Positions 1 through 62,476 are shown, numbered from the stretch's first letter. The stretch is 62,476 nucleotides of DNA from a virus (IMGVR_UViG_3300017788_000023:1-62476); one strand, 5' to 3'. The notes: generated by a model not told the origin, from the letters alone. Made by a program: numbers and translations.

Positions 1-318
1 AACGCCAGCGATGTCATAAGCGACAAGGTTAGGCATTGAACGGCGGATTAGGCTGATTAGGATAGGATCGAAACCAGCAAGACCAGCAGTGTTGCTGCTA
101 CTTAGAGCAGAACCAGCAGGTGAAATAGTACCAGCGCCTAGTGAATTGACTGATACTTCATTGAGCATACCGTGCTCTTCACGGATAGCTTTTTCTTGAT
201 TTTCTAGCAGGGCGGCGGTAACTGATCTGCGGTATGGATCTTTGATCTCTGAAAGACCAACGCCATTAGCGTTGAGAACAGGTGCCCACTTTTCCTGCAA
301 AAGTCTTGAATCTGACAT
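1..318 (-). CDS. gp23: Major capsid protein gp23, N-terminal part (runs off the window)
   Basis: This is the first 106 codons of the T4-type major capsid protein, which forms the hexamers of the head shell. Translating the minus strand from the ATG at 318 gives a start MSDSRLLQEKWAPVLN, later LLENQEKAIREEHG and FDPILISLIRRSMPNLVAYD. The last block is the conserved gp23 segment just after the pro-region. In T4 the pro-region is removed by the gp21 protease during head maturation, and the same is likely here. The gene continues below position 1, so the main fold and C-terminus are not seen. It has its own late promoter at 357-364 and a Shine-Dalgarno-like AAAGGAG before the ATG. The identification rests on direct sequence resemblance to cyanophage gp23. 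Confidence 0.95.
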   Translation of the reverse strand, partial: MSDSRLLQEKWAPVLNANGVGLSEIKDPYRRSVTAALLENQEKAIREEHGMLNEVSVNSLGAGTISPAGSALSSSNTAGLAGFDPILISLIRRSMPNLVAYDIAGV

Positions 319-356
319 TTGCTTTAAACTCCTTTGAGTATTTGTGTGGTTGTAAT

Positions 357-364
357 TATTTATT
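357..364 (-). promoter_or_regulatory. T4-type late promoter for gp23
   Basis: The minus strand reads AATAAATA about 40 nt before the gp23 ATG. This fits the T4 late promoter consensus TATAAATA recognised by the gp55 sigma factor. It lies just past the gp22 stop codon, so gp23 can be transcribed alone at a high level. Confidence 0.7.
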
Positions 365-369
365 AATAT

Positions 370-1491
370 TTACTGCCAGCGCGAAAGAGTTTTGAGATAT
401 GCCGCCATTGCTGGTGAAATATCTTCTTGTCCTTCTACTGGTGTTTCATCCGAAACTTGCTCAGTTACTACATGCTTAGGGAAGTAGCTGCTAATGAGAG
501 TTGCGACTTTGTTCTTGAAGTCTTCTTCAGAAACAAACTCTACTCCTTCAGCAAGTGAAGCAAGCTTTTCTCTTTGGGTGTCAACTAAACCTTCGCTCAT
601 TTGATTGAGTACGACGGTTTTGTGGTATCCAGAGAGTTTATTATTAAGTTCAATATTACGCTCAACCTGTTCGGTAAGGCGATTTTCCATTTCACAAAGC
701 TCCTCGGTCATTGTTTCTACAACATTGACTTTCTCTGCAGGGAGATCGAGGTAGTTTTCTTCAAAAACTTTTTTGAGTCCACCCATGAACTCTTCAGCAA
801 TCTCAAGTTTGAGACCACTATCAAGAGCCACTTGGTTTTCTTCTACCCAAGTAGTGATTGCGTAGTTGAGTGTTTCATCAACTTTCTCTGCAAGTGTAGC
901 AATCTCTTCTTGGAGTTTTGCGGAGAACTGCTCTTGAAGTGAAGAAGCGATAGCAGTTACTTGCTCTTCGATTCTTGACTTGACAGCAGCTTCGAAGATT
1001 GTTGATGCTTTTGCTTTAAAATCTTCGGAGAACTCTCCACCTTCGGTAAGGGCAGCAACATCTTCTTCAGCAGAATAGTTGATTGCTTCCATACCAAATA
1101 CTTTTACATTGTTTGAACCACCAGGAATCTGGTATCCAGATGACTTAACAGATGGAGCAGGATCTTGATGCGTACCACGAGTTTGGTCATCCGAAACTTT
1201 TTTATTGTGGTTTGATGATTTAGCACCAGGATTTTTTTCTCCAGCTGGTTTTTCGAAAGTTGATCCACCATCATCTTCTTCTGATTGACCAGGAGCAACT
1301 GAGGTTGGGATTTCAAATCCTGAATCTTTCCCGCCACCACGAGTTTGCCCATCACTAACTTGACCAGTGACTGGTTTCATGTATTGTGTACCTGAAGATT
1401 GACCAGGAACGATTGAAGGAGAGAGCGCACTTGTGCCAACTTCTGACTCAGTTACAAGCTCCTCAAACTTTTCGTTTAAGTTATCTGACAT
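370..1491 (-). CDS. gp22: Prohead core scaffolding protein gp22
   Basis: It is placed exactly where T4 has gene 22, between the gp21 protease and gp23, and is read as the main internal scaffold of the prohead, which the protease later degrades. The 373-residue protein is longer than T4 gp22 (269). Residues about 1-125 are low-complexity and rich in Gly, Ser, Pro and Gln, with repeated PGQS and VSDxQTRG motifs. Residues about 140-330 are acidic and strongly helical or coiled-coil (for example EEQVTAIASSLQEQFSAKLQ), as expected for a scaffold. The N-terminal repeat region is unlike T4 and looks like a lineage-specific extension. GAGGAA precedes the ATG as ribosome-binding site, and a late promoter lies at 1534-1541. 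The assignment comes mostly from position and composition, because gp22 proteins diverge quickly. Confidence 0.85.
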   Translation of the reverse strand: MSDNLNEKFEELVTESEVGTSALSPSIVPGQSSGTQYMKPVTGQVSDGQTRGGGKDSGFEIPTSVAPGQSEEDDGGSTFEKPAGEKNPGAKSSNHNKKVSDDQTRGTHQDPAPSVKSSGYQIPGGSNNVKVFGMEAINYSAEEDVAALTEGGEFSEDFKAKASTIFEAAVKSRIEEQVTAIASSLQEQFSAKLQEEIATLAEKVDETLNYAITTWVEENQVALDSGLKLEIAEEFMGGLKKVFEENYLDLPAEKVNVVETMTEELCEMENRLTEQVERNIELNNKLSGYHKTVVLNQMSEGLVDTQREKLASLAEGVEFVSEEDFKNKVATLISSYFPKHVVTEQVSDETPVEGQEDISPAMAAYLKTLSRWQ

Positions 1492-1533
1492 TTGAGATTC
1501 CTCGTAATTCTACTAATATGTTTATTCTATGAT

Positions 1534-1541
1534 TATTTATG
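1534..1541 (-). promoter_or_regulatory. T4-type late promoter for gp22
   Basis: The minus strand reads CATAAATA 43 nt before the gp22 ATG, within the gap between gp21 and gp22. It matches the NATAAATA late element. Confidence 0.6.
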
Positions 1542-1544
1542 AAA

Positions 1545-2192
1545 TTATAAACTTTGTAAGAAATCATTAAAGACTTTTAATGACCTCTCCTCAATATTTT
1601 TTCTGGTTGATTCAGAAATATATTTATGGTATTTAGCAACATTAACTTCTTTTATGATGCCATTTTCCCACACCCACTCTTTTCCTTCCATAATTCCGTT
1701 CACAAATGCGTCAGGTGCGGAAGGATCTGCTACAATATCAGCAGCAGTCGCTAGCATAAAATCATCACGAACGTAGTTGGCGCCATTCTTTTCTTCGATA
1801 GAACCCATACCTCTAGACGAGACACCAAGTTTAACTCCGTTCTCTAAAAGATTCTTTGCGATGTCTCCCATAGGAGTGGTGAGAATCTGTGCCTTACCAA
1901 GAAAATTGCTTCCTTCAGCTTTGAGAGAAATAATTTTATGGGAAACCCGATCAAGATTTACAGTAGGTCCATCGGGATGTCCTAGTTCACCAAGGGCACG
2001 TCCAGCACCAATATACTGTTCGTTGTATCTACCAACTTCGCGCTCTAAAACGCCAAATGGATACACACGACCGTTGCGGTTTTTGATATCTGCTTGGAGA
2101 AAAACTCCCTCGATATACAAATGCTTTTTACCATTTCTTTCTTCTTCGAGAACTTGAACATCCTCGAAATTACCCTCGGTGATAAGTTTCAT
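1545..2192 (-). CDS. gp21: Prohead core protease gp21
   Basis: This is the serine protease that cuts capsid and core proteins during T4-type head maturation. The 215-residue protein carries the family landmarks: EGVFLQADIKNRNGRVYP near residues 28-45, GELGHPDGPTVNLDRVSH at 68-85 with candidate catalytic His72 or His85, and GVSSRGMG at 123-130 holding the nucleophile serine. The length matches T4 gp21 (212). Its ATG overlaps the stop of the upstream core-protein gene by 4 nt (ATGA), so the two are translationally coupled. Transcription probably starts at the late promoter at 2404-2411. The final residues are acidic and helical. Confidence 0.95.
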   Translation of the reverse strand: MKLITEGNFEDVQVLEEERNGKKHLYIEGVFLQADIKNRNGRVYPFGVLEREVGRYNEQYIGAGRALGELGHPDGPTVNLDRVSHKIISLKAEGSNFLGKAQILTTPMGDIAKNLLENGVKLGVSSRGMGSIEEKNGANYVRDDFMLATAADIVADPSAPDAFVNGIMEGKEWVWENGIIKEVNVAKYHKYISESTRKNIEERSLKVFNDFLQSL

Positions 2193-2383
2193 TCTTCTGT
2201 TTCCTCTTGTGGTAATTCAAATTCTACGTCTTCTTCTGGAGAATCAAAAAATGAACGGGCGACAACTTGCTTGTACTCTCCCATTGCTTCTGCTGCCTTT
2301 GAATAAAGGATATCAGAAATTTTATCTATTGCTGAAATACGATTACCATCGCGTACAGCATTTACAATTTCAATAGTGTCCAT
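2189..2383 (-). CDS. Small prohead core protein (gp67/gp68-like)
   Basis: This 64-residue protein starts MDTIEIVNAVRDGNRISAI, contains KAAEAMGEYKQVVARSFFD and ends in a very acidic tail (EEDVEFELPQEETEE). It sits between the portal and protease genes, where T4 encodes the minor core proteins gp67 and gp68. It is inferred to be an internal prohead core component that is removed at maturation. The acidic, helical composition agrees, but the sequence is too short to decide between gp67 and gp68. The stop codon overlaps the gp21 ATG by 4 nt. Confidence 0.75.
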   Translation of the reverse strand: MDTIEIVNAVRDGNRISAIDKISDILYSKAAEAMGEYKQVVARSFFDSPEEDVEFELPQEETEE

Positions 2384-2403
2384 TTAATTAACCTATAATA
2401 AAC

Positions 2404-2411
2404 TATTTATT
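2404..2411 (-). promoter_or_regulatory. T4-type late promoter for the core protein-gp21 pair
   Basis: The minus strand reads AATAAATA 21 nt before the ATG of the small core protein, overlapping the gp20 stop codon. It fits the late promoter consensus and the spacing seen at the other sites. Confidence 0.65.
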
Positions 2412-4038
2412 TTTCTGATGTTTTGGGCTTAGATGGTTCCACTGGTGCTGGTGGTGGTGGAGGCATTGCCCCCACTTCCAAACTAGCCGCGTTCATTAGA
2501 TTTGTGTGAATAGGATCAGGGATTTTACCTTCAGCAATTTCCGCATCCATTTGTAATGTAATTTCATTATATTGTTCTTCAGTTTGCATCAGAACATGCT
2601 TCCTTACATATTCAATTGAATAGTATTTACCCAAGAAAGGATCTAAAGCAGTAGCAACTTGTAGACGATTGCCCATAAGTTCTGCTTGCTTTAATTCTTC
2701 AAAGTGATTATCGTATTGATAATCATATTGAATATGCTCCTGCATTTCTTCCCAATCCTCAGGAGCAATAATGCCCTTTAGAATGAGTTGAGTTTTTAGC
2801 ATGTCATGGAACATTGCGCTAAACTTCTTACGAAGTCTGGCAATCCATTTGGAGAATTTTAATTCATCTCTTAAAATTTCAGATGAGCGACCAAGTGAAA
2901 ATCCTTGGTTGGCATCATCCAAACGTGATGGGGGTAGGTTTAAAGAACTGTATAACTTTTTGCGGAAATACTCTACGTCCTTCAACTCACCTAGATTCTG
3001 CCCACCAGGGAGTGTGGTGATTTCTGTGCCTCTACCACCTTCACGACGAGGTAACCAAAAATCTTCAAGCATACTCATATGCTTTTTGTCGTCACGAATT
3101 TCTCCAGTAGCAGCATCATAAACTAATTTGTTTCTGTAACGCGCCATTGTTTCGCGTAGGTATTGCTCCGCTTTTACTTTTGGAAGGTTGCCTACATCAA
3201 TATAAAAAATTCTTCTTTCTGGTGCGCGTGACAAACGATAGATAACTAAAGCATCTTCAATCATTCTAATTTGATTAAGAGCTTTGATTGACTTATGTAA
3301 ATAACTCAAAACCATTTTTTTGTTTAGGTCTTGAATGCCTGATTGAACATAAGTAATTGCGTCGTTCGCTATCTTTACTCCACTGGAAAGATTATTAGAA
3401 TCAAATGTAGAACTTACAAACCCTTTTGGGTTGTACATGAAATACTCTACATAATCACCAAAATCATAAGCAAGCGCACTATTAACACCACCTCTTTGTG
3501 CTGCTATTGCTACAGCTGCTGTTTTTGGATCTTTGTTTTGAACTCTAACTTTTTTTATTTTTAGAGGATCAATGTATCTAAGTTCTGTAATTCCTGCTTT
3601 TGGATTGTTAAGATCAATTACTTTGTGATAAAAGAGTCTTCCGTCAACATACCAAGTTCTAAAAATTTCATGTGCCCTTGTATCAAAATGAAGAAGGCGA
3701 AGAATATATGAAAACTCTTCTCTAATTTTTTTCTTAATAGACTCGCTTACTTCTACATTAGTTAATTCTATAGAAACTGGAGTATCTGGTAGACTAGAAT
3801 TAATTGCTTCATTAACAATTTCGTCAATAGCAGAATCAACTTCTGGATGCATTGACATATCACGATAACGCCTAATGAGATCAAACTCATTACGCGCTAT
3901 ACCGTCCATATCTACATACGAACCAAAGTAACCACCAGATACGGTAGCTACTGCGTCGTCAGCGGAAGGAGGAACTGGGGATTGCCCCTTTAGTTCCTCC
4001 CCCTTACTTTTTATTGAAAACCCAAAAAGTTGACTCAT
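2407..4038 (-). CDS. gp20: Portal vertex protein gp20
   Basis: The portal forms the dodecameric ring at one vertex of the head, through which DNA is packaged and to which the neck attaches. At 543 residues it is close to T4 gp20 (524). Recognisable segments are DLIRRYRDMSMHPEVDSAIDEIVNEAI (about residues 53-79), FDTRAHEIFRTWYVDGRLFYH (about 117-137), APERRIFYIDVGNLPKVKAEQYL and LPGGQNLGELKDVEYFRKKLY. The C-terminus is proline-rich (PPPPPAPVEPSKPK), which is common in cyanophage portals. The gene has its own late promoter at 4065-4072. Neighbours are gp19 upstream and the core protein downstream, as in T4. Confidence 0.97.
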   Translation of the reverse strand: MSQLFGFSIKSKGEELKGQSPVPPSADDAVATVSGGYFGSYVDMDGIARNEFDLIRRYRDMSMHPEVDSAIDEIVNEAINSSLPDTPVSIELTNVEVSESIKKKIREEFSYILRLLHFDTRAHEIFRTWYVDGRLFYHKVIDLNNPKAGITELRYIDPLKIKKVRVQNKDPKTAAVAIAAQRGGVNSALAYDFGDYVEYFMYNPKGFVSSTFDSNNLSSGVKIANDAITYVQSGIQDLNKKMVLSYLHKSIKALNQIRMIEDALVIYRLSRAPERRIFYIDVGNLPKVKAEQYLRETMARYRNKLVYDAATGEIRDDKKHMSMLEDFWLPRREGGRGTEITTLPGGQNLGELKDVEYFRKKLYSSLNLPPSRLDDANQGFSLGRSSEILRDELKFSKWIARLRKKFSAMFHDMLKTQLILKGIIAPEDWEEMQEHIQYDYQYDNHFEELKQAELMGNRLQVATALDPFLGKYYSIEYVRKHVLMQTEEQYNEITLQMDAEIAEGKIPDPIHTNLMNAASLEVGAMPPPPPAPVEPSKPKTSEK

Positions 4039-4064
4039 GTTTTAAAAGCTTCACTTGTTTAATG

Positions 4065-4072
4065 TATTTATC
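4065..4072 (-). promoter_or_regulatory. T4-type late promoter for gp20
   Basis: The minus strand reads GATAAATA 27 nt before the gp20 ATG, in the short gap after the gp19 stop. The first base differs from TATAAATA, but the core ATAAATA is intact. Confidence 0.55.
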
Positions 4073-4074
4073 TA

Positions 4075-4692
4075 TTACGCAACAACTCCAGTTTCTGCGC
4101 CAGTTGCTAGACCACCTGTTGTTGGTGCTTCTACTGTCCAGTATTGTAGTTGGAATTCAACCGTAAAATCTTCAATCTGATCATTGCTGTCATAAGCAAG
4201 GTCGATTTGAGAAACGTTGGTTGGGAAACAACCCCAAAGTTTGTAGTTTCTAAGAGTACTTCCACCTGCGGTAGAATCTCTTTCTAACTGTTGGATAGTA
4301 ATATCAGCAGTGTACCCAGCACTTGCGTTTGGAATAATAAGTTCCGCAGTGTTGGCTTCGTGAGCATTGATGGTTCTCATCCAACGCTCCATGGCGTGAC
4401 GGATTTGGAAGTTTCTATCATTGATGAATGTAGCAGTCCAAGTGTCGAAGGTTCTGTCACCAGCGACTTTAACTGTTCTTCCTCTAAAAGGAACTTCAAT
4501 AACACCCAAGTTTGATGCTGGAAGAGCAGCACTCTTACAAAGCATATTAACCAAATCTTTCTCATCCGTGCCAGTTGGTAGATCTACACTACCCGCTGTG
4601 TTTGGAAAGTTAATTGTTGCTAAGAACAGATTGGGGCGTACACCCTGATTAACTTTTCCTAAAAATTGACTTACGCTACTAGTGATTGCCAT
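4075..4692 (-). CDS. gp19: Tail tube protein gp19
   Basis: This protein stacks as hexameric rings to form the inner tail tube. The 205 residues start MAITSSVSQFLGKVNQGVRPNLFLATINFP and include GRTVKVAGDRTFDTWTATF and NFQIRHAMERWM, which are typical of T4-type tube proteins. It is about 40 residues longer than T4 gp19 (163), with loop expansions and a Gly/Ala/Thr-rich C-terminal tail. No clear late promoter stands in the 34-nt gap to gp18, so it is probably read through from the gp18 promoter. A short AAGG lies before the ATG. Confidence 0.95.
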   Translation of the reverse strand: MAITSSVSQFLGKVNQGVRPNLFLATINFPNTAGSVDLPTGTDEKDLVNMLCKSAALPASNLGVIEVPFRGRTVKVAGDRTFDTWTATFINDRNFQIRHAMERWMRTINAHEANTAELIIPNASAGYTADITIQQLERDSTAGGSTLRNYKLWGCFPTNVSQIDLAYDSNDQIEDFTVEFQLQYWTVEAPTTGGLATGAETGVVA

Positions 4693-4726
4693 TGTTTTTT
4701 ACCTTTGATAATTTTTAAAAAATTAA

Positions 4727-6859
4727 TTAACCACCTGATACTTCAGAGAAACTCACTCCAGATCTTGTAGCAACAAAAGTAATAGTAATGTAGTTAATTG
4801 AACGAGTTGGTTTTACAAAAATTTCAGCAACAAATTCATTTCTATCAATGACATCTGCTGTGTTATTAGTCTCATCACAAACAACTAAGTAATCTGTAAC
4901 TCCTCTTTTCGATTGAATCTCGGAAAGGAATGAATTAGCAGCACTAGCAAATGACGCACGGGTTGAACTATCGTTGAGTTCAAACAAAACAGTTTTAGCA
5001 AGTTGCCCAATTTTTCTTTCCATCGCAAGGAAAAGACGACGAACGTTAATTCTGTCAAAAGCACTTGGAGTTGCGAGAGCAGTTTTATCTCCAAAAAGAA
5101 CAATGCCTTGACCTGGGAAAGAGGTGATTGGATTAATTCTCTTTTGATATAACTTATCTCTATCAGTTTTTGAAGGAACATAAGCAAGTTTAACAGCATT
5201 TTTAATGTTGCCTCTATTCAATCCAGCTGGTGATACCCAATCTTCTGCGGTAGTAGAAACCTGTACACATAAACCAGCAACATCAGCAGAGCATGGAATA
5301 TAACGATAAGTATCATTGTACTTATCGTAGATGTACTTGTAACCGCTATCAAACACAGCGTATGAGCTGCTGCCAATTGAATTGAAAAAGGCGATGATAT
5401 CATCTCTTTGAGCAGTTGACGAAGATAAAGCAACGAACCCTTTATGTGGAGAAACAAAAGCAACACAATCTTTTCTAGATGTAGCAACATCAATTGCTTT
5501 TTGTGCTTTAGTTACTTGATCCGCTTCTGATGCGAGACTTCCTCCAGTAAGAACAAAATCAAGGTCGATTTCTTCTGTATCAGCGAAAAGATCAAATGCT
5601 GTGGCAATTGTAGAAACGTTAGTGGTGTAAGCGTCAACTCCTGCACTTAATGCTAATGAAGAATTACCAGCAGAAGGAGCAACTGTTCCAGCGTAAATAA
5701 ACGCTGATTTAGCAGCAACAACATCAACATAATATTTTGAAGCACCTTGCTCGTCCTTAGCATTTGCTAGGCGAGAAACATATAAGAATGTTTCTAAAAC
5801 ATTATTGTTTGTATCAAGGACAGCAACGTGTAGATCATTTGCTCCACCTGGGTCGCCAGCAACTGTGGTCCACTTGACGGAACCATATAGATTTTCGGTA
5901 TCGTAATCTGCGACACTACCATCGATAGTAACTACCTTAAGACCATTTGCCCAAGTGCCAGCAGTGCGAGCAGCAAACTTCCAAGCAAATGTAGAATAAT
6001 TTGCTTCGTAATTACTAATTGATTTGATAGTTGGAGCAGTAACTCCAGCTACTGTAACAACAGGATATGCTGTTGATAAAGTAGTTGTTGTAGCGGTAGC
6101 AGCAAAGGTCAATAGTGTAGCGGTAACTGTTGCGCCTGGTTGTGCTACAGCAGTGGTGCCAAGTTGTCCTCTAGTTACTACAACTTGATCGCCATCAACC
6201 GCCGTAACTAAAACAACTTCTGTTGCTGAATTACTTCCAGCGCCAGAGTTAGTTAGTTTGAAATACTTACCAACAGTAAAACCAGCAGCACTGGTTAAGT
6301 CGATAATTGTTTCTGTAGCATCAATTGTTTCGTTAACTACCGTAGTAGTTGCTGAGTCAGCATACGACCACTTGGTAACTGTTGCTCCGCTAGCGTGATC
6401 AGCAGCAACTGAACCCAACTGTGCTCTAGTAACTGCTAGAGAGTTTGCACCGCCAAGTGTTACAGTTCCTACTAAGAAATATTCGTTATCAACTTTAACG
6501 AAATCGCCAGATGCGAATCCAGTTGCGTTGGCGACGTTAAGCTTAGTTGAATCGGTTGAAGCAGAACCGACATCAGAAACAGCGTTCTTAAGATCAGCAT
6601 CATCAATTCTGACTATCTGAAGTTGACCGCCATATGAAAGATACGTCGAAGCAGAAAACCAATCTTCGAAGTTATTTGCGTTAGGAGACCCGAATGTTTC
6701 TAAGAGTTCTCTTTCTGTAGCAATATTTGTAATAGTTCCTATTGGTCCCTTTTCAAAACTACCCACTAATGCGGCAATGTTTGTTTGAGCGTTGACAATA
6801 GTTTGACCAGTTAAATCACGTTCTCTTAGAACAATTCCAGGTGATACTTGACCTGCCAT
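4727..6859 (-). CDS. gp18: Contractile tail sheath protein gp18
   Basis: This is the contractile sheath subunit that drives the tube through the host envelope. The 710-residue protein (T4: 659) begins MAGQVSPGIVLRERDLTG, and its C-terminal core contains PSKTDRDKLYQKRINPI, PGQGIVLFGDKTAL and FDRINVRRLFLAMERKIG, the conserved sheath signature. The surface-exposed middle, about residues 95-260, contains two copies of a module of the form (V/Y)xxxxEYFLVxxxxxx-LAVTRAQLG-xxxxxHxxGAxV. The first is close to the pattern and the second is more diverged (VVVTRGQLGTTAVAQPGATV). This module recurs in the 3631-residue baseplate protein. A late promoter is at 6901-6908, and the gene probably co-transcribes with gp19. 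Confidence 0.97.
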   Translation of the reverse strand: MAGQVSPGIVLRERDLTGQTIVNAQTNIAALVGSFEKGPIGTITNIATERELLETFGSPNANNFEDWFSASTYLSYGGQLQIVRIDDADLKNAVSDVGSASTDSTKLNVANATGFASGDFVKVDNEYFLVGTVTLGGANSLAVTRAQLGSVAADHASGATVTKWSYADSATTTVVNETIDATETIIDLTSAAGFTVGKYFKLTNSGAGSNSATEVVLVTAVDGDQVVVTRGQLGTTAVAQPGATVTATLLTFAATATTTTLSTAYPVVTVAGVTAPTIKSISNYEANYSTFAWKFAARTAGTWANGLKVVTIDGSVADYDTENLYGSVKWTTVAGDPGGANDLHVAVLDTNNNVLETFLYVSRLANAKDEQGASKYYVDVVAAKSAFIYAGTVAPSAGNSSLALSAGVDAYTTNVSTIATAFDLFADTEEIDLDFVLTGGSLASEADQVTKAQKAIDVATSRKDCVAFVSPHKGFVALSSSTAQRDDIIAFFNSIGSSSYAVFDSGYKYIYDKYNDTYRYIPCSADVAGLCVQVSTTAEDWVSPAGLNRGNIKNAVKLAYVPSKTDRDKLYQKRINPITSFPGQGIVLFGDKTALATPSAFDRINVRRLFLAMERKIGQLAKTVLFELNDSSTRASFASAANSFLSEIQSKRGVTDYLVVCDETNNTADVIDRNEFVAEIFVKPTRSINYITITFVATRSGVSFSEVSGG

Positions 6860-6900
6860 GAGTTTTTCCTCTTGAAATTAGTTCATTTTTAATCTACAAA

Positions 6901-6908
6901 TATTTATG
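6901..6908 (-). promoter_or_regulatory. T4-type late promoter for gp18-gp19
   Basis: The minus strand reads CATAAATA 42 nt before the gp18 ATG. Followed by no other promoter until gp20, it should drive both the sheath and tube genes. Confidence 0.65.
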
Positions 6909-6934
6909 AAAATGATTATTTCAAATGCTAAAAA

Positions 6935-6955
6935 TGTGCGTGAACTGTGCGTGAA
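6935..6955. repeat. 11-bp tandem direct repeat
   Basis: The 10-bp word TGTGCGTGAA occurs at 6935-6944 and again at 6946-6955, giving an 11-bp period, or about one helical turn. It lies just downstream of the stop of the zinc-ribbon gene (6960) and upstream of the gp18 late promoter. A protein-binding role is possible but not shown. Confidence 0.5.
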
Positions 6956-6959
6956 TAAC

Positions 6960-7187
6960 TTACCAGTCAGGATAATGATAATTAACTGGATTGTTTCTAC
7001 TTTTACTTTGAATTATTCTTTTGTTGGTACATTCTTTACATTCATAAGAATATGAAGATGGCAAGTGCCTTTTTGCTTTTTTAGTCAAATAAAAATCTGA
7101 CAACAAATCTTTTATTGCTCCACAAGATCTACATTCTCTTTCTGTAAATAATAAATGTTGTAATGAAAACTGGTCTTCTATATCCAT
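6960..7187 (-). CDS. Small zinc-ribbon protein downstream of the large terminase
   Basis: This 75-residue protein has two CxxC pairs, ECRSCG near residues 18-23 and ECKECT near 49-54, separated by a basic stretch with SSYSYECKEC. The arrangement is typical of a treble-clef or zinc-ribbon of the kind found in small HNH-like or nucleic-acid-binding phage proteins. No HNH catalytic histidines are evident, so nuclease activity is not claimed. Its ATG overlaps the gp17 stop codon by 1 nt, so it is probably translated with the terminase. The function is unknown; DNA or RNA binding linked to packaging would be the natural guess. Confidence 0.75.
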   Translation of the reverse strand: MDIEDQFSLQHLLFTERECRSCGAIKDLLSDFYLTKKAKRHLPSSYSYECKECTNKRIIQSKSRNNPVNYHYPDW

Positions 7188-8851
7188 TAGTACCCCAGCA
7201 TGTATTCTACGTCAGCATATGGATTTCCATAACCATCTGTATACCAAATATTTCCATCTTCGTCTACAAATTTTTCTTCAATGTCAGAGATTCCATCTGA
7301 TATAAATCCAAAAGGTGCCATGTCTTGTTCGATTTGATTCTTCTGTTCTTCGTAGATTCTTTTACGAACATCGTTATCAGTCATTTCCTTAAAATAGGGT
7401 TGAACTGCCAACCACGCAAAAAGAACCAGACACATCACGAGGTCATCATTGTATCCGTCATCAGCTTCAAACGATTGATTTTTTTGAATAAACGTTGTCA
7501 ACTCACTAATAATTTCATAATCAGAAATCAAAAGTTTGTCGTCTTCAATTAATGTCTTTAGGTTAGAACAACCAACCTTCTTAGTAACCTTAGACATTTT
7601 TAAACCTAGCTGAGATTTAGTACCAGAAAATCCTTGACCTACGATTTGACCCGCTCTACCTCGCATGGCACACATTAGAATGTTAGGATACTCTAAGTCA
7701 TAGTGTAAAATGTTTGTTACCTGCTCACCAATATCATTGACTTCTGCTAAAATATATGCTCGGTTGTAATTGTTCGCAACTTGTTCTATAATATTTGGAA
7801 ACAAAATAGGTTTGATTTCGTTATTTCTATATTTGGAAACTACTTTCCAGGGAAGGGTTGTGATATCAAATACGACGAAAGCGGAGTAATCGTTGTTGGT
7901 TCCACGGGATACATCAACTGTTACAATATAGTCGTGGTCTTGCTTTACCTCTTCGTATACTTTAAGACCTTTACTGTTATCTTGTATAGGGTCTTCAAAG
8001 ACCATAGACCTTAACTTAGAAGCAGAGATAAGAGTATCAACCGAACCTAAGAACTCACATTCAAACTCTTGCGTAAACTGCCTCTCTGAGGTGTTTCTAA
8101 TAGTCTCTTGCTTCCACTCTTCATCTCTACCAGGAACAGCACTCCAATGAACTTCAAGGGGCACGTAACCGTTTCTACCACGCTCTGCGTCATGCCATAG
8201 CTTGTAGAACATATTCATACCCTGTGGGGTAGAAATGATAATAACTTTCGTTGTCTTACCAGATGAGATAGTAGGATACACAGAGCTGAAAAACTGCTCT
8301 GCCATGTGGTTAGGAACGAACGCAAATTCGTCAAGGAAGATGATGTTAAAAGAGTTTCCTCGGACCGCTGATGATGATGTAGAAGCAGCGATGATCTTAG
8401 AACCGTTATCTAGTTCCAGTGAACCTTTGTTCCACGCTATGATACCTTGCTGCATCCACCTAGGAAGGTTTTCATAAGCAAGCTGTAAACGAGACAGAAG
8501 TTCTCTTGATGTTTCTGCTTTGTTTGCTAGAATAGCAATCTTGGTGTTGTCGTTAAAGACAGCATAATGAAGTAGATAAGAAATAACAGTTGTTGATTTA
8601 CCAGTTTGTCTAGGAAGCTTTGCGATATTAAATCTATTATTATGAAAATTATGGATTAATTTCTCCTGAAAGTCATACATCTCAAAAGGTATGAGACCTT
8701 CATCGAGTGAGATAATTTTCATATATGTTCTAGCAAAATACACTGGATCATCTTTACATTTGATGAACTCTTGTATTTCTTTTTTTGTAAAACTGATTGG
8801 TGTATTTGCTTTTTTTAAATTTGGATTACCAAGATAGACAGCATCAGACAT
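7187..8851 (-). CDS. gp17: Terminase large subunit gp17
   Basis: This is the DNA-packaging motor ATPase and headful nuclease. The 554-residue protein (T4: 610) has a Walker A motif RQTGKST at residues 81-87, Walker B IFLDE at 171-175 and a coupling-like STPQG near 208. The RNase H-like nuclease domain begins at YIVTVDVSRGTNNDYSA, with metal-binding Asp313, followed by LAEVNDIGEQV and an acidic GYNDDLVM motif near the C-terminus. It docks on the portal (gp20) and acts with gp16, which is encoded about 1.6 kb upstream. Unlike T4, four accessory genes separate gp16 from gp17. A GAGAGAAA ribosome-binding site precedes the ATG. Confidence 0.97.
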   Translation of the reverse strand: MSDAVYLGNPNLKKANTPISFTKKEIQEFIKCKDDPVYFARTYMKIISLDEGLIPFEMYDFQEKLIHNFHNNRFNIAKLPRQTGKSTTVISYLLHYAVFNDNTKIAILANKAETSRELLSRLQLAYENLPRWMQQGIIAWNKGSLELDNGSKIIAASTSSSAVRGNSFNIIFLDEFAFVPNHMAEQFFSSVYPTISSGKTTKVIIISTPQGMNMFYKLWHDAERGRNGYVPLEVHWSAVPGRDEEWKQETIRNTSERQFTQEFECEFLGSVDTLISASKLRSMVFEDPIQDNSKGLKVYEEVKQDHDYIVTVDVSRGTNNDYSAFVVFDITTLPWKVVSKYRNNEIKPILFPNIIEQVANNYNRAYILAEVNDIGEQVTNILHYDLEYPNILMCAMRGRAGQIVGQGFSGTKSQLGLKMSKVTKKVGCSNLKTLIEDDKLLISDYEIISELTTFIQKNQSFEADDGYNDDLVMCLVLFAWLAVQPYFKEMTDNDVRKRIYEEQKNQIEQDMAPFGFISDGISDIEEKFVDEDGNIWYTDGYGNPYADVEYMLGY

Positions 8852-8858
8852 AACAATA

Positions 8859-9077
8859 TTAATTTTTTCTCTCCCAAGTATTTAGATTTTCTAATCTTTT
8901 CTTCCATGTGTCACCTTTTGTTTCGCCCCACATAGGATTGATACATTCATTTTTTTCTATAGTATTACACACTAAACCAGCAAGATCTAATTCGTTGCCT
9001 TTGTTTCCTGTACCAGTCCAGTAATGCTGTCCACCGATCCAACATGCGCCACATTTAGGGCAGGTTTTAGTATCCAT
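8859..9077 (-). CDS. Small cysteine-rich zinc-binding protein, function unknown
   Basis: This 72-residue protein begins MDTKTCPKCGACWIGGQHYW. The CPKCG pair, together with later Cys (LVCNT, NECINP) and His residues, suggests one bound zinc ion. It lies 7 nt upstream of gp17 and 1 nt downstream of the methyltransferase-like gene, in one tight transcription unit. I recognise similar short proteins near terminase genes in cyanomyoviruses but know of no assigned role. Confidence 0.75.
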   Translation of the reverse strand: MDTKTCPKCGACWIGGQHYWTGTGNKGNELDLAGLVCNTIEKNECINPMWGETKGDTWKKRLENLNTWERKN

Positions 9078-9078
9078 T

Positions 9079-9786
9079 TTAAACTTCCTCTCCTAGAACG
9101 TCTACGTGGTGTTTATCGTCTGAAAATATTTTAGACCAAAACATCATACAAAATAAACCAATCAACTCTTTGTCAAGATCAGGTAATTTATCTAAACAAA
9201 AAAGTTTTTTAATCCATTTATAAGATTGGTAATTTGTCAAATCAGTATTACCGCTAGAATTTTTATAGTACATAATTAATTTTTCTAAAGGCCAAAACCA
9301 AAGTAAATCACATTCAATATTATGTTTAATTTTTCTTACACTTTCTAAAATATTTTCATAAGATTCCATTTCATAATGATCTAAAAGCAAAACATCGCAT
9401 TTGGATTTATACTTAGAAGCATCGGTAATAATAATTTCAACTCTAGGATCTTTTAAAAATGGAGATTCTATTATTTTATGATAATTTAAAACACTTTCAT
9501 TTTTTTCTATAATAGTTAATTTAGTAACTTCTGGTTTTGTTAAAATCCAATTCTCTCTAACACCAAATCCCATACCAGTGACAATGACATGTCCTCTAGC
9601 AAAATAATAATGAGAAAATAATTCATAAGCTTCAGCATGAGAGTTCATGTTATAATACATAAACTGTTGCCCATCGATTTTTAAATAGTATTGAATATTA
9701 TCTTCTGTTTCTATTTCTGCATTACCATACTTGCCAGGGACAAGTATTGGACTGGTATAATTAAAATGTTCAAGTAACGATATCAT
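9079..9786 (-). CDS. Rossmann-fold methyltransferase/spermidine synthase-like protein
   Basis: This 235-residue protein has a class I SAM-dependent methyltransferase core. Motif I is GHVIVTGMGFGV (about residues 65-76), followed at the expected distance by an acidic end of beta2 in LTIIEKNESV (Glu94), then DPRVEIIITDASKY (motif III-like) and CDVLLLDHYE (motif IV-like). The overall spacing resembles spermidine-synthase-like proteins. The substrate cannot be told from sequence. The C-terminal half is Lys/Phe-rich and AT-rich. It is placed among packaging genes, and a sigma70-like promoter candidate precedes it at 9798-9825. The fold is fairly safe, while catalytic activity is inferred. Confidence 0.7.
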   Translation of the reverse strand: MISLLEHFNYTSPILVPGKYGNAEIETEDNIQYYLKIDGQQFMYYNMNSHAEAYELFSHYYFARGHVIVTGMGFGVRENWILTKPEVTKLTIIEKNESVLNYHKIIESPFLKDPRVEIIITDASKYKSKCDVLLLDHYEMESYENILESVRKIKHNIECDLLWFWPLEKLIMYYKNSSGNTDLTNYQSYKWIKKLFCLDKLPDLDKELIGLFCMMFWSKIFSDDKHHVDVLGEEV

Positions 9787-9797
9787 TTTTAAACAGT

Positions 9798-9825
9798 ATT
9801 ATATAGGAAAAAAAATGTTTGTCGA
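9798..9825 (-). promoter_or_regulatory. Candidate sigma70-type promoter before the methyltransferase-like gene
   Basis: The minus strand has TCGACA as -35 and TATAAT (perfect) as -10, separated by 16 bp, with the -10 ending 11 nt before the ATG at 9786. This differs from the late-promoter type used elsewhere in the window, and could allow earlier or host-polymerase-driven expression. With the start point so close to the ATG the leader would be very short. Confidence 0.45.
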
Positions 9826-9847
9826 GTAACAATTAAAACATTTAATG

Positions 9848-10147
9848 TCAGCAATTCCACGCACGAAGCGATTTAGATAGACGGTCTTCCCCAGTATTAT
9901 TGCTATCTTTTTGTCTCTTACGCATTCCTTTCATTCTAGCACAAAAGCTCTTCCTGCGGGGATTTCCAACCTTTTTTGAAGGTGCCTTAAGGTCGCTTCC
10001 AGGATTCTCACGCTCGTAAGATTTTCTTCCCTTTTCATTTAAACCACCTTCGGAATTTTTACCCGATTTTTTAGTCCAAGCAGCCCCCTCTTCTAAAGAA
10101 GTTTCGTATGCTTTTAGCTGCTCTCGTAACTCGGTAAATGTTTTCAC
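9848..10147 (-). CDS. DUF6321-like basic protein
   Basis: This 99-residue basic protein contains AAWTKKSGKNSEGGLNEKGR, then SYERENPGSDLKAP, GNPRRKSFCARMKGMRKRQK and a C-terminal DRLSKSLRAWNC. I recognise this block order from a small family (DUF6321) found in phages and archaea. Its biochemical role is not known; the charge suggests nucleic acid binding. The start codon is GTG at 10147, in a GTGA overlap with the stop of the upstream gene, so translation is coupled. Confidence 0.8.
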   Translation of the reverse strand: MKTFTELREQLKAYETSLEEGAAWTKKSGKNSEGGLNEKGRKSYERENPGSDLKAPSKKVGNPRRKSFCARMKGMRKRQKDSNNTGEDRLSKSLRAWNC

Positions 10148-10419
10148 GATTGATATGAAACCGCCACTGCTCTTATGTCATTATTTGCAGCATAGATTTT
10201 TTGAGTAGGCAATTTTCTGATAACTAATGATTGACCAGGAGCTACACTAAAACTTGCTACTGTTGTTGGCGATGCTGCCCCGTCGGTAATTGTTACTAGA
10301 TGAGTTGTGTTACTTTGAGCATCGTGAATTAAACGAACTTCAGTAGCATCTCCAATTGTTGAAGCACCGCCAGCAGTTGTTGCTAGGGCACTTTCGGTTC
10401 CTAAAATTTTGAGTCTCAT
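10144..10419 (-). CDS. Small beta-rich protein, probably structural
   Basis: The 91-residue protein starts MRLKILGTESALATTAGGAS and continues as alternating short strands (TEVRLIHDAQSNTTHLVTI, QSLVIRKLPTQKIYA, DIRAVAVSYQS). The composition suggests a compact beta-sandwich, and similar proteins occur in the same place in cyanomyoviruses. It follows its own late promoter (10441-10448), which suggests a virion role, although no function is established. Confidence 0.7.
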   Translation of the reverse strand: MRLKILGTESALATTAGGASTIGDATEVRLIHDAQSNTTHLVTITDGAASPTTVASFSVAPGQSLVIRKLPTQKIYAANNDIRAVAVSYQS

Positions 10420-10440
10420 ACGATGTACCTTTTATTTTTA

Positions 10441-10448
10441 TATTTATT
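10441..10448 (-). promoter_or_regulatory. T4-type late promoter downstream of gp16
   Basis: The minus strand reads AATAAATA 22 nt before the ATG at 10419, overlapping the gp16 stop region. It probably drives the small beta protein, the DUF6321-like gene and those after it towards gp17. Confidence 0.6.
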
Positions 10449-10869
10449 CTTCTACTTTTCCACGCTTCAACATTTTTTGAAGATCTGCTGTAGTACCAAT
10501 AAACATAGTATTGTTAACTGTAGTGGGTCCTGCTTTTTTATCTTCCTTACCTAGACTTTTCATTTTGTGTTGAAGGTCTATAAGCTTATCAGTTATATCA
10601 GAAACTTGTTTGATAGCATTTACCGCAACTTCATATGCCCTGGGATGCCCTGACTCTTGTGCTACTTCAAGCGCCCCCTGGACCGCTTCCTGCCCCTGTG
10701 AGAGGAGACGATATAATTCGCCTCTGGTATACTCGTAGTCTTTTTCGGCGTCTTGTGAGACCTCCTGGGTGCCTTTGGTGATGGGAATCATTTGCGCCAT
10801 TTCTGTACTGTCCTCATCAATGGCAATATCCAAAATTTCTTCCATATTTTTATCGAATGATTTACTCAT
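10444..10869 (-). CDS. gp16: Terminase small subunit gp16
   Basis: This is the regulatory DNA-recognition subunit of the packaging motor. The 141-residue protein (T4: 164) has the central helical core DYEYTRGELYRLLSQGQEAV and GALEVAQESGHPRAYEVAVN, followed by KQVSDITDKLIDLQHKMK, which matches T4 gp16. The N- and C-terminal arms are short and charged. The ATG overlaps the gp15 stop by 4 nt, and the order gp13-14-15-16 is that of T4. Confidence 0.93.
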   Translation of the reverse strand: MSKSFDKNMEEILDIAIDEDSTEMAQMIPITKGTQEVSQDAEKDYEYTRGELYRLLSQGQEAVQGALEVAQESGHPRAYEVAVNAIKQVSDITDKLIDLQHKMKSLGKEDKKAGPTTVNNTMFIGTTADLQKMLKRGKVEE

Positions 10870-11663
10870 AGTAATGTAATACCTTCATTAAATCCAAAAT
10901 CATCATCTGCCAATAACAACGCATTATCAGCAGCGTTAATAACTCCATCATTATTTTGATCTGTTAATGCTTTTGCTTCAACGTCATAACGCAGAGCACG
11001 CTTATGCTGTTGAAAATCTCCAATGCTTTCAAAAACCGTTGCCTTGCGAATAATTTCTGCTTCGGTTACTGGACCATAAACATAACTTTTTACAGTAAAT
11101 TGTAAAGTATATACAATACTTCTACGAGTAAGTAGGTCATCTTCATATTCATCAGAATAAGAAATACCATTTAAAATAACTGGTAAATCTTTTTTCTCTC
11201 CCATTTCTGATATCATATTTACTGTAACCATAAATGCTGGTTGAAAAAATGGAAGAATCTGTTCTAAAATTTGTAGAGCATCATCTTGATTTTTTGAAAG
11301 AATACCTAGCTCAAAACCAATGTTATATGGGACGGGCATATATTGAACTTTAGTGCTCGTGCCATCATCTGCCTTTAAATATTTTTGAATAGGACTTGTT
11401 TTTCTTTGCGAGTCATAATTAATATCAGTAACCTCGAAAGAAATACGTGGCATAGAGATAGCAATTTTTCTATCAACATCTGGATTTTGCTCTAAACGTG
11501 CCAAAAATTTATCTTTAGGACCATATGCTAAAGCAACTTTCTCGCGCTCTAATTCGATACCTGTCTGTGGGTCTTTGCGAATAACTTGAATATTATTAAA
11601 CAGTGTGCCGAAAGCAGTTACCGTTTTTTTAATACAAGAGTGATAGTAGTGTGTGCCTAACAT
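10866..11663 (-). CDS. gp15: Tail sheath stabiliser / terminator gp15
   Basis: This protein caps the head-proximal end of the finished tail and joins it to the neck. Its 265 residues match the length of T4 gp15 (272). Typical segments are MLGTHYYHSCIKKTVTAFGT, the FNNIQVIR strand after it, and PVPYNIGFELGILSKNQDDAL, where members of the family have a conserved YDIPYxLxxxL-like stretch. Its ATG overlaps the stop of gp14 by 1 nt. An internal late-promoter match at 11748-11755 may give extra transcription. Confidence 0.93.
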   Translation of the reverse strand: MLGTHYYHSCIKKTVTAFGTLFNNIQVIRKDPQTGIELEREKVALAYGPKDKFLARLEQNPDVDRKIAISMPRISFEVTDINYDSQRKTSPIQKYLKADDGTSTKVQYMPVPYNIGFELGILSKNQDDALQILEQILPFFQPAFMVTVNMISEMGEKKDLPVILNGISYSDEYEDDLLTRRSIVYTLQFTVKSYVYGPVTEAEIIRKATVFESIGDFQQHKRALRYDVEAKALTDQNNDGVINAADNALLLADDDFGFNEGITLL

Positions 11664-12562
11664 CAGAAGCTACCTGTAATATTTCCAAATTCGCCAAACG
11701 GATTGCCTTCTTGGAAGTCAATAATATCATTGGCTTTGTCTTCATAATATTTATTCTGTGCATTATTATACTTAGTAATATCAAAGTCAATTGTTGAGAA
11801 ACTATCAACTTGCCAAATCGCTCCGCTATCATCTCCTTCTACTGCGGTATTAATTCTAAACTGACCCTTAACATCAGTGACTCGCAGTTTGCGTAAAGCG
11901 GCATTCCATTCAGCAACTTGAGCAGACACTGTTACTGGTGCCCCATCTACAGTATATGTTTGTTCTATTTTTTCTCCAACTATAAACGTACCTGTTCCAC
12001 CTGTCTTTAGATAAATTGGGAATACATTAGAATCTCTGCCATAGTCATCAAGTAGTGCATCGTTTGTTTCAAACTGAGCGTTACCAGCCTGCCATAGCTC
12101 AGCAGTCATTCGAAAAATATATTGATTACCCAACTGATAGAATGGTTCTTCGCGCTCAACAAATTTAATTTCGTAAAGGTTATTTGTTAATGGATAGTAA
12201 ATTAAATCTCCCTCGTTTGGTCTGGTTTGAACTGTGGTATCAATAAGTGGATCAACATAACTTAACCATCTACGTTTTGATATCGCAAATGTAATTTCAT
12301 CAGTAATTTTTAATCCAAACTTAGATAACATTTCTGATGGAGAACCAAATCCTTCCACATTAATCAAAAACATTTCAACGACAGCAAACTCTTCAAACCT
12401 CGACAGAATCAAGTCACTCATTGTTTTATCAATGATTTTTTTTCTTGGAATATATTTACAATCAGCACCAAACAGAAAAATCTGCTCGTCTACTAAATCT
12501 TGTACTAAATTCTGTTCTGTGTCTCTTCCGCCAAAGTCGGGAAAATAAGTACTAGTTGCCAT
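11663..12562 (-). CDS. gp14: Neck protein gp14
   Basis: Neck protein that with gp13 forms the ring between portal and tail. The 299-residue protein (T4: 256) starts MATSTYFPDFGGRDTEQNLV and contains LVDEQIFLFGADCKYIPRK, IKFVEREEPFYQLGNQYIFR and ITDEITFAISKRRW, characteristic of gp14. The region around residues 190-260 is an expansion relative to T4. Its stop overlaps the gp15 ATG and its ATG overlaps the gp13 stop, each by 1 nt, so the three neck genes are tightly coupled. Confidence 0.95.
   Translation of the reverse strand: MATSTYFPDFGGRDTEQNLVQDLVDEQIFLFGADCKYIPRKKIIDKTMSDLILSRFEEFAVVEMFLINVEGFGSPSEMLSKFGLKITDEITFAISKRRWLSYVDPLIDTTVQTRPNEGDLIYYPLTNNLYEIKFVEREEPFYQLGNQYIFRMTAELWQAGNAQFETNDALLDDYGRDSNVFPIYLKTGGTGTFIVGEKIEQTYTVDGAPVTVSAQVAEWNAALRKLRVTDVKGQFRINTAVEGDDSGAIWQVDSFSTIDFDITKYNNAQNKYYEDKANDIIDFQEGNPFGEFGNITGSF
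11748..11755 (-). promoter_or_regulatory. Possible internal late promoter before gp15
   Basis: The minus strand reads AATAAATA inside the 3' end of gp14, 85 nt before the gp15 ATG. The match is good, but in an AT-rich coding region it may be chance. Confidence 0.35.
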
Positions 12563-13404
12563 TATCCGATTGCATCAAGTGGTGGTAATTCGTAATCAGA
12601 AATCATTTTGCTTTCTAATTCTTCAATTTCTTTTACAGCATCTTCATAAATTTGGCGCCCGTTAAGTGATACGCCACCAGGAAGTTGAACGTTGTTAAAC
12701 TTGATAAGATTCTGCCCCCACTGGCGTTTAATTAAGGCAGTTGTATACTTTTTAAGAAAGCTGTCATTATATACTTCAGTCCAAGTTTGTGGATCCAATG
12801 CTCTGTAGCAATCGATAACAAGATATGAATCTTCGTGTATTCTATTTACATCTATATCAATGTATAATCTATCCTGTCTTTTATTGAATCGATACTCAAC
12901 AAGAGCACCAGTATTAATAACCATATCCAAGGTTTCAAAATACTGCTTAATCATATAGTAATTTGTCATATCAAAATTACCATAGGAAAATGTTCCACCT
13001 GATGAGATGGAAAATAAATCCATTAGGTAATACTGGTTAGATAATCCAAACAAACTGTTTCTCACAAAGTTTGAAGATACTCCAAATACTTTTTGAATTC
13101 CCATTACATGTTCTGGAATTTCAATAAAATTCTTTCTAGTTTCCCATACTGCTTCGTCTGGATTTGTAGTAATACTAGTTTCATCTGTAGATCGAAATCT
13201 AGTTACATCATTGGCAGTTAACTTATGCTTTAAATAAGTTCTTTCCATTCCATCAAAATGACGCTCATTGAAATACTGTAAAGCATCATCAACGCAATCA
13301 TCTAACTGAGATGTTGCTACGTTGATTTGGAGAATTGGTGCTCCTAATTTACGTAAACAAAAATCAATCAACTCTTGTCTAGTAGCTGGTCTTGATGCCG
13401 ACAT
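12562..13404 (-). CDS. gp13: Neck protein gp13
   Basis: Neck protein of 280 residues (T4: 309). The N-terminus SRPATRQELIDFCLRKLGAPIL and the following QLDDCVDDALQYFNERHFDG are the conserved gp13 opening, and DCYRALDPQTWTEVYNDSFL and KRQWGQNLIKFNNVQLPGG come further on. It is the first gene of the gp13-14-15-16 unit. Its control region is unusual: a terminator-like hairpin at 13416-13448 carries a perfect late promoter in its loop. A GCGGGTGAT ribosome-binding site precedes the ATG. Confidence 0.95.
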   Translation of the reverse strand: MSASRPATRQELIDFCLRKLGAPILQINVATSQLDDCVDDALQYFNERHFDGMERTYLKHKLTANDVTRFRSTDETSITTNPDEAVWETRKNFIEIPEHVMGIQKVFGVSSNFVRNSLFGLSNQYYLMDLFSISSGGTFSYGNFDMTNYYMIKQYFETLDMVINTGALVEYRFNKRQDRLYIDIDVNRIHEDSYLVIDCYRALDPQTWTEVYNDSFLKKYTTALIKRQWGQNLIKFNNVQLPGGVSLNGRQIYEDAVKEIEELESKMISDYELPPLDAIG

Positions 13405-13415
13405 GTATCACCCGC

Positions 13416-13448
13416 AAAAAATCCCTTCTTAAGTATTTATAAGAAGGG
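13416..13448 (-). terminator. Rho-independent terminator-like hairpin upstream of gp13
   Basis: A perfect 9-bp inverted repeat (CCCTTCTTA / TAAGAAGGG, 13423-13431 and 13440-13448) with an 8-nt loop is followed on the minus strand by ATTTTTTG. It is placed to stop transcripts coming from the coiled-coil gene and the oxygenase genes upstream. Its loop contains the late promoter TATAAATA. Confidence 0.65.
13434..13441 (-). promoter_or_regulatory. Perfect late promoter inside the hairpin, for gp13-gp16
   Basis: The minus strand reads TATAAATA, identical to the T4 consensus, 30 nt before the gp13 ATG. A transcript starting just downstream would begin in the second hairpin arm and could not refold the terminator. 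Confidence 0.75.
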
Positions 13449-13460
13449 AGTATAGGGATA

Positions 13461-13468
13461 TATTTATA
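13461..13468 (-). promoter_or_regulatory. Second perfect late promoter upstream of gp13
   Basis: The minus strand reads TATAAATA, 27 bp upstream of the first copy, just after the stop codon of the coiled-coil gene. Transcripts from here would contain the whole hairpin and so would be subject to termination. Confidence 0.6.
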
Positions 13469-13471
13469 TAC

Positions 13472-13669
13472 TTATTGTACTACTTCAGTTGGAGTAGTTT
13501 CTGCTGGTTCTTCTTCTGGAGGACTCAACAGTGCTATAGTTTCTAATCCACCTTGAAGTTTCAATTTATATTCTTTTGCTTTTGCTAGATTTGCTTCTAG
13601 TTCAGAAATTTGCTTTTCTGCTGCAGCAAGTTGTTCTTCAAAATTCTTTTTGAGTTGTTCAGTATCCAT
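13472..13669 (-). CDS. Small coiled-coil protein
   Basis: The 65-residue protein starts MDTEQLKKNFEEQLAAAEKQ and continues as a heptad-patterned helix to about residue 45 (ISELEANLAKAKEYKLKL). It ends in a Pro/Glu/Thr-rich tail (PPEEEPAETTPTEVVQ). It has its own late promoter at 13700-13707 and hairpin-type termination after it, so it can be made as a single-gene transcript. Comparable short coiled-coil proteins are common in cyanomyovirus structural regions; no function is assigned. Confidence 0.75.
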   Translation of the reverse strand: MDTEQLKKNFEEQLAAAEKQISELEANLAKAKEYKLKLQGGLETIALLSPPEEEPAETTPTEVVQ

Positions 13670-13698
13670 GTTTGTTTATGTAAAATGATGTGACTGAT

Positions 13699-14376
13699 TT
13701 ATTTATACACTTCCATAAAGTATACCATAGTATGTCTTATATCGGTTATCCACCTATGACTTATTGCCGAAGCATGATATACAGAACCATCATATAAAAT
13801 TAATCTATTAAATTTTGCTGGTAAAAATCCAATTTTATCATTGTCTTCAGAATTTACCCACCCGCCAAGTGTATAATGTAAACCATGTTTCCTAAAAATG
13901 ACTGTACCATCATAGTCTTCATATTCTTTATTAAGATATGATATAGCAGCTATTACATTATCTCCATCAACATGTGGAGCATAAAATGAATTTTTATGTT
14001 TATTATAATATTCTGGAGTTGTGTTAAATAAATTATTTGCTATATGAAACAATCTTTCTTGTGAGATATCAACTGGATTTAAGTTAAAGCATTTTAAAAC
14101 TATATCTTCTAAAATATTTGTAAAAAATGGTTTTTTGTAAAAAACAAAATGAGATCTACCATCATAGTAATCTATTCCATTGTTAGCGTTATCATACGCT
14201 CCAGGTAATTTTACAGTTGGTGTTTTTAAAGCTAACTCATATATTTTATCAGGATACATCCAAAAATCATCAATAACTAAGTAATCCCCCCACGAATCTC
14301 TATAAACTTCAACGTTAAAATTATTTACAGAAAAAATATCTAGATCTATTATTTCTGGTAGATTTAAATTATTCAT
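13699..14376 (-). CDS. 2OG-Fe(II) oxygenase-like protein (DUF6445-like)
   Basis: This 225-residue protein carries an Fe(II)-binding triad: His135 and Asp137 in FYAPHVDGDN, followed by the strand AAISYLN, and distal His201 in YDGSVYHAS, with Arg214 (TDIRHTMVYF) as the likely 2-oxoglutarate carboxylate ligand. The layout resembles DUF6445-type members of the 2-oxoglutarate dioxygenase superfamily. The reading frame is open up to a TTG at 14400, but the ATG at 14376 overlaps the upstream stop as ATGA, so I choose that start. It is the last of four consecutive oxygenase-like genes. The substrate is unknown; hydroxylation of a protein or small molecule is the family reaction. Confidence 0.75.
   Translation of the reverse strand: MNNLNLPEIIDLDIFSVNNFNVEVYRDSWGDYLVIDDFWMYPDKIYELALKTPTVKLPGAYDNANNGIDYYDGRSHFVFYKKPFFTNILEDIVLKCFNLNPVDISQERLFHIANNLFNTTPEYYNKHKNSFYAPHVDGDNVIAAISYLNKEYEDYDGTVIFRKHGLHYTLGGWVNSEDNDKIGFLPAKFNRLILYDGSVYHASAISHRWITDIRHTMVYFMEVYK
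13700..13707 (-). promoter_or_regulatory. Perfect T4-type late promoter for the coiled-coil gene
   Basis: The minus strand reads TATAAATA 31 nt before the ATG at 13669, overlapping the stop of the oxygenase gene upstream. Confidence 0.7.
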
Positions 14377-14963
14377 ACAAATCTTGGTCCGACAACCCAA
14401 CCAACTAAAGATTTTCTAAGACCACTTTTTATTTTTAATACTCTATGTTTTAATGAACTATCAAATACTGTAATAACACCACGTTCTTTTGGAACAGTTA
14501 GTAATTCATTACTTGATGATGTTAATATTTGAACAGTACCACCTTCATATTCATCTGGATCCGACAATTGTAATATAAAAGAAAGCTTTCTTGTCATGCC
14601 ATTTGGATCTGGGCTATCAGTATCGTTATGCCAATTATAAAATTCTCCTTCCGTATATGTTGTATATTGTATAGTATTATCTTGAAATGAAGCGATATTA
14701 TATTGAAAATTATCTTTATTTGCTATATCTACAAAATAGTAACACAGAGCACCTATCCAAGTTGTTGTTGGAATAAATTTAACTTTACTTTTTCTTATAT
14801 TTAAATTTACACGATTACCTACTGTTCCATAATCTAAAGTATCTTCATTTACATCATAAGATCGTGGTAATTCATTTTCTATAATATCTACCATTTCTTT
14901 TGGAAGTCCAGTACTTACCCAATACATGTCAAATTTTTCTGTTACTGAATTAAATCTAAGCAT
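14373..14963 (-). CDS. 2OG-Fe(II) oxygenase, prolyl 4-hydroxylase-like (PKHD type)
   Basis: The 196-residue protein has a clear double-stranded beta-helix hydroxylase pattern: YNWHNDTDSP with His112 and Asp114, LSFILQLSDPDEYEGG after it, VFDSSLKHRVLKI with His173, and GLRKSLVGWVVGP with Arg183 as 2-oxoglutarate ligand. This is the PiuC/PKHD-type arrangement that I have seen in many cyanophages. Neighbouring genes overlap (4 nt downstream, 8 nt upstream), indicating one operon. The substrate is unknown. Confidence 0.9.
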   Translation of the reverse strand: MLRFNSVTEKFDMYWVSTGLPKEMVDIIENELPRSYDVNEDTLDYGTVGNRVNLNIRKSKVKFIPTTTWIGALCYYFVDIANKDNFQYNIASFQDNTIQYTTYTEGEFYNWHNDTDSPDPNGMTRKLSFILQLSDPDEYEGGTVQILTSSSNELLTVPKERGVITVFDSSLKHRVLKIKSGLRKSLVGWVVGPRFV

Positions 14964-15540
14964 CGCTTTTCTCCATGAAAGATTCTAATACATCTTGAAT
15001 ATAAATATCGCCTTCACTACCATCATATTGAAATACCATAGTCAATCTTCCTTGGGATTCAGATAAGCACGTAGAAGGTCTAGATCCGTGATATAAAGAT
15101 GATGGGGCAATAACAACTCTACCTGGCTTGGGCAAAACTGAAATTGTAAAATCTGGGTTCTCTGATTTAGAAAAATATGTATCACCTCCCCAGTGTTGTT
15201 CCCATTTAACATTTAAATATATTATAAAACTAAGCCCATGTGGGGTTTCATAGTTATCTCTGTGGGTGTCACAGAAATCTAATTGTTTAAATAAATTAAT
15301 TAATACTCTAGAAAAATTTGGAATTTTAAAAGGAAAACTTACTTGTAGTTTTTCCAAAACCAAATTTACCACCTCATCATCTTGTTCTGGAAAGGATGTA
15401 AAACTAACAATTCGATGTGTTACATCGCTAGTTAATCTATAATTTTCTAATTTATATGCCCAATTTTCTAAAAATTCAATTTCTTCTGGTAAAAAAATAT
15501 CATCTACAATAATAATATCTTCAATGTAATTAACTCTCAT
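14956..15540 (-). CDS. 2OG-Fe(II) oxygenase superfamily protein
   Basis: This 194-residue protein has FCDTHRDNYETPHG with His93 and Asp95, then LSFIIYLNVKWEQHWGGDTYF, APSSLYHGSRPST with His151 and GRLTMVFQYD with Arg165. Together they form the HxD...H...R signature of 2-oxoglutarate/Fe(II) dioxygenases. The N-terminus IIIVDDIFLPEEIEFLENW is a common family opening. It overlaps the next gene by 8 nt and follows the previous one by 5 nt. Function beyond predicted hydroxylation is not known. Confidence 0.9.
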   Translation of the reverse strand: MRVNYIEDIIIVDDIFLPEEIEFLENWAYKLENYRLTSDVTHRIVSFTSFPEQDDEVVNLVLEKLQVSFPFKIPNFSRVLINLFKQLDFCDTHRDNYETPHGLSFIIYLNVKWEQHWGGDTYFSKSENPDFTISVLPKPGRVVIAPSSLYHGSRPSTCLSESQGRLTMVFQYDGSEGDIYIQDVLESFMEKSDA

Positions 15541-15545
15541 AATTT

Positions 15546-16211
15546 TTATTCATTAAAACGACTATAAATGCTCCGAAACCATCCAGTTAAAATATATTTG
15601 TTTTTTGTAAATACTGTATTACCTCTATGTATATGAGTATAAGCAGCGGGCCAAAGAACAATAGTTCCAGCGGTAGGTTTAACTCTTAATTTTTGATGAA
15701 AAAATTCTGTTTCTGCTTCCCCATCAGGCATATCGTTTAGATAAATCATCCAGGTTACATGTCTGCTATTAAACCCTTGAGATGCGCCTATTCTTTCAGA
15801 GTGCCAAATATGATAACCACCACCAGGAGGTGTTCTCTGCATTTTTACTTCTGAAGATATCAAAGTTGTTGAAGTTAAGTCTGGATATTCTTTAGAATAT
15901 TCTTCGAATGCTTTTTGTAAATGTTCATAGCAAACGTCAGCTAATCCTTCATCAAGAATATTTAAATATAATGCAATATCACTTCTTCCAGTTTTACCTG
16001 ATTTAAATTGTTTATCTCCCAAAGATAACTCCACCTTGTCCTCTCCTGCTTCATCTCTTGACTCTTCTGGTAGAAGAGCATAATCCTGAGGAGATAAACC
16101 AAAATTCATTAATTTTTTATTCAATGTGAATTCAAACCATTTAATGTATTCTTCACACATTTCTATGGACATAGCATTTTCAAAAATTCCAATGTGATCA
16201 ATTATTTTCAT
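15546..16211 (-). CDS. 2OG-Fe(II) oxygenase-like protein with an H-x-E motif
   Basis: This 221-residue protein opens MKIIDHIGIFENAMSIEMCE and has GGYHIWHSERIG, with His137 and Glu139 in the place of the usual H-x-D, then HVTWMIYLNDMPDGEAETEF and LWPAAYTHIHRGN, holding the distal histidine (His193 or His195). It ends NKYILTGWF. I recognise the WHxE form from a family widespread in cyanomyoviruses. It is the first oxygenase gene of the four. A degenerate TCTAAATA upstream may be a weak late promoter. Catalysis is inferred, and the Glu ligand is used by some active members. Confidence 0.85.
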   Translation of the reverse strand: MKIIDHIGIFENAMSIEMCEEYIKWFEFTLNKKLMNFGLSPQDYALLPEESRDEAGEDKVELSLGDKQFKSGKTGRSDIALYLNILDEGLADVCYEHLQKAFEEYSKEYPDLTSTTLISSEVKMQRTPPGGGYHIWHSERIGASQGFNSRHVTWMIYLNDMPDGEAETEFFHQKLRVKPTAGTIVLWPAAYTHIHRGNTVFTKNKYILTGWFRSIYSRFNE

Positions 16212-16244
16212 ATTTAATTTGTTAGTTATTAATATTTAGATTAG

Positions 16245-17849
16245 TTATAAGGCACCAGAAACTGTTCCTGTGTACGAATATGCATATGCTTGATTAGCTC
16301 TAACTGCTCTTCCAGCAGCGCCAGGGCTGCCACTGCCGCTAACCGCGCCGCCTGCTTGACCCCAATCACCTCCATTTCCACCACTGTTTCCAGGATTACC
16401 TCTATTACCTGCTCCTCCAGTATTTCCCCTTCCTCCTGGATTCCCTGAATTACCTCTGTTCCCAGGGTTTCCAGCATTTCCGCGTGCTCCATTGTTTCCA
16501 GGATTTCCGTTATTTCCTCTATTCCCGTTATTTCCTCTAGTAACAACTGATTCACCACTCGAATTGCAATTTTGCCCGTTGCGCCTTATGAATCGTCTGG
16601 TCCAGGTGTTAGTGGCGGACTGGACGCCGCCACCACCAGGATTACCACCGCCACCACCACCAGCACCACTACCAGGGTTGCCATTGTTGCCACCACTGCC
16701 AGGCCATGAAGTTGGAGAAGGATTGCCAGCATTTCCTGGATTTCCTGGATTCCCAGGATTGCCAGGGTTACCAGCATTTCCGCCACTACCTCCAATTCCT
16801 CCACTTAGATAATTATATCCTCTTCCTCGTCCCCCAGCTCCACCAGATCCACCAGGACCACCAGGACCACCAGATCCTCCACCACCACCATTTCCACCAC
16901 TTCCGCCAGGTCCACCCCTTCCATTGTTTCCAGGGTTTCCAGGATTTCCGCTATTACCTCTATTACCTCCGTTGCCTCGGGCTCCTCCAGGACCAGTAAC
17001 AGTTCTATTTCCAGAGTTTGACGTTGACGTTGTACGACTGCAGTTGGCACCCCCACCTCGGCCAAAAGTTCCAGACCACCTGACGGTCGTTCGATCTGGC
17101 CTCGAAAGTGAATTAGCGTTTCCAGCGTTTCCAGGGTTTCCAGGGTTTCCAAATGCTCCAGCAGTTCCACCATTCGCCCCATTTCCATTACCACCAGTAT
17201 TCCCAGGATTCCCACCAGATCCAGGATTCCCAGCAGATCCAGTATTACCAGGATTCCCAGGATTCCCAGTACCGCCCCCGCCGCCGCCACCTCTAATAGA
17301 TCCACCAGATCCAGATACTCTATATCCAACAACAGAAATTAATATGGCGTCACCACCAGGATTTCCAGCAGCTCCAGGATTACTACCCCCAAAACCTCCA
17401 TCACCATAAATGTTTCCACTATTAATTTGAATATTAACATTACCAGCTACAGTTCCTGTTCCAGATGATAATGCTGTATTTGCAGCTGAGCTAGCGCCAA
17501 TAGTTCCACTAATTATTAGGCGCTTCGGAATTACTTTATCGTAGTTACTATTCCATAGAGTTAACGAGGAAACAGTAACGTTTACGTCAGTGCCAGTTTG
17601 AGTAACTACAGATTCTTTTATTGTGTTTCTAAATTTACTAGCTGAAATATTAGAATTTGTTGTTGGAACAGCAGCATTTTCAGTAGCATCATAAATGAAT
17701 GGTGCCGAAGTATTATTAACAGTTTTTCTTTTTAATTCACTGTACGAAATCGGACCAGATGTTACTTCTTTATATGTATTTCGTAGGGAAGAAAGAGAAA
17801 TTGGACCAGTCCCCCCAAAATTTTGAGTTGTCGCTGAGTTGAATCCCAT
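16245..17849 (-). CDS. Glycine-asparagine-proline triplet-repeat adhesin/fibre-tip protein
   Basis: The 534-residue protein has a typical N-terminal attachment segment ([20 protein letters not shown], then [14 protein letters not shown]), which recurs in cyanophage fibre proteins. From about residue 145 to 500 it consists mostly of Gly-X-X triplets dominated by GNP, GNA, GNS and GGX. Short non-repetitive inserts interrupt the triplets (for example [16 protein letters not shown] and [19 protein letters not shown]). Such repeats could fold as polyglycine-II bundles, as in T-even gp38-type adhesins, or as collagen-like helices. The last 25 residues ([14 protein letters not shown]) look like a folded cap. 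It is immediately downstream of the giant S74 fibre gene (1-nt gap), which suggests that the two products work together at the fibre tip. Confidence 0.8.
16370..17340 (-). repeat. Degenerate Gly-X-X coding repeats
   Basis: On the plus strand the DNA is full of CCAGG(A/G)TT(T/C)CC words, on a 9-bp grid. It encodes the GNP/GNS/GGx triplets of the protein on the minus strand. Several non-repetitive islands of 20-30 codons interrupt it. The repeats are in frame and coding, so they may vary by slippage or recombination. Confidence 0.8.
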
Positions 17850-17850
17850 A

Positions 17851-20800
17851 TTACTTATTCTTTAAGGTTTCTACTTCTTGCTTCAATTCTTTAATCGCTT
17901 CAATTAACAGAGGAACTAATCTTTCATATTTAATTGCATAATAACCATTATCTCTTTGAGTTACAATTTCTGGTAATACTTCTAGAACATCTTGAGCAAT
18001 TACTCCAGCTTCTCTTAAAGTTTGATCCTTTCCTTCTGCCTTATCATTCCAGTTGTAAGTTACACCAGAAATCTTATCAACTTTATTTAGAGCATTTTCA
18101 ATAGGTTTAACATTTACTTTCAATCTGCTATCAGATGTGGCGAATGCAGTAATATCATCATTACAAGTGAAAGCACCTACATTGCTAATCGTAGCAACAT
18201 CTGTACCACCTCTACGGAATTTAACAACTTCGGCACTACTACTACCAGCATTAATATACCATCTGTTTGAATGATACTCTATCTTTCCTTCATTAGCAGC
18301 AGCATCTCCAGTCCAATTAGCAGTAGTATCTTGACGGAAGGAACTAGTTCCCCCTAGACGTAAAACACTATTTGTACCACTAGTGAATGTGAACTGAGCA
18401 CTGCCAGCAAGACTACCACTATTATTATATTGAACTTGTGTATTGGATCCTCCAATATCAAATAATGCCCACTCAAGACCAGAAGCAGTTGATTTAATAA
18501 ATTTACCAGCACCAGTATTTGCTAAGTAGGTAGTTACTCCACTTCCAGATTGATAAGGAACACTACCAGCAGCACCACCAGCAAGATTAGTGGCAGTTGT
18601 TGCTGTGGTTGCATTTCCTGTTAGAGCAGCAGTAATTGTACCAGCACTAAAGTTACCACTCGCGTCTCTAGCAACGATGTTTGTGTTACCACTTGAAGAA
18701 GCATTAACATTAATAGTTCTTGCTGTTCCTCCATCAAAGGTAGAACCAGAATTGTAACTTAAGAAAGTTCCTAGAGATAGAGCAGCAGCTGTAGAAGCGG
18801 TAATAGTAATATTAGCACTACCATTGAAAGATACTCCATTTATATTTCTGGCAGTTTGTAGCGTCGTGGCAGTAGTAGAATTACCAGTTAAATTAGCGGT
18901 AATAGTGCCAGCAGAGAAATTACCATTGTTATCTCTCTTAACAAGAGTATTATTAACATTTAATGTAGCAACTGGATTATTACCTGTGTGGAGAATAGTA
19001 TACTTAGTTGAAGTACCAACAGACCAACCACCCCAGAATAGATCATTGGTAGCACCATCAAGACCAAAATAACCAGCGTAATCTCCAGTTACATGGAATG
19101 TAAGGAAGGCATCTCGACCAACAGTATCATTTACAATTGTAAGTGTCTTATTACCAGTTCCAACACCTTGATCACCACTTTCAGTATTAATAACTACTTT
19201 GTTGCCAGCGAGAAGATTTAAATCTCCTGACATGGTATCGCCAGTTTTTAATACGTTTAGAGAAGCAGCTCCAGTTAACGTGGCGGTAATAGTACCAGCT
19301 TCAAAATTGCCAAGAGAATCACGCTGAACAGCGGTACTAGCATTGTTTAGTGCTGAGAAAGTAATATTACCTTGGTTCCAAATTATATTACTGTTTATAG
19401 AAACAGAGTTAGCATTTGATGCTAGAATGTTTAAAGAACCAGATCCATTTGTTGAGTTACCGCCAGAAACAGCAAGACGTACATTGTATAAACCAGCAGG
19501 AGAGCTACTAGATCTAAAATCAATTACTGGGACAGAAGCAGTTCCATCAGTTCTTCCAAGTGATAATCTAGCAGTTCCAGAAGACGATTCTAGTTTAGCA
19601 ACGTCAAATGTTCCAGCAAAATCACTGATATTATAATCATTAATAATTTCATTTGTTTGAGTATTACCAATTCTGAAAGCATCAACAATGTTACCAGAAA
19701 GTAATCTACCAGTTAAAATACTATAATCTAAAGTATCATCAATATTATTGAAAGTTGTTACATCAACAAGTTCAAAATCACCAACTTTAATACCAATAGC
19801 ATCAAACAAATCAATTGTTAATCCAGCAACAAATGGTGCTTCTGAAAGAATCTTGCCAGAAATATAGATGCTATAGAATGTTTGAGAAATATAATTTTTT
19901 ATAGTTAAGCTAGTATTGACTCTTGTTGCGTCTAAGAAAGAGGAAAGGTGAGAAGGACCAACAATACCAGAGTTAATATTATAACCATTTTGATAGAATA
20001 CACCTTGTCTGCCATCAAGTACGTCGGCGTCTAGTCCAGTGCCAACACCATCATTGATAGATGTCCAAACCTTTGCCCAAGAACCGAATGTCGAAACACC
20101 AGTTCCAGAACCACGGATCCACAGGTTATTGTTATCAGTGAAAGCAAGTTGCCTTACACCACCACCAGAAGCATCCGTAGAGGTTCCAAATTGTCTGTAT
20201 GTAATAACACCGTGCCTGACTCCACCATCAGAAAGACCGTCAGCAGTATTGTTTCTTGTATCAGCAACAATACCTTCATTAAATGTTGATGGTGAAGGAG
20301 AAGAAGATGGATTATTTACTTGAGTAACTAATCTTAAAGTATTAGCAGAATTCCCAGCAATATCAATACCATACAAACCGCTGCCTAGTTTATCTGGACC
20401 AATCGAAAGATTGATTAGATTTTGACCATCTCGGTAGAAAAGCCCTTGCTGACCATCAAGTAAGTCAGCATCAAGTCCAGAACCTGTTCCTGTCTTAAGT
20501 TCTATTGAACCATCGCCAGATGTTCCAATATTGAATTGTGATTTTTTGAATCTAGCAACACCAGTATTTCCATATTCATTTGCTGCGAGTGTCTTATCAT
20601 CAACACGTTTAATATCAATTCCTACATTAGCAAAATTCTTTACGCTAGTATTGACTTTACAATCTAAAACAGCATTAGCTCCAAAACCAAGAACGACTGG
20701 CATCTGTACGATAGAAAAATCTGCCGAATAACCAGTTCCTCCACTAGTCACTAAAACAGAAGTTATACTTCCTCCAGTAACAGTAATAATTCCTTTTAAC

Positions 20801-23800
20801 CCAGTACCAGTGCCACCAGATAAAGCGACATCAAAATAAACACCATCTGCATAAGAAGATCCCCCAGAAGTTATTATAACTTTATCTACAAAATTACTTA
20901 ATGTAAATGTAGAATCTAATAGAACAGGAGATTCTGGTCTATTAAATTGAATAACAGTATTCTGTGGAATCAGTTGAGTTACGGATGTTGAAAGAGTAAC
21001 AACTGTGAAAGAGACATTATCTACTATAGTCACAAATGTGTTTGCCACAGTTGTTCCTGCTGGTATACCAGGAGCAGTGACCTCATGCCCAATTAAAATA
21101 TTATTATTTAATTTAAATTTCAATACATTTTGACTATTAGATGTTTGATCTGTTGTAAAATCAAAATATCTTCGTTCTGCTGGTTTGATGGATTGTACAG
21201 CAGCAGCAAAAGAAGAATCTCCTCTTAAGAATGTGAAGGAGTTTGCTTCTCCAGCATTACCAGCAAGTCTTGAAGTTGAAATAATTCCTGATGTAATATC
21301 TTGGGCAGCAATTGAAGATGTTGAAAGAGATACCCAGTTACTTGCATTTGATCCAGATGTGTTTACAGTTCTAGTGACAGGAACTGTGACAGGAACTGCG
21401 TTGGTAGATTTAATTGTATCACTGTCAGTAATTTTAATATTATTAGCAATATCAATATAAACACGAGATTCAATTAACGCAACAGCTGTCGCTTGTGTTC
21501 CACCAACTCCAGGAGCAGAGAAAGTAACTGTTGGTGGTGTAGTATAACCAAATCCTCCAATATAATTATTGTTCGATACTATTTTTACTGTAACTACTTT
21601 ACCATTTACAACAGTACACGTAGCAGCAGCAGAAACTCCCCCAGATTGTTCTGGTGCAGTAATACTCACGGAAGGTGGAATTAACTCACTGTACCCAGAA
21701 CCTTGATTAATAATATTGATTTTGAATACAACACCTTGACGATATTCTGTTATTTCTCCTTGACCAGTAGAAACACTACCAGTTAGAAACTCACCTGACG
21801 CAAATTGTAAAGTAGTATTTACAGCAACAGCAACAAACTGGCTTTCTAAATCATTGTTTAAAATAAATGACGTAGTTGATCCAAGTTCGATAGCAATATC
21901 ACCAGCAAGTGGACCTTCTAAAGCAAGTCTTTCCGTTGTATTTTGAATTGTAAATACGTTGAATGGTCTTAGAGCTGGAATTTGATCTAGAGAAATCTTA
22001 CCAGAATCAGTAAGTTCTACAAGGTTTCTTGGAACAGCGTTAGTTGAATATGGTTTGTTAAGGTATTGACCTAAGTTATTTGAAATGTAATCCTTAATAG
22101 CTTTCTGCGTTGAAATTTTTGTGTCAGAAGCAAAGTTTCCTCCTAATGTATTTGAAGCATCAAATCCAGTAACAACAACGTCGCCACCTTTCAACTTAAG
22201 GAATTCAACTTCCGAGATCGAAACTGTACCAGTGAATGTAATATTACCAGTTCTGTTTTCAATCTTAGCAAAGTAACCTACTTTGAAGTCACCAAGTTCA
22301 TCAGTACCAGAAGTATAAACACGTCCATATTCTTGAGATACTTGTTCTAATGCTTCATTTTTAATACCACCATTTTCTGGGAGTGCTCTATAGTCGTTAC
22401 CAGATCCAGCATATTCCCATGTGTGAGAAGACGAGTTGACAATAGAGGGTCTGTGTAGACGAACTTGCTTACCTACAAGCTCAGCATTACCGACAGTGAT
22501 TGGTTGACCATTGCTCTTTCTCTTAAGCAGGATTGCCTCGTTAAGATCAATAGTTGAAGTAAATGGAGGACCAACTGTAGTTTGTCTTACTCCTTCAATA
22601 AAGTATTCAATATTAGAATTTTGGTTTTCGTAATCAGCAAATTTAACAATATAATGCTCAAGTGGTTCTCTACCAAGACCGCCAACTGTAAATACAGTTC
22701 TACCTGTAGCAGTTGTAGTAACATTGGTGATAGTTCCTATATCAAAAGAATATGGCTCTAACCTAAATCCTTTAGCTCTTAGAGCAAACGTACCAAAGTT
22801 TGTAGCAGAGTTTGTAACAGAAGCATAACCACCAGTATCAGCAAAGATACCATCTTGAGCAAATAGAACGAACACAGAAACTAACTGTGTGTAACCATCA
22901 TTTACAATTCTATAACCAGTCCCACCAAATGAAATGATAGTGAACTGGGCAGCAACCATTGACTTACCCTGATTTGGGAAAGTAGCTTTGGGCGCAGCGG
23001 ATCCAATTGCTGGATTTAGACCAGGGCGAGGGCAGTTTGGTTGTCTTACTTTATCACCATCAATCTCACAACCGCCACCACCAAGGAACGAAATTACAGA
23101 AGCGTTTTGAATGTATGGTGATGCTTCAATAAATGGTAGATCTGCCCAGGTGGCATCTATGCTAACTCTCTTATTGTCAGCATCATAAATTGTATTTTCT
23201 GGATATACAACTGTTGGATTATAAAGAGTTCCATAACTCTTAGTAACTACACTACCATTTGCTAAGATATCATCTAAAATAGCAAATGATGTTGTGATTG
23301 CTGTAGCAACATTAGCACATGTTGGAGTATTTGGATCAACAATAGTTGTCGAATCAATAAATTGTGGAGCAGTAGCAAATTCTGGAACAAAAACAGGACC
23401 AGTGCCATTACCTGTCTTCCAATTTCTCATAGCAAGAATAGCTAAATCTCTTACTTTTATAAATGCCTGTCTAGTAGGTAGTATTTGATCTGCTGGGAGT
23501 CCTGTTAGAGCATTTCCAGTGTAATAAGATTCTCCAGCAGTAACTATTCCAGCGTTGCCTCCAAGAATTAAATCTCTTCTAAGTGCTCCAAGAATTTTTC
23601 CGATGTCTCTACGGCATTTTGTTGTTGTGGTAGTTAAGAAAGAACCTTCATTAACAGTAGGAAGTGAATTAAGATTACCCGCAGAAATAGCAGTAGTAGC
23701 AATAGCAATAAGAGTACCAATGCTATTACGTACATCAATACAAGATTCTGAATTATTATTATTGTTTAGTTCTCCTTGAGTACCAAAACCAAAACCTGGA

Positions 23801-26800
23801 TTTGTTGGTAGATATCCTGGGTTTGGATCTCCAGTGATTGTTAGATCTTTTGCGTATAACTGATTGGTTACAGCTAATCTCATCACATCTCTAGCCTTAT
23901 TAAAAGCAGTGATAGATTGAGATTCTTCGTTTACTAATCCGTTTGAAAGTGGAATTGTATTGGTTATAAAATATCTCTTGACAGCTCTAATTATATTCTT
24001 ATTACCACCGTCATAAAGGTCAGAAGCAACAGCATCAACAATGATACCAATGTCTCTACGGCACTTACTTTCGCCAGCAATATAAGTAGTAACAGTTTGA
24101 GCGGGAAGACCAGTTAAATTACCAGCAGTAATTCTGTCAGTAATCAATACAGTTGAGTTGACTATTGCTGATTGTATGTCAGAACAAGCGGTAGAAGATG
24201 TATTAGGTACGACTCCTCCTCCACCACCAAAGTTAGCAGGACCAGGAGTAACAGTGAGATCCTTGTAGAACAAACCGTTAGTAACGGCTTTTTTCATTAC
24301 ATCTCTTGCTTTGTTAAAAGCAACTACAGATTGTGCTTCTTCATCTACTAATCCATTACTAATAGGAGCGTTGTTATTAAAATATTGAAGAACAAATTTT
24401 CTTGAATACTTATTACTTCCAGAGAAAAGATCTAAAGAAACAGCATCAACAAAAATGCCCAAGTCTCTGCGGCACTTAATATTACCACTTGCTTTTCTTA
24501 CAGCAGGAAGACCTGAGGTATTACCAGCTTGAAGTGTGGTTGTAAGAATAGCAATAAGGGTGCTAACAGCACTTCTAACATTAGCACATGAAGATTCGCT
24601 AGTATTTGATAGTGTATTAGGATCTGCTGTGATGGTTGTGTCCTTAACATATAATTGATTTGTTAGGGCTCTGTTCATCCAATCTCTTGCTTTGTTAAAA
24701 GCAACTACTGATTGACTAATTTGACCTGCCAATCCATTTGATAGTAGAGTAGTGGAATTTGTAAAATATCTTAATGTGTGATCAATAATTCTTGAGTTAC
24801 CGCCTGTTTGGAGATCGTAAACAATAGCATCAACAATGAGTCCAATATCTCTGCGGCACTTAGCTTCTCCAGCAGGAGTTACACTTTCGCCAGTAGTAAT
24901 TACTGGAAGAGCATTAGTGCCATTGATATCACCAGCAAGTATTCTTGTCTGAGCAATAAGTGCTAATGTTTCTATTGCTATTTGTACATCAGCACAAGCA
25001 GCAGCATTTCCTGATTGTAAAACAGGAATGTTGGGACCAGGAACTCCATATGTAGCAGTGCTAGAAGTTATGGTAAGATCTTTGATAAGAAGTTGGTTAG
25101 TTATAGCCTTCTTCATCATTTCAGTTGCTTTGGTAAAAGCAGTATCAGATTCGAGTTCTTCCCCAGCTAATCCATTGACAATTTTAATACCAGTTTGTGG
25201 ATTGAAGTATAATTTAGTAAATGCTACAGTAAATTGATTTCCTCCATCATAGATGTCTAGACCAATAGAATCAACAAATAAACCAATATCACGCTTACAT
25301 TTTGCTTCGCCAGGAGTTACAAAAGAATCTCCATTTGTTACGGTTGGTAAAGCATTATCACCATTAATATTACCAGCAGTAATTCTAGTAGTAACCAGAG
25401 TGGTTAATGTTAATAACGCTGCTTGAACATCAGCACAAGCTGTTGGATCAGTATTAGAAACTATCGCCCCTCCTCCACCAAAATTAGCAGGACCAGCAGT
25501 AATACCGAGATCCTTATATGCTAATTGATTGGTTACTGCTAACTCACATTGTTCTCTAGCTTCATTGAAAGCAAATACTGATTGTGCTTCTTCGCCAGAT
25601 AAACCATTAGAAATAGCAATACCACTTCCATCAAAGTACAGTTTAATAAATCCAATTGTATATTGATTTCCTCCAGTTATCATGTCAAGAGAAATAGCGT
25701 CAACGAAGAGACCAATATCTCTCTTACACTTATTGATATCCCCTCCAGGAACAGTGAATCCAGGGAACTGTGCTTGCGTTGAATCAAAAGCAGCATTAAT
25801 AATTTGTGTTCTGTTCTTCTGAATTAAACGATAACCATCTTTAAATCTAGATCTAGCATTAGTTTGAGCATCCCCAGGATAGAAGAAATCGGGGTGATCA
25901 ACAGCAATTTGTGCTGCTCCTGTATCGATAATTTGTTGGCGATTCTGTTGAATTAATCTATAACCATCTTTAAATCTAGATCTAGGTCCAGTTTGTGGAT
26001 CACCAGGATAGAAGAAATCAGGGAACTGAATAGCAATTTCAGCGGCAGCTCGTACCTTGATTTCTTCTTTATTAGCTCTAATTAAATCAACAGAATCAAG
26101 ATATCTGCTTTGATAATCTCTATTAACATTTGGTAGACCAGTTAAGTTACCAGCAGTTAATCTAGCAGTAATAATTGCTGTTAAGTTAGAAATATAAGTT
26201 TGAATATCAGAGCAAGCAGTGGAATCAGTATTTGGTACTGTAGCTACACCAGAAGCATAAACAGCAGACCCAGGAGTGACCGTTAGATCTTTAGCAAACA
26301 ACTGGTTGGCGACTGCTAACCTCATTTGATCTCTTGCTTTATTGAAAGCAGTATTCGACTCAGCAATTTCATTAACCAGACCATTTTGAAGTAGAGTTGT
26401 GGGACTAGTAAAATATTGCTTTAAGAAATTAATAGAATTTGAATTACCACCTAAGAATACGTCAAGAGATATAGCATCAACAAAGATACCAATATCTCTC
26501 TTACACTTAGCTTCTCCAGGAGGAACAGTAGTTGATACTGATTCAGCAGGAAGACCAGTTACGTTACCAGCAGTAATTCTATCAGTAATAATTAGTGTTA
26601 AACTTGTAATAGCAGTTTGAACATCTGAGCAAGCAGTAGAATTAGTATTACTAACATTACCGCCCTCGCCATAATTAGTAGGACCACTAGTGACAGTGAG
26701 ATCTTTGATTGTCAGTTGGTTAGCAACTGCCTTTTTCATTTCATCTCTTGCTTTATTAAAAGCAAGAACTGATTCTGCTTCTTCTCCTACAAGACCATTT

Positions 26801-29800
26801 GTAATAGGAGTGCCATTATTGAAGTATGAAAGAACAAATTGACGACTGTATACATTTCCGCCAGCTTGAGCAATGTCTAGAGATACAGAATCGATGAAGA
26901 TACCAATGTCTCTTTTACACTTAGCTGTATTTGTTGCGTTGATGACAAAAGATGGGAACGCAGGAGCAATTGCGGCAAAAGCAGTATCAATAATTTCCTG
27001 TCTATTTAATTGTATTAATCTATAACCATCCTTAAATCTAGATACAGCAGTTGTCTGAGCATCTCCAGGATAGAAGAAATCTGGATGCTGAACAGCAACT
27101 TGAGCAGCAGCACGATCAATAATTTCTTGTCTATTTTGTTGAATTAAACGATAAGCATCAGCATAACGTGAACGCTCATTAGTTTGTAAATCACCTGGGT
27201 AGAAGAAATCAGGGAACTGAACGGCGACTTCAGCAGCAGCTGTATCAATAATAGTTTCTTTGTTTTTTTGAATTAGACGATAAGCATCGTTGTATCTGCT
27301 TTGAGCATTAGTTTGTGTATCTCCAGGATAGTAAAAATCTGGATGCTCAACTGCTACTTCTGCCAAAGCACGATCAAGAATCTCATCTCTATTATCTCTA
27401 ATCAGATTAGTAGAATCTTTGTATCTAGCAGCAGAAGGAAGTGGACTTAAGAATAATTGAGGAAAAGCATCTTCAATATATCTTGAAGCTTCTTGTTTAA
27501 TAAATTCTTGGTTTCTAGCAATTAAATATCCAGATTCTACAAATCTATCAATTTGATTATTAGAAATAATAGCAAGGAATGTATCTGCTAAGTTATTGAT
27601 AGCAGATGCTACGTTAGCACAATAAGGCCAAACAGGATCAAGTGTTACATCTGGGTCAAAATATCTATCTACATTAGAAAATTGTGGATTATATAAAGCT
27701 CCATATTGATCAAGTCTCCAACCTCTCATTGCTAGGATAGTAAGATTCCTGGCAATATCAAATGCTCTAATTGTTTCTGAAAGTTCTGTAGCAATATAAC
27801 CAACACCAGTTCCTATAACATAATACTTAGCAGCTTCAACGGTGTTATAGTTGCCACCATACTCCATATCACGAACGATAGCATTTACGAAATGACCAAT
27901 ATCTCTAATACACTTTGCTTCATCTGGATTAGTAAATTCTGGAAACTCAGCAATGGTTTGCTTATAAGCTTCGTCCTTGATGAACGCAAGATTATTGGTA
28001 ATTAAATTTCTAGCATCTTGATATCTTCTAGCAATATAAGGAGTTTCTTCAAATTTATTGGGAGAGTTTAATAATGATAAAGTTACATAATATGAAAAAT
28101 GGGATACGGTAGCACCAGATGGAGCAAAATTACTATCCGTAAATCCAGGCATGTTATCTTTAGGAATAACAAATCTTCTGGATCTTGAGTCGTCATCAAT
28201 TAGTACTCCAGTTTTATCTAAATCATAAATTCTTTGAATACCATTTAAGTTTGCTAACGATGCTGGCAAACCAGAAATGAATACTTCCTGCCCTTCATGA
28301 AAATCATGAATATTCTCTACGCCTTGTAAATCGTTTGTGTAGAAAATAATACCACCAACTTGAGCTTGTTGTGAACCATCAATTCTAGAAATAGGTATAG
28401 TCTTTGTAACATTAGTACCAGTATTAACAACTTCACCTTCTGCTCTAATAGAAGATAAACTTACAAGTGTAAACTGAAATTCTCTCGCCCAATTAGTTCC
28501 ATTCCAAGTGTAAGTAATACCATCATTTGGATGAATATATGTATCTCCAATTGCAGGAGTTGATGGCCATCCAGTATAGTCTACAGGAGCTTCGATATAA
28601 TAACGAGCACTTTCTCCCTGAGCAAAAACACCAATTGAAGTTTCGAAATCTACTGATCCTTTTTGATATGCAGTTGGACCTGTAGTAGTATTAAACGTTA
28701 CTGTTTTAATAATTCCAACGGCGCTGGAGTTGACACCATTAATTGTTTCGCCAGCAACTAAAGCATCTAAACCACCGTTAAAATCAAAAGTAGATCGGAA
28801 TAAAGCCTTACCAAAAATTTGGTGCCCAACTGGGAATCTTCTTTTGAAATCACCGCCATAAGTTTGATTGTAATAAATTCTCTGTTTATCATCAAATGAA
28901 CAGGCAAACTTCCACGTAGAAACTGGATTTCCAGAAGTATCTAATTTATCCCTAAATGTTATTCCACTGATATAATTTTTATCAGCAAATTTAAACATGT
29001 CTTTGCCAGGATTATTCGGTCTGACTAATACAATACGCAAAGAGTCACCGACAACTGAACAATCTGGGGGGATAGAAATTGGGTTGTCTTCCAAATAATC
29101 GCCACCAGCAATAACAACAGTTTCTTTTATATTCGTAGATTCTGTTGCTAATTGGCAAGCGCGTTTAATAGTTCTTACTGGAGAAGCAACGGATCTACCG
29201 TCGTTTTGATCATCACCGATTTGCTGTGAAACATAGATTCTACCACCAACGTCGTTGGTAGCAAGGTTTAATACGTATTCGGTGGTAGCAATTTTAGTTG
29301 TATTATCTCCTAGTGGTGGAGTAATACTTCTTGGCCAAGATAGTTGACCGTAATAAGGTTGAGTTGGATCATCAACTCTAAAACCAATATGATCTAATTG
29401 TACTGTACCATTTAAGGCTTGACCAGTCCTGTGAAGTGGAGGAAATGCTCCAGTGATTCCAGTATTAAGTGCTCGATAAACGTTAGATTCAAAATGTCTA
29501 ATTTGATTTTTTGCTAACGAAACATTAGCAACCCAAACTTGCTCAGAATTATTATCAAATACTTTTAAAGAAGGCGCACGTATATTAAGATCTGCTGTTA
29601 CAAAATTTCGTAGGTCAAGATTTAAAATTCTTGCTGTATCAGAAATAATTGAAGACGATGTTCTGATAGCACCATTAACATCAACTTCATATTCAATAAT
29701 ATCTAAAGTACAAGTTGCTGCCGCACCTGCCCCAGTAGTATCTCCAACTGCATTTTGAATTGTAATTGTAGGAGCACTAGTATACCCAGATCCTGGATTT

Positions 29801-30129
29801 GAAACAACAATAGCAATTACTCTTCCATTTGAAAGAATAGCAGTAGCAGTAGCTTGAATAGCACCAAGAACAGCTGGAGGAGGAGCAATTTCTATAATCG
29901 GTGGACTGGTATAACTAGCACCTTGTGACGTAACAGTAATAGTATCTACACGACTTCCAGTTCTATTAATACCAATTCTTGGTAATTTTGTATTGGGATC
30001 AATTGAAGCTCTAAAAATTTCTTTTTCTTCTGATCCTTGCCCAGATCTAATTATAAAATTATCACTCCCGATAATTTTAGGTGTATTAGATTTGATGTAC
30101 TGTTTATCAGAATTAAATTCTAATCCCAT
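17851..30129 (-). CDS. Giant modular tail fibre protein with C-terminal S74 chaperone domain
   Basis: This is a 4092-residue fibre protein. Residues about 60-130 hold two GSGYTSxP beta-repeats. Residues about 295-420 start a pectate-lyase-like beta-helix ([20 protein letters not shown], then [10 protein letters not shown]). Residues about 735-2300 consist of nine C-x-RD(I/L)G...GGN modules plus five 43-residue FYPGD repeats. Residues about 2900-3950 hold fibre repeats (LDADLLDG, [13 protein letters not shown]). The C-terminus, from [16 protein letters not shown] (near residue 4000) through [14 protein letters not shown] and [17 protein letters not shown], is a peptidase S74 intramolecular chaperone, which in known members cuts itself off N-terminal to the conserved Ser after trimerisation. 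The gene uses one late promoter (30182-30189). A host-recognition fibre is the likely role; the receptor is unknown. Confidence 0.92.
23595..27920 (-). repeat. Nine CxRDIG modules in the giant fibre
   Basis: On the plus strand the word CCAATATCTCT(C/G)(T/C)(T/G)(A/G)CACTT recurs with variations near 23600, 24055, 24465, 24845, 25290, 25715, 26490, 26910 and 27900, encoding KC(K/R/I)RD(I/L)G. Most units are about 130-145 codons long and hold a second conserved Cys (C(S/A)DVQ), an AFNKAR block and NQLxxKDLTVT. The copies are clearly diverged, so this is an old expansion kept by selection and not a recent duplication. Confidence 0.8.
25865..27345 (-). repeat. Five 43-residue FYPGD repeats in two blocks
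   Basis: Copies of DF(F/Y)YPGDxQT followed by SR(Y/F)xDxYRLIQxNRxxII are encoded with a 129-bp period near 27065, 27194 and 27322, and again near 25873 and 26002. Two CxRDIG modules and intervening sequence separate the two blocks. Each repeat looks helical with a Tyr-Pro-Gly-Asp turn. Confidence 0.8.
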
Positions 30130-30181
30130 GATTGTATCTCTTCCAAGAATTATTATTATTACAAGAATTTATCGTTATTGC

Positions 30182-30189
30182 TATTTATT
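30182..30189 (-). promoter_or_regulatory. T4-type late promoter for the giant fibre gene
   Basis: The minus strand reads AATAAATA 53 nt before the ATG at 30129, in a short AT-rich gap. It should drive the 4092-residue fibre and the GNP-repeat gene. Confidence 0.65.
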
Positions 30190-30703
30190 ACGTTTGCCAA
30201 GCAACTGACACTATTTGAGTGTGGGCGATCCATTTAACCACTCCAGTTGCTCCGTTTGCTTGTACATCAAAACTAAATTCATTAGAATTTCCTTGATCAT
30301 AATTTACGATAGACCATGTTTGATTTAGTGGGACATCATCTCTTACAACAGTTGTCAATGACCCTAATGTAGAAACATCTCCATTAGAAGCACATTTAAC
30401 AGTAGTTTCTAATTTTACCGAATAAACTCCAGTTCCACCTTGACCAACAGCTACTACGTTAGCAGTAATAAAATTTATAGTATTACTTGGCAATATTAAA
30501 TAAGAATTTTCTGTGCTGCTTTTTGATAAAATAGCAGTATTTAATGCTCTTAAAATAAATTCAGATTTTTTAATATCTGTATAATTAACATTTTGTAGTT
30601 CAAATGAATTGACATTCTTAAGTTCATAATTATCAGAAATAATGGTAGTTTGTTTTACTCCAAACCCACCTTCTGAATTGAATGTTTTTGTATTTACTGG
30701 CAT
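30188..30703 (-). CDS. Probable virion structural protein, 171 residues
   Basis: The protein starts MPVNTKTFNSEGGFGVKQTT and shows alternating beta-strands, including GQGGTGVYSVKLETTVKCAS, ending VKWIAHTQIVSVAWQT. I recognise similar short proteins next to fibre genes in cyanomyoviruses but cannot name a function. Its position between two fibre-type genes and the 5-nt gap to the gene upstream suggest a fibre-associated or baseplate-associated protein made from the same transcript. Confidence 0.75.
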   Translation of the reverse strand: MPVNTKTFNSEGGFGVKQTTIISDNYELKNVNSFELQNVNYTDIKKSEFILRALNTAILSKSSTENSYLILPSNTINFITANVVAVGQGGTGVYSVKLETTVKCASNGDVSTLGSLTTVVRDDVPLNQTWSIVNYDQGNSNEFSFDVQANGATGVVKWIAHTQIVSVAWQT

Positions 30704-30708
30704 TTTAA

Positions 30709-33700
30709 TTATCTAATGAAGGTTTTTAAAATAGTAAATTCTACACTAGAACCACTAACAACAGAGTTATCTAATGTAACTGTCAATCGAACATCTCCGT
30801 TTGAATCAATATCAAATGCAGCGTCGTATAGGAGATTTCCTGAAAGCAAACTTTCATATTCTATGTTATATATATTTACTCCATTAGCAATAACATTGTA
30901 ATCAACCATGTGTTTATGATTAGTTAACAGATCAACAGCTATAATAGTTACTTTACAACCGACAGCAATCAGAGGATTGTAAAGAACATATGGATTGAAA
31001 TCATTTGTTCCTCTAACTAAAGTAAATTTAGTAGATTCTAATACAGAATTAGCAAGTCCAAAATAAGTTAAACTTCTATCTAAAATTTTCTCTCCCGTAT
31101 AAGAACCTTCCGTAAAGGTTTTATTTACATAGATCTCACCAGTAGCACTTAATCTTAATAAAGCATCATTAGTAAGACCAGATTTTAATCCAATATCTAA
31201 ATTATCTTTACCAGAATAAAGTTTTGTTATTGTGGCACTTTCTGAATTAATAGCAAAAGTATCACTAGAGTATCTGACATCATTGATATTAATATTTAAT
31301 CTGTTATTGTTTGATGTGACAGTATTGACAGTCTGGAATGTTAGTGCTGTTTTTGAGAGACGTAAAGTATTGTCACCATCATTGTAGAAATACAAGATAT
31401 TTTCATTAGCTCCAGCTGAAGTTTCTGGAATAATAAACGTGTTGCCATCAACGTCTCTTACGCCACCTAAACTTGTCCAAGCATTTCCATTGTATCCTTC
31501 ATATTGTGTTGTTGCTGTGTTAAATCTAACAGCACCTGATTCTGCAATTCCTCTATTGGAACTATCACCAACAGGCAGAACAAGTGAGGTTGTAGCATTA
31601 ACCTTTACTAATTTTCCTACAAATGGAGAAATAGTGATGTCTTCGGATAAACTAGAAATATCATTATTAGTAATTTTTAATTGGTTATTTACATTTACTA
31701 CGCTATTAATATTGACGCTAGTAATATTACTAAATGTTAGGTTCCCGTAGATAGTTCTAATAAATTCATAACCATCTGTAGTTCCTGTGGTATGTGTAGG
31801 ACCAACGCCAGCAGAAGTTAGATCAGCAGTTATTCTGTATACATTTATTCCAAAATAAACTAAATCATTTTGGAAAAATAGTGTAGCGGCTGTCCATTGT
31901 AAAACATTGTCTAGATTAATTGATGATATAGTTCTAGCAGATCTAAATTCAAGTTTATTTTGATCTAACTGTAATGAATTAGCATTATTATTATAAAAAT
32001 ATAAAATATTTTCGTTAGATCCCGCTGAAGTTTCTGGAATAATATATGTGTTGCCATCAACGTCTCTTACACCACCCAAACTTGTCCAAGCATTTAAACC
32101 ATATCCTTCAAACTGGTGATTACTAGTATTAAATCTAACAGCTCCAGTTGACGCTGAACCTCTTTCTGCAGTTGTCCCAAAAGGAATAACTAAAGATGTT
32201 TGAGAATCAATAACTACATTAGTACCCCCAAAAGGTTTGATTGTTAAACCAGATAATAGTGTTTCTATTTTATCGGAAGTAAGAGTTACATTATCATTTA
32301 AACGTAAAGAAGTATTAGTTAATTTAAGGACACCATTAGAAGAAACTATGGAATTTATATTTTGAAAAACCAATGCATTTTCTGTGACCCTTAATGTATT
32401 TGTACCATTATTATAGAAATAAAATATATTATCATTTGCTCCTACAGAAGATTCGGCAAGCAAATATGTATTGCCATCGGTATCTCTAACACTTCCTAAA
32501 CTAGACCAAACATTTGTGGATCCATCGTAACCTTCAAATGTTCTGGTATCAGTATTAAATCTAATAGCGCCTGTCTCGGCATCTATTTGAGGTCTTTGTA
32601 CTTGAGTTCCAGATGGAACAATTAATGCTCTATTAGAATCAATTTTTACATTGGTTCCTGCAGATGGTTTTAAAATTAATGGATTAGTTAAAAGTGTCTC
32701 AATTGTATTATTTTTGATAGTTGTAATATCGTTTACATTTAATCCATTAAGACATTTAACTTCACCATTCGTAGATAGATTGCCGTTAGAAGATTCAATT
32801 GATAAGGTTGTGACATTATTATCAATAAGATTAATTCTATCCGAATTGATAATAATGTCATTAGTTACTTCTAAATTAAAATTATATAATGAAATAAGTT
32901 TCGGTGTGGTGACACTTGTTAATGTAGTTATTGTGTTATTTTCTATATAACCTATATAACCATTTGCGGCATTCACGTCATCTCCTGTAAATGATACTGC
33001 CCGTAAATTTCCAGTTAATACGTTTCCTTCTATTGGTGTTGTTACCGATATACCTACAGCATTAAATACAAAACCACTTCCATCACTCGTAGCTGTAACT
33101 ACACATTTTGCTTGGTCGGCAACATTATTAACACCAGATATAGTAATTATATCACCTACATCGTAACCAGTACCAATATTATTTACTACAACACCAGTAA
33201 TAGTGCCGCCAACAATTTGCGTAATTACTATCGTAGCAGCTCCACTACCGATAGTAATTAAATCATTTGATGTATACCCAGATCCAGGAGTGTTAATTAC
33301 AGCTGAAGTTATTTCTCCTCCAGTTACTCCAGTTACAGTAAATTCACCTCCCGTGCCATTTGGAACTGTTAATACGTCACCAATTTGATAATTTTGACCG
33401 CCATTTAAAACATTAACTCCTGTAATAACGCCACCGAAAATTGATGATACTGTTACATTAGCAAGGTTATTGCCTCCATCAATACTTAAAACATCAGATA
33501 CTGTATACCCAGTTCCTCCTTGAACAATAGCAACTGAAGTAACTTCACCGCCAGGATCAACTGTTAATTGTAATCTGGTATCATCTGGATCAGGATCCCC
33601 GTCGCCATCGACCTGCTGAGAACCAGGAATAGTGACTTCTTCCTGATCGGTATAATTAGTACCAGGCGTATTTATAACTATAGATGATGGAACTCCACTG

Positions 33701-34836
33701 GCATCCACAGTAAAATTAACAGTAAGACCAGTACCAGTTGATGAAAGATTTACATTAGATGTAGAAACATCTGAAAATGTTCCTTCATTATAGACAGAAC
33801 CAGCATTTATTATAACAAAAGAAACAACAATGTCTCTTGGTGTTGCTGTAATATTTACTGTAGCTCCATTACCAGATCCGCCGCCTAGAGGTCTTTCTTC
33901 TGCTTCGTATGAATTACCAGTTGCGCCTAGGGTAATTTGATCGATTCCTCCATCATCTACTACAGAAATCTGAACACCAGCACCAGTTCCACTTCCTCCT
34001 GTAGGATTATAAGTTCCACTAAAATAATTAGACCCCGAAATTATATTGCCTACACTTCCAATAATACCACCAGTTGAGGCAACAATATCTAGAGTAAGAC
34101 CAGAACCAGATCCACCAGTCGTAGATACATTTTGTGATGTTGTGTAATATTGTCCACCGTTTAAAAAACCTAAAGTTGTTGGAACACCATTATCTGAAGC
34201 TGTTACATCAACTGTTAACCCAGTTCCACCTCCCCCAGTTGTGGCTATATTTAATCCAGAATTATAAGTTTTTCCACCGTTTGTTAAATTTAACGATATC
34301 ACTGTTCCCGTGGGAGTAGACGAGATTGCTGCGGGAGAAACAGTTAGATTATCTCCAACTACATAACCATAACCACCATTAACAATATTTACCTGATCAA
34401 CAACGCCTGCCAGGCCTACAGTGACGGTAGCTGTTGCCGACGTACCTGTACCACCTATAACATTTATGCCTTGATAAGTTCCTGGAAGATATCCAGATCC
34501 ACCATTAGTAATTTGTACATTTTGTGTTGATAGAGATCTTTTTTCGGCATATAAATTTTGGGCAAAATATGATCCAGTGGGAGATAATGATAAAACAGGT
34601 TTCCCACCACTAGCAAAACCTAAACGTTGAGCGCCATCTTTGTAGATACCTAAGCTAACATCCGATTGAAATGCGACAGATGGAGAAGTTAAAGATCCAT
34701 CGGCATATACTGTTTTAAGAACAGCAACGGTTTGTGCCCCTGAAGTATAATTATATAAATCTTCAGCAATTAAATTTACTATTTTTCTCTGGTTTTCAAG
34801 AGTGTCGGTATTAGCTACATTTCTAAGTATTGGCAT
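30709..34836 (-). CDS. Large beta-repeat virion/fibre protein, 1375 residues
   Basis: The N-terminus MPILRNVANTDTLENQRKIV opens into VAFQSDVSLGIYKDGAQRLG, a common attachment block of cyanophage fibres. Residues about 105-575 contain twelve diverged repeats of the form VxIxNGGxGYxxGDxLTVxG. The C-terminal half has three copies of a composite unit: (S/G)AVRFNTxxxxxEGY, then a W(T/S)SLGxVRDxDGNTY block, then an (E/D)NIxYFYNxxxNxLxL block. The unit is common in T4-like marine phage fibre proteins. The gene overlaps the coiled-coil mini-gene upstream by 14 nt. A perfect TATAAATA inside that mini-gene (34972-34979) may be its promoter. The role is inferred as a fibre or whisker-like structure on the baseplate. 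Confidence 0.82.
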   Translation of the reverse strand: MPILRNVANTDTLENQRKIVNLIAEDLYNYTSGAQTVAVLKTVYADGSLTSPSVAFQSDVSLGIYKDGAQRLGFASGGKPVLSLSPTGSYFAQNLYAEKRSLSTQNVQITNGGSGYLPGTYQGINVIGGTGTSATATVTVGLAGVVDQVNIVNGGYGYVVGDNLTVSPAAISSTPTGTVISLNLTNGGKTYNSGLNIATTGGGGTGLTVDVTASDNGVPTTLGFLNGGQYYTTSQNVSTTGGSGSGLTLDIVASTGGIIGSVGNIISGSNYFSGTYNPTGGSGTGAGVQISVVDDGGIDQITLGATGNSYEAEERPLGGGSGNGATVNITATPRDIVVSFVIINAGSVYNEGTFSDVSTSNVNLSSTGTGLTVNFTVDASGVPSSIVINTPGTNYTDQEEVTIPGSQQVDGDGDPDPDDTRLQLTVDPGGEVTSVAIVQGGTGYTVSDVLSIDGGNNLANVTVSSIFGGVITGVNVLNGGQNYQIGDVLTVPNGTGGEFTVTGVTGGEITSAVINTPGSGYTSNDLITIGSGAATIVITQIVGGTITGVVVNNIGTGYDVGDIITISGVNNVADQAKCVVTATSDGSGFVFNAVGISVTTPIEGNVLTGNLRAVSFTGDDVNAANGYIGYIENNTITTLTSVTTPKLISLYNFNLEVTNDIIINSDRINLIDNNVTTLSIESSNGNLSTNGEVKCLNGLNVNDITTIKNNTIETLLTNPLILKPSAGTNVKIDSNRALIVPSGTQVQRPQIDAETGAIRFNTDTRTFEGYDGSTNVWSSLGSVRDTDGNTYLLAESSVGANDNIFYFYNNGTNTLRVTENALVFQNINSIVSSNGVLKLTNTSLRLNDNVTLTSDKIETLLSGLTIKPFGGTNVVIDSQTSLVIPFGTTAERGSASTGAVRFNTSNHQFEGYGLNAWTSLGGVRDVDGNTYIIPETSAGSNENILYFYNNNANSLQLDQNKLEFRSARTISSINLDNVLQWTAATLFFQNDLVYFGINVYRITADLTSAGVGPTHTTGTTDGYEFIRTIYGNLTFSNITSVNINSVVNVNNQLKITNNDISSLSEDITISPFVGKLVKVNATTSLVLPVGDSSNRGIAESGAVRFNTATTQYEGYNGNAWTSLGGVRDVDGNTFIIPETSAGANENILYFYNDGDNTLRLSKTALTFQTVNTVTSNNNRLNININDVRYSSDTFAINSESATITKLYSGKDNLDIGLKSGLTNDALLRLSATGEIYVNKTFTEGSYTGEKILDRSLTYFGLANSVLESTKFTLVRGTNDFNPYVLYNPLIAVGCKVTIIAVDLLTNHKHMVDYNVIANGVNIYNIEYESLLSGNLLYDAAFDIDSNGDVRLTVTLDNSVVSGSSVEFTILKTFIR
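33130..34520 (-). repeat. Twelve GGxGYxxGD beta-repeats
   Basis: Units of about 30-45 codons encode N(G/P)G(S/T/Q)xY followed by a GD/SD turn and a short strand (for example VLNGGQNYQIGDVLTVPNG). The units are diverged in DNA and in frame. They resemble the GSGYTSxP repeats in the other large proteins of the window. Confidence 0.7.
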
Positions 34837-35041
34837 TTCTTACGATTTCTCTTAGAAGATTTTTAATATCTGATAATTCATTTTTTAAACTTTCAACATC
34901 ACGTTGAAGATTTTCGATAGATGCACTGCCGTTACGCAGTTTTTTTACATCTTCAAATATACCTTTGTCAGTATTTATAATGGCACCAGTATCGTTGTCT
35001 CTGACGAGATAATCGTAATCCCTTACCTTAATATAATTCAT
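34823..35041 (-). CDS. Small coiled-coil protein between fibre genes
   Basis: The 72-residue protein starts MNYIKVRDYDYLVRDNDTGA and has a C-terminal heptad coil (ENLQRDVESLKNELSDIKNL). Very similar short proteins are found at this place in cyanomyoviruses. The globular N-terminus plus trimer-type coil suggests a small fibre, connector or assembly chaperone. The ATG overlaps the stop of the 2789-residue gene by 1 nt, and the 3' end overlaps the next gene by 14 nt. No experimental role is known to me. Confidence 0.75.
   Translation of the reverse strand: MNYIKVRDYDYLVRDNDTGAIINTDKGIFEDVKKLRNGSASIENLQRDVESLKNELSDIKNLLREIVRNANT
34972..34979 (-). promoter_or_regulatory. Possible internal late promoter before the 1375-residue gene
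   Basis: The minus strand reads TATAAATA, identical to the T4 consensus, inside the coiled-coil mini-gene and 136 nt before the ATG at 34836. It also encodes part of IINTD, so the match may be coincidental. Confidence 0.35.
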
Positions 35042-38000
35042 TAGAATGAAGCAACGATTCTAACGTCTTGAATTTTTGGAACAAATACAGGTTGCGAACT
35101 TCTCAGTACAATTTTAACAGCAAAAGAAGAGAAATCAGAAAGATCACGAACACTAAATTTATATTCTTTATACGAAGATTGATTTTCTAAATATCCAGAA
35201 ACAACGTTATCACTGGACGGAGTAACTATAATATCAGGATTTCCATCTTCGTTGAAATAATTCCAATCTAAATCATCAAAATTATATTGAGAACTTGCTA
35301 GTTTATATTTGTAAAAAACTTTAATATCATCTTGCTCGAAGATATTAGCAGTCAATCTTACATCAATACAAGTAGATGGATTTTCTAATGAAATTTCTTT
35401 TGTAACGTACTTCGCTATAGATGAACTATTTTTAGAAGCAATTTCTGGAACATAAATTGCTCCTGTAGAATAAGTAATAGATTTAATCTCAGCAAACGCT
35501 CTTTCAGACGAAGCTAAATTATCGTAAGATAATAAATCTCCTACTCTGAATACATCTGGTACTTGAGCACTTGTGTTACCTACAAATGCTACTCTAGCAT
35601 ATGGAGATACAGTTGCTAAAGCAGACTCGTTATTATTAATAGGATTCTTGTTATTAGCAATACGCAATTCTTTTTTCCTATCATCCCACAGAACAACTGT
35701 ACCACTAATTACATTAGTATATTTTTTAGTCAAATCACTCTTGTCAAACGCAGTGATAATTGAATTTTTTTCAAAAGTAAATGGAACCTCAGTAACACCA
35801 TTTGGGGTAGAAAAAATATTAGTTGGGAATTGATCTAGACCACTGATATCATCAAAAAGTAAAGTTTCATTTGCTTCAAAAATAGTATCAGTGAGCATTT
35901 TTAGATATAGCGTTGTAGTTGATTTTTCAACTTTTACAACGACTCCTTTTGCTTTTGAACTATATCCAGTTACAGTTTTAACATTTGTTGTACTGCCAAG
36001 GATATTACTTTCTGAAATAGGACCTAGCCCAGTTCCGCTGTATATGACTTTATAAACAGGATACAATTTAATAATTTGATCTTTTCTACCAAAACGAGAT
36101 TCTGTACCATATGATTTCTCTACTTGATTATGAATCAGTTTGATCGAACTAGTTCTTAAATCAACAACAGGGGAAAGATATGATTTATCTGATTTTAGTT
36201 CTAGTTTATACAATAAAGATTCCCCGATAACGGTAGAATTTTTTAATTCATTAATTCTAGAAGCGAGAACTTTTTGATTGTTAAAAATGTGCTCTTGGTT
36301 TAAAAATGTTTTTTCAAATGGTGATTGAGAATATGATGAATATACTGTAGAAGTACTATCGACTGGAACGATATTTGTTGTTTTAACAAATGCTTCAACT
36401 TTAGTAGATGGTAATGATAGAATACCAACTTGCGCGTATAACTTTTCAAATTTTCTATTGTATGATGCTAATACAGTAGTACCTCCACCAAGTTCATTTG
36501 ATGTTGCTCTGATATTAGTATTAATATTATAAAACTCTAATCCAGAATTAATTACAGTAAATAATTTATCTACTACTAATTCCGCCGATATTCCTCCAAA
36601 ATTATTAATAGATTTAAATGCCACGTAAGACTTACCACTGTCTTCAAATCCATTATTGAGATGATTTACTTTTACAATTTTATTATTATTTCTGAATAAG
36701 TTTGAAGTTGCTGTTCCATCAGATGATGAATCTGCTTGGAATGGATTTGCGTCTAAGACTTCATATCCAAGTGCTTCATTTTTTAGATTCAATACTCCTG
36801 CTCTTGAAGTATCAAATTCAGCTCTAAACAAGGTAAATTTAATATCTTCAAATAAATCTTCAGTCCAAGTATCTACGTTTTGTGATTTGAATACCGAACC
36901 AATCAAGGGTTGAGTAGTTACTGCTGCGTTGGTTACTTTTTCATTCTCACCTAATTTAGAAGACCAGATTTCGTAATCAGTTGAATCTGATTCGACCGCA
37001 AACGCATATTCGGAATCATTTTGAAGATAAATGGGATGATCAAATTTAAAAAATGTTGGAATTGTTGATTGTTCTGTTTCTGTATCTACTGCGACGCCCA
37101 TTCTAACTGCTGGCGTATCAATTGTTATAAACGATTTGATAGCCGCTCCTGCAGGAGCACTTCCCGTACCATTAATAATTATTGATGGTGCGCTTGTATA
37201 TTCTGAACCAGATATAGTTACCTCAGCATCATATACATTACCATTAGATACATAAACTCCAGCAGCAGCAGTAATACCACCAACTAATTGAGGACTTTCT
37301 ACCGTTAGAGTAGCAGTTTCATATCCAGAACCAACGTTTAAAACTTCTAATCCTGATAGCCTGCCAGAATCTTTAGCAATGGTTACTTTTAAAGCTGTAG
37401 AAATTGTGGTGCTTTTAGCATTAAACAAACTTAAACTATCAAAAAGCAAATCTTCCTCTACAAATACTTTACCATTATTGTTAGAAAGTACAATTGTGTA
37501 GATTTGATCGTTTGATAAAGTAAATTCTCCAGTAATAGATGGAATTAATTCAATTTTATTTTTATCAAGAACAGTTTTAACTGGACCAGATGCTTTCGAA
37601 TTTGCCCCCGTAGCTAACTCTCCTTTATTAATTTTCAAACTACCATTTGTAAATACTCTTAAATATGTGTCTGGGAGTAATGATTTTTCTGTTCCAGGAA
37701 CAATATATTTTCCTGGTTTGCTGCTTTCAGTATTTGTAAGGTATACTCTTACAGGAATAGTAGAACTTTTTTTAGCAAAATACAAATTAATTCCAGTTAA
37801 GAAAATTCCACCAGGACTATTTTCAATTTTGAATGTTTGTGATAATGGGTTTGGTTTAATTTTTGCTCCATCAATTAATTGGATTCCTTCATCTGATTTT
37901 TGAAGGGCAGGAATTGTAGAAGTAATTGAAGATGGATTTGCTGGCAATGAACCAGCAACGTGATAAACAATACTAGCAAATGTATCTACATCTGCGTCAG

Positions 38001-41000
38001 TACTTCCCTCTGAATCGGAAGTAAATTTAATTGTTTTAGATCCAGTAATAAAATACAACTCATCTCCTTCAGAATCATACGCAATATTTTTAATATCTGA
38101 AGGAACAGAAGAACCTGATACGGGTGGAAGACCAGCAGGTATTAAAATTATGCCACTCGCATTTCCATTTTCGTCGGTAGTGATACCACTTTCGAATGTA
38201 CTAATAGAATTACCAGCAACTCCAGTAAATCTAAAATCTTGAGCTATCCACCTGTTAATGAATTTACCATCGATAAAACCAAATAACTTAGTTTTTGGTT
38301 TCATTCCAGTTAGAACAAATTTGACTAATTGGGTTTCACAGAAAAATTTGATATTTGAAATAATATTATTTCCACCAACATTAGTTGTAGAAACTCCCTG
38401 AGCTAATTCATTATTTTGTGGACTGACATTAGATGAACTTGCCACACTGGCACTTACTATTGAAGAAGACGAAGAAAAATTAATATCATTTAATGGAGAT
38501 GTATTGAAGAAAGTTCTGTTAGTGCCAACCCAGTTAATAGAATAGTTATTGTAAATACTTGCCAATCCTTCACGAGTACTATCCTTAGCATAGAACACTG
38601 AAAATACTTTGCTATCATTATTTAAAATGGCTGGAAATTGTTCTTGATTGTACCACTGGTCTACAGGTGGATCTAATTTTACACCACCGACATATTGAAC
38701 AACAACAAATGGATTGATATTAATTGTTTTGGTGGCGAATGAACTACCAATATATGGAATACTGTTGTATTGTAAAGTTACGACGCCATTAGATATAGTG
38801 TATCCATCTAATTCTCTTTCTTCTTTTCTGGTATTAATTTCTTTTAGTTTGAACGAAGACTCAAAAGACCTTGGACGTAGAACTGATTGCTGAGTATCAA
38901 TAGCACATTTGTAATCTGGCGAAATTAAATTTCCAATATTGTGAGATTCAAAATTATCTACAATAAATCCATTCTTAAATCTATCAAGACCTATCTCATT
39001 TTTAACTTGCATGTTGAGTGCTTGCTGTTCCAACATACTAAGTAAAGTGTATTTTTCAAGTCTTTCAACTCTTTTTTCTAATTTTCCGATATCACGCATA
39101 GTGTATCGTTTATTATCTACTGGAATAATATTTACATCATTAGCAGACGCAGTAAATGCTGGTAAGTAATAATAATAAAGTGGAATGGCGTTATCTAAAT
39201 CTGTTGGTTTTGTTGGATTTAATGATGGATTTCCTTTCTTGATTACGAAGTCACCATTTTTATTTAAGAATAGACCATCAATTCTATCTAGATATTGTAC
39301 CAAATCAAATGATAGACTGAATTCAATATTATTATCTGACGCAATAGTTCCTGCGGTAATACCCCCTGCTCTAGTAAAACTAGGAGGAGAAGATAAAATT
39401 GAAGTGTCTTGGTATCCACCAATAGTACAAGTAGAATCTACTTTTGCTCTAAAATCAATAACATCCTTTAGAGATACTTTACCATAGACAGTGGAATTGA
39501 AATTTGGTACTTCGTCTTCCGAGATTCCAGCTTCGTGTAAATAAGAATCAATAGTACAAAAGTCTCCTTGAGAGTGTTCAAAATAATCAAAACCAATTAA
39601 CAATTGTCCAGTAGGCGCATCATATCCTGGTTTTAAGACCAGACGAGCAACATCATAAAATGTATCTCTTTGTCCATCATCAAAAGTAAATCTGTCGGTA
39701 ATATCAGTTCCTGCTAACAGATTTCCTTTTGAGTCAGCTACTGGAGCAACAGAAACTGTTCCCTCGTAAACGTATTTAAATTTATAGACATCAGAATAAG
39801 ATATTGTTTCTGATGCGTTGGTGTCATAATCTACTCCACGGAAAGGAATTACTCTATCTCCTGGAGAAAAAACTACAATTCTTTTGTTTTCATATGAAGT
39901 TTTTAATCTAGGTTTTGCTTTGTTAACTTCTATGGTGGCAGTTAATTTAATTTTAAAGTTGTCAAAATTATTAATTGTTCCAAAAAAATTAGTCGGTAGA
40001 TTAACAGTTACACTTCCAGCTGTCAATCCAGTTGCGCTATCGGAAGAATTTGTAATAATTACTTGATTTTGTGTTAGATATAAAATGTCTCCTTTACTAA
40101 CTGTAGTATTTGGATTACTTTGATTATCTGGATCTAGTATTGTAATCAAGAAATTATTTTCACTGAAAGCTACAAATCTTTGTGTCCCGTATGGAAGTTG
40201 AGCGGCAAAAGTGATATTACCACCACTACTTGTAATTTTTGTAATAAAATCTCTTCTTAAATAATAACTAATTTTTGAATTTTCTGGAGTAGAAGAAACT
40301 GAAGTTACATACTTTGCTCCAGTTGGAATTATTAATGAAGAAGAGGTGGAATTTTCAACTTTTGCTCTTAATCTAATAATATTGGAGTTAACTACATTTT
40401 TTTGTAAAGCACTATCGAGATAAATTCTTGATTTCAATAGCCCTTCAGGTTTAGTTACATATTGTACAGTGGATCTTACCACTGTGTTATCATTATAAAC
40501 AAATTGTACAATATCACCTTGTACTAAATCTGGTGATGGATCCCCAGAGAATCCATTACATTCAATAAATTTATATCCTTTAGTTCCAGAAAAAGTAAAA
40601 TCAGTTAACGTTTTATTACTTAAATAAGAAGTATTGAAAGATTCTACGTCTGCTGTAAAAATGTATTTGTCGTTTGCTCCAAATTGAGAGAACATTGACT
40701 TAACATTTGTTGGACCGTATGTTACTACAGTATTCTTGTATAACACAGGGAAAATAGATGCTCCAGATCCTACTGTAGCAGTAACAGAAGGTGTTGAATT
40801 ATAAGTTGATGAAACTAAATCTCTATCGGCAACCTCTACTTTGTAAATTGTACCGCCGAATAAATTAAGTTTAATTGCTGCGCTTTCATAACCAACACCA
40901 TTTATTAAAACTTTACTAATAACCGAACTTCCAGATGAAGTGGTGGTAGTATATCCCGTTCCCCTATTATATACTACAAAATGAGAAATTGTATTTTCTC

Positions 41001-43410
41001 TAGCAATTCTTCTAGAATTGCCTTCTTCATCTAAGATGGTTTCTCCCGATTTAAATTCTCCTGATAATGTACGTAAAAATAAAGTATTTCCAGTTGAATA
41101 AAATCCACCAGCTATTCCTTCAACTACACCGTATGCGCCACTAGACAATCCAACAATATATTTTCCAAGTAAAAACGAAGTAGTATCTAAATCTTTATCA
41201 ACAATAATTTTTGTAAAGAAAATTGGATTAAAATACGAAAGATTAAAAATAGCATTATATGGTCCTGGATCCAAAACTGATGTTAGAATTGCTCCCGTAC
41301 CACCTCCACCAGAAACACTAACAACAGGAGCAGTAGTATATCCAGATCCAGAGTTTGTGACTTTAACAGATATAATTTTTCCACCACTGATTATAGCTGT
41401 AGCAGTAGCTGTAGTGCCACTAGAAGGCGCTGAGATGGTCACTGTTGGCACCGAGGTATACCCAGTACCCCCAGAATTAATAATGACTCTCTGTAACGAA
41501 GCAGGACCAGATCCTCTACCTTTTGATAAAACAATATCTGTATCGGGATTAAATCCAGAACCCTTTTCAACGAGCGTGAAATTTTTTGGTTTCGAAATAC
41601 CTATGATGGGAGTAATAGTTTCATTGTAATCAACTATCTGTCCATATGGCGCAGGTTGACTACTAGCATAATAAAAATCAGTCGCTAATGTTTTCGTGGA
41701 AAAAACAAATCGTATCTTTGAACCATTATCTTCATCGTAATCGGTTAAAAGATTTATATAAGATTTATTACCAATTACTGTATATTCAACATAATTTAAA
41801 TTTAAATCTGAACCAATTTCTGGTCTAGTTACAATGTTATAACCAAGGATATCTACAGATTCTACTGCTACTGTTGCAGCAGAATTTCCTTTCTGTACAA
41901 CAAAGAACAATTTGGTTCCTAAAATAGAATCGTTTGGAAACGTAGGATTATCGCCGCCCAATTTTAAATAAATTGTACGAATACCTTGGTCGGTAGTAAA
42001 TTTTAATCCTCTGCGATTAAATTTAGTAGCAATGTTATTGAATCCAATTTTTCCATCATTAAATACTGAATTGAAATAGATATCTGGATATCCATTCAAA
42101 TCTTCTCCTTCGGCATTTAATGGAATACTGTTATAGGTATTTGAAATATTAAATCCTGATAATCCAGATACTTTAATTTTATTATCTTCTTTCTTAAAAG
42201 TATCTCTAGCTTTGTCTACTACTTTATAAGTGATATCTTTTTTTAAGATTTCATATCCTTTTACATATGCTTTTCCTGGTCCAATACCAGCGACCATCAA
42301 ACCCTTAGCAGTCTCTTCTTCTACGCCCTGTACTAGATTTGTTTTTGGATCTAAAGCATATGATCCTCTATTATTATCTCTTAAATAATATTCTCTCAAA
42401 TCCATTGAGAAATCATCAACTACATAGTCTCCAGATTCATCGTATGTTCTTCGTGCTAACGTTTCTTCAATTAAATTATATGATTCTGCTTTAACTAGCT
42501 TTTGAACGCCGCCATTTTTAATTGTTACTAATTGTATGAACTCAGAAGATGTAGTTGCGTCATACTCATAAACATTCAATTTTAAATCTATCTTTAAACG
42601 ATGAGCACCTGGAGCGGAAAAATTTGAAAATCCTCTAGCATTATCATATAATGTTTTATCTTCTTCAGGTGTGATAATTTGTTCCTTTACTTCAAATCCA
42701 ACTTTTACTGATGGATTACTATAGTACTTATCAACAACAATAAGTTGTTTGGTATTATTTACAAAATAACCATTAATATAATAAACTCCTTCTTCTACTT
42801 GTACAGCAGAAGCATATCCCATCGCGGGACTATCTATAGTGGTAACCGTTTTTGTATCATAATCAATTACATCAATAGTTGCTGGAAGAATGCTACCATC
42901 CGTTCCAACAACTAATAATGGGCTATCAGCAATATCTAATACTTCTAACGTTTCGCCCTGCCTAAAGTTAACTTCTTCATTTGAATTACCGCTATTTGTA
43001 TACTTTACAAATAGTAAATCAGATTCTATTTCACTGCCATATGCATATGATACTACCGTAGCGGTTATTCCTGAAGAAAGTCCCGATAAAATAGTTCCTA
43101 CTAAATTTGATATATCGTATTTTTGAAATACAATATTGCCATTAACGTTTACTGCTACTTCAGATACCGAAGACAATTTTACATAATTTAATTTATTATT
43201 AAAAGAAACTTCACCAGGGACAACTTGTTGCCCCTGTTTATATTGACTTTTTCCAAAATTTTCAAGTTGATTTTGTAATACTGACTGAAGAGTAGTTAAC
43301 TCTCTACTTTGAATAGAATATCCAGGTCTGAAAAGAACTTTGTAATATCCCTTTGAAGCATTAAAGTCGTCATTATATGGCGTGGAATTAAGATTAATCT
43401 TCTGGGGCAT
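35041..43410 (-). CDS. Giant baseplate/fibre-type protein with DUF4815-like N-terminus, 2789 residues
   Basis: The first 80 residues contain the pattern KGYYKVLFRPGYSIQSRELT, then LQSVLQNQLENFGKSQYKQG, which I recognise as the DUF4815-type start of phage tail proteins. Residues about 640-720 carry two GTGYTSVP-type beta-repeats, and further copies come near residues 860 and 2080 (EYTSAPSIIINGTG). Residues about 1330-1480 include SYLHEAGISEDEVP and VSLKDVIDFRAK, also typical of this family. It lies directly after gp8 in the position of T4 genes 9-12, none of which is recognisable in the window. A connector between wedge and fibres is a reasonable inference. Only one very large ORF is present, with no frameshift. 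T4 gp10 is far shorter (602). Confidence 0.8.
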   Translation of the reverse strand: MPQKINLNSTPYNDDFNASKGYYKVLFRPGYSIQSRELTTLQSVLQNQLENFGKSQYKQGQQVVPGEVSFNNKLNYVKLSSVSEVAVNVNGNIVFQKYDISNLVGTILSGLSSGITATVVSYAYGSEIESDLLFVKYTNSGNSNEEVNFRQGETLEVLDIADSPLLVVGTDGSILPATIDVIDYDTKTVTTIDSPAMGYASAVQVEEGVYYINGYFVNNTKQLIVVDKYYSNPSVKVGFEVKEQIITPEEDKTLYDNARGFSNFSAPGAHRLKIDLKLNVYEYDATTSSEFIQLVTIKNGGVQKLVKAESYNLIEETLARRTYDESGDYVVDDFSMDLREYYLRDNNRGSYALDPKTNLVQGVEEETAKGLMVAGIGPGKAYVKGYEILKKDITYKVVDKARDTFKKEDNKIKVSGLSGFNISNTYNSIPLNAEGEDLNGYPDIYFNSVFNDGKIGFNNIATKFNRRGLKFTTDQGIRTIYLKLGGDNPTFPNDSILGTKLFFVVQKGNSAATVAVESVDILGYNIVTRPEIGSDLNLNYVEYTVIGNKSYINLLTDYDEDNGSKIRFVFSTKTLATDFYYASSQPAPYGQIVDYNETITPIIGISKPKNFTLVEKGSGFNPDTDIVLSKGRGSGPASLQRVIINSGGTGYTSVPTVTISAPSSGTTATATAIISGGKIISVKVTNSGSGYTTAPVVSVSGGGGTGAILTSVLDPGPYNAIFNLSYFNPIFFTKIIVDKDLDTTSFLLGKYIVGLSSGAYGVVEGIAGGFYSTGNTLFLRTLSGEFKSGETILDEEGNSRRIARENTISHFVVYNRGTGYTTTTSSGSSVISKVLINGVGYESAAIKLNLFGGTIYKVEVADRDLVSSTYNSTPSVTATVGSGASIFPVLYKNTVVTYGPTNVKSMFSQFGANDKYIFTADVESFNTSYLSNKTLTDFTFSGTKGYKFIECNGFSGDPSPDLVQGDIVQFVYNDNTVVRSTVQYVTKPEGLLKSRIYLDSALQKNVVNSNIIRLRAKVENSTSSSLIIPTGAKYVTSVSSTPENSKISYYLRRDFITKITSSGGNITFAAQLPYGTQRFVAFSENNFLITILDPDNQSNPNTTVSKGDILYLTQNQVIITNSSDSATGLTAGSVTVNLPTNFFGTINNFDNFKIKLTATIEVNKAKPRLKTSYENKRIVVFSPGDRVIPFRGVDYDTNASETISYSDVYKFKYVYEGTVSVAPVADSKGNLLAGTDITDRFTFDDGQRDTFYDVARLVLKPGYDAPTGQLLIGFDYFEHSQGDFCTIDSYLHEAGISEDEVPNFNSTVYGKVSLKDVIDFRAKVDSTCTIGGYQDTSILSSPPSFTRAGGITAGTIASDNNIEFSLSFDLVQYLDRIDGLFLNKNGDFVIKKGNPSLNPTKPTDLDNAIPLYYYYLPAFTASANDVNIIPVDNKRYTMRDIGKLEKRVERLEKYTLLSMLEQQALNMQVKNEIGLDRFKNGFIVDNFESHNIGNLISPDYKCAIDTQQSVLRPRSFESSFKLKEINTRKEERELDGYTISNGVVTLQYNSIPYIGSSFATKTININPFVVVQYVGGVKLDPPVDQWYNQEQFPAILNNDSKVFSVFYAKDSTREGLASIYNNYSINWVGTNRTFFNTSPLNDINFSSSSSIVSASVASSSNVSPQNNELAQGVSTTNVGGNNIISNIKFFCETQLVKFVLTGMKPKTKLFGFIDGKFINRWIAQDFRFTGVAGNSISTFESGITTDENGNASGIILIPAGLPPVSGSSVPSDIKNIAYDSEGDELYFITGSKTIKFTSDSEGSTDADVDTFASIVYHVAGSLPANPSSITSTIPALQKSDEGIQLIDGAKIKPNPLSQTFKIENSPGGIFLTGINLYFAKKSSTIPVRVYLTNTESSKPGKYIVPGTEKSLLPDTYLRVFTNGSLKINKGELATGANSKASGPVKTVLDKNKIELIPSITGEFTLSNDQIYTIVLSNNNGKVFVEEDLLFDSLSLFNAKSTTISTALKVTIAKDSGRLSGLEVLNVGSGYETATLTVESPQLVGGITAAAGVYVSNGNVYDAEVTISGSEYTSAPSIIINGTGSAPAGAAIKSFITIDTPAVRMGVAVDTETEQSTIPTFFKFDHPIYLQNDSEYAFAVESDSTDYEIWSSKLGENEKVTNAAVTTQPLIGSVFKSQNVDTWTEDLFEDIKFTLFRAEFDTSRAGVLNLKNEALGYEVLDANPFQADSSSDGTATSNLFRNNNKIVKVNHLNNGFEDSGKSYVAFKSINNFGGISAELVVDKLFTVINSGLEFYNINTNIRATSNELGGGTTVLASYNRKFEKLYAQVGILSLPSTKVEAFVKTTNIVPVDSTSTVYSSYSQSPFEKTFLNQEHIFNNQKVLASRINELKNSTVIGESLLYKLELKSDKSYLSPVVDLRTSSIKLIHNQVEKSYGTESRFGRKDQIIKLYPVYKVIYSGTGLGPISESNILGSTTNVKTVTGYSSKAKGVVVKVEKSTTTLYLKMLTDTIFEANETLLFDDISGLDQFPTNIFSTPNGVTEVPFTFEKNSIITAFDKSDLTKKYTNVISGTVVLWDDRKKELRIANNKNPINNNESALATVSPYARVAFVGNTSAQVPDVFRVGDLLSYDNLASSERAFAEIKSITYSTGAIYVPEIASKNSSSIAKYVTKEISLENPSTCIDVRLTANIFEQDDIKVFYKYKLASSQYNFDDLDWNYFNEDGNPDIIVTPSSDNVVSGYLENQSSYKEYKFSVRDLSDFSSFAVKIVLRSSQPVFVPKIQDVRIVASF

Positions 43411-43441
43411 TGTAACACATTCTGATAGTATTTTTTGTCTT

Positions 43442-43470
43442 AAAAAACGTATCTAATTCTAATCAGAATT
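43442..43470 (-). terminator. Weak terminator-like hairpin after gp8
   Basis: A 6-bp inverted repeat (AATTCT-AATC-AGAATT, 43455-43470) overlaps the gp8 stop. On the minus strand a run of six T lies at 43447-43442, 7 nt after the stem. The stem is AT-rich, so any termination would be partial. No late-promoter match is present in this gap. Confidence 0.3.
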
Positions 43471-45235
43471 CGATAACTAGTTTGATATCTTCAATTTGAT
43501 CAGGAGCTCTTGTGATGAGTCTTCTGTTTTCAATATAAATCAACTGTCCAGAATTAAAACTAACTTCTGGATTTGCTAGTCCACCGTTTGCTGGGTTCGT
43601 TGGATCTACACCTACAGAAAAAGTAGAACCTAATAGTGCTCCAGAGAAGGCAATTTGAACCGTTCCTGAAATTCCTGAACTAGATCCAACAATTGGGTTT
43701 GATGCTGTTGCCTTAAATGGAACTACTACACCATTGTGTGTATGTAATTCTGGAACTTGAATGTACTTTAGAGTACCAGCAGTTGTGCTGCCAGTATCTA
43801 ATGTCCATGAAACAACTTTTCCTTTGGAAACTACACCGCTAATTGTTTGAGTAATTTCTTCGTCAGCAATATAATTGCCAGTGGTAGAAGTAAGTTTTAC
43901 GGCATAAAGAGCGGTTCCAGTATCACTTGAGAAAAAGCTTGAAGAACCAAATACAAGAGGATCTTGAAGAATACCAATTCTTCTGAAATCATTATCTACT
44001 GGGAAATCTCCAGAACCTTCAGCATATGTTAGACGAATATTCGTCATAATACGCTTAGAGTTAAGTTCTACAACTGGATCTGCTCCATATCCACCCTGTG
44101 GAGGAATTACAACTTCAATAGCTCCCTTCGCAGTTGCTCCTACTGTTGCTGCAGTAGTTAAAGCTGCTGATGTATATAAGAAACCATCTGCTAGAATGAC
44201 ATTAGCATAAGTGTATCCAGTACCAGAAGCATTTACTGATACTGCAGTGATAGCACCGCTAGCATTTGTGGTAATTTCTACTTTACCGCCAGTACCATCT
44301 CCAAGAATTGCTGCGTATAAAGTAGCACTAGTTGGAAGGTTTGCCCCAGGGTCTCTAAGAATTACTGCCTTGATTGCTCCATCTACAGCTCCAGATTGAA
44401 CGCCAGAATCTAGCACAACTGGCATGAAATCTGAAGATAAGAATTTAATTACATCATCTGTTGGGATGGTGTACATATATTTCCAAACATAATCTCCAGA
44501 TGGTTCTGTGTAATAACCGTTCGCATATGTTCCCTCCCCAGAAACAGGGTTTGTTGAAGGAACATAAGTGGAATTAACACCTGATAAATTTGTAGAACTT
44601 GTACCATTAAAGATACAAGTAAAAACTTCATATGAAGTGGTGTTTAAAACGGCATACTTAGCATCTGTTGATGATAGTGAAGATTGTGCAGTAGCAGTTT
44701 GATTTTGTGAATTATAATCTGGTCTCCACATATCATACTTAATACCAGTTACCCAATTTACACGACGAATAACGTGTCTTGCGTTTGCTGCGTTAATTCT
44801 CTTATATGCGATCATTTCGTCATATAAGTCAAACTTTTCTTGTTGATTATCAAAATCTGCTAGTGCAGCAGGAATTTCTTCCGTAGCGAAACGATAAGTA
44901 CCAGCCTTAGCGGTAGCAGTTGACGTTCCACCAGTTACTGTGGCACCTGCTGCGATTGTAGCAGTTGGGGCAACTCCAGTCAATAGTAGAGCAGTGGGGG
45001 TTACTTCAGATACTGTGCCAGTAAAACCACCAGCAGCTGTAACAGTTTCGCCAACTGTAAAATTAGTTGAACTTACACCATAAATTTCTAGATATGTTTT
45101 CCATGGATTGGGTCTTCCAACAAAGAAGTACATTCTTGAACGATTTGCGTCAGAATCGCCCGTACCTTCTGAAAGAGACTCCAGAAATTGTTTTGCATTG
45201 AAAATTCTGAACTTTTCAGAAATGATAGCGGCCAT
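43463..45235 (-). CDS. gp8: Baseplate wedge protein gp8
   Basis: Wedge subunit of the baseplate. It is 590 residues long, against 334 in T4. Both ends match T4 gp8: the start SEKFRIFNAKQFLESL with MYFFVGRPNPW (T4 has FxTFGRSEPW), the middle EPSGDYVWKYMYTIPTDDVI (T4 GYVWEYLFEIPPD), and the end SGQLIYIENRRLITRAPDQI followed by EDIKLVIEF (T4 SGEMIYMENRPP...EEINILFTF). The extra length is internal and includes Gly/Ala/Thr-rich beta segments (ATIAAGATVTGGTSTATA, ASGTGYTYANVILADG). A tandem late promoter is at 45266-45279. Confidence 0.92.
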   Translation of the reverse strand: MAAIISEKFRIFNAKQFLESLSEGTGDSDANRSRMYFFVGRPNPWKTYLEIYGVSSTNFTVGETVTAAGGFTGTVSEVTPTALLLTGVAPTATIAAGATVTGGTSTATAKAGTYRFATEEIPAALADFDNQQEKFDLYDEMIAYKRINAANARHVIRRVNWVTGIKYDMWRPDYNSQNQTATAQSSLSSTDAKYAVLNTTSYEVFTCIFNGTSSTNLSGVNSTYVPSTNPVSGEGTYANGYYTEPSGDYVWKYMYTIPTDDVIKFLSSDFMPVVLDSGVQSGAVDGAIKAVILRDPGANLPTSATLYAAILGDGTGGKVEITTNASGAITAVSVNASGTGYTYANVILADGFLYTSAALTTAATVGATAKGAIEVVIPPQGGYGADPVVELNSKRIMTNIRLTYAEGSGDFPVDNDFRRIGILQDPLVFGSSSFFSSDTGTALYAVKLTSTTGNYIADEEITQTISGVVSKGKVVSWTLDTGSTTAGTLKYIQVPELHTHNGVVVPFKATASNPIVGSSSGISGTVQIAFSGALLGSTFSVGVDPTNPANGGLANPEVSFNSGQLIYIENRRLITRAPDQIEDIKLVIEF

Positions 45236-45265
45236 TTACTAAACTCCGTTGTTAACTTAGATAAT

Positions 45266-45279
45266 TTATTTATATTTAT
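45266..45279 (-). promoter_or_regulatory. Two overlapping perfect late promoters for gp8
   Basis: The minus strand reads TATAAATATAAATA, in which two TATAAATA elements overlap with a 6-bp offset (45266-45273 and 45272-45279). They lie 31-37 nt before the gp8 ATG. Confidence 0.75.
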
Positions 45280-45290
45280 ACGACTAGTTA

Positions 45291-48200
45291 CTAGTTCGTA
45301 GTTCTTAGGTAATCTCCAATAGAATGAGTCTCTACGACACCATTTACTGACCTAATTACACCCATTAATGTTAATCCAGTTTTACCTGTATATGATATAA
45401 CTTCTTTTCCTATTCTAATGTAACCACTAGATGGGAATTTAGATAATGCTGTCAATAAACCGTCTACAGTTTGTACAGTAAGCGTTGTACTTGTAGTGGT
45501 CATATCTGTATTTAATATAGCTCCAGATTCAGATATTGATGGATATCCAGCATTATAATAAACTCCAGTTGAAAGATATGAAGTAAAATTACTTAAACTA
45601 TTTTGTTCAAAATTAGATAAAATTAGCGGACCATACTCAAGTTCGAGTTGTTGTATTGTTACTCCTCCATAAGGAACAGTACCAGTATCCATAAATTTCC
45701 ATGACTCAATAGTAGATTTCCTATTTCCAGCATTTCCGATAGTGTAGCTATCATAGTCAGTGTTGTACCCAATAGATGAATTTGTTACAAGGATAGTAGT
45801 ACCTCCATTTAAAGTAATAGTGTTTATTGGGGGATCTAACACTACAAAAGTTCCTGCTCTAGTAAGAACAAGACCATCCAACACTACATTTTCAATATAG
45901 AAATCTATTATTCCTGTCTTATAGAATTTTTCTACAGCAACTATTGTCTTAGCAACTGTTGATTCGATTATGTTTGTATGTGTTACAGTAGAAATAATCT
46001 CATTTGTAATCCCAGTAATTGTACCTAAATCAACTATTTTTTGTATATAAGATTCAACTACGCGAATATTTAAAACATTAATTACCGAATTACTATTAAT
46101 ACTGGTGTTAGTAGTAAGAGTAATTTCATCACCAATCGAAACAATATTTGGATTAGTTATTTGTTGAGTAACCGAAATAATATCAGCAACAGATCCTGAT
46201 TGTAGTGAAACTGTACTAAAACTAACTTGATCTCTAGTAATAGCAAGTTCTGTAGAAACATTAATTACTGAATTAGTGAAGATCTTATCTTGAATTACTA
46301 AAGTAATTTGATCACCAACCAAAACAATATTTGGATTAATTATTTTTTGAGTAACTGAAATAATATCAGCAACAGATCCTGATTGTAGTGAAACTGTACC
46401 AAGACTAAATTGAGAACTAGAAACAACAATTGCTGTAGAAACATTAATTACTGAATTAGTAGAGATCTTATCTTGAGTTATTAAAGTAATTTCATCACCA
46501 ATCGAGACAACATTTGGATTAGTTGTTTTCTGTACCGTAGTAATAATGTTAGCAACTGATGCAGAACCAGTTTGTATAGATCCTACAGAAATTATCTCAG
46601 ATGTTGCTCCTGCTCCAGCAAGACCAGCAGAAACAATAGTAACGTTTTCTCTGTATTGCCTTACGAAAGATCCTGCATCGTGAGTGCTAGGACTGGTTCC
46701 GTCAACACCTCTAAGCGCACCAATAAAACGATCAGATAGTTTACTATTATATCTGATAATTTCGCCACCAATCATTAATCTACCAGAAACAGTAAATTTA
46801 CTAGTATCTGCTATGTAAATAATCGAGTCAGTTTTTGACAATGGTGATTGTAAATAAGCACCAGTATCATATAAAGCAGGATAGACTGGACTTTGAATTA
46901 GTTTTAAGAAACTTCTTGCGCTAATCAGAATCTCTCTTAAAGAATCTAGTATGGTTACTGTAGATTCTTGTTCAACTTTCTCTATTCCTGATTCGATAGA
47001 TCCAGAAATAAAAGACAATCCAGATAGAGAAGTAATTTTAACTGGTCCAAGTTCTAGATAAATCTGGATATCTGCTTTTGGTTGTTTAGCAGGTATTGTT
47101 ACTTTATCTGATAATAGTATAGTGGCAGTAATGAAAATATCACGTTTGGCAATAGTAACTGGAGCAAATCTTTCGATATAAACAATAGGTGGTTCTGCGT
47201 CTGTACTAAACGAAGCTCCTGATGTAATAACTAATCGATTTGATAAAACTAATGGAGTAAAGAAATTAGTAATAATTCTGTGATGGGAATTTTTCTTTGA
47301 TTTCTTAACATAGTATCCTCTAGTGATATACACTTTAGGAGGAGTTTCATATCCACTACCACCATCAGTCAGTACAACATCAATTGGTTCTCCGTTGTGA
47401 ACCACAACATAACCACTAGCACCACCGCCAGCCGCTGGAGATATAATACTACCACCCTCATCTTTTAATGCTTGTGGAACAAAATTTAATCTAGGAGCAT
47501 CTTCGTAACTATATCCAGCTGGTCTTGGTAAAATTCCTTTAGATTCGTATTTGCCATAATCTTTTTGATTCCATATCAGCGAAATAACTTGTCCGTATGT
47601 TGGAGAAGTGATGTTAGTATCAATATTACAAACGATATCTAATCCTTCTCCTAACTGAATGCCATTATAATTTGTGGTTGATATTTTACCAAGATATCCT
47701 GTAGTTACATCTGCTGTTTCTCTATACTCTGTTTTAATTACTTCAGAAGGTATAGATAAAATAGTTCTATATTCATCTTCGCCATCAACTTTAATTTGAT
47801 CATCTGGAGAAAGAGCATTCCAATAATTTGGTTCTCTAGACGAACCAATTAACCACCCAGTAGTAGTTTTTCTTAGAATATCTAAAGTTTCCTCAGTTTC
47901 TTCAAAATATGCAGTTCCGCCAGTAACTGATAGTGCTTGACCTATTGCGTTAATAGATGCCAATGGAATAATTACATCTCCACTTCCATCTACTTTACCG
48001 TCAATACAAGTAATGTTTTTTGTTTTAACAAATTTTTTGTTCTGTGTTTCTAACGTAAGTGTTGTAGTAATATAAACAATGGTAGCTGTTGTAGAAACAG
48101 TAGTAGATGTAGAGGAAGTAGGTTGAGGAGCAAAAGGAACTTGATATTTAAAAGAATCTAGTGTCAAATCAAATGGCAGTATAAAACCAACAGACGTATT

Positions 48201-51200
48201 AAATTCATCAATAGGAGAACCAAATACTCTAATTTCTTGCCCAGCACGTAATCCATGTGGAGAAGATGTAGTTACTGTAACAGTTGTACCACTTGAAGTA
48301 ATTGAGGAAACATTTAATGGAGTTTCTTTTTTGTCATATTTTTTAATTGTCCCATCAGCAGTATTTGTTTCATAATTATTTCCTTGAAAACAGAGGATAT
48401 TTGTAAATTGTACTAATTCGGGATTATAATTTACTTCAATTTCAATTCTATTCAAATAATCATTATGATCAAAATCAAACATTGTTATAAATTTAACACT
48501 ATCTCTACCATATAGGTACACAATATTAATTTTTTGACCAACTCTAAGTGGTTCTATAAAGGAAATATTAGATCCTCTAATAGTATATGATTTTAATCTT
48601 TTTTGTAATACTTCTTCAACAAATACTAATACATTTCTATCGTCGTCTACGGAAACAGTCTTCCCTGTTGTTGCTGATCTTAGCGTAAATGGACCCGTAA
48701 ATTCGTTATCTACATATTGCTCGTCAATTTTTAGTCTTTCATACGCACCAACATTGTGAGCAAAGAATGATTGGTCGGATTTATTGAATATTTGATTTGC
48801 TGAAGTTTGTTCAAATTTTCTAGGAGCTTCTAGGAATACAATTTCATTAGGTGTGGTTGTTCTTTTAATATAATATGCTCTATCCTTTGGTAATAATGGA
48901 GTTGTTCCAGATCTTTGAATAACGCCATCTATAGATACAATTAAATTGTCGCTACTTGGTAACGACTGTACTGGGGTGTTATCTTCATAATACAATTGGA
49001 ATGAGGTTTTTACGTTGTCAAATTGTGATGATATATCTTTAATCTTTTTAAAGTTTTGAGTATTTAAAAGAGAATCTTTGAATTGAATTGATCTGCCAAT
49101 AAAATCTTGAGCTGGTGTGTCTACTCCCGTAACATATGATCTGAAATTATAGTCAACAAAATATGAATTTGTATTAACACTATATCCATCAACAAGAATA
49201 CTAGAATTAAATGGAGATATTCCATTTAAAATATTACCATTGTAAACAGACGAAAGAACTGGTAATAATTTTCCTACTGGTTCAGCAGTTACATATCTAT
49301 TACCAATAATTACCGTTCCAACAACAGCGGAAGAAATAGTGCCAGAAATTGTGATAGTATTATTTGAAAGGTTTATTCCTTGAAGACCAGACCCGTCTGG
49401 AATTCCATTACCACTAATAGCTAAACCAGCACTGTTATTATTCAATCCAGTGGTATTTGATAATACAACTGTAGCTGTATTGTTACCAATATTATTGACA
49501 AAAGAAACTACATTGTAAAATCCTCCCTGAACTCCTTTATCAACTATTTTATATTTTCCAGATAATTCAGTGGCAATAACACCTGGAGTTTTAAATAATG
49601 AAAATTGTCTAGTTGAAGTGGTTGTGGTAAATTCTTGCCCCACAACAAAATATGACAAGTCTAATTGACCTATTACAGCATTAAATCTTATTTTGTAGAA
49701 AGAAACAGGATTTATTGCGGTTAATGAATCATTTCCATAAGAACCAGTAGAAAATCTTTTACCTAGTGGTGCCTCACTAAATGTAATAGTTGAACCAGAT
49801 ACCGTATATGTTGTTTGGGGTTCTTGAATAATACCGTCTAAAGAAATAAACAGATTATTTACATTAGAAACATTTAATAGTGAATTAGACCCTTTTATTT
49901 TCATATTGAATGATTTTGTTCCTGCTCTATTTCCACTCTCATCAATATATCCATTAAATACTGGATCTAAGTAAAATTCATATGAAATAGTTTCAGAAGT
50001 ATCAAATGGAGCAATATAAGCAGAACCTTTACCGCGAACTTCGTTAACATCTTTTACTTTAACGGTAGTAGTTGTAATTAATCTTCGTGTACTTTCTACA
50101 GTAACTCTATTTTTTTGAGGATCCCACAGTTGTACAAAACTTACTTTTTCTTGAGTTACTGGGTCTGGTTTAAATTCAGCTGATGCTTTAGTGTTTATTT
50201 CTACTTCACCAAATACTTTAAATCCAGCTGGGTGTGTAGTTTTAACAATTAAATTACGCCAAACATCAATTGGTGTTTTTGATTTAATAGCGTAAGAATA
50301 ATCCTGATAGAAATACGAGTCAGCAATTTTTTGAGATTCTGATCCAATATTTGACCTATCTGAAGCATACTTTCCTAAATTGTCATAATATGATTTAATT
50401 TTAGGTGAAAAAATAGTAGCAAATATTTTTATAATAGTTGCTGTTTTATTTTGTGATTTTCCTATAATTGGCAAATCTAATCTAAAAATTCCTTCAATGG
50501 ATTGTAAACGTAAAATATTACTACCAATTTTCCATCCCTCTTTGGCAACTTTTCCTTTTGCGATTAAAATATTGCCATCATATTGAACTATTTCTTCGTC
50601 ATCAAGAAATGCGTTAGGTACAAAATTTTTAAGTGTTAAAATTTGTACAGAAGAATATTTTTTTGAAATTGATTGGTCTCTATTAAAATTATAACCATTA
50701 CTTATAATTTTAACACTTTTTGGTGCCCCTATAGTTTTGCTTGAAAAATATGCAGTCAAATCAGTTTCTACAATTTTAATTTCTGGTTGGTATGAATAAT
50801 TTTTACCTTTATTTGTTACTAAAATTGCCGTTATTTCCCCAAGGGAATTTTTAATTACTGAAAATTCAGCTAAAGAACCATCACCACTAATTAAAACTGC
50901 TTTTGGTTTAGAATAATTTCTTCCAGGAAAAATAACTGATACAGAATCAATAGTTTTTGTTGTAGAGTTCCATATAGGTTTACAAATAGATTCTAAAGAC
51001 ACTGAAGGACGAACACCAGTTACAACTGGGATTTTTTTAAATTCTTTACCTGGATTTGATATTGAAAATGAATTAATATTACCAATAGCTGAAGAAGATG
51101 TAGTAGTATACGAAATAGTTCCCGAACCATCATATAACGAAATATCTTGTAATTCGTAAACAAATTTTGTTGGGGTAACGTAAGTAATTGTTTTTGTTCC

Positions 51201-54200
51201 CTGTAGAGGATCATCAATAGTTCTTAGATATGATTTATCACTATTAATAATATTATTTTTATCGAAGTAAAAATAATTTGTATATTTAATTTCTTCTTTT
51301 GTAGAAGAGGTTTCATAAAATGAACCAAATCCAAATTTAACTTCAATACAAGATCCAACAGATCCAGGTTTTTGAATACTTTGATAAGTTTCTAATGTTA
51401 AAATATTGTAATTTCCGCTAGGAGAAAATTCTAGAAAACTACCAACTAGTGTAACATTACTCGTATCAAACTTATATTTGTAATAACGTTGAATATCAAT
51501 GATTGGGTTTCTGACCCAATTTCCAGAAACAATATTCTGTTTAGAAAATTCAAACTGATATTGCGCGTCCTCTATAATTTTGTTAATGGTTACTAATTTT
51601 TTAGGAGATGATTGATCAAAAAAAGTATAATTTAAATTAACTCGTTGAATAGTTTCTAGAGAAGCAGTTAGATCATAAACAACCGTCAATATTTGATTAA
51701 CTGCATCATAATTTTGTACTATTCCCGAACCTAAAACAGTTCCAATTTCATATTGATTTGCTAGATTATATTTTGATTTGTATAACAAAACTGGTTGGGT
51801 GTTATAATGATCTATTGCTGTAGTAGATTCTTGTGCTCTTACTACTGTTATAGAATTATTATTAGAATTAATCCCAGTAACTTTTAAAATTTCTTTTCCA
51901 ATTTTTATTAAATCATTTTGAGATAATCCTTCAACTTTATTTACTTTTAGAGTTGTTTCTGAAAAAGAAAACCCAACGTGGTCTACGTCAGCAACAAAAA
52001 ATCTAGTGCTGGTCGAATTTGTAATACGCTGTAAAGAGGAATTAGAAAAAGTTACCGAATCTCCTTTTTTGTATCCTACTCCTTTTGAAGTAATAACAAC
52101 ATTAGATACTAATCCAGAAGTAACAGTAACTGTAGCTTTAGCATTACTAGAACCACCAATATTTCCCAATCTTGCTGCAGGATTTGAAGAGCCTACTATT
52201 CTACCTTCAATATCTCTACATTTAGTCTGGTCAGAAAAAATAATTTCTACGTTAGTATATGTCTGACTTGCTCCATTAGCATAATCAGCACCGCTATTTA
52301 AAACATTTAATCTTCCGATACCAGTATCAAAAATAGTAGTATCAAAAGAAGGAGGATTTAATTTTACTTTTTGATAAATTCTTTTTCTTACATAATATGT
52401 TGTTGTAGTAATAGCATCATTTGGAAAAATATTAACATTTACTAAATCACCTTGCGCTAAATTATGGGGAGTGGTAGTAGACGCAATAGCTATATTATCA
52501 TTCAATTTAAAAATTTTAATATTTTTGCTTAATTCATTTATTTTAGAAATTCTTACGCCAATTGTGTCAGTTCTAGTCGAACTAATGAGGAAGTAGTCAC
52601 CATCTACTACAAATTCTCCTTGAGTTACTTTACATTTAATATTATTTTTATCTTCAGTAGTTTCTAAAATAAGACCTCGAGCTTTTTCACTAACCGCAAT
52701 AGAACTTGGGTTATTTGTATCTGTTAATGATATCAAAGAACCAGTCGGAGTAGCAGAAATTTGGAATGAATTGATAGTTCTGTTTCTGACATAATAAATG
52801 ACATCAGCAGTAATTCCAGAAAATGTGTTTGAAAAGACAATAGGTTCTTGGTTTACAAATGGATTTGAAGAAACATTCAATACATTATTTGCAACATTAC
52901 TAATAATAGTTTGTTTTCCGTTAGTTAACTTTAAAATAGAATTAGATGTAAAATTAGATGATTTATTAACGATTAAATTAATAACTTGAATTGATGAATA
53001 TAATTTATCAACTAAATTAAAAGTACCGCTGATGTTTCTCAGTACAATATTACTGCCATCAAAAACATCACCAATAATTTGCCCACTTGCGTTAGTATTT
53101 TCTTGATATAAAATATCATCCTTAAACAAATACGCAGTATTTTCAATTTGTAATTGAATTGCTTTAATTTGTCTATTTTCTATAGATGTAACTGATTTTC
53201 CTTTTACAGAAGATACTTTTGCTACAATACCACTGCCCGAAGTTCCCGAATTATCTACTTCTACTAAATTGCCAACAGAAAAATTATCGTGACTGCTGAA
53301 AACATCTAAAGAAGACACTGAACCCGAATTAATTTCATCAATAAAAAATAATTCTTCTTTTCCGTTGTCAGGAATATTATCCGTTCTTAATCTACTTACT
53401 ATTCTTGGTAAATCATCTTGTGAAATCTTTTTACTGTAATTAGAATCAGTTGGAACCGAATAAAAATTTTCTCCCAAAACATAAGGAAATACTGGGATAT
53501 CATTAGAATTGACTGTTAAGAAATACGCATATACTCCATCTGGATATTCTGGTGTTACACAAAATCTTCCGTTATTTTCGTCTAGAGTTCCTAAACGATG
53601 ATTATAACGATAATCTTGGATAAAATATCCCAAAGGATATGTTGAAACAGGCGGTCCGTCAATTCGGTTATTCTTTAATTCATAACTACTAATCATCCGT
53701 ACAATCTGAGTTGTATTATCTTTAGGATCAGTAAAACCATATGGACCATAAATTGGATTGCCATCATAAGCATATCCTAGAATTTTTGAATGCTTTAATA
53801 CAGGTGAAGTAGAGCCATTTGGTTCTAAATTATCACCCAAAGAAATTCTAAGTGCTTTTGGATTCCCCAAGTATGCGTATCCATATCCAAGAGCAGGATT
53901 GATATTTTCAAAGAAATATCCATTATTAGAATCTAATTGATTGTAGATATTTACATATCTATTCTTTTTCCATCTCTTAACAGATGCTACAGCAGTTGCT
54001 CCACTTCCTACTGAAACAATTTTAACTTCTATATTTTCTTGAGTGTAAAACTTACCCTCATCTTCTTTAATGAATCCAGTAATTTTTCCATCATTTGAAA
54101 TTGTGCTTTTAAACCTAGCAAATCTACCTTTCCCAAGTTTATCAACAATTACAACTTCTGGAGCTGTTGAATAATATTCTCCAGGATTAGTTAATTTTAG

Positions 54201-56186
54201 ACTTGTAATTTTCCCTAAAGTTACAACTGCCGTAGCTGCTCCTTTACGTCCAGAAGTGATGGTAACCGTTGGTTCTGGGGGAAAATAACCAAGTCCTCCA
54301 GATTCAACAATTATACGGTCAACAACTTCTCCTGATAATACTGCTCTCGCTTTTGCTGCTTCAACTCCTATTTTTTCCTCAATAAGAATATATGGAGCAT
54401 CTAAATATCCCTTTCCTTTTCCTGTTAAAGTAATTTCAGTTACTCCACCAAAAATTACATCATTATCTACCTCACCAACTTTAGTATAATCTTTATAACT
54501 GTAAAAAGGAACTCCATTTACAGCAATACCAACATCACGAGTTGATGTTGAGACAATTTCTGTGCTAACAGATGAAGTTTTTTTAATAATTTTTAAAAAC
54601 TTTTGATCTTCTAATAATTTGTTCCAAGAACTTTTACCAAAATCATGAGATGGGAATCCAGATGAAGCAATATAATAATACTGGTCGTCTTCATAAAGAG
54701 CAGCCACATCAGAATTTAATTTGTTTATTTTACTTAAATATGTTGGTGGAACTAGTGAAGATGATGGGTTGGATAGAGATTGATTAATTTTCCATCTAAC
54801 ATTGCCTGTGAATTTATCATATACTATGGTATCTCTGGTTTCAAATCCTGTTTGTGATACTTGGACTGAATCTCCAATTATAGAATATGGAGATAAATTT
54901 GTTATATCTAAATTATAAACAACTCCTAAAACAATTAACTTAACTGATTGTAAAAATCCATTAGAATCTGGATATTTTGCTTCAACGGCAGTGTAATTAT
55001 ATACTTTAGTATCTATTGGATATGCTGCTGGGACAGATCCTCTATTTTCAATAACAAATTGATTTACATTTTTTGATTTGTATGTAATCTCTTCATTATT
55101 AATTAAGATTTTACCAGATGAAGAATCCCACCCAGCAGTAGAAAATACATTAATGATACTATTAGTACTATCTAATAAAGTAACTGGTTTTGTTAATTTT
55201 GTTTCCGCCGCTACCTTAAATTCGCCAACTAAAGTTTCTTGGGCTAATATAACTTCATAGAATTGATTTCCTAAATCAATTATGTTATCTACAACAGCAA
55301 ATGACTTGATTGCGTAAGGATCTAAATCATCTGGAGACTGAATAATCTTTTGACCTACAATATTAGAGATATTGCCAGAAATAACTTTAACTTTTAAAGC
55401 GTATTTGTTTATCCATTCACCATTAGATGATTTAAAAGTATAATCCTTAGGATAGTATACTGTAGGAATATCATCTATTTCTCTTGCTATAATAGAATTA
55501 AAAATAAATTTAATTGATTGATCAGTTCCTTTAGATTGATAAAACTGTTTAATATTTTTGATAAGAGTTTTCTTATCAACTGTTGGTTTTAAATTTTCTT
55601 CTGGAAAAGAAGCAAGATATTGTGTTTCAAAATTTCTAACAAACGCATACAAGAACAAATTACTAATATTTGATACTATCGTACCAGCAAGGTAAATTGG
55701 ACCAGATACAGTCTGTCCAGAAGACCCTCTACCAACTTCAGAATACGGTACTGCCTTATATTCTAATTCGTTGTATAAATCACCTAACTTTGTAGTAGCA
55801 CTTACATTTCGGTAGCAATTTCTAAGAGCATTTCCTTCTCTTGTCTGGTAGAATATTACTTCTTCCCCAATCATCAAGTAACCATTCTTTTTGGGGAAAG
55901 AGGACCCATCAAGTAAATTGATAATAATTTCAGTAATTATATTATTACTATTTCTTGTCTCGACCAAAGAGACTAATGTAGTATTTTCTTTCAGTATATT
56001 TTTTTCATAAGTATCAATATCTTGATACTTTGTAATATGATTAATAAGATCTAATGGCTGCCCAGACGTTTCCTGCTGTTCGTAATATTTCTGTACGAAC
56101 TTAACAAAATTTGGATACTCTGAAGAGATGAATTCTGGAAGTTGATTCTCAACTAAAGTAGAGAAACTTCTTGCTTTTCCTGCCAT
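45291..56186 (-). CDS. Giant baseplate protein in the gp7 position, 3631 residues
   Basis: It lies between gp6 and gp8, where T4 has the wedge protein gp7 (1032 residues). The N-terminus (MAGKARSFSTLVENQLPEFI, YPNFVKFVQKYYEQQ, IKQFYQSKGTDQSIKFIFNS) is typical of large cyanophage wedge proteins. Residues about 600-720 have GxGYxxxP beta-repeats. Residues about 760-910 resemble a YHYH domain (ILGYAYDGNPIYGPYGF, LDENNGRFCVTPEYPDG). Five scattered copies of an (I/L)xI(G/N)xExxxY...RxxxGT...H..G module occur, the last forming the C-terminus. A 60-residue tandem repeat occupies about 3195-3370. The gene name gp7 is positional only. It is co-transcribed with gp6 and gp25 upstream. Confidence 0.82.
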   Translation of the reverse strand: MAGKARSFSTLVENQLPEFISSEYPNFVKFVQKYYEQQETSGQPLDLINHITKYQDIDTYEKNILKENTTLVSLVETRNSNNIITEIIINLLDGSSFPKKNGYLMIGEEVIFYQTREGNALRNCYRNVSATTKLGDLYNELEYKAVPYSEVGRGSSGQTVSGPIYLAGTIVSNISNLFLYAFVRNFETQYLASFPEENLKPTVDKKTLIKNIKQFYQSKGTDQSIKFIFNSIIAREIDDIPTVYYPKDYTFKSSNGEWINKYALKVKVISGNISNIVGQKIIQSPDDLDPYAIKSFAVVDNIIDLGNQFYEVILAQETLVGEFKVAAETKLTKPVTLLDSTNSIINVFSTAGWDSSSGKILINNEEITYKSKNVNQFVIENRGSVPAAYPIDTKVYNYTAVEAKYPDSNGFLQSVKLIVLGVVYNLDITNLSPYSIIGDSVQVSQTGFETRDTIVYDKFTGNVRWKINQSLSNPSSSLVPPTYLSKINKLNSDVAALYEDDQYYYIASSGFPSHDFGKSSWNKLLEDQKFLKIIKKTSSVSTEIVSTSTRDVGIAVNGVPFYSYKDYTKVGEVDNDVIFGGVTEITLTGKGKGYLDAPYILIEEKIGVEAAKARAVLSGEVVDRIIVESGGLGYFPPEPTVTITSGRKGAATAVVTLGKITSLKLTNPGEYYSTAPEVVIVDKLGKGRFARFKSTISNDGKITGFIKEDEGKFYTQENIEVKIVSVGSGATAVASVKRWKKNRYVNIYNQLDSNNGYFFENINPALGYGYAYLGNPKALRISLGDNLEPNGSTSPVLKHSKILGYAYDGNPIYGPYGFTDPKDNTTQIVRMISSYELKNNRIDGPPVSTYPLGYFIQDYRYNHRLGTLDENNGRFCVTPEYPDGVYAYFLTVNSNDIPVFPYVLGENFYSVPTDSNYSKKISQDDLPRIVSRLRTDNIPDNGKEELFFIDEINSGSVSSLDVFSSHDNFSVGNLVEVDNSGTSGSGIVAKVSSVKGKSVTSIENRQIKAIQLQIENTAYLFKDDILYQENTNASGQIIGDVFDGSNIVLRNISGTFNLVDKLYSSIQVINLIVNKSSNFTSNSILKLTNGKQTIISNVANNVLNVSSNPFVNQEPIVFSNTFSGITADVIYYVRNRTINSFQISATPTGSLISLTDTNNPSSIAVSEKARGLILETTEDKNNIKCKVTQGEFVVDGDYFLISSTRTDTIGVRISKINELSKNIKIFKLNDNIAIASTTTPHNLAQGDLVNVNIFPNDAITTTTYYVRKRIYQKVKLNPPSFDTTIFDTGIGRLNVLNSGADYANGASQTYTNVEIIFSDQTKCRDIEGRIVGSSNPAARLGNIGGSSNAKATVTVTSGLVSNVVITSKGVGYKKGDSVTFSNSSLQRITNSTSTRFFVADVDHVGFSFSETTLKVNKVEGLSQNDLIKIGKEILKVTGINSNNNSITVVRAQESTTAIDHYNTQPVLLYKSKYNLANQYEIGTVLGSGIVQNYDAVNQILTVVYDLTASLETIQRVNLNYTFFDQSSPKKLVTINKIIEDAQYQFEFSKQNIVSGNWVRNPIIDIQRYYKYKFDTSNVTLVGSFLEFSPSGNYNILTLETYQSIQKPGSVGSCIEVKFGFGSFYETSSTKEEIKYTNYFYFDKNNIINSDKSYLRTIDDPLQGTKTITYVTPTKFVYELQDISLYDGSGTISYTTTSSSAIGNINSFSISNPGKEFKKIPVVTGVRPSVSLESICKPIWNSTTKTIDSVSVIFPGRNYSKPKAVLISGDGSLAEFSVIKNSLGEITAILVTNKGKNYSYQPEIKIVETDLTAYFSSKTIGAPKSVKIISNGYNFNRDQSISKKYSSVQILTLKNFVPNAFLDDEEIVQYDGNILIAKGKVAKEGWKIGSNILRLQSIEGIFRLDLPIIGKSQNKTATIIKIFATIFSPKIKSYYDNLGKYASDRSNIGSESQKIADSYFYQDYSYAIKSKTPIDVWRNLIVKTTHPAGFKVFGEVEINTKASAEFKPDPVTQEKVSFVQLWDPQKNRVTVESTRRLITTTTVKVKDVNEVRGKGSAYIAPFDTSETISYEFYLDPVFNGYIDESGNRAGTKSFNMKIKGSNSLLNVSNVNNLFISLDGIIQEPQTTYTVSGSTITFSEAPLGKRFSTGSYGNDSLTAINPVSFYKIRFNAVIGQLDLSYFVVGQEFTTTTSTRQFSLFKTPGVIATELSGKYKIVDKGVQGGFYNVVSFVNNIGNNTATVVLSNTTGLNNNSAGLAISGNGIPDGSGLQGINLSNNTITISGTISSAVVGTVIIGNRYVTAEPVGKLLPVLSSVYNGNILNGISPFNSSILVDGYSVNTNSYFVDYNFRSYVTGVDTPAQDFIGRSIQFKDSLLNTQNFKKIKDISSQFDNVKTSFQLYYEDNTPVQSLPSSDNLIVSIDGVIQRSGTTPLLPKDRAYYIKRTTTPNEIVFLEAPRKFEQTSANQIFNKSDQSFFAHNVGAYERLKIDEQYVDNEFTGPFTLRSATTGKTVSVDDDRNVLVFVEEVLQKRLKSYTIRGSNISFIEPLRVGQKINIVYLYGRDSVKFITMFDFDHNDYLNRIEIEVNYNPELVQFTNILCFQGNNYETNTADGTIKKYDKKETPLNVSSITSSGTTVTVTTSSPHGLRAGQEIRVFGSPIDEFNTSVGFILPFDLTLDSFKYQVPFAPQPTSSTSTTVSTTATIVYITTTLTLETQNKKFVKTKNITCIDGKVDGSGDVIIPLASINAIGQALSVTGGTAYFEETEETLDILRKTTTGWLIGSSREPNYWNALSPDDQIKVDGEDEYRTILSIPSEVIKTEYRETADVTTGYLGKISTTNYNGIQLGEGLDIVCNIDTNITSPTYGQVISLIWNQKDYGKYESKGILPRPAGYSYEDAPRLNFVPQALKDEGGSIISPAAGGGASGYVVVHNGEPIDVVLTDGGSGYETPPKVYITRGYYVKKSKKNSHHRIITNFFTPLVLSNRLVITSGASFSTDAEPPIVYIERFAPVTIAKRDIFITATILLSDKVTIPAKQPKADIQIYLELGPVKITSLSGLSFISGSIESGIEKVEQESTVTILDSLREILISARSFLKLIQSPVYPALYDTGAYLQSPLSKTDSIIYIADTSKFTVSGRLMIGGEIIRYNSKLSDRFIGALRGVDGTSPSTHDAGSFVRQYRENVTIVSAGLAGAGATSEIISVGSIQTGSASVANIITTVQKTTNPNVVSIGDEITLITQDKISTNSVINVSTAIVVSSSQFSLGTVSLQSGSVADIISVTQKIINPNIVLVGDQITLVIQDKIFTNSVINVSTELAITRDQVSFSTVSLQSGSVADIISVTQQITNPNIVSIGDEITLTTNTSINSNSVINVLNIRVVESYIQKIVDLGTITGITNEIISTVTHTNIIESTVAKTIVAVEKFYKTGIIDFYIENVVLDGLVLTRAGTFVVLDPPINTITLNGGTTILVTNSSIGYNTDYDSYTIGNAGNRKSTIESWKFMDTGTVPYGGVTIQQLELEYGPLILSNFEQNSLSNFTSYLSTGVYYNAGYPSISESGAILNTDMTTTSTTLTVQTVDGLLTALSKFPSSGYIRIGKEVISYTGKTGLTLMGVIRSVNGVVETHSIGDYLRTTN
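46070..46600 (-). repeat. 180-bp tandem repeat, about three copies
   Basis: Units of exactly 60 codons encode TNSVINVSTxxxV, SLQSGSVADIISVTQ and NPNIV.(I/V)GD(E/Q)ITL. Two neighbouring copies share a long stretch that includes ATATCAGCAACAGATCCTGA near 46180 and 46360. The flanking copies are less complete. The high identity suggests a fairly recent duplication. Confidence 0.8.
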
Positions 56187-56193
56187 TTACTTC

Positions 56194-57987
56194 TTACTCT
56201 TGAATGATTGTGAATGTGCTCTTGGCAATATCAACATCTAGAAACATTTCACGTACTGCTACAATATCATTAAATTGTGGTCTTAATCTTACCTCAATTC
56301 TGTTATCATCAAATGATCCTTTGATAATAGTTACATCAAACATTTGGATTTCTCCAGTAACATAATTAATATTACCTATATTAGGATTTAAAATTATTTT
56401 AGTTCCAGTTTGAGAATCTAATCTATACAGAATTATTTTACCATCACGATCTTCAATATAACTAGTAAAATTTGGATATTCTTGAACTACAAATCCAGTA
56501 CTCGTTAAGGCTAGTTCATCATTATCATAATCAAAAGGATTATTAAAACAAAGTTCATAATATGCTTTGTTATTCAGCGAAGGATAAAAATCTTTTCGCA
56601 TAATAACTTCAGTCAAGTTAGAACGAACAGATTTATCAGTACTATCTATAGCACTTACTAATCTGCTATACCTAAATTTACCTCCAAACTTTTCTGTATC
56701 TGAATTTTTAAGATAACTCTCTACGTTTTTGATAATCTTTGAACGAATGGCGTCGGGTTTTTTATTGGTAAGTGAAGATTGAAAATATATCTTACTTTTC
56801 AATTCAATATATAAAATCGAAGAGTCTATAATTTCTGGAGTCACTGATCCAACCGAAAATTTCTTAATTTCGTTTTGAATTTGTCTTTTTGTAAAACTTG
56901 TCAAAAATGCGGCATTTGATGGTTTAATAACTATTTTTACTTTGCCATATTCTGGTGGATTTGATTCTTCACCCCCAAATGAGTATACATCTGCTATAGA
57001 AGGATAAATTCTTCTACAAATTGCTTCATAATCAGCTGAAGTAACTGCTCTATTTTGCGTTCCAAATAAAGATGGCGCATTTCTCTTTATAGAATCAATT
57101 GTTTCAATAGATGCTCCTCCATAAGAAGCAGAATTAACAGTTACCGATACATCATTGATGCCAAAAGTAACACCGTTTTCATCTTCTACAATACCATTGA
57201 ATGTAAATACCTTTGCTGAATTTGTTACTTCTCCAGCAGTTACCATATAGATAACTTCTACATATTGTCCTGGCGTTAACTTTTTACCTAGGGTGCCATC
57301 TCCAAAAGTAACTTTATAATTTTCGTCTTCTACCTCGGTAACAAAAAATACCTGAGATTTTGGATTCAGTGTCAGAATATTTTCTGATAATTTATAAATG
57401 TTGAATGTTGTAGAAGTCGGACTGTCATATACATTTACTCTGATGGTAGAAACATCGATTCCTACATTGTCTAAAATAACCTCAGGAGCACTATTACCTA
57501 CAGTTAGGTATTTTTTAATTAATGTACCTTCGTAAATTTTTAAATTTTCAAATATTGCTTGATTACTATTGACTGCTGCTTTAGCATCATCTTGTAAAAT
57601 ATACTGGTATAATGCATTATCAATTGTCGTGATAAATCCGCTTCCTCTTTTGAAAACCAGAGAATTTATCGTACCCGTTAGAGAAATAGTAATAGTACAA
57701 TTAACATCAGCTTCTGGAGCAGTCGCTGACCTAGGAGTATAACCAAGTTGCTTCGCAATAGAAATTACATTATCTCTTAATGTTGCTGAATCGAGAAACA
57801 TCTCATTCGCAACCATATTGGTATTAAATGCCGTATAATACGTGTTGTATGCTAGTAAATCTAAAAGATTACTGAATACCGAACCTTCAAAGTCATAATC
57901 TGTAAAATCCGAATTCGCACGCAAGTAATCACGCAGAGAATTTCGTATTTCAAAGTAATCTAGATTAGTAAGTTGATTATAAGGCAT
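56194..57987 (-). CDS. gp6: Baseplate wedge protein gp6
   Basis: This wedge protein forms the backbone of the baseplate ring. The 597 residues (T4: 660) include the conserved start NLDYFEIRNSLRDYLRANSD followed by YDFEGSVFSNLLDLLAYNTY and NTNMVANEMFLDSATLRDNV, then AISIAKQLGYTPRSA-type sequence, and DYEAICRRIYPSIADVYSFGGE in the middle. The order gp25-gp6 matches the core contractile-tail wedge (TssK/TssF-like unit). It follows gp25 by 1 nt and precedes the giant gp7-position gene by 7 nt. Confidence 0.96.
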   Translation of the reverse strand: MPYNQLTNLDYFEIRNSLRDYLRANSDFTDYDFEGSVFSNLLDLLAYNTYYTAFNTNMVANEMFLDSATLRDNVISIAKQLGYTPRSATAPEADVNCTITISLTGTINSLVFKRGSGFITTIDNALYQYILQDDAKAAVNSNQAIFENLKIYEGTLIKKYLTVGNSAPEVILDNVGIDVSTIRVNVYDSPTSTTFNIYKLSENILTLNPKSQVFFVTEVEDENYKVTFGDGTLGKKLTPGQYVEVIYMVTAGEVTNSAKVFTFNGIVEDENGVTFGINDVSVTVNSASYGGASIETIDSIKRNAPSLFGTQNRAVTSADYEAICRRIYPSIADVYSFGGEESNPPEYGKVKIVIKPSNAAFLTSFTKRQIQNEIKKFSVGSVTPEIIDSSILYIELKSKIYFQSSLTNKKPDAIRSKIIKNVESYLKNSDTEKFGGKFRYSRLVSAIDSTDKSVRSNLTEVIMRKDFYPSLNNKAYYELCFNNPFDYDNDELALTSTGFVVQEYPNFTSYIEDRDGKIILYRLDSQTGTKIILNPNIGNINYVTGEIQMFDVTIIKGSFDDNRIEVRLRPQFNDIVAVREMFLDVDIAKSTFTIIQE

Positions 57988-57988
57988 T

Positions 57989-58384
57989 TTACGATCCCGC
58001 CCTGTCTAAGAAAAATTCTAAATTCTGTATACTTTCTGGTTGTCCAATAATAGTATATTCAATAAAGACTTCAAAACCATTATTGTCGAATTCAACCTCA
58101 ACATTAACATTTTTTAAAATTACTCTTGGTTCGAAGGCGCCAATCGTATATCTAATTTCATCTTGAATAAGTCCAGCTGTAATAAAATCTAGTGGTTCAA
58201 AAAGAAGATTACTGACGTTACAACCGATATTTGGGTTGAATAGGCGTTCACCACGCTTCGTTAGAATCAAATTTGTTACCGACCTTTTGATCGCAGCATC
58301 ATTTTTAGTTACCAGTAAATCACTAGTAACTGGATTTTTATCAAAAGTTATGCTGAGATCCTTAAAGGACTTGCTGGAGGGCAT
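57989..58384 (-). CDS. gp25: Baseplate wedge protein gp25
   Basis: This is the small conserved wedge protein that anchors the sheath to the baseplate, homologous to TssE of type VI secretion. Its 131 residues match T4 gp25 (132). Key segments are FKDLSITFDKNPVTSDLLV, AIKRSVTNLILTKRGERLFN with the family's conserved GE-R(L/P)F motif, and IGCNVSNLLFEPLD. Two late promoters lie just upstream (58395-58414). No clear Shine-Dalgarno is seen before the ATG. Confidence 0.96.
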   Translation of the reverse strand: MPSSKSFKDLSITFDKNPVTSDLLVTKNDAAIKRSVTNLILTKRGERLFNPNIGCNVSNLLFEPLDFITAGLIQDEIRYTIGAFEPRVILKNVNVEVEFDNNGFEVFIEYTIIGQPESIQNLEFFLDRAGS

Positions 58385-58394
58385 AAATTTAGTC

Positions 58395-58414
58395 TATTTA
58401 TAAACTTATTTATG
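58395..58414 (-). promoter_or_regulatory. Tandem late promoters for the gp25-gp6-gp7-position unit
   Basis: The minus strand reads CATAAATA (58407-58414) and then TATAAATA (58395-58402). The second copy is only 11 nt before the gp25 ATG, which leaves almost no leader, so the upstream copy, 23 nt away, is more likely to be the working one. Confidence 0.6.
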
Positions 58415-58431
58415 CTTTATCTGTCGGAGAT

Positions 58432-58632
58432 TTACACTAACCATTCGACATAATCATCAAAACCATCCTTACCACCACAGAATTTTTCTAATCTATTTTC
58501 GGGCGGGTCATTTCTTTTCTTTATTGTCGGAGTCACTGCTTTTTCTGCTACATAATCGGTAATTAACCGAGTTGTACCCCAATTTTCTTTCATATATTCG
58601 ACATTTCTGTCTGGATTTTGATTTTTTGCCAT
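58432..58632 (-). CDS. Conserved small protein, function unknown
   Basis: The 66-residue protein starts MAKNQNPDRNVEYMKENWGT and ends ENRLEKFCGGKDGFDDYVEWLV, with an acidic, aromatic C-terminus. It is charged and without membrane segments. I chose this frame over the longer overlapping one (58508-58711), because that one is Lys/Ser-rich without structure. It lies between the gp25 promoter and a hypothetical gene. No function can be assigned. Confidence 0.65.
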   Translation of the reverse strand: MAKNQNPDRNVEYMKENWGTTRLITDYVAEKAVTPTIKKRNDPPENRLEKFCGGKDGFDDYVEWLV

Positions 58633-58676
58633 CTGTTTTGTCCAAAAGGGTTAAAACAGAACTTTTTACGGGGTTG

Positions 58677-59132
58677 CTATCCCGAGTTTTTGACAATTTC
58701 ATAATCATCACCTAGAATTTCACGCATATAGTCATCATTCCAGTAGTCATAATACTTGGTATTACCCAAAGCTTTTCGAAATTCTCTCAATTTTTCCGTA
58801 GGTTGTGCTAAAATAAGGTTAAAAAGTCCATTGTTACTCTGAATTTTTCCAACGAAATCAGCTTTTTCCGCACAATCGGCATAAAAGTCCCATCCTTCCC
58901 ATATTTTGTTGTAAGACTCGACCCATTCTAGCACATCTTCGACAGCAAGGTAGTCTTCGACAATAAAAATGACGACATCGTAACCGTCAATAGGCTCGAT
59001 ATCGTCAACGGGACACTCTACTATCTTGTAATTTGCTTTCGAGGCATAGGGGCAGATCGCAAAACCACCCAATTCTGGGCGTAGTATCGATACTTTGCGA
59101 ATCCATTCCCTAATATGTGCCTCTTTGTCCAT
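58677..59132 (-). CDS. Conserved protein of unknown function, 151 residues
   Basis: The protein contains ILRPELGGFAICPYASKANY (about residues 16-35), GYDVVIFIVEDYLAVEDVLE and DFYADCAEKADFVGKIQSNN, followed by GLFNLILAQPTEKLREFRKAL. It ends with a Tyr/Asp-rich tail (KYYDYWNDDYMREILGDDY). The pattern looks like a small alpha/beta enzyme or ferredoxin-like fold; the ICPY motif recalls DUF1415-type proteins, but the match is weak. Its ATG overlaps the stop of the 48-residue gene by 1 nt (TAATG). I have seen it as a conserved cyanomyovirus gene without a known role. Confidence 0.75.
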   Translation of the reverse strand: MDKEAHIREWIRKVSILRPELGGFAICPYASKANYKIVECPVDDIEPIDGYDVVIFIVEDYLAVEDVLEWVESYNKIWEGWDFYADCAEKADFVGKIQSNNGLFNLILAQPTEKLREFRKALGNTKYYDYWNDDYMREILGDDYEIVKNSG

Positions 59133-59278
59133 TAACTCCCCTGACCGCGATAGCGTTTTTTCTGTCCATTTCGACTAGTAGCAGAAAGATTTGTATTTTT
59201 GCTTCTTCCTTGACTAGTCATTTTAGGTTTACCAGGAACATAATTAGTTTTTGTGTAGGAACCTTTGAGTTTTGCCAT
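59132..59278 (-). CDS. Small very basic protein, 48 residues
   Basis: Translation from the ATG at 59278 gives MAKLKGSYTKTNYVPGKPKM, then TSQGRSKNTNLSATSRNGQK, then KRYRGQGS and a TAA. It is Lys/Arg/Gly-rich, probably unstructured, and nucleic-acid-binding by composition. I recognise near-identical small proteins next to PAAR genes in cyanomyoviruses. The stop overlaps the ATG of the next gene (TAATG), and it follows the PAAR gene by 9 nt. AGAGAAAA precedes the ATG. Confidence 0.8.
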   Translation of the reverse strand: MAKLKGSYTKTNYVPGKPKMTSQGRSKNTNLSATSRNGQKKRYRGQGS

Positions 59279-59287
59279 AATTTTCTC

Positions 59288-59860
59288 TTACAATAATCCT
59301 TTATTAGGTATATAGACATTATAACATGATTTTGATAATCTGCCAAATACTGCTCCTCTTCCTTTCATTTTATCGCCAGGTCGTGCCATTGCCCCACCGT
59401 TACAAAAAACATTCGAACATCCAGTAGCAATTTCATCGGCGTGGGGTGGATCTTTTGGATTTGGTGGAATATCATGTAGTTCAAACTTATTACCAACTCG
59501 TAATGCTGCCGCACCATTACAAAATACATCTTTTGAAAATCCCACACCCGCAGTTTTATTTAATCCAACGGGCTGATACCCAGGATGCCCAGAAAGTAAC
59601 GCAGCATCAAATATAGCAGGGTTGGTGTAGTTACCATCTGAGCGATTTCCCTGTGCCGCTGTATTGCCTTGCTCTTTTGTTGCGCCTTGCTCTGCGTCTT
59701 GAACTGAACTACCATCTGATGGAACTTGTTTACCTGCGTCATCACCATAACTTCCAGGTAATGCGCCAGTTTCACCAATACTCTTTTCATCAGCAATAAA
59801 CTGGTTTACTTCTGCTGCTGAAGCAATTTCTACATTATTTTTGTTAAATACAGCGGCCAT
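59288..59860 (-). CDS. PAAR-motif spike-tip protein (gp5.4-like)
   Basis: PAAR proteins form the sharpened metal-binding cone on the central tail spike (T4 gp5.4). The 190-residue protein has a low-complexity N-terminal half rich in Gln, Gly and Asp, then two PAAR-type repeats: VFCNGAAALRVGNKFELHDI (about residues 112-131) and GCSNVFCNGGAMARPGDKMK (about 147-166). HDIPPNPKDPPHAD lies between them, with candidate metal-binding His and Cys. The conserved VFCNG-(G/A)-A-(M/L)-R pattern is the main evidence. It is translated with the structural gene upstream (1-nt gap). Confidence 0.88.
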   Translation of the reverse strand: MAAVFNKNNVEIASAAEVNQFIADEKSIGETGALPGSYGDDAGKQVPSDGSSVQDAEQGATKEQGNTAAQGNRSDGNYTNPAIFDAALLSGHPGYQPVGLNKTAGVGFSKDVFCNGAAALRVGNKFELHDIPPNPKDPPHADEIATGCSNVFCNGGAMARPGDKMKGRGAVFGRLSKSCYNVYIPNKGLL

Positions 59861-59861
59861 A

Positions 59862-60998
59862 TTAGTACAGAGTTAAACTTTTTTTAATTTCTTCTCTTTC
59901 AGCAGGAGTAAGTTCTTTTGGTCCAAAGAAATCATCGTCTCCCTTTTGTGCTGATGCTGTCTGTTGTGCTTGTTCTGGAGTCTCGGCACCTTTTTCTCCT
60001 TCTCCACCCGCTCCTTCTTTTGCGGCATCACTTTGTTTCTTTTGAGCTCTTTTTAATCGTTCAGCACCAAACTCTGTATTGTATTTAACGGACATCGTTG
60101 CCGTAAATATTTCTTTAGGAATTCCAGGAAAATCTGTAAATACTTCAAAAGTAAAATAAAATCTTAATGAACCAATTTCAGAAGGTTTATACTGAATAAT
60201 CTTTGTCGCTCCTTGTACATATTTTGTAACTCCTGAACTATCATATTTTTTTGCTAATTCTTTCGTTGGTTGAAAAAATTGATCTGGAGTCCATGCTTGT
60301 GAATAAAACCATTTTGCTTTGTTAATACCAATCATCGAACCAATGAGTTGATCTATTAATGGGCAGTTCCAATAAACACCATTACTGTTAATTTTATATA
60401 ATAAAAATCCTCGTTGAACTATCCATTCACGGTCATAAAAATTTCTTTCGGTAAAATATCCCTTTATTGTAAAATTCTGAACTTCTCCTGGTAATGGCTT
60501 CTTGAATGTTGTTATTGCTTCTACTTCTGATATTGATACAAATCCCGCAGTTGTTTGTCCTAAAACTTTTGGTTCAAAAAATAATTTACCTTTGTAATAT
60601 AAAAGTCTATCAGGTTGAAATTTTGGTAATTTTAAAATTGCTTTTATTGGATTAACTGAATCTGGTTGGGTAATCGATGGATTGTCAAAAGGTTGAGGAG
60701 ATTCTACTTTACACTCCGTCATCTTACACGTAATACTTGAAATCGTTTCTAATCGTGGTGGACTAGACCCAGGTATAATCCTTGTCGGTTGAAAAGATAT
60801 TGGTAAATTAAAATCTTCATATATGCTAATGTATGGCACATTATTATCGGCATATTTTCTTGATTTAAATAAATCAGCTGGATTTGTTTGTGTTGGTCGC
60901 AATTGATACGTATTAATGGTAGGAGGAACTCTGCCAGCTAAACTAGGGTCAGCTCCTCCTGCCATTACAGTCGTACCGTTGATTACTATTTGACTCAC
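59862..60998 (-). CDS. Unassigned virion-type protein near the PAAR gene, 378 residues
   Basis: The start codon is GTG at 60998, overlapping the upstream stop as GTGA. The protein begins MSQIVINGTTVMAGGADPSL and continues as a beta-rich domain with SIYEDFNLPISFQPTRIIPG, ILKLPKFQPDRLLYYKGKLF and RNFYDREWIVQRGFLLYKIN. Residues about 310-378 are Ala/Gln/Glu-rich and disordered (GAGGEGEKGAETPEQAQQTA). Position next to the spike tip and baseplate genes suggests a hub, tail-tube-cap or spike component (gp48/gp54/gp5-like by length), but I cannot align it to one of these. A late promoter at 61021-61028 precedes it. Confidence 0.7.
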   Translation of the reverse strand: MSQIVINGTTVMAGGADPSLAGRVPPTINTYQLRPTQTNPADLFKSRKYADNNVPYISIYEDFNLPISFQPTRIIPGSSPPRLETISSITCKMTECKVESPQPFDNPSITQPDSVNPIKAILKLPKFQPDRLLYYKGKLFFEPKVLGQTTAGFVSISEVEAITTFKKPLPGEVQNFTIKGYFTERNFYDREWIVQRGFLLYKINSNGVYWNCPLIDQLIGSMIGINKAKWFYSQAWTPDQFFQPTKELAKKYDSSGVTKYVQGATKIIQYKPSEIGSLRFYFTFEVFTDFPGIPKEIFTATMSVKYNTEFGAERLKRAQKKQSDAAKEGAGGEGEKGAETPEQAQQTASAQKGDDDFFGPKELTPAEREEIKKSLTLY

Positions 60999-61168
60999 AT
61001 ATCTGCTAGTAGTTCTAACATATTTATTCTGTTATGTACATCATCTAATATTTCATTAATTTTTTTATAGTCTCCACTCGGAGGTCTATAATATAATACA
61101 AACGGGTCAGGAATCTTTCCGACTCGTGCTTCTAAATTTTGTAATCTTCTATCGATATCACTGATCAC
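60995..61168 (-). CDS. Small coiled-coil protein
   Basis: This is a 57-residue protein if started at the GTG at 61168, which lies in the overlap with the previous gene's stop (GTGATCAGTGA). It reads ISDIDRRLQNLEARVGKIPD, then PFVLYYRPPSGDYKK, then a second helix INEILDDVHNRINMLELLAD. The frame is open up to a GTG at 61285, but that start would overlap the previous gene by 128 nt, so I prefer the short form. It probably forms a coiled coil and assembles with its neighbours. Start choice is uncertain. Confidence 0.6.
   Translation of the reverse strand: MISDIDRRLQNLEARVGKIPDPFVLYYRPPSGDYKKINEILDDVHNRINMLELLADM
61021..61028 (-). promoter_or_regulatory. Late promoter for the 378-residue gene and PAAR gene
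   Basis: The minus strand reads AATAAATA 23 nt before the GTG at 60998, within the 3' end of the small coiled-coil gene. The spacing is like that at gp25 and the core protein gene. Confidence 0.55.
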
Positions 61169-61478
61169 CTGGATTAAGCGATTCTCCAAATCCTCTTGCT
61201 TTTGTGATTTCTGTATCAACAAGGCTAAAGGACTCTGGTATTTGTTTTGCTGATTCACGAGTTTCTCCAAATGTAGCAGTATCACGGTAAATTAAATTTC
61301 CAATCTCATCAAATGATGAAATCTGTAGTTGGTCACCTTCATCATATTCCCCAGCATACCATCTGTCGGCTATCTCTAGCATATGGTCTGCTAACTTATC
61401 ATAATCTTCAAAACTTTCATTCTGTATTACATTACCATTTTTGTCAATAATGGTGTAATTCGTATTAGTCTTCGTCAT
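61158..61478 (-). CDS. Hypothetical acidic protein, 106 residues
   Basis: The protein starts MTKTNTNYTIIDKNGNVIQN, with FEDYDKLADHMLEIADRWYA and GEYDEGDQLQISSFDEIGNL in the middle, and is strongly acidic. It has no recognised motif. It overlaps the AbrB-like gene by 14 nt and the downstream coiled-coil gene by 11 nt, which shows compact packing in one unit. No function is known to me. Confidence 0.7.
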   Translation of the reverse strand: MTKTNTNYTIIDKNGNVIQNESFEDYDKLADHMLEIADRWYAGEYDEGDQLQISSFDEIGNLIYRDTATFGETRESAKQIPESFSLVDTEITKARGFGESLNPGDQ

Positions 61479-61671
61479 TCTCAGTTCCTCCGTAATATTC
61501 TTTGTCTATGCGTTCTAATACTACTGTACCGTCTTTATTTACACACCACTCTAATACATCACCTTCTTCCCAACCAACTGATTCAATTAGTTCGTCTGGT
61601 AATGTTACAAAGTATTCGTCGAAGTCTTGATTATACTCAACAGTTGATTCGTATATTTTGCCCATTGTCAT
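61465..61671 (-). CDS. AbrB/SpoVT-like small DNA-binding domain protein
   Basis: The 68-residue protein contains DEYFVTLPDELIESVGWEEG followed by DVLEWCVNKDGTVVLERID. This is the swapped-hairpin AbrB/MazE pattern (LPxELIxxxGWxxGDxLxWxxxxxGxVxLxxI) that binds DNA as a dimer in transition-state regulators and antitoxins. The C-terminus is acidic (GGTENDED). Two in-frame ATGs (61671, 61665) are near each other. In a phage it could regulate transcription; no toxin partner is visible next to it. Confidence 0.75.
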   Translation of the reverse strand: MTMGKIYESTVEYNQDFDEYFVTLPDELIESVGWEEGDVLEWCVNKDGTVVLERIDKEYYGGTENDED

Positions 61672-61691
61672 TTAATCATCTCACTTATATA

Positions 61692-61823
61692 TTACGTTTT
61701 TGAAAAAATTCTTTCGGTTGGTAACCATACTGTGCATTTTCTGATTCCTATTAAAAATTCTACTTGTGTAGTATATGATATATTTACCTGTCTACCTAAT
61801 GTGCTGAAAGCAGAAATCTTCAT
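61692..61823 (-). CDS. Possible small ORF, function unknown
   Basis: From the ATG at 61823 this gives a 43-residue protein (MKISAFSTLGRQVNISYTTQ, then VEFLIGIRKCTVWLPTERIF). The frame is open further up, with a GTG at 61844 and a TTG at 61874, but the TTG lies inside the upstream small ORF. None of these starts has a good ribosome-binding site. The amino-acid pattern is consistent with a short beta-barrel, but it could be non-coding. Confidence 0.4.
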   Translation of the reverse strand: MKISAFSTLGRQVNISYTTQVEFLIGIRKCTVWLPTERIFSKT

Positions 61824-61849
61824 GGAGCTTTGGTCTATTATCACGTAAC

Positions 61850-61951
61850 TTATTTGTTCCACATCATACGCCAAATCTCTCGTAATACTATGTAGATATA
61901 CTCAAACTCTTCTCTTATGGTGGTTCGAGTTGGTAAAGGTTTTTGAGTCAT
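61850..61951 (-). CDS. Possible 33-residue small protein
   Basis: The ATG at 61951 opens MTQKPLPTRTTIREEFEYIY, then IVLREIWRMMWNK and TAA. It is amphipathic and helical in the second half, with normal phage-like composition. No strong ribosome-binding site is seen (CCCCAATAAAAATG). It is the last plausible phage-like gene before the GC-rich end. Confidence 0.45.
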   Translation of the reverse strand: MTQKPLPTRTTIREEFEYIYIVLREIWRMMWNK

Positions 61952-62035
61952 TTTTATTGGGGAAAAATTTTTTTTATAAACGTGTAAATGATCGAGTGTT
62001 TTCAAAGTTTTGTAGGTTAATAGTATCTATCAATT
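61952..62035. other. AT-rich intergenic stretch
   Basis: Between the 33-residue ORF and the GC-rich end the sequence is AT-rich, without a gene or a late-promoter match that I can support. The 521 bases from 61956 to the end of the window hold no gene that I would call with confidence. Confidence 0.6.
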
Positions 62036-62125
62036 TTCGTTTCGCTCGGCTCCGCCCGTCGCACGGCGGGCGCATCGTTGGACTGTCCCCCGAGGGCTAC
62101 TGCCCCCGAGGGTGTGCTAGGATGG

Positions 62126-62314
62126 TCAGTCCTCCCACTGAGGCAGGCGAGCGATTGCTTCATCATGCCAACGTGATGCATGGGCACCTGCTAGCCACGA
62201 TGCCTCCACAGTGATGGGCACCTGCAGTCCCATGGTCTGCTGTGCGCTCTCAGTGGGGCGACCTGCCCACACGATCTGACGAGTGGTGAGGTCTGATGCC
62301 ATGGACATGATCAT
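62126..62314 (-). CDS. Possible small protein in the GC-rich end
   Basis: From the ATG at 62314 the frame gives MIMSMASDLTTRQIVWAGRP, then TESAQQTMGLQVPITVEASW, then LAGAHASRWHDEAIARLPQW and a TGA. The part from SMASDL on has a normal protein-like composition, unlike the low-complexity frame above it. Other starts are at 62308 and 62302. Codon use is GC-rich, unlike every other gene in the window. No ribosome-binding site is evident and the family is unknown to me. Confidence 0.35.
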   Translation of the reverse strand: MIMSMASDLTTRQIVWAGRPTESAQQTMGLQVPITVEASWLAGAHASRWHDEAIARLPQWED

Positions 62315-62365
62315 GGGAGGGGATGCGATGGGATGGGGTGAGATGGAGAGGGGGGGTGCCCCCCA

Positions 62366-62381
62366 GGGGGGGGGGGGGGGG
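62366..62381. repeat. Run of 16 G
   Basis: A homopolymer of 16 consecutive G follows CCCCCCA, so it can pair with the C run beside it. Such runs are often sequencing or assembly artefacts near contig ends. Confidence 0.9.
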
Positions 62382-62476
62382 CACAAACGCTGGGGGGCGT
62401 AGGGGGCGGTGGCCCAACCGTCACCCCCCCAGCGGCGGGCGGGGAAGTCCCCGGGGTCCCTCAGGGCGTGGGGCCC

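Follow-up and report, generated by a model that had tools for sequence, protein, structure and literature searches.

What kind of domain is repeated nine times, with two cysteines in every copy, within a single viral fibre protein, and what purpose could these cysteines serve? The question is raised by the window, here the whole stretch of viral DNA that was analysed (62,476 nucleotides), for which a sequence-only reading had described nine diverged units in one phage structural protein at 23595-27920, had known of no described fold for them and had suggested disulfides or metal binding for their cysteines.

Organization of the fibre protein

The units are located in a tail-fibre protein of 4092 residues (P0001), which matches phrog_5342 (tail fibre) in profile comparison, ends in an S74 intramolecular chaperone according to Pfam and is flanked by T4-like virion and baseplate genes (gp6, gp8, gp25, portal, sheath and terminase), so that a tail-fibre profile match is found inside a T4-like structural gene cluster. 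It belongs with the tail-fibre and baseplate proteins of T4-like cyanophages (PHROG 5342 and 4527; T4-GC969), kindred modules of which were found in S-PM2, S-WAM2, P-HM2 and others, and which are annotated as tail fibre, virion structural or hypothetical, with the domain itself unnamed. All nine units were recovered by a profile search (i-Evalues 1.5e-21 to 4.5e-64) and the repeat in a structural protein was thus confirmed; its location also held, though the span first given was slightly narrow, as the profile extends it to 23251-28029. The features of the fibre gene are as follows (window coordinates; i-Evalues in brackets).

17851..30129, minus strand: P0001, tail fibre of 4092 residues carrying the modules, S74 chaperone at the C-terminus (phrog_5342, Pfam, neighbouring genes)
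27553..28029, minus strand: unit 1, diverged, A/B helices present, cysteines 740/837 (9.4e-44)
27454-27546, minus strand: weak stand-alone A/B block in the stretch before unit 2 (0.13)
27061..27426, minus strand: three tandem stand-alone A/B blocks preceding unit 2, at 27310-27426, 27190-27300 and 27061-27171 (1.5e-6, 4.9e-9, 1.9e-9)
26560..27042, minus strand: unit 2, A/B helices present, cysteines 1071/1167 (4.5e-64)
26143..26523, minus strand: unit 3, limited to helices E-H, cysteines 1209/1306 (2e-43)
25861..26109, minus strand: two stand-alone A/B blocks preceding unit 4, at 26005-26109 and 25861-25980 (1.1e-4, 7.3e-8)
25366..25851, minus strand: unit 4, A/B helices present, cysteines 1468/1565, modelled with AlphaFold2 over 25345-25872 (1.6e-63)
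24928..25317, minus strand: unit 5, limited to helices E-H, cysteines 1611/1712 (3.4e-36)
24517..24873, minus strand: unit 6, limited to helices E-H, cysteines 1758/1848 (1.4e-41)
24115..24492, minus strand: unit 7, limited to helices E-H, cysteines 1886/1982 (6.4e-44)
23671..24081, minus strand: unit 8, limited to helices E-H, cysteines 2023/2130 (1.8e-38)
23251..23634, minus strand: unit 9, diverged, limited to helices E-H, cysteines 2172/2271 (1.5e-21)

The first cysteine of each unit (Cys1) lies in the motif KC(K/R/I)RD and the second (Cys2) in C(S/A/I)(D/N)(V/I), and the nine pairs account for 18 of the 28 cysteines of the protein. Both columns are invariant in an alignment of the nine units, as had been proposed, together with Lys(-1), Arg(+2) and Asp(+3) around Cys1. 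The blocks AFNKAR and NQLxxKDLTVT, attributed earlier to the unit in general, are confined to the seven middle copies, the first and last having diverged to 31% and 23% identity with the reference unit. Ahead of only three units (Cys1 at 740, 1071 and 1468) a two-helix block of about 40 residues is present, while the remaining six of nine begin at the Cys1 helix without helices A/B; as most window units are of this kind, they may build only part of the domain. Additional two-helix blocks stand free between units in tandem copies. The restriction of this block to three units, and its stand-alone copies, had been missed in the sequence-only reading.

A profile search of public viral contigs with a count of copies, suggested together with that reading, yielded 690 units over 84 viral ORFs with a maximum of 19 per ORF, and the idea that the nine-copy fibre is an oddity of this window was discarded. 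When the 690 units were reduced to 180 non-redundant ones at 80% identity, Cys1 was conserved in 98%, Arg+2 in 84%, Asp+3 in 98% and Cys2 in 97%; with both cysteines kept to this extent the pattern of the unit is not a product of chance.

Relationship to phycobiliproteins

Pfam recognised only two families in the fibre protein, the S74 chaperone and Phycobilisome (PF00502, 2.2e-26). Taken singly, three of the nine units matched PF00502, and unit 4 by itself scored 24.0 bits (cut-off 22.2); among 14 control genomes only one, the cyanobacterium, was positive. When PDB sequences were searched with a profile built from 73 units, the best 60 matches were phycobiliproteins without exception (60/60, top match 5.7e-4), and since the match was strongest over helices B-E, about 60 residues are well covered by sequence alone. 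In profile comparison the unit scored 41 against cyanobacterial beta subunits and 52 against alpha subunits, and a chance motif was ruled out by 30 column-shuffled beta alignments, none of which exceeded 16.9 (reversed alignment: 11.2).

AlphaFold2, supplied with an alignment, predicted six helices for unit 4 (pLDDT 89.2, pTM 0.88), in which the globin-like core A-B-E-F-G-H is present. Among the 50 Foldseek matches listed for this model all were phycobiliproteins, nearly all of them beta subunits, and VIA-align superimposed it on beta subunits over 141 residues (Z 17.8, 2.1 Å, about 15% identity), a Z score exceeding the range noted for models that lack an evident relative; the VIA matches listed were likewise all phycobiliproteins, and other globin-like families were not among the matches listed in either search. 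In a tandem model of two units (pLDDT 85.7) the second unit consists of four helices, and the structure search again returned phycobiliproteins, every one with E >= 0.001. Structure prediction, also recommended at the outset, was thus feasible for the single unit and for the pair; what it returned is a known fold, and the claim of an undescribed one was rejected on the Foldseek and VIA-align matches. Such a match to a described domain is the outcome that the sequence-only reading had itself named as refuting it.

On sequence profiles and the predicted model, the unit almost certainly adopts a phycobiliprotein-like fold resembling that of beta subunits (C-phycocyanin, phycoerythrin; PF00502), with which it would share helices A, B, E, F, G and H, a C-x-R-D helix bearing the chromophore cysteine and a second cysteine where helix H starts. 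Differences from beta subunits are a shorter B-E loop, a longer G-H loop, the many repeats in one protein and the lack of A/B in most copies. Moreover, the N-terminal helices X and Y, which serve alpha-beta pairing in phycobiliproteins, are absent from the model of unit 4, which starts at about beta residue 28 with helix A as its first helix, and hence the unit is termed phycobiliprotein-like and not classed as a phycobiliprotein proper. Convergence, in the form of a short C-x-R-D helix motif inside an unrelated helical repeat, could be argued from the local peak of sequence likeness over some 60 residues and the low overall identity; its probability appears close to negligible, as the superposition spans the whole domain including helices G and H, the shuffled controls scored far lower, and in the phage records searched the module is confined to cyanophages.

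The fold is accordingly a known one in a new setting, a phage tail fibre. In the open-access literature no paper was found that describes structural proteins of phages as containing a phycobilisome domain, nor was an annotation found that names this domain. The findings suggest that abundant marine phages have recruited a photosynthetic antenna fold for their tails.

Position of the conserved cysteines

The counterpart of Cys1 (C49 of the model) in the alignments is the conserved chromophore-bearing cysteine in helix E, and the C-x-R-D chromophore motif is present in all nine window units. In the global profile alignment Cys2 (C146 of the model) pairs with the cysteine of GDCAALYSEAATYFDKAA, residue 153 of CpcB. 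The structural alignments stop at model residue 165, corresponding to residue 172 of the phycocyanin beta subunit (PC-beta) and 177 of the phycoerythrin beta subunit (PE-beta); if the last helix is ungapped, C146 of the model falls on PC-beta 153 and PE-beta 158, which we take to be the second bilin cysteines of these subunits. Two independent registers, one from sequence and one from the structural ranges of the model, thus agree on a predicted position of Cys2 at the beta-153/155 site; the alignment of Cys1 puts it at beta-82/84.

This assignment bears on the disulfide or metal site originally suggested for the two cysteines. That two are kept per unit and both are gone in some copies would suit such a site; we nevertheless consider it highly unlikely, as the pair aligns with separate bilin sites, the unit alignment contains neither a CxxC pair nor a conserved His nor further conserved metal ligands of the usual kinds, and in a single orthologous unit Cys1 is retained after the loss of Cys2. 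Certain other copies are without both cysteines, and Arg+2 is replaced in diverged ones. In P-SSM4 all three modules have lost both cysteines though cpeT is present, and the modules of S-SKS1 retain both in a genome without a cpeT match.

Distribution and presence in the virion

When one unit was searched with tblastn (E 0.01) against 50,697 phage records, 348 were positive, all bearing cyanophage or Synechococcus/Prochlorococcus phage names save one single-cell 'Marine virus'. Within the phage collection searched the module is therefore restricted to cyanophages. In genomes searched individually it was absent from T4, pelagiphage HTVC008M, two cyanopodoviruses, one cyanosiphovirus, S-TIM5, Ma-LMM01 and S-CBWM1, while S-PM2 gave 13 module matches. 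In S-SM1 the module resides in SSM1_102, annotated as T4-GC969, and since purified virions of S-SM1 were found to contain T4-GC969 (PMC3037559), at least one module protein is part of the particle.

Co-occurrence with the lyase gene cpeT

T-type lyases act on the beta-153 position (PMC10452541). The role of cpeT in phages has been termed unresolved and phage bilin genes a 'mystery', to which belongs that Prochlorococcus is devoid of intact phycobilisomes, yet its phages carry bilin genes (PMC3037559). Among 21 complete genomes that carry the module, 19 gave a cpeT (PF06206) match above the cut-off, against none of the 12 module-negative ones (Fisher 2.6e-7; within T4-like cyanophages 0.0012), p-values that are only indicative, because a second panel of nine genomes was picked mainly for module matches and the phages are related; the co-occurrence is in part common ancestry. 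The two module-positive exceptions are S-SKS1, where cpeT is unmatched, and ACG-2014f, under the cut-off and annotated as CpeT-like, and S-ShM2 was scored positive from a weak hit, 23 bits together with its neighbours, which the published table supports. Contigs retrieved via the portal gene, few of which approached genome size, enlarged the counts by few records. The count excludes two incomplete records: one, a 115-kb fragment, has the module and no cpeT, and the other, of 155 kb, has cpeT and no module, the latter apparently missing the region in which its relative ACG-2014b bears the module gene.

Among 16 genomes, cpeT was listed as missing from P-SSM2, S-SM2, S-SSM7 and Syn1 (Table 3 of PMC3037559). 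Unlike that table, the Syn1 record does hold an annotated cpeT; the other three are exactly the module-negative phages among the genomes of Table 3, Syn33 being outside the comparison. Whereas cpeT follows the module, pebS and ho1 do not, and the bilin synthesis genes (heme oxygenase and bilin reductase) were dismissed as its partner. P-SSM2 and S-SSM7 possess bilin synthesis genes and neither module nor cpeT, pointing to another use of those genes there.

At metaviral cpeT loci a multi-module fibre begins 0.5-2.1 kb downstream on the same strand in 20 of 20 cases, counting those with enough downstream sequence, several of which are near-duplicates and all of which come from a search that reaches only close relatives of the S-PM2 cpeT. 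The same order was found in S-PM2 and S-WAM2 and, judged by position, in S-RIM32, Syn1, S-RIM44, S-CAM1/3/4, S-RSM4, S-H9-1/2, ACG-2014e/i/j and the Sf phages. Tens of kb separate the two genes in P-HM1/2, Syn9 and others, and the window contig, a partial record, contains no cpeT. T-type lyases (CpcT and phage CpeT, PF06206), whose genes in many phages immediately precede those of module fibres, are proposed here as an enzyme partner of the fibre and not as a part of it.

In the PDB the S-PM2 CpeT matched CpcT (4o4o) and 5hi8, a short 'Antenna protein' that is presumably the lyase of P-HM1. In work by Gasper in 2017 the P-HM1 lyase reportedly bound phycoerythrobilin (PEB) tightly without transferring it to the host beta subunit, and such behaviour would fit another natural acceptor.

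A possible bilin acceptor or spacer

The reading we favour, to which about an even chance is given, is that the fibre is a bilin acceptor. The phycobiliprotein-like domain would presumably have been acquired from the cyanobacterial host and multiplied within virion tail-fibre proteins, and linear tetrapyrroles such as phycoerythrobilin, derived from the host or from phage HO1/PebS/PcyA, would be bound covalently to the units while the virion assembles. Cys2, at the predicted beta-153/155 site, would be loaded by the phage-encoded T-type lyase CpeT, and Cys1, at beta-82/84, possibly by a phage or host lyase. Virions may in that case carry light-absorbing pigment on their tails, and a chromophore-bearing virion would, if bilin is found, be of a potentially new kind; a phage auxiliary metabolic gene may then serve the virion itself instead of host photosynthesis. 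In its favour stand the homology and the predicted fold, the cysteines at bilin sites, the confinement of the module to cyanophages in the collection searched, its association and gene order with cpeT, the module protein in S-SM1 virions, and the contrast of P-HM2 with P-SSP7 in the dark, whereas the attached bilin and the light response are inferred. Counted against the acceptor were the missing A/B helices in six of nine window units and the absent X/Y helices, the cysteine loss in P-SSM4 despite cpeT and its converse in S-SKS1, the replacement of Arg+2 in diverged copies, the part of the co-occurrence that is common ancestry, the window contig without cpeT, and the bilin genes of P-SSM2 and S-SSM7 without module.

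A good possibility, though short of probable, is that the fold was co-opted solely to give the fibre a rigid helical spacer or adaptor, free of bilin, in which the cysteines would serve packing or disulfides formed after release, CpeT would act only on host phycobiliproteins or as a bilin chaperone, and co-occurrence would reflect ancestry. The modules of P-SSM4 and the copies missing both cysteines indicate that the fold is viable without them, the truncated E-H units likewise count for a spacer, and in related phages the neighbourhood of cpeT may be ancestral. However, both cysteines are 97-98% conserved despite only about 15% identity to phycobiliproteins, both are placed at bilin sites, and the module is accompanied by cpeT and not by pebS or ho1. 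Phage assembly takes place in the cytoplasm, whose chemistry is usually reducing, and this too counts against the spacer.

Light and adsorption

If the tail is pigmented as in the acceptor reading, it would respond to light, and light-dependent adsorption would be its most plausible use. Photoreceptive virions in this full sense, with CpeT loading the modules of tail fibres and baseplate and light-driven changes of the chromophore gating adsorption, are in our estimation unlikely. Possible, if rather doubtful, is attachment of bilin for a non-sensing use, such as stability of the fold, quenching of sunlight photodamage or storage. It draws on the same evidence for attachment, and chromophores of light-harvesting phycobiliproteins are generally not photoswitches; nothing specific speaks against it apart from the light-dependent adsorption of the module-bearing P-HM2.

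Some cyanophages adsorb only in light (PMC7112961, PMC7238727), and classes have been distinguished by the light dependence of adsorption (PMC7238727). P-HM2 did not adsorb in the dark, whereas P-SSP7 infected the same host in darkness (PMC7112961). Module and cpeT are both present in P-HM2 and both missing in P-SSP7, so that a correlation between light-dependent adsorption and the module is suggested by two phages. If true, three puzzles, namely phage cpeT, the 'mystery' of phage bilin genes and light-only adsorption, would join in one hypothesis. S-PM2 is said to have been among the light-dependent phages in the work of Jia in 2010, and P-SSM2 is, as we assume, of the class adsorbing in the dark.

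Tandem A/B blocks and genes of the window

At residues about 700-1460, the tail-fibre protein P0001 contains additional tandem A/B blocks, two-helix stretches of about 40 residues each, which are present without the remaining parts of the phycobiliprotein-like module; the block sequence begins [13 protein letters not shown]... in this protein. Two further features of the window were recorded:

45291-56186, (-), 3631-aa ORF that contains a YHYH domain and matches a baseplate wedge
13699-16211, (-), four adjacent 2OG-Fe(II) oxygenase-like genes downstream of the fibre gene

For one of these four genes, which also matches DUF6445, the likeness to 2OG-Fe(II) oxygenases was weak. A 2OG-Fe(II) oxygenase gene also occurs in S-PM2, where it sits between cpeT, the phage T-type bilin lyase gene, and a module fibre.

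Bilin genes and cpeT in other phages

Heme oxygenase and bilin reductase are present in P-SSM2 and S-SSM7, and a search of both genomes for the module and cpeT retrieved neither, so that the bilin genes of these phages require some other explanation. The annotated CpeT-like gene of ACG-2014f is located away from the fibre genes; it and a nearby gene annotated as ferrochelatase fall at 154422-157173. Syn1 was given as lacking cpeT (PMC3037559, Table 3), contrary to which its current record (NC_015288) carries an annotated cpeT at 19938-20462.

Annotation of the S-PM2 fibre gene

Within the module-bearing short tail fibre gene of S-PM2 (RefSeq NC_006820, 165928-177267) 16 tRNA features are annotated. 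They overlap module matches and possibly reflect a coordinate shift of the annotation.
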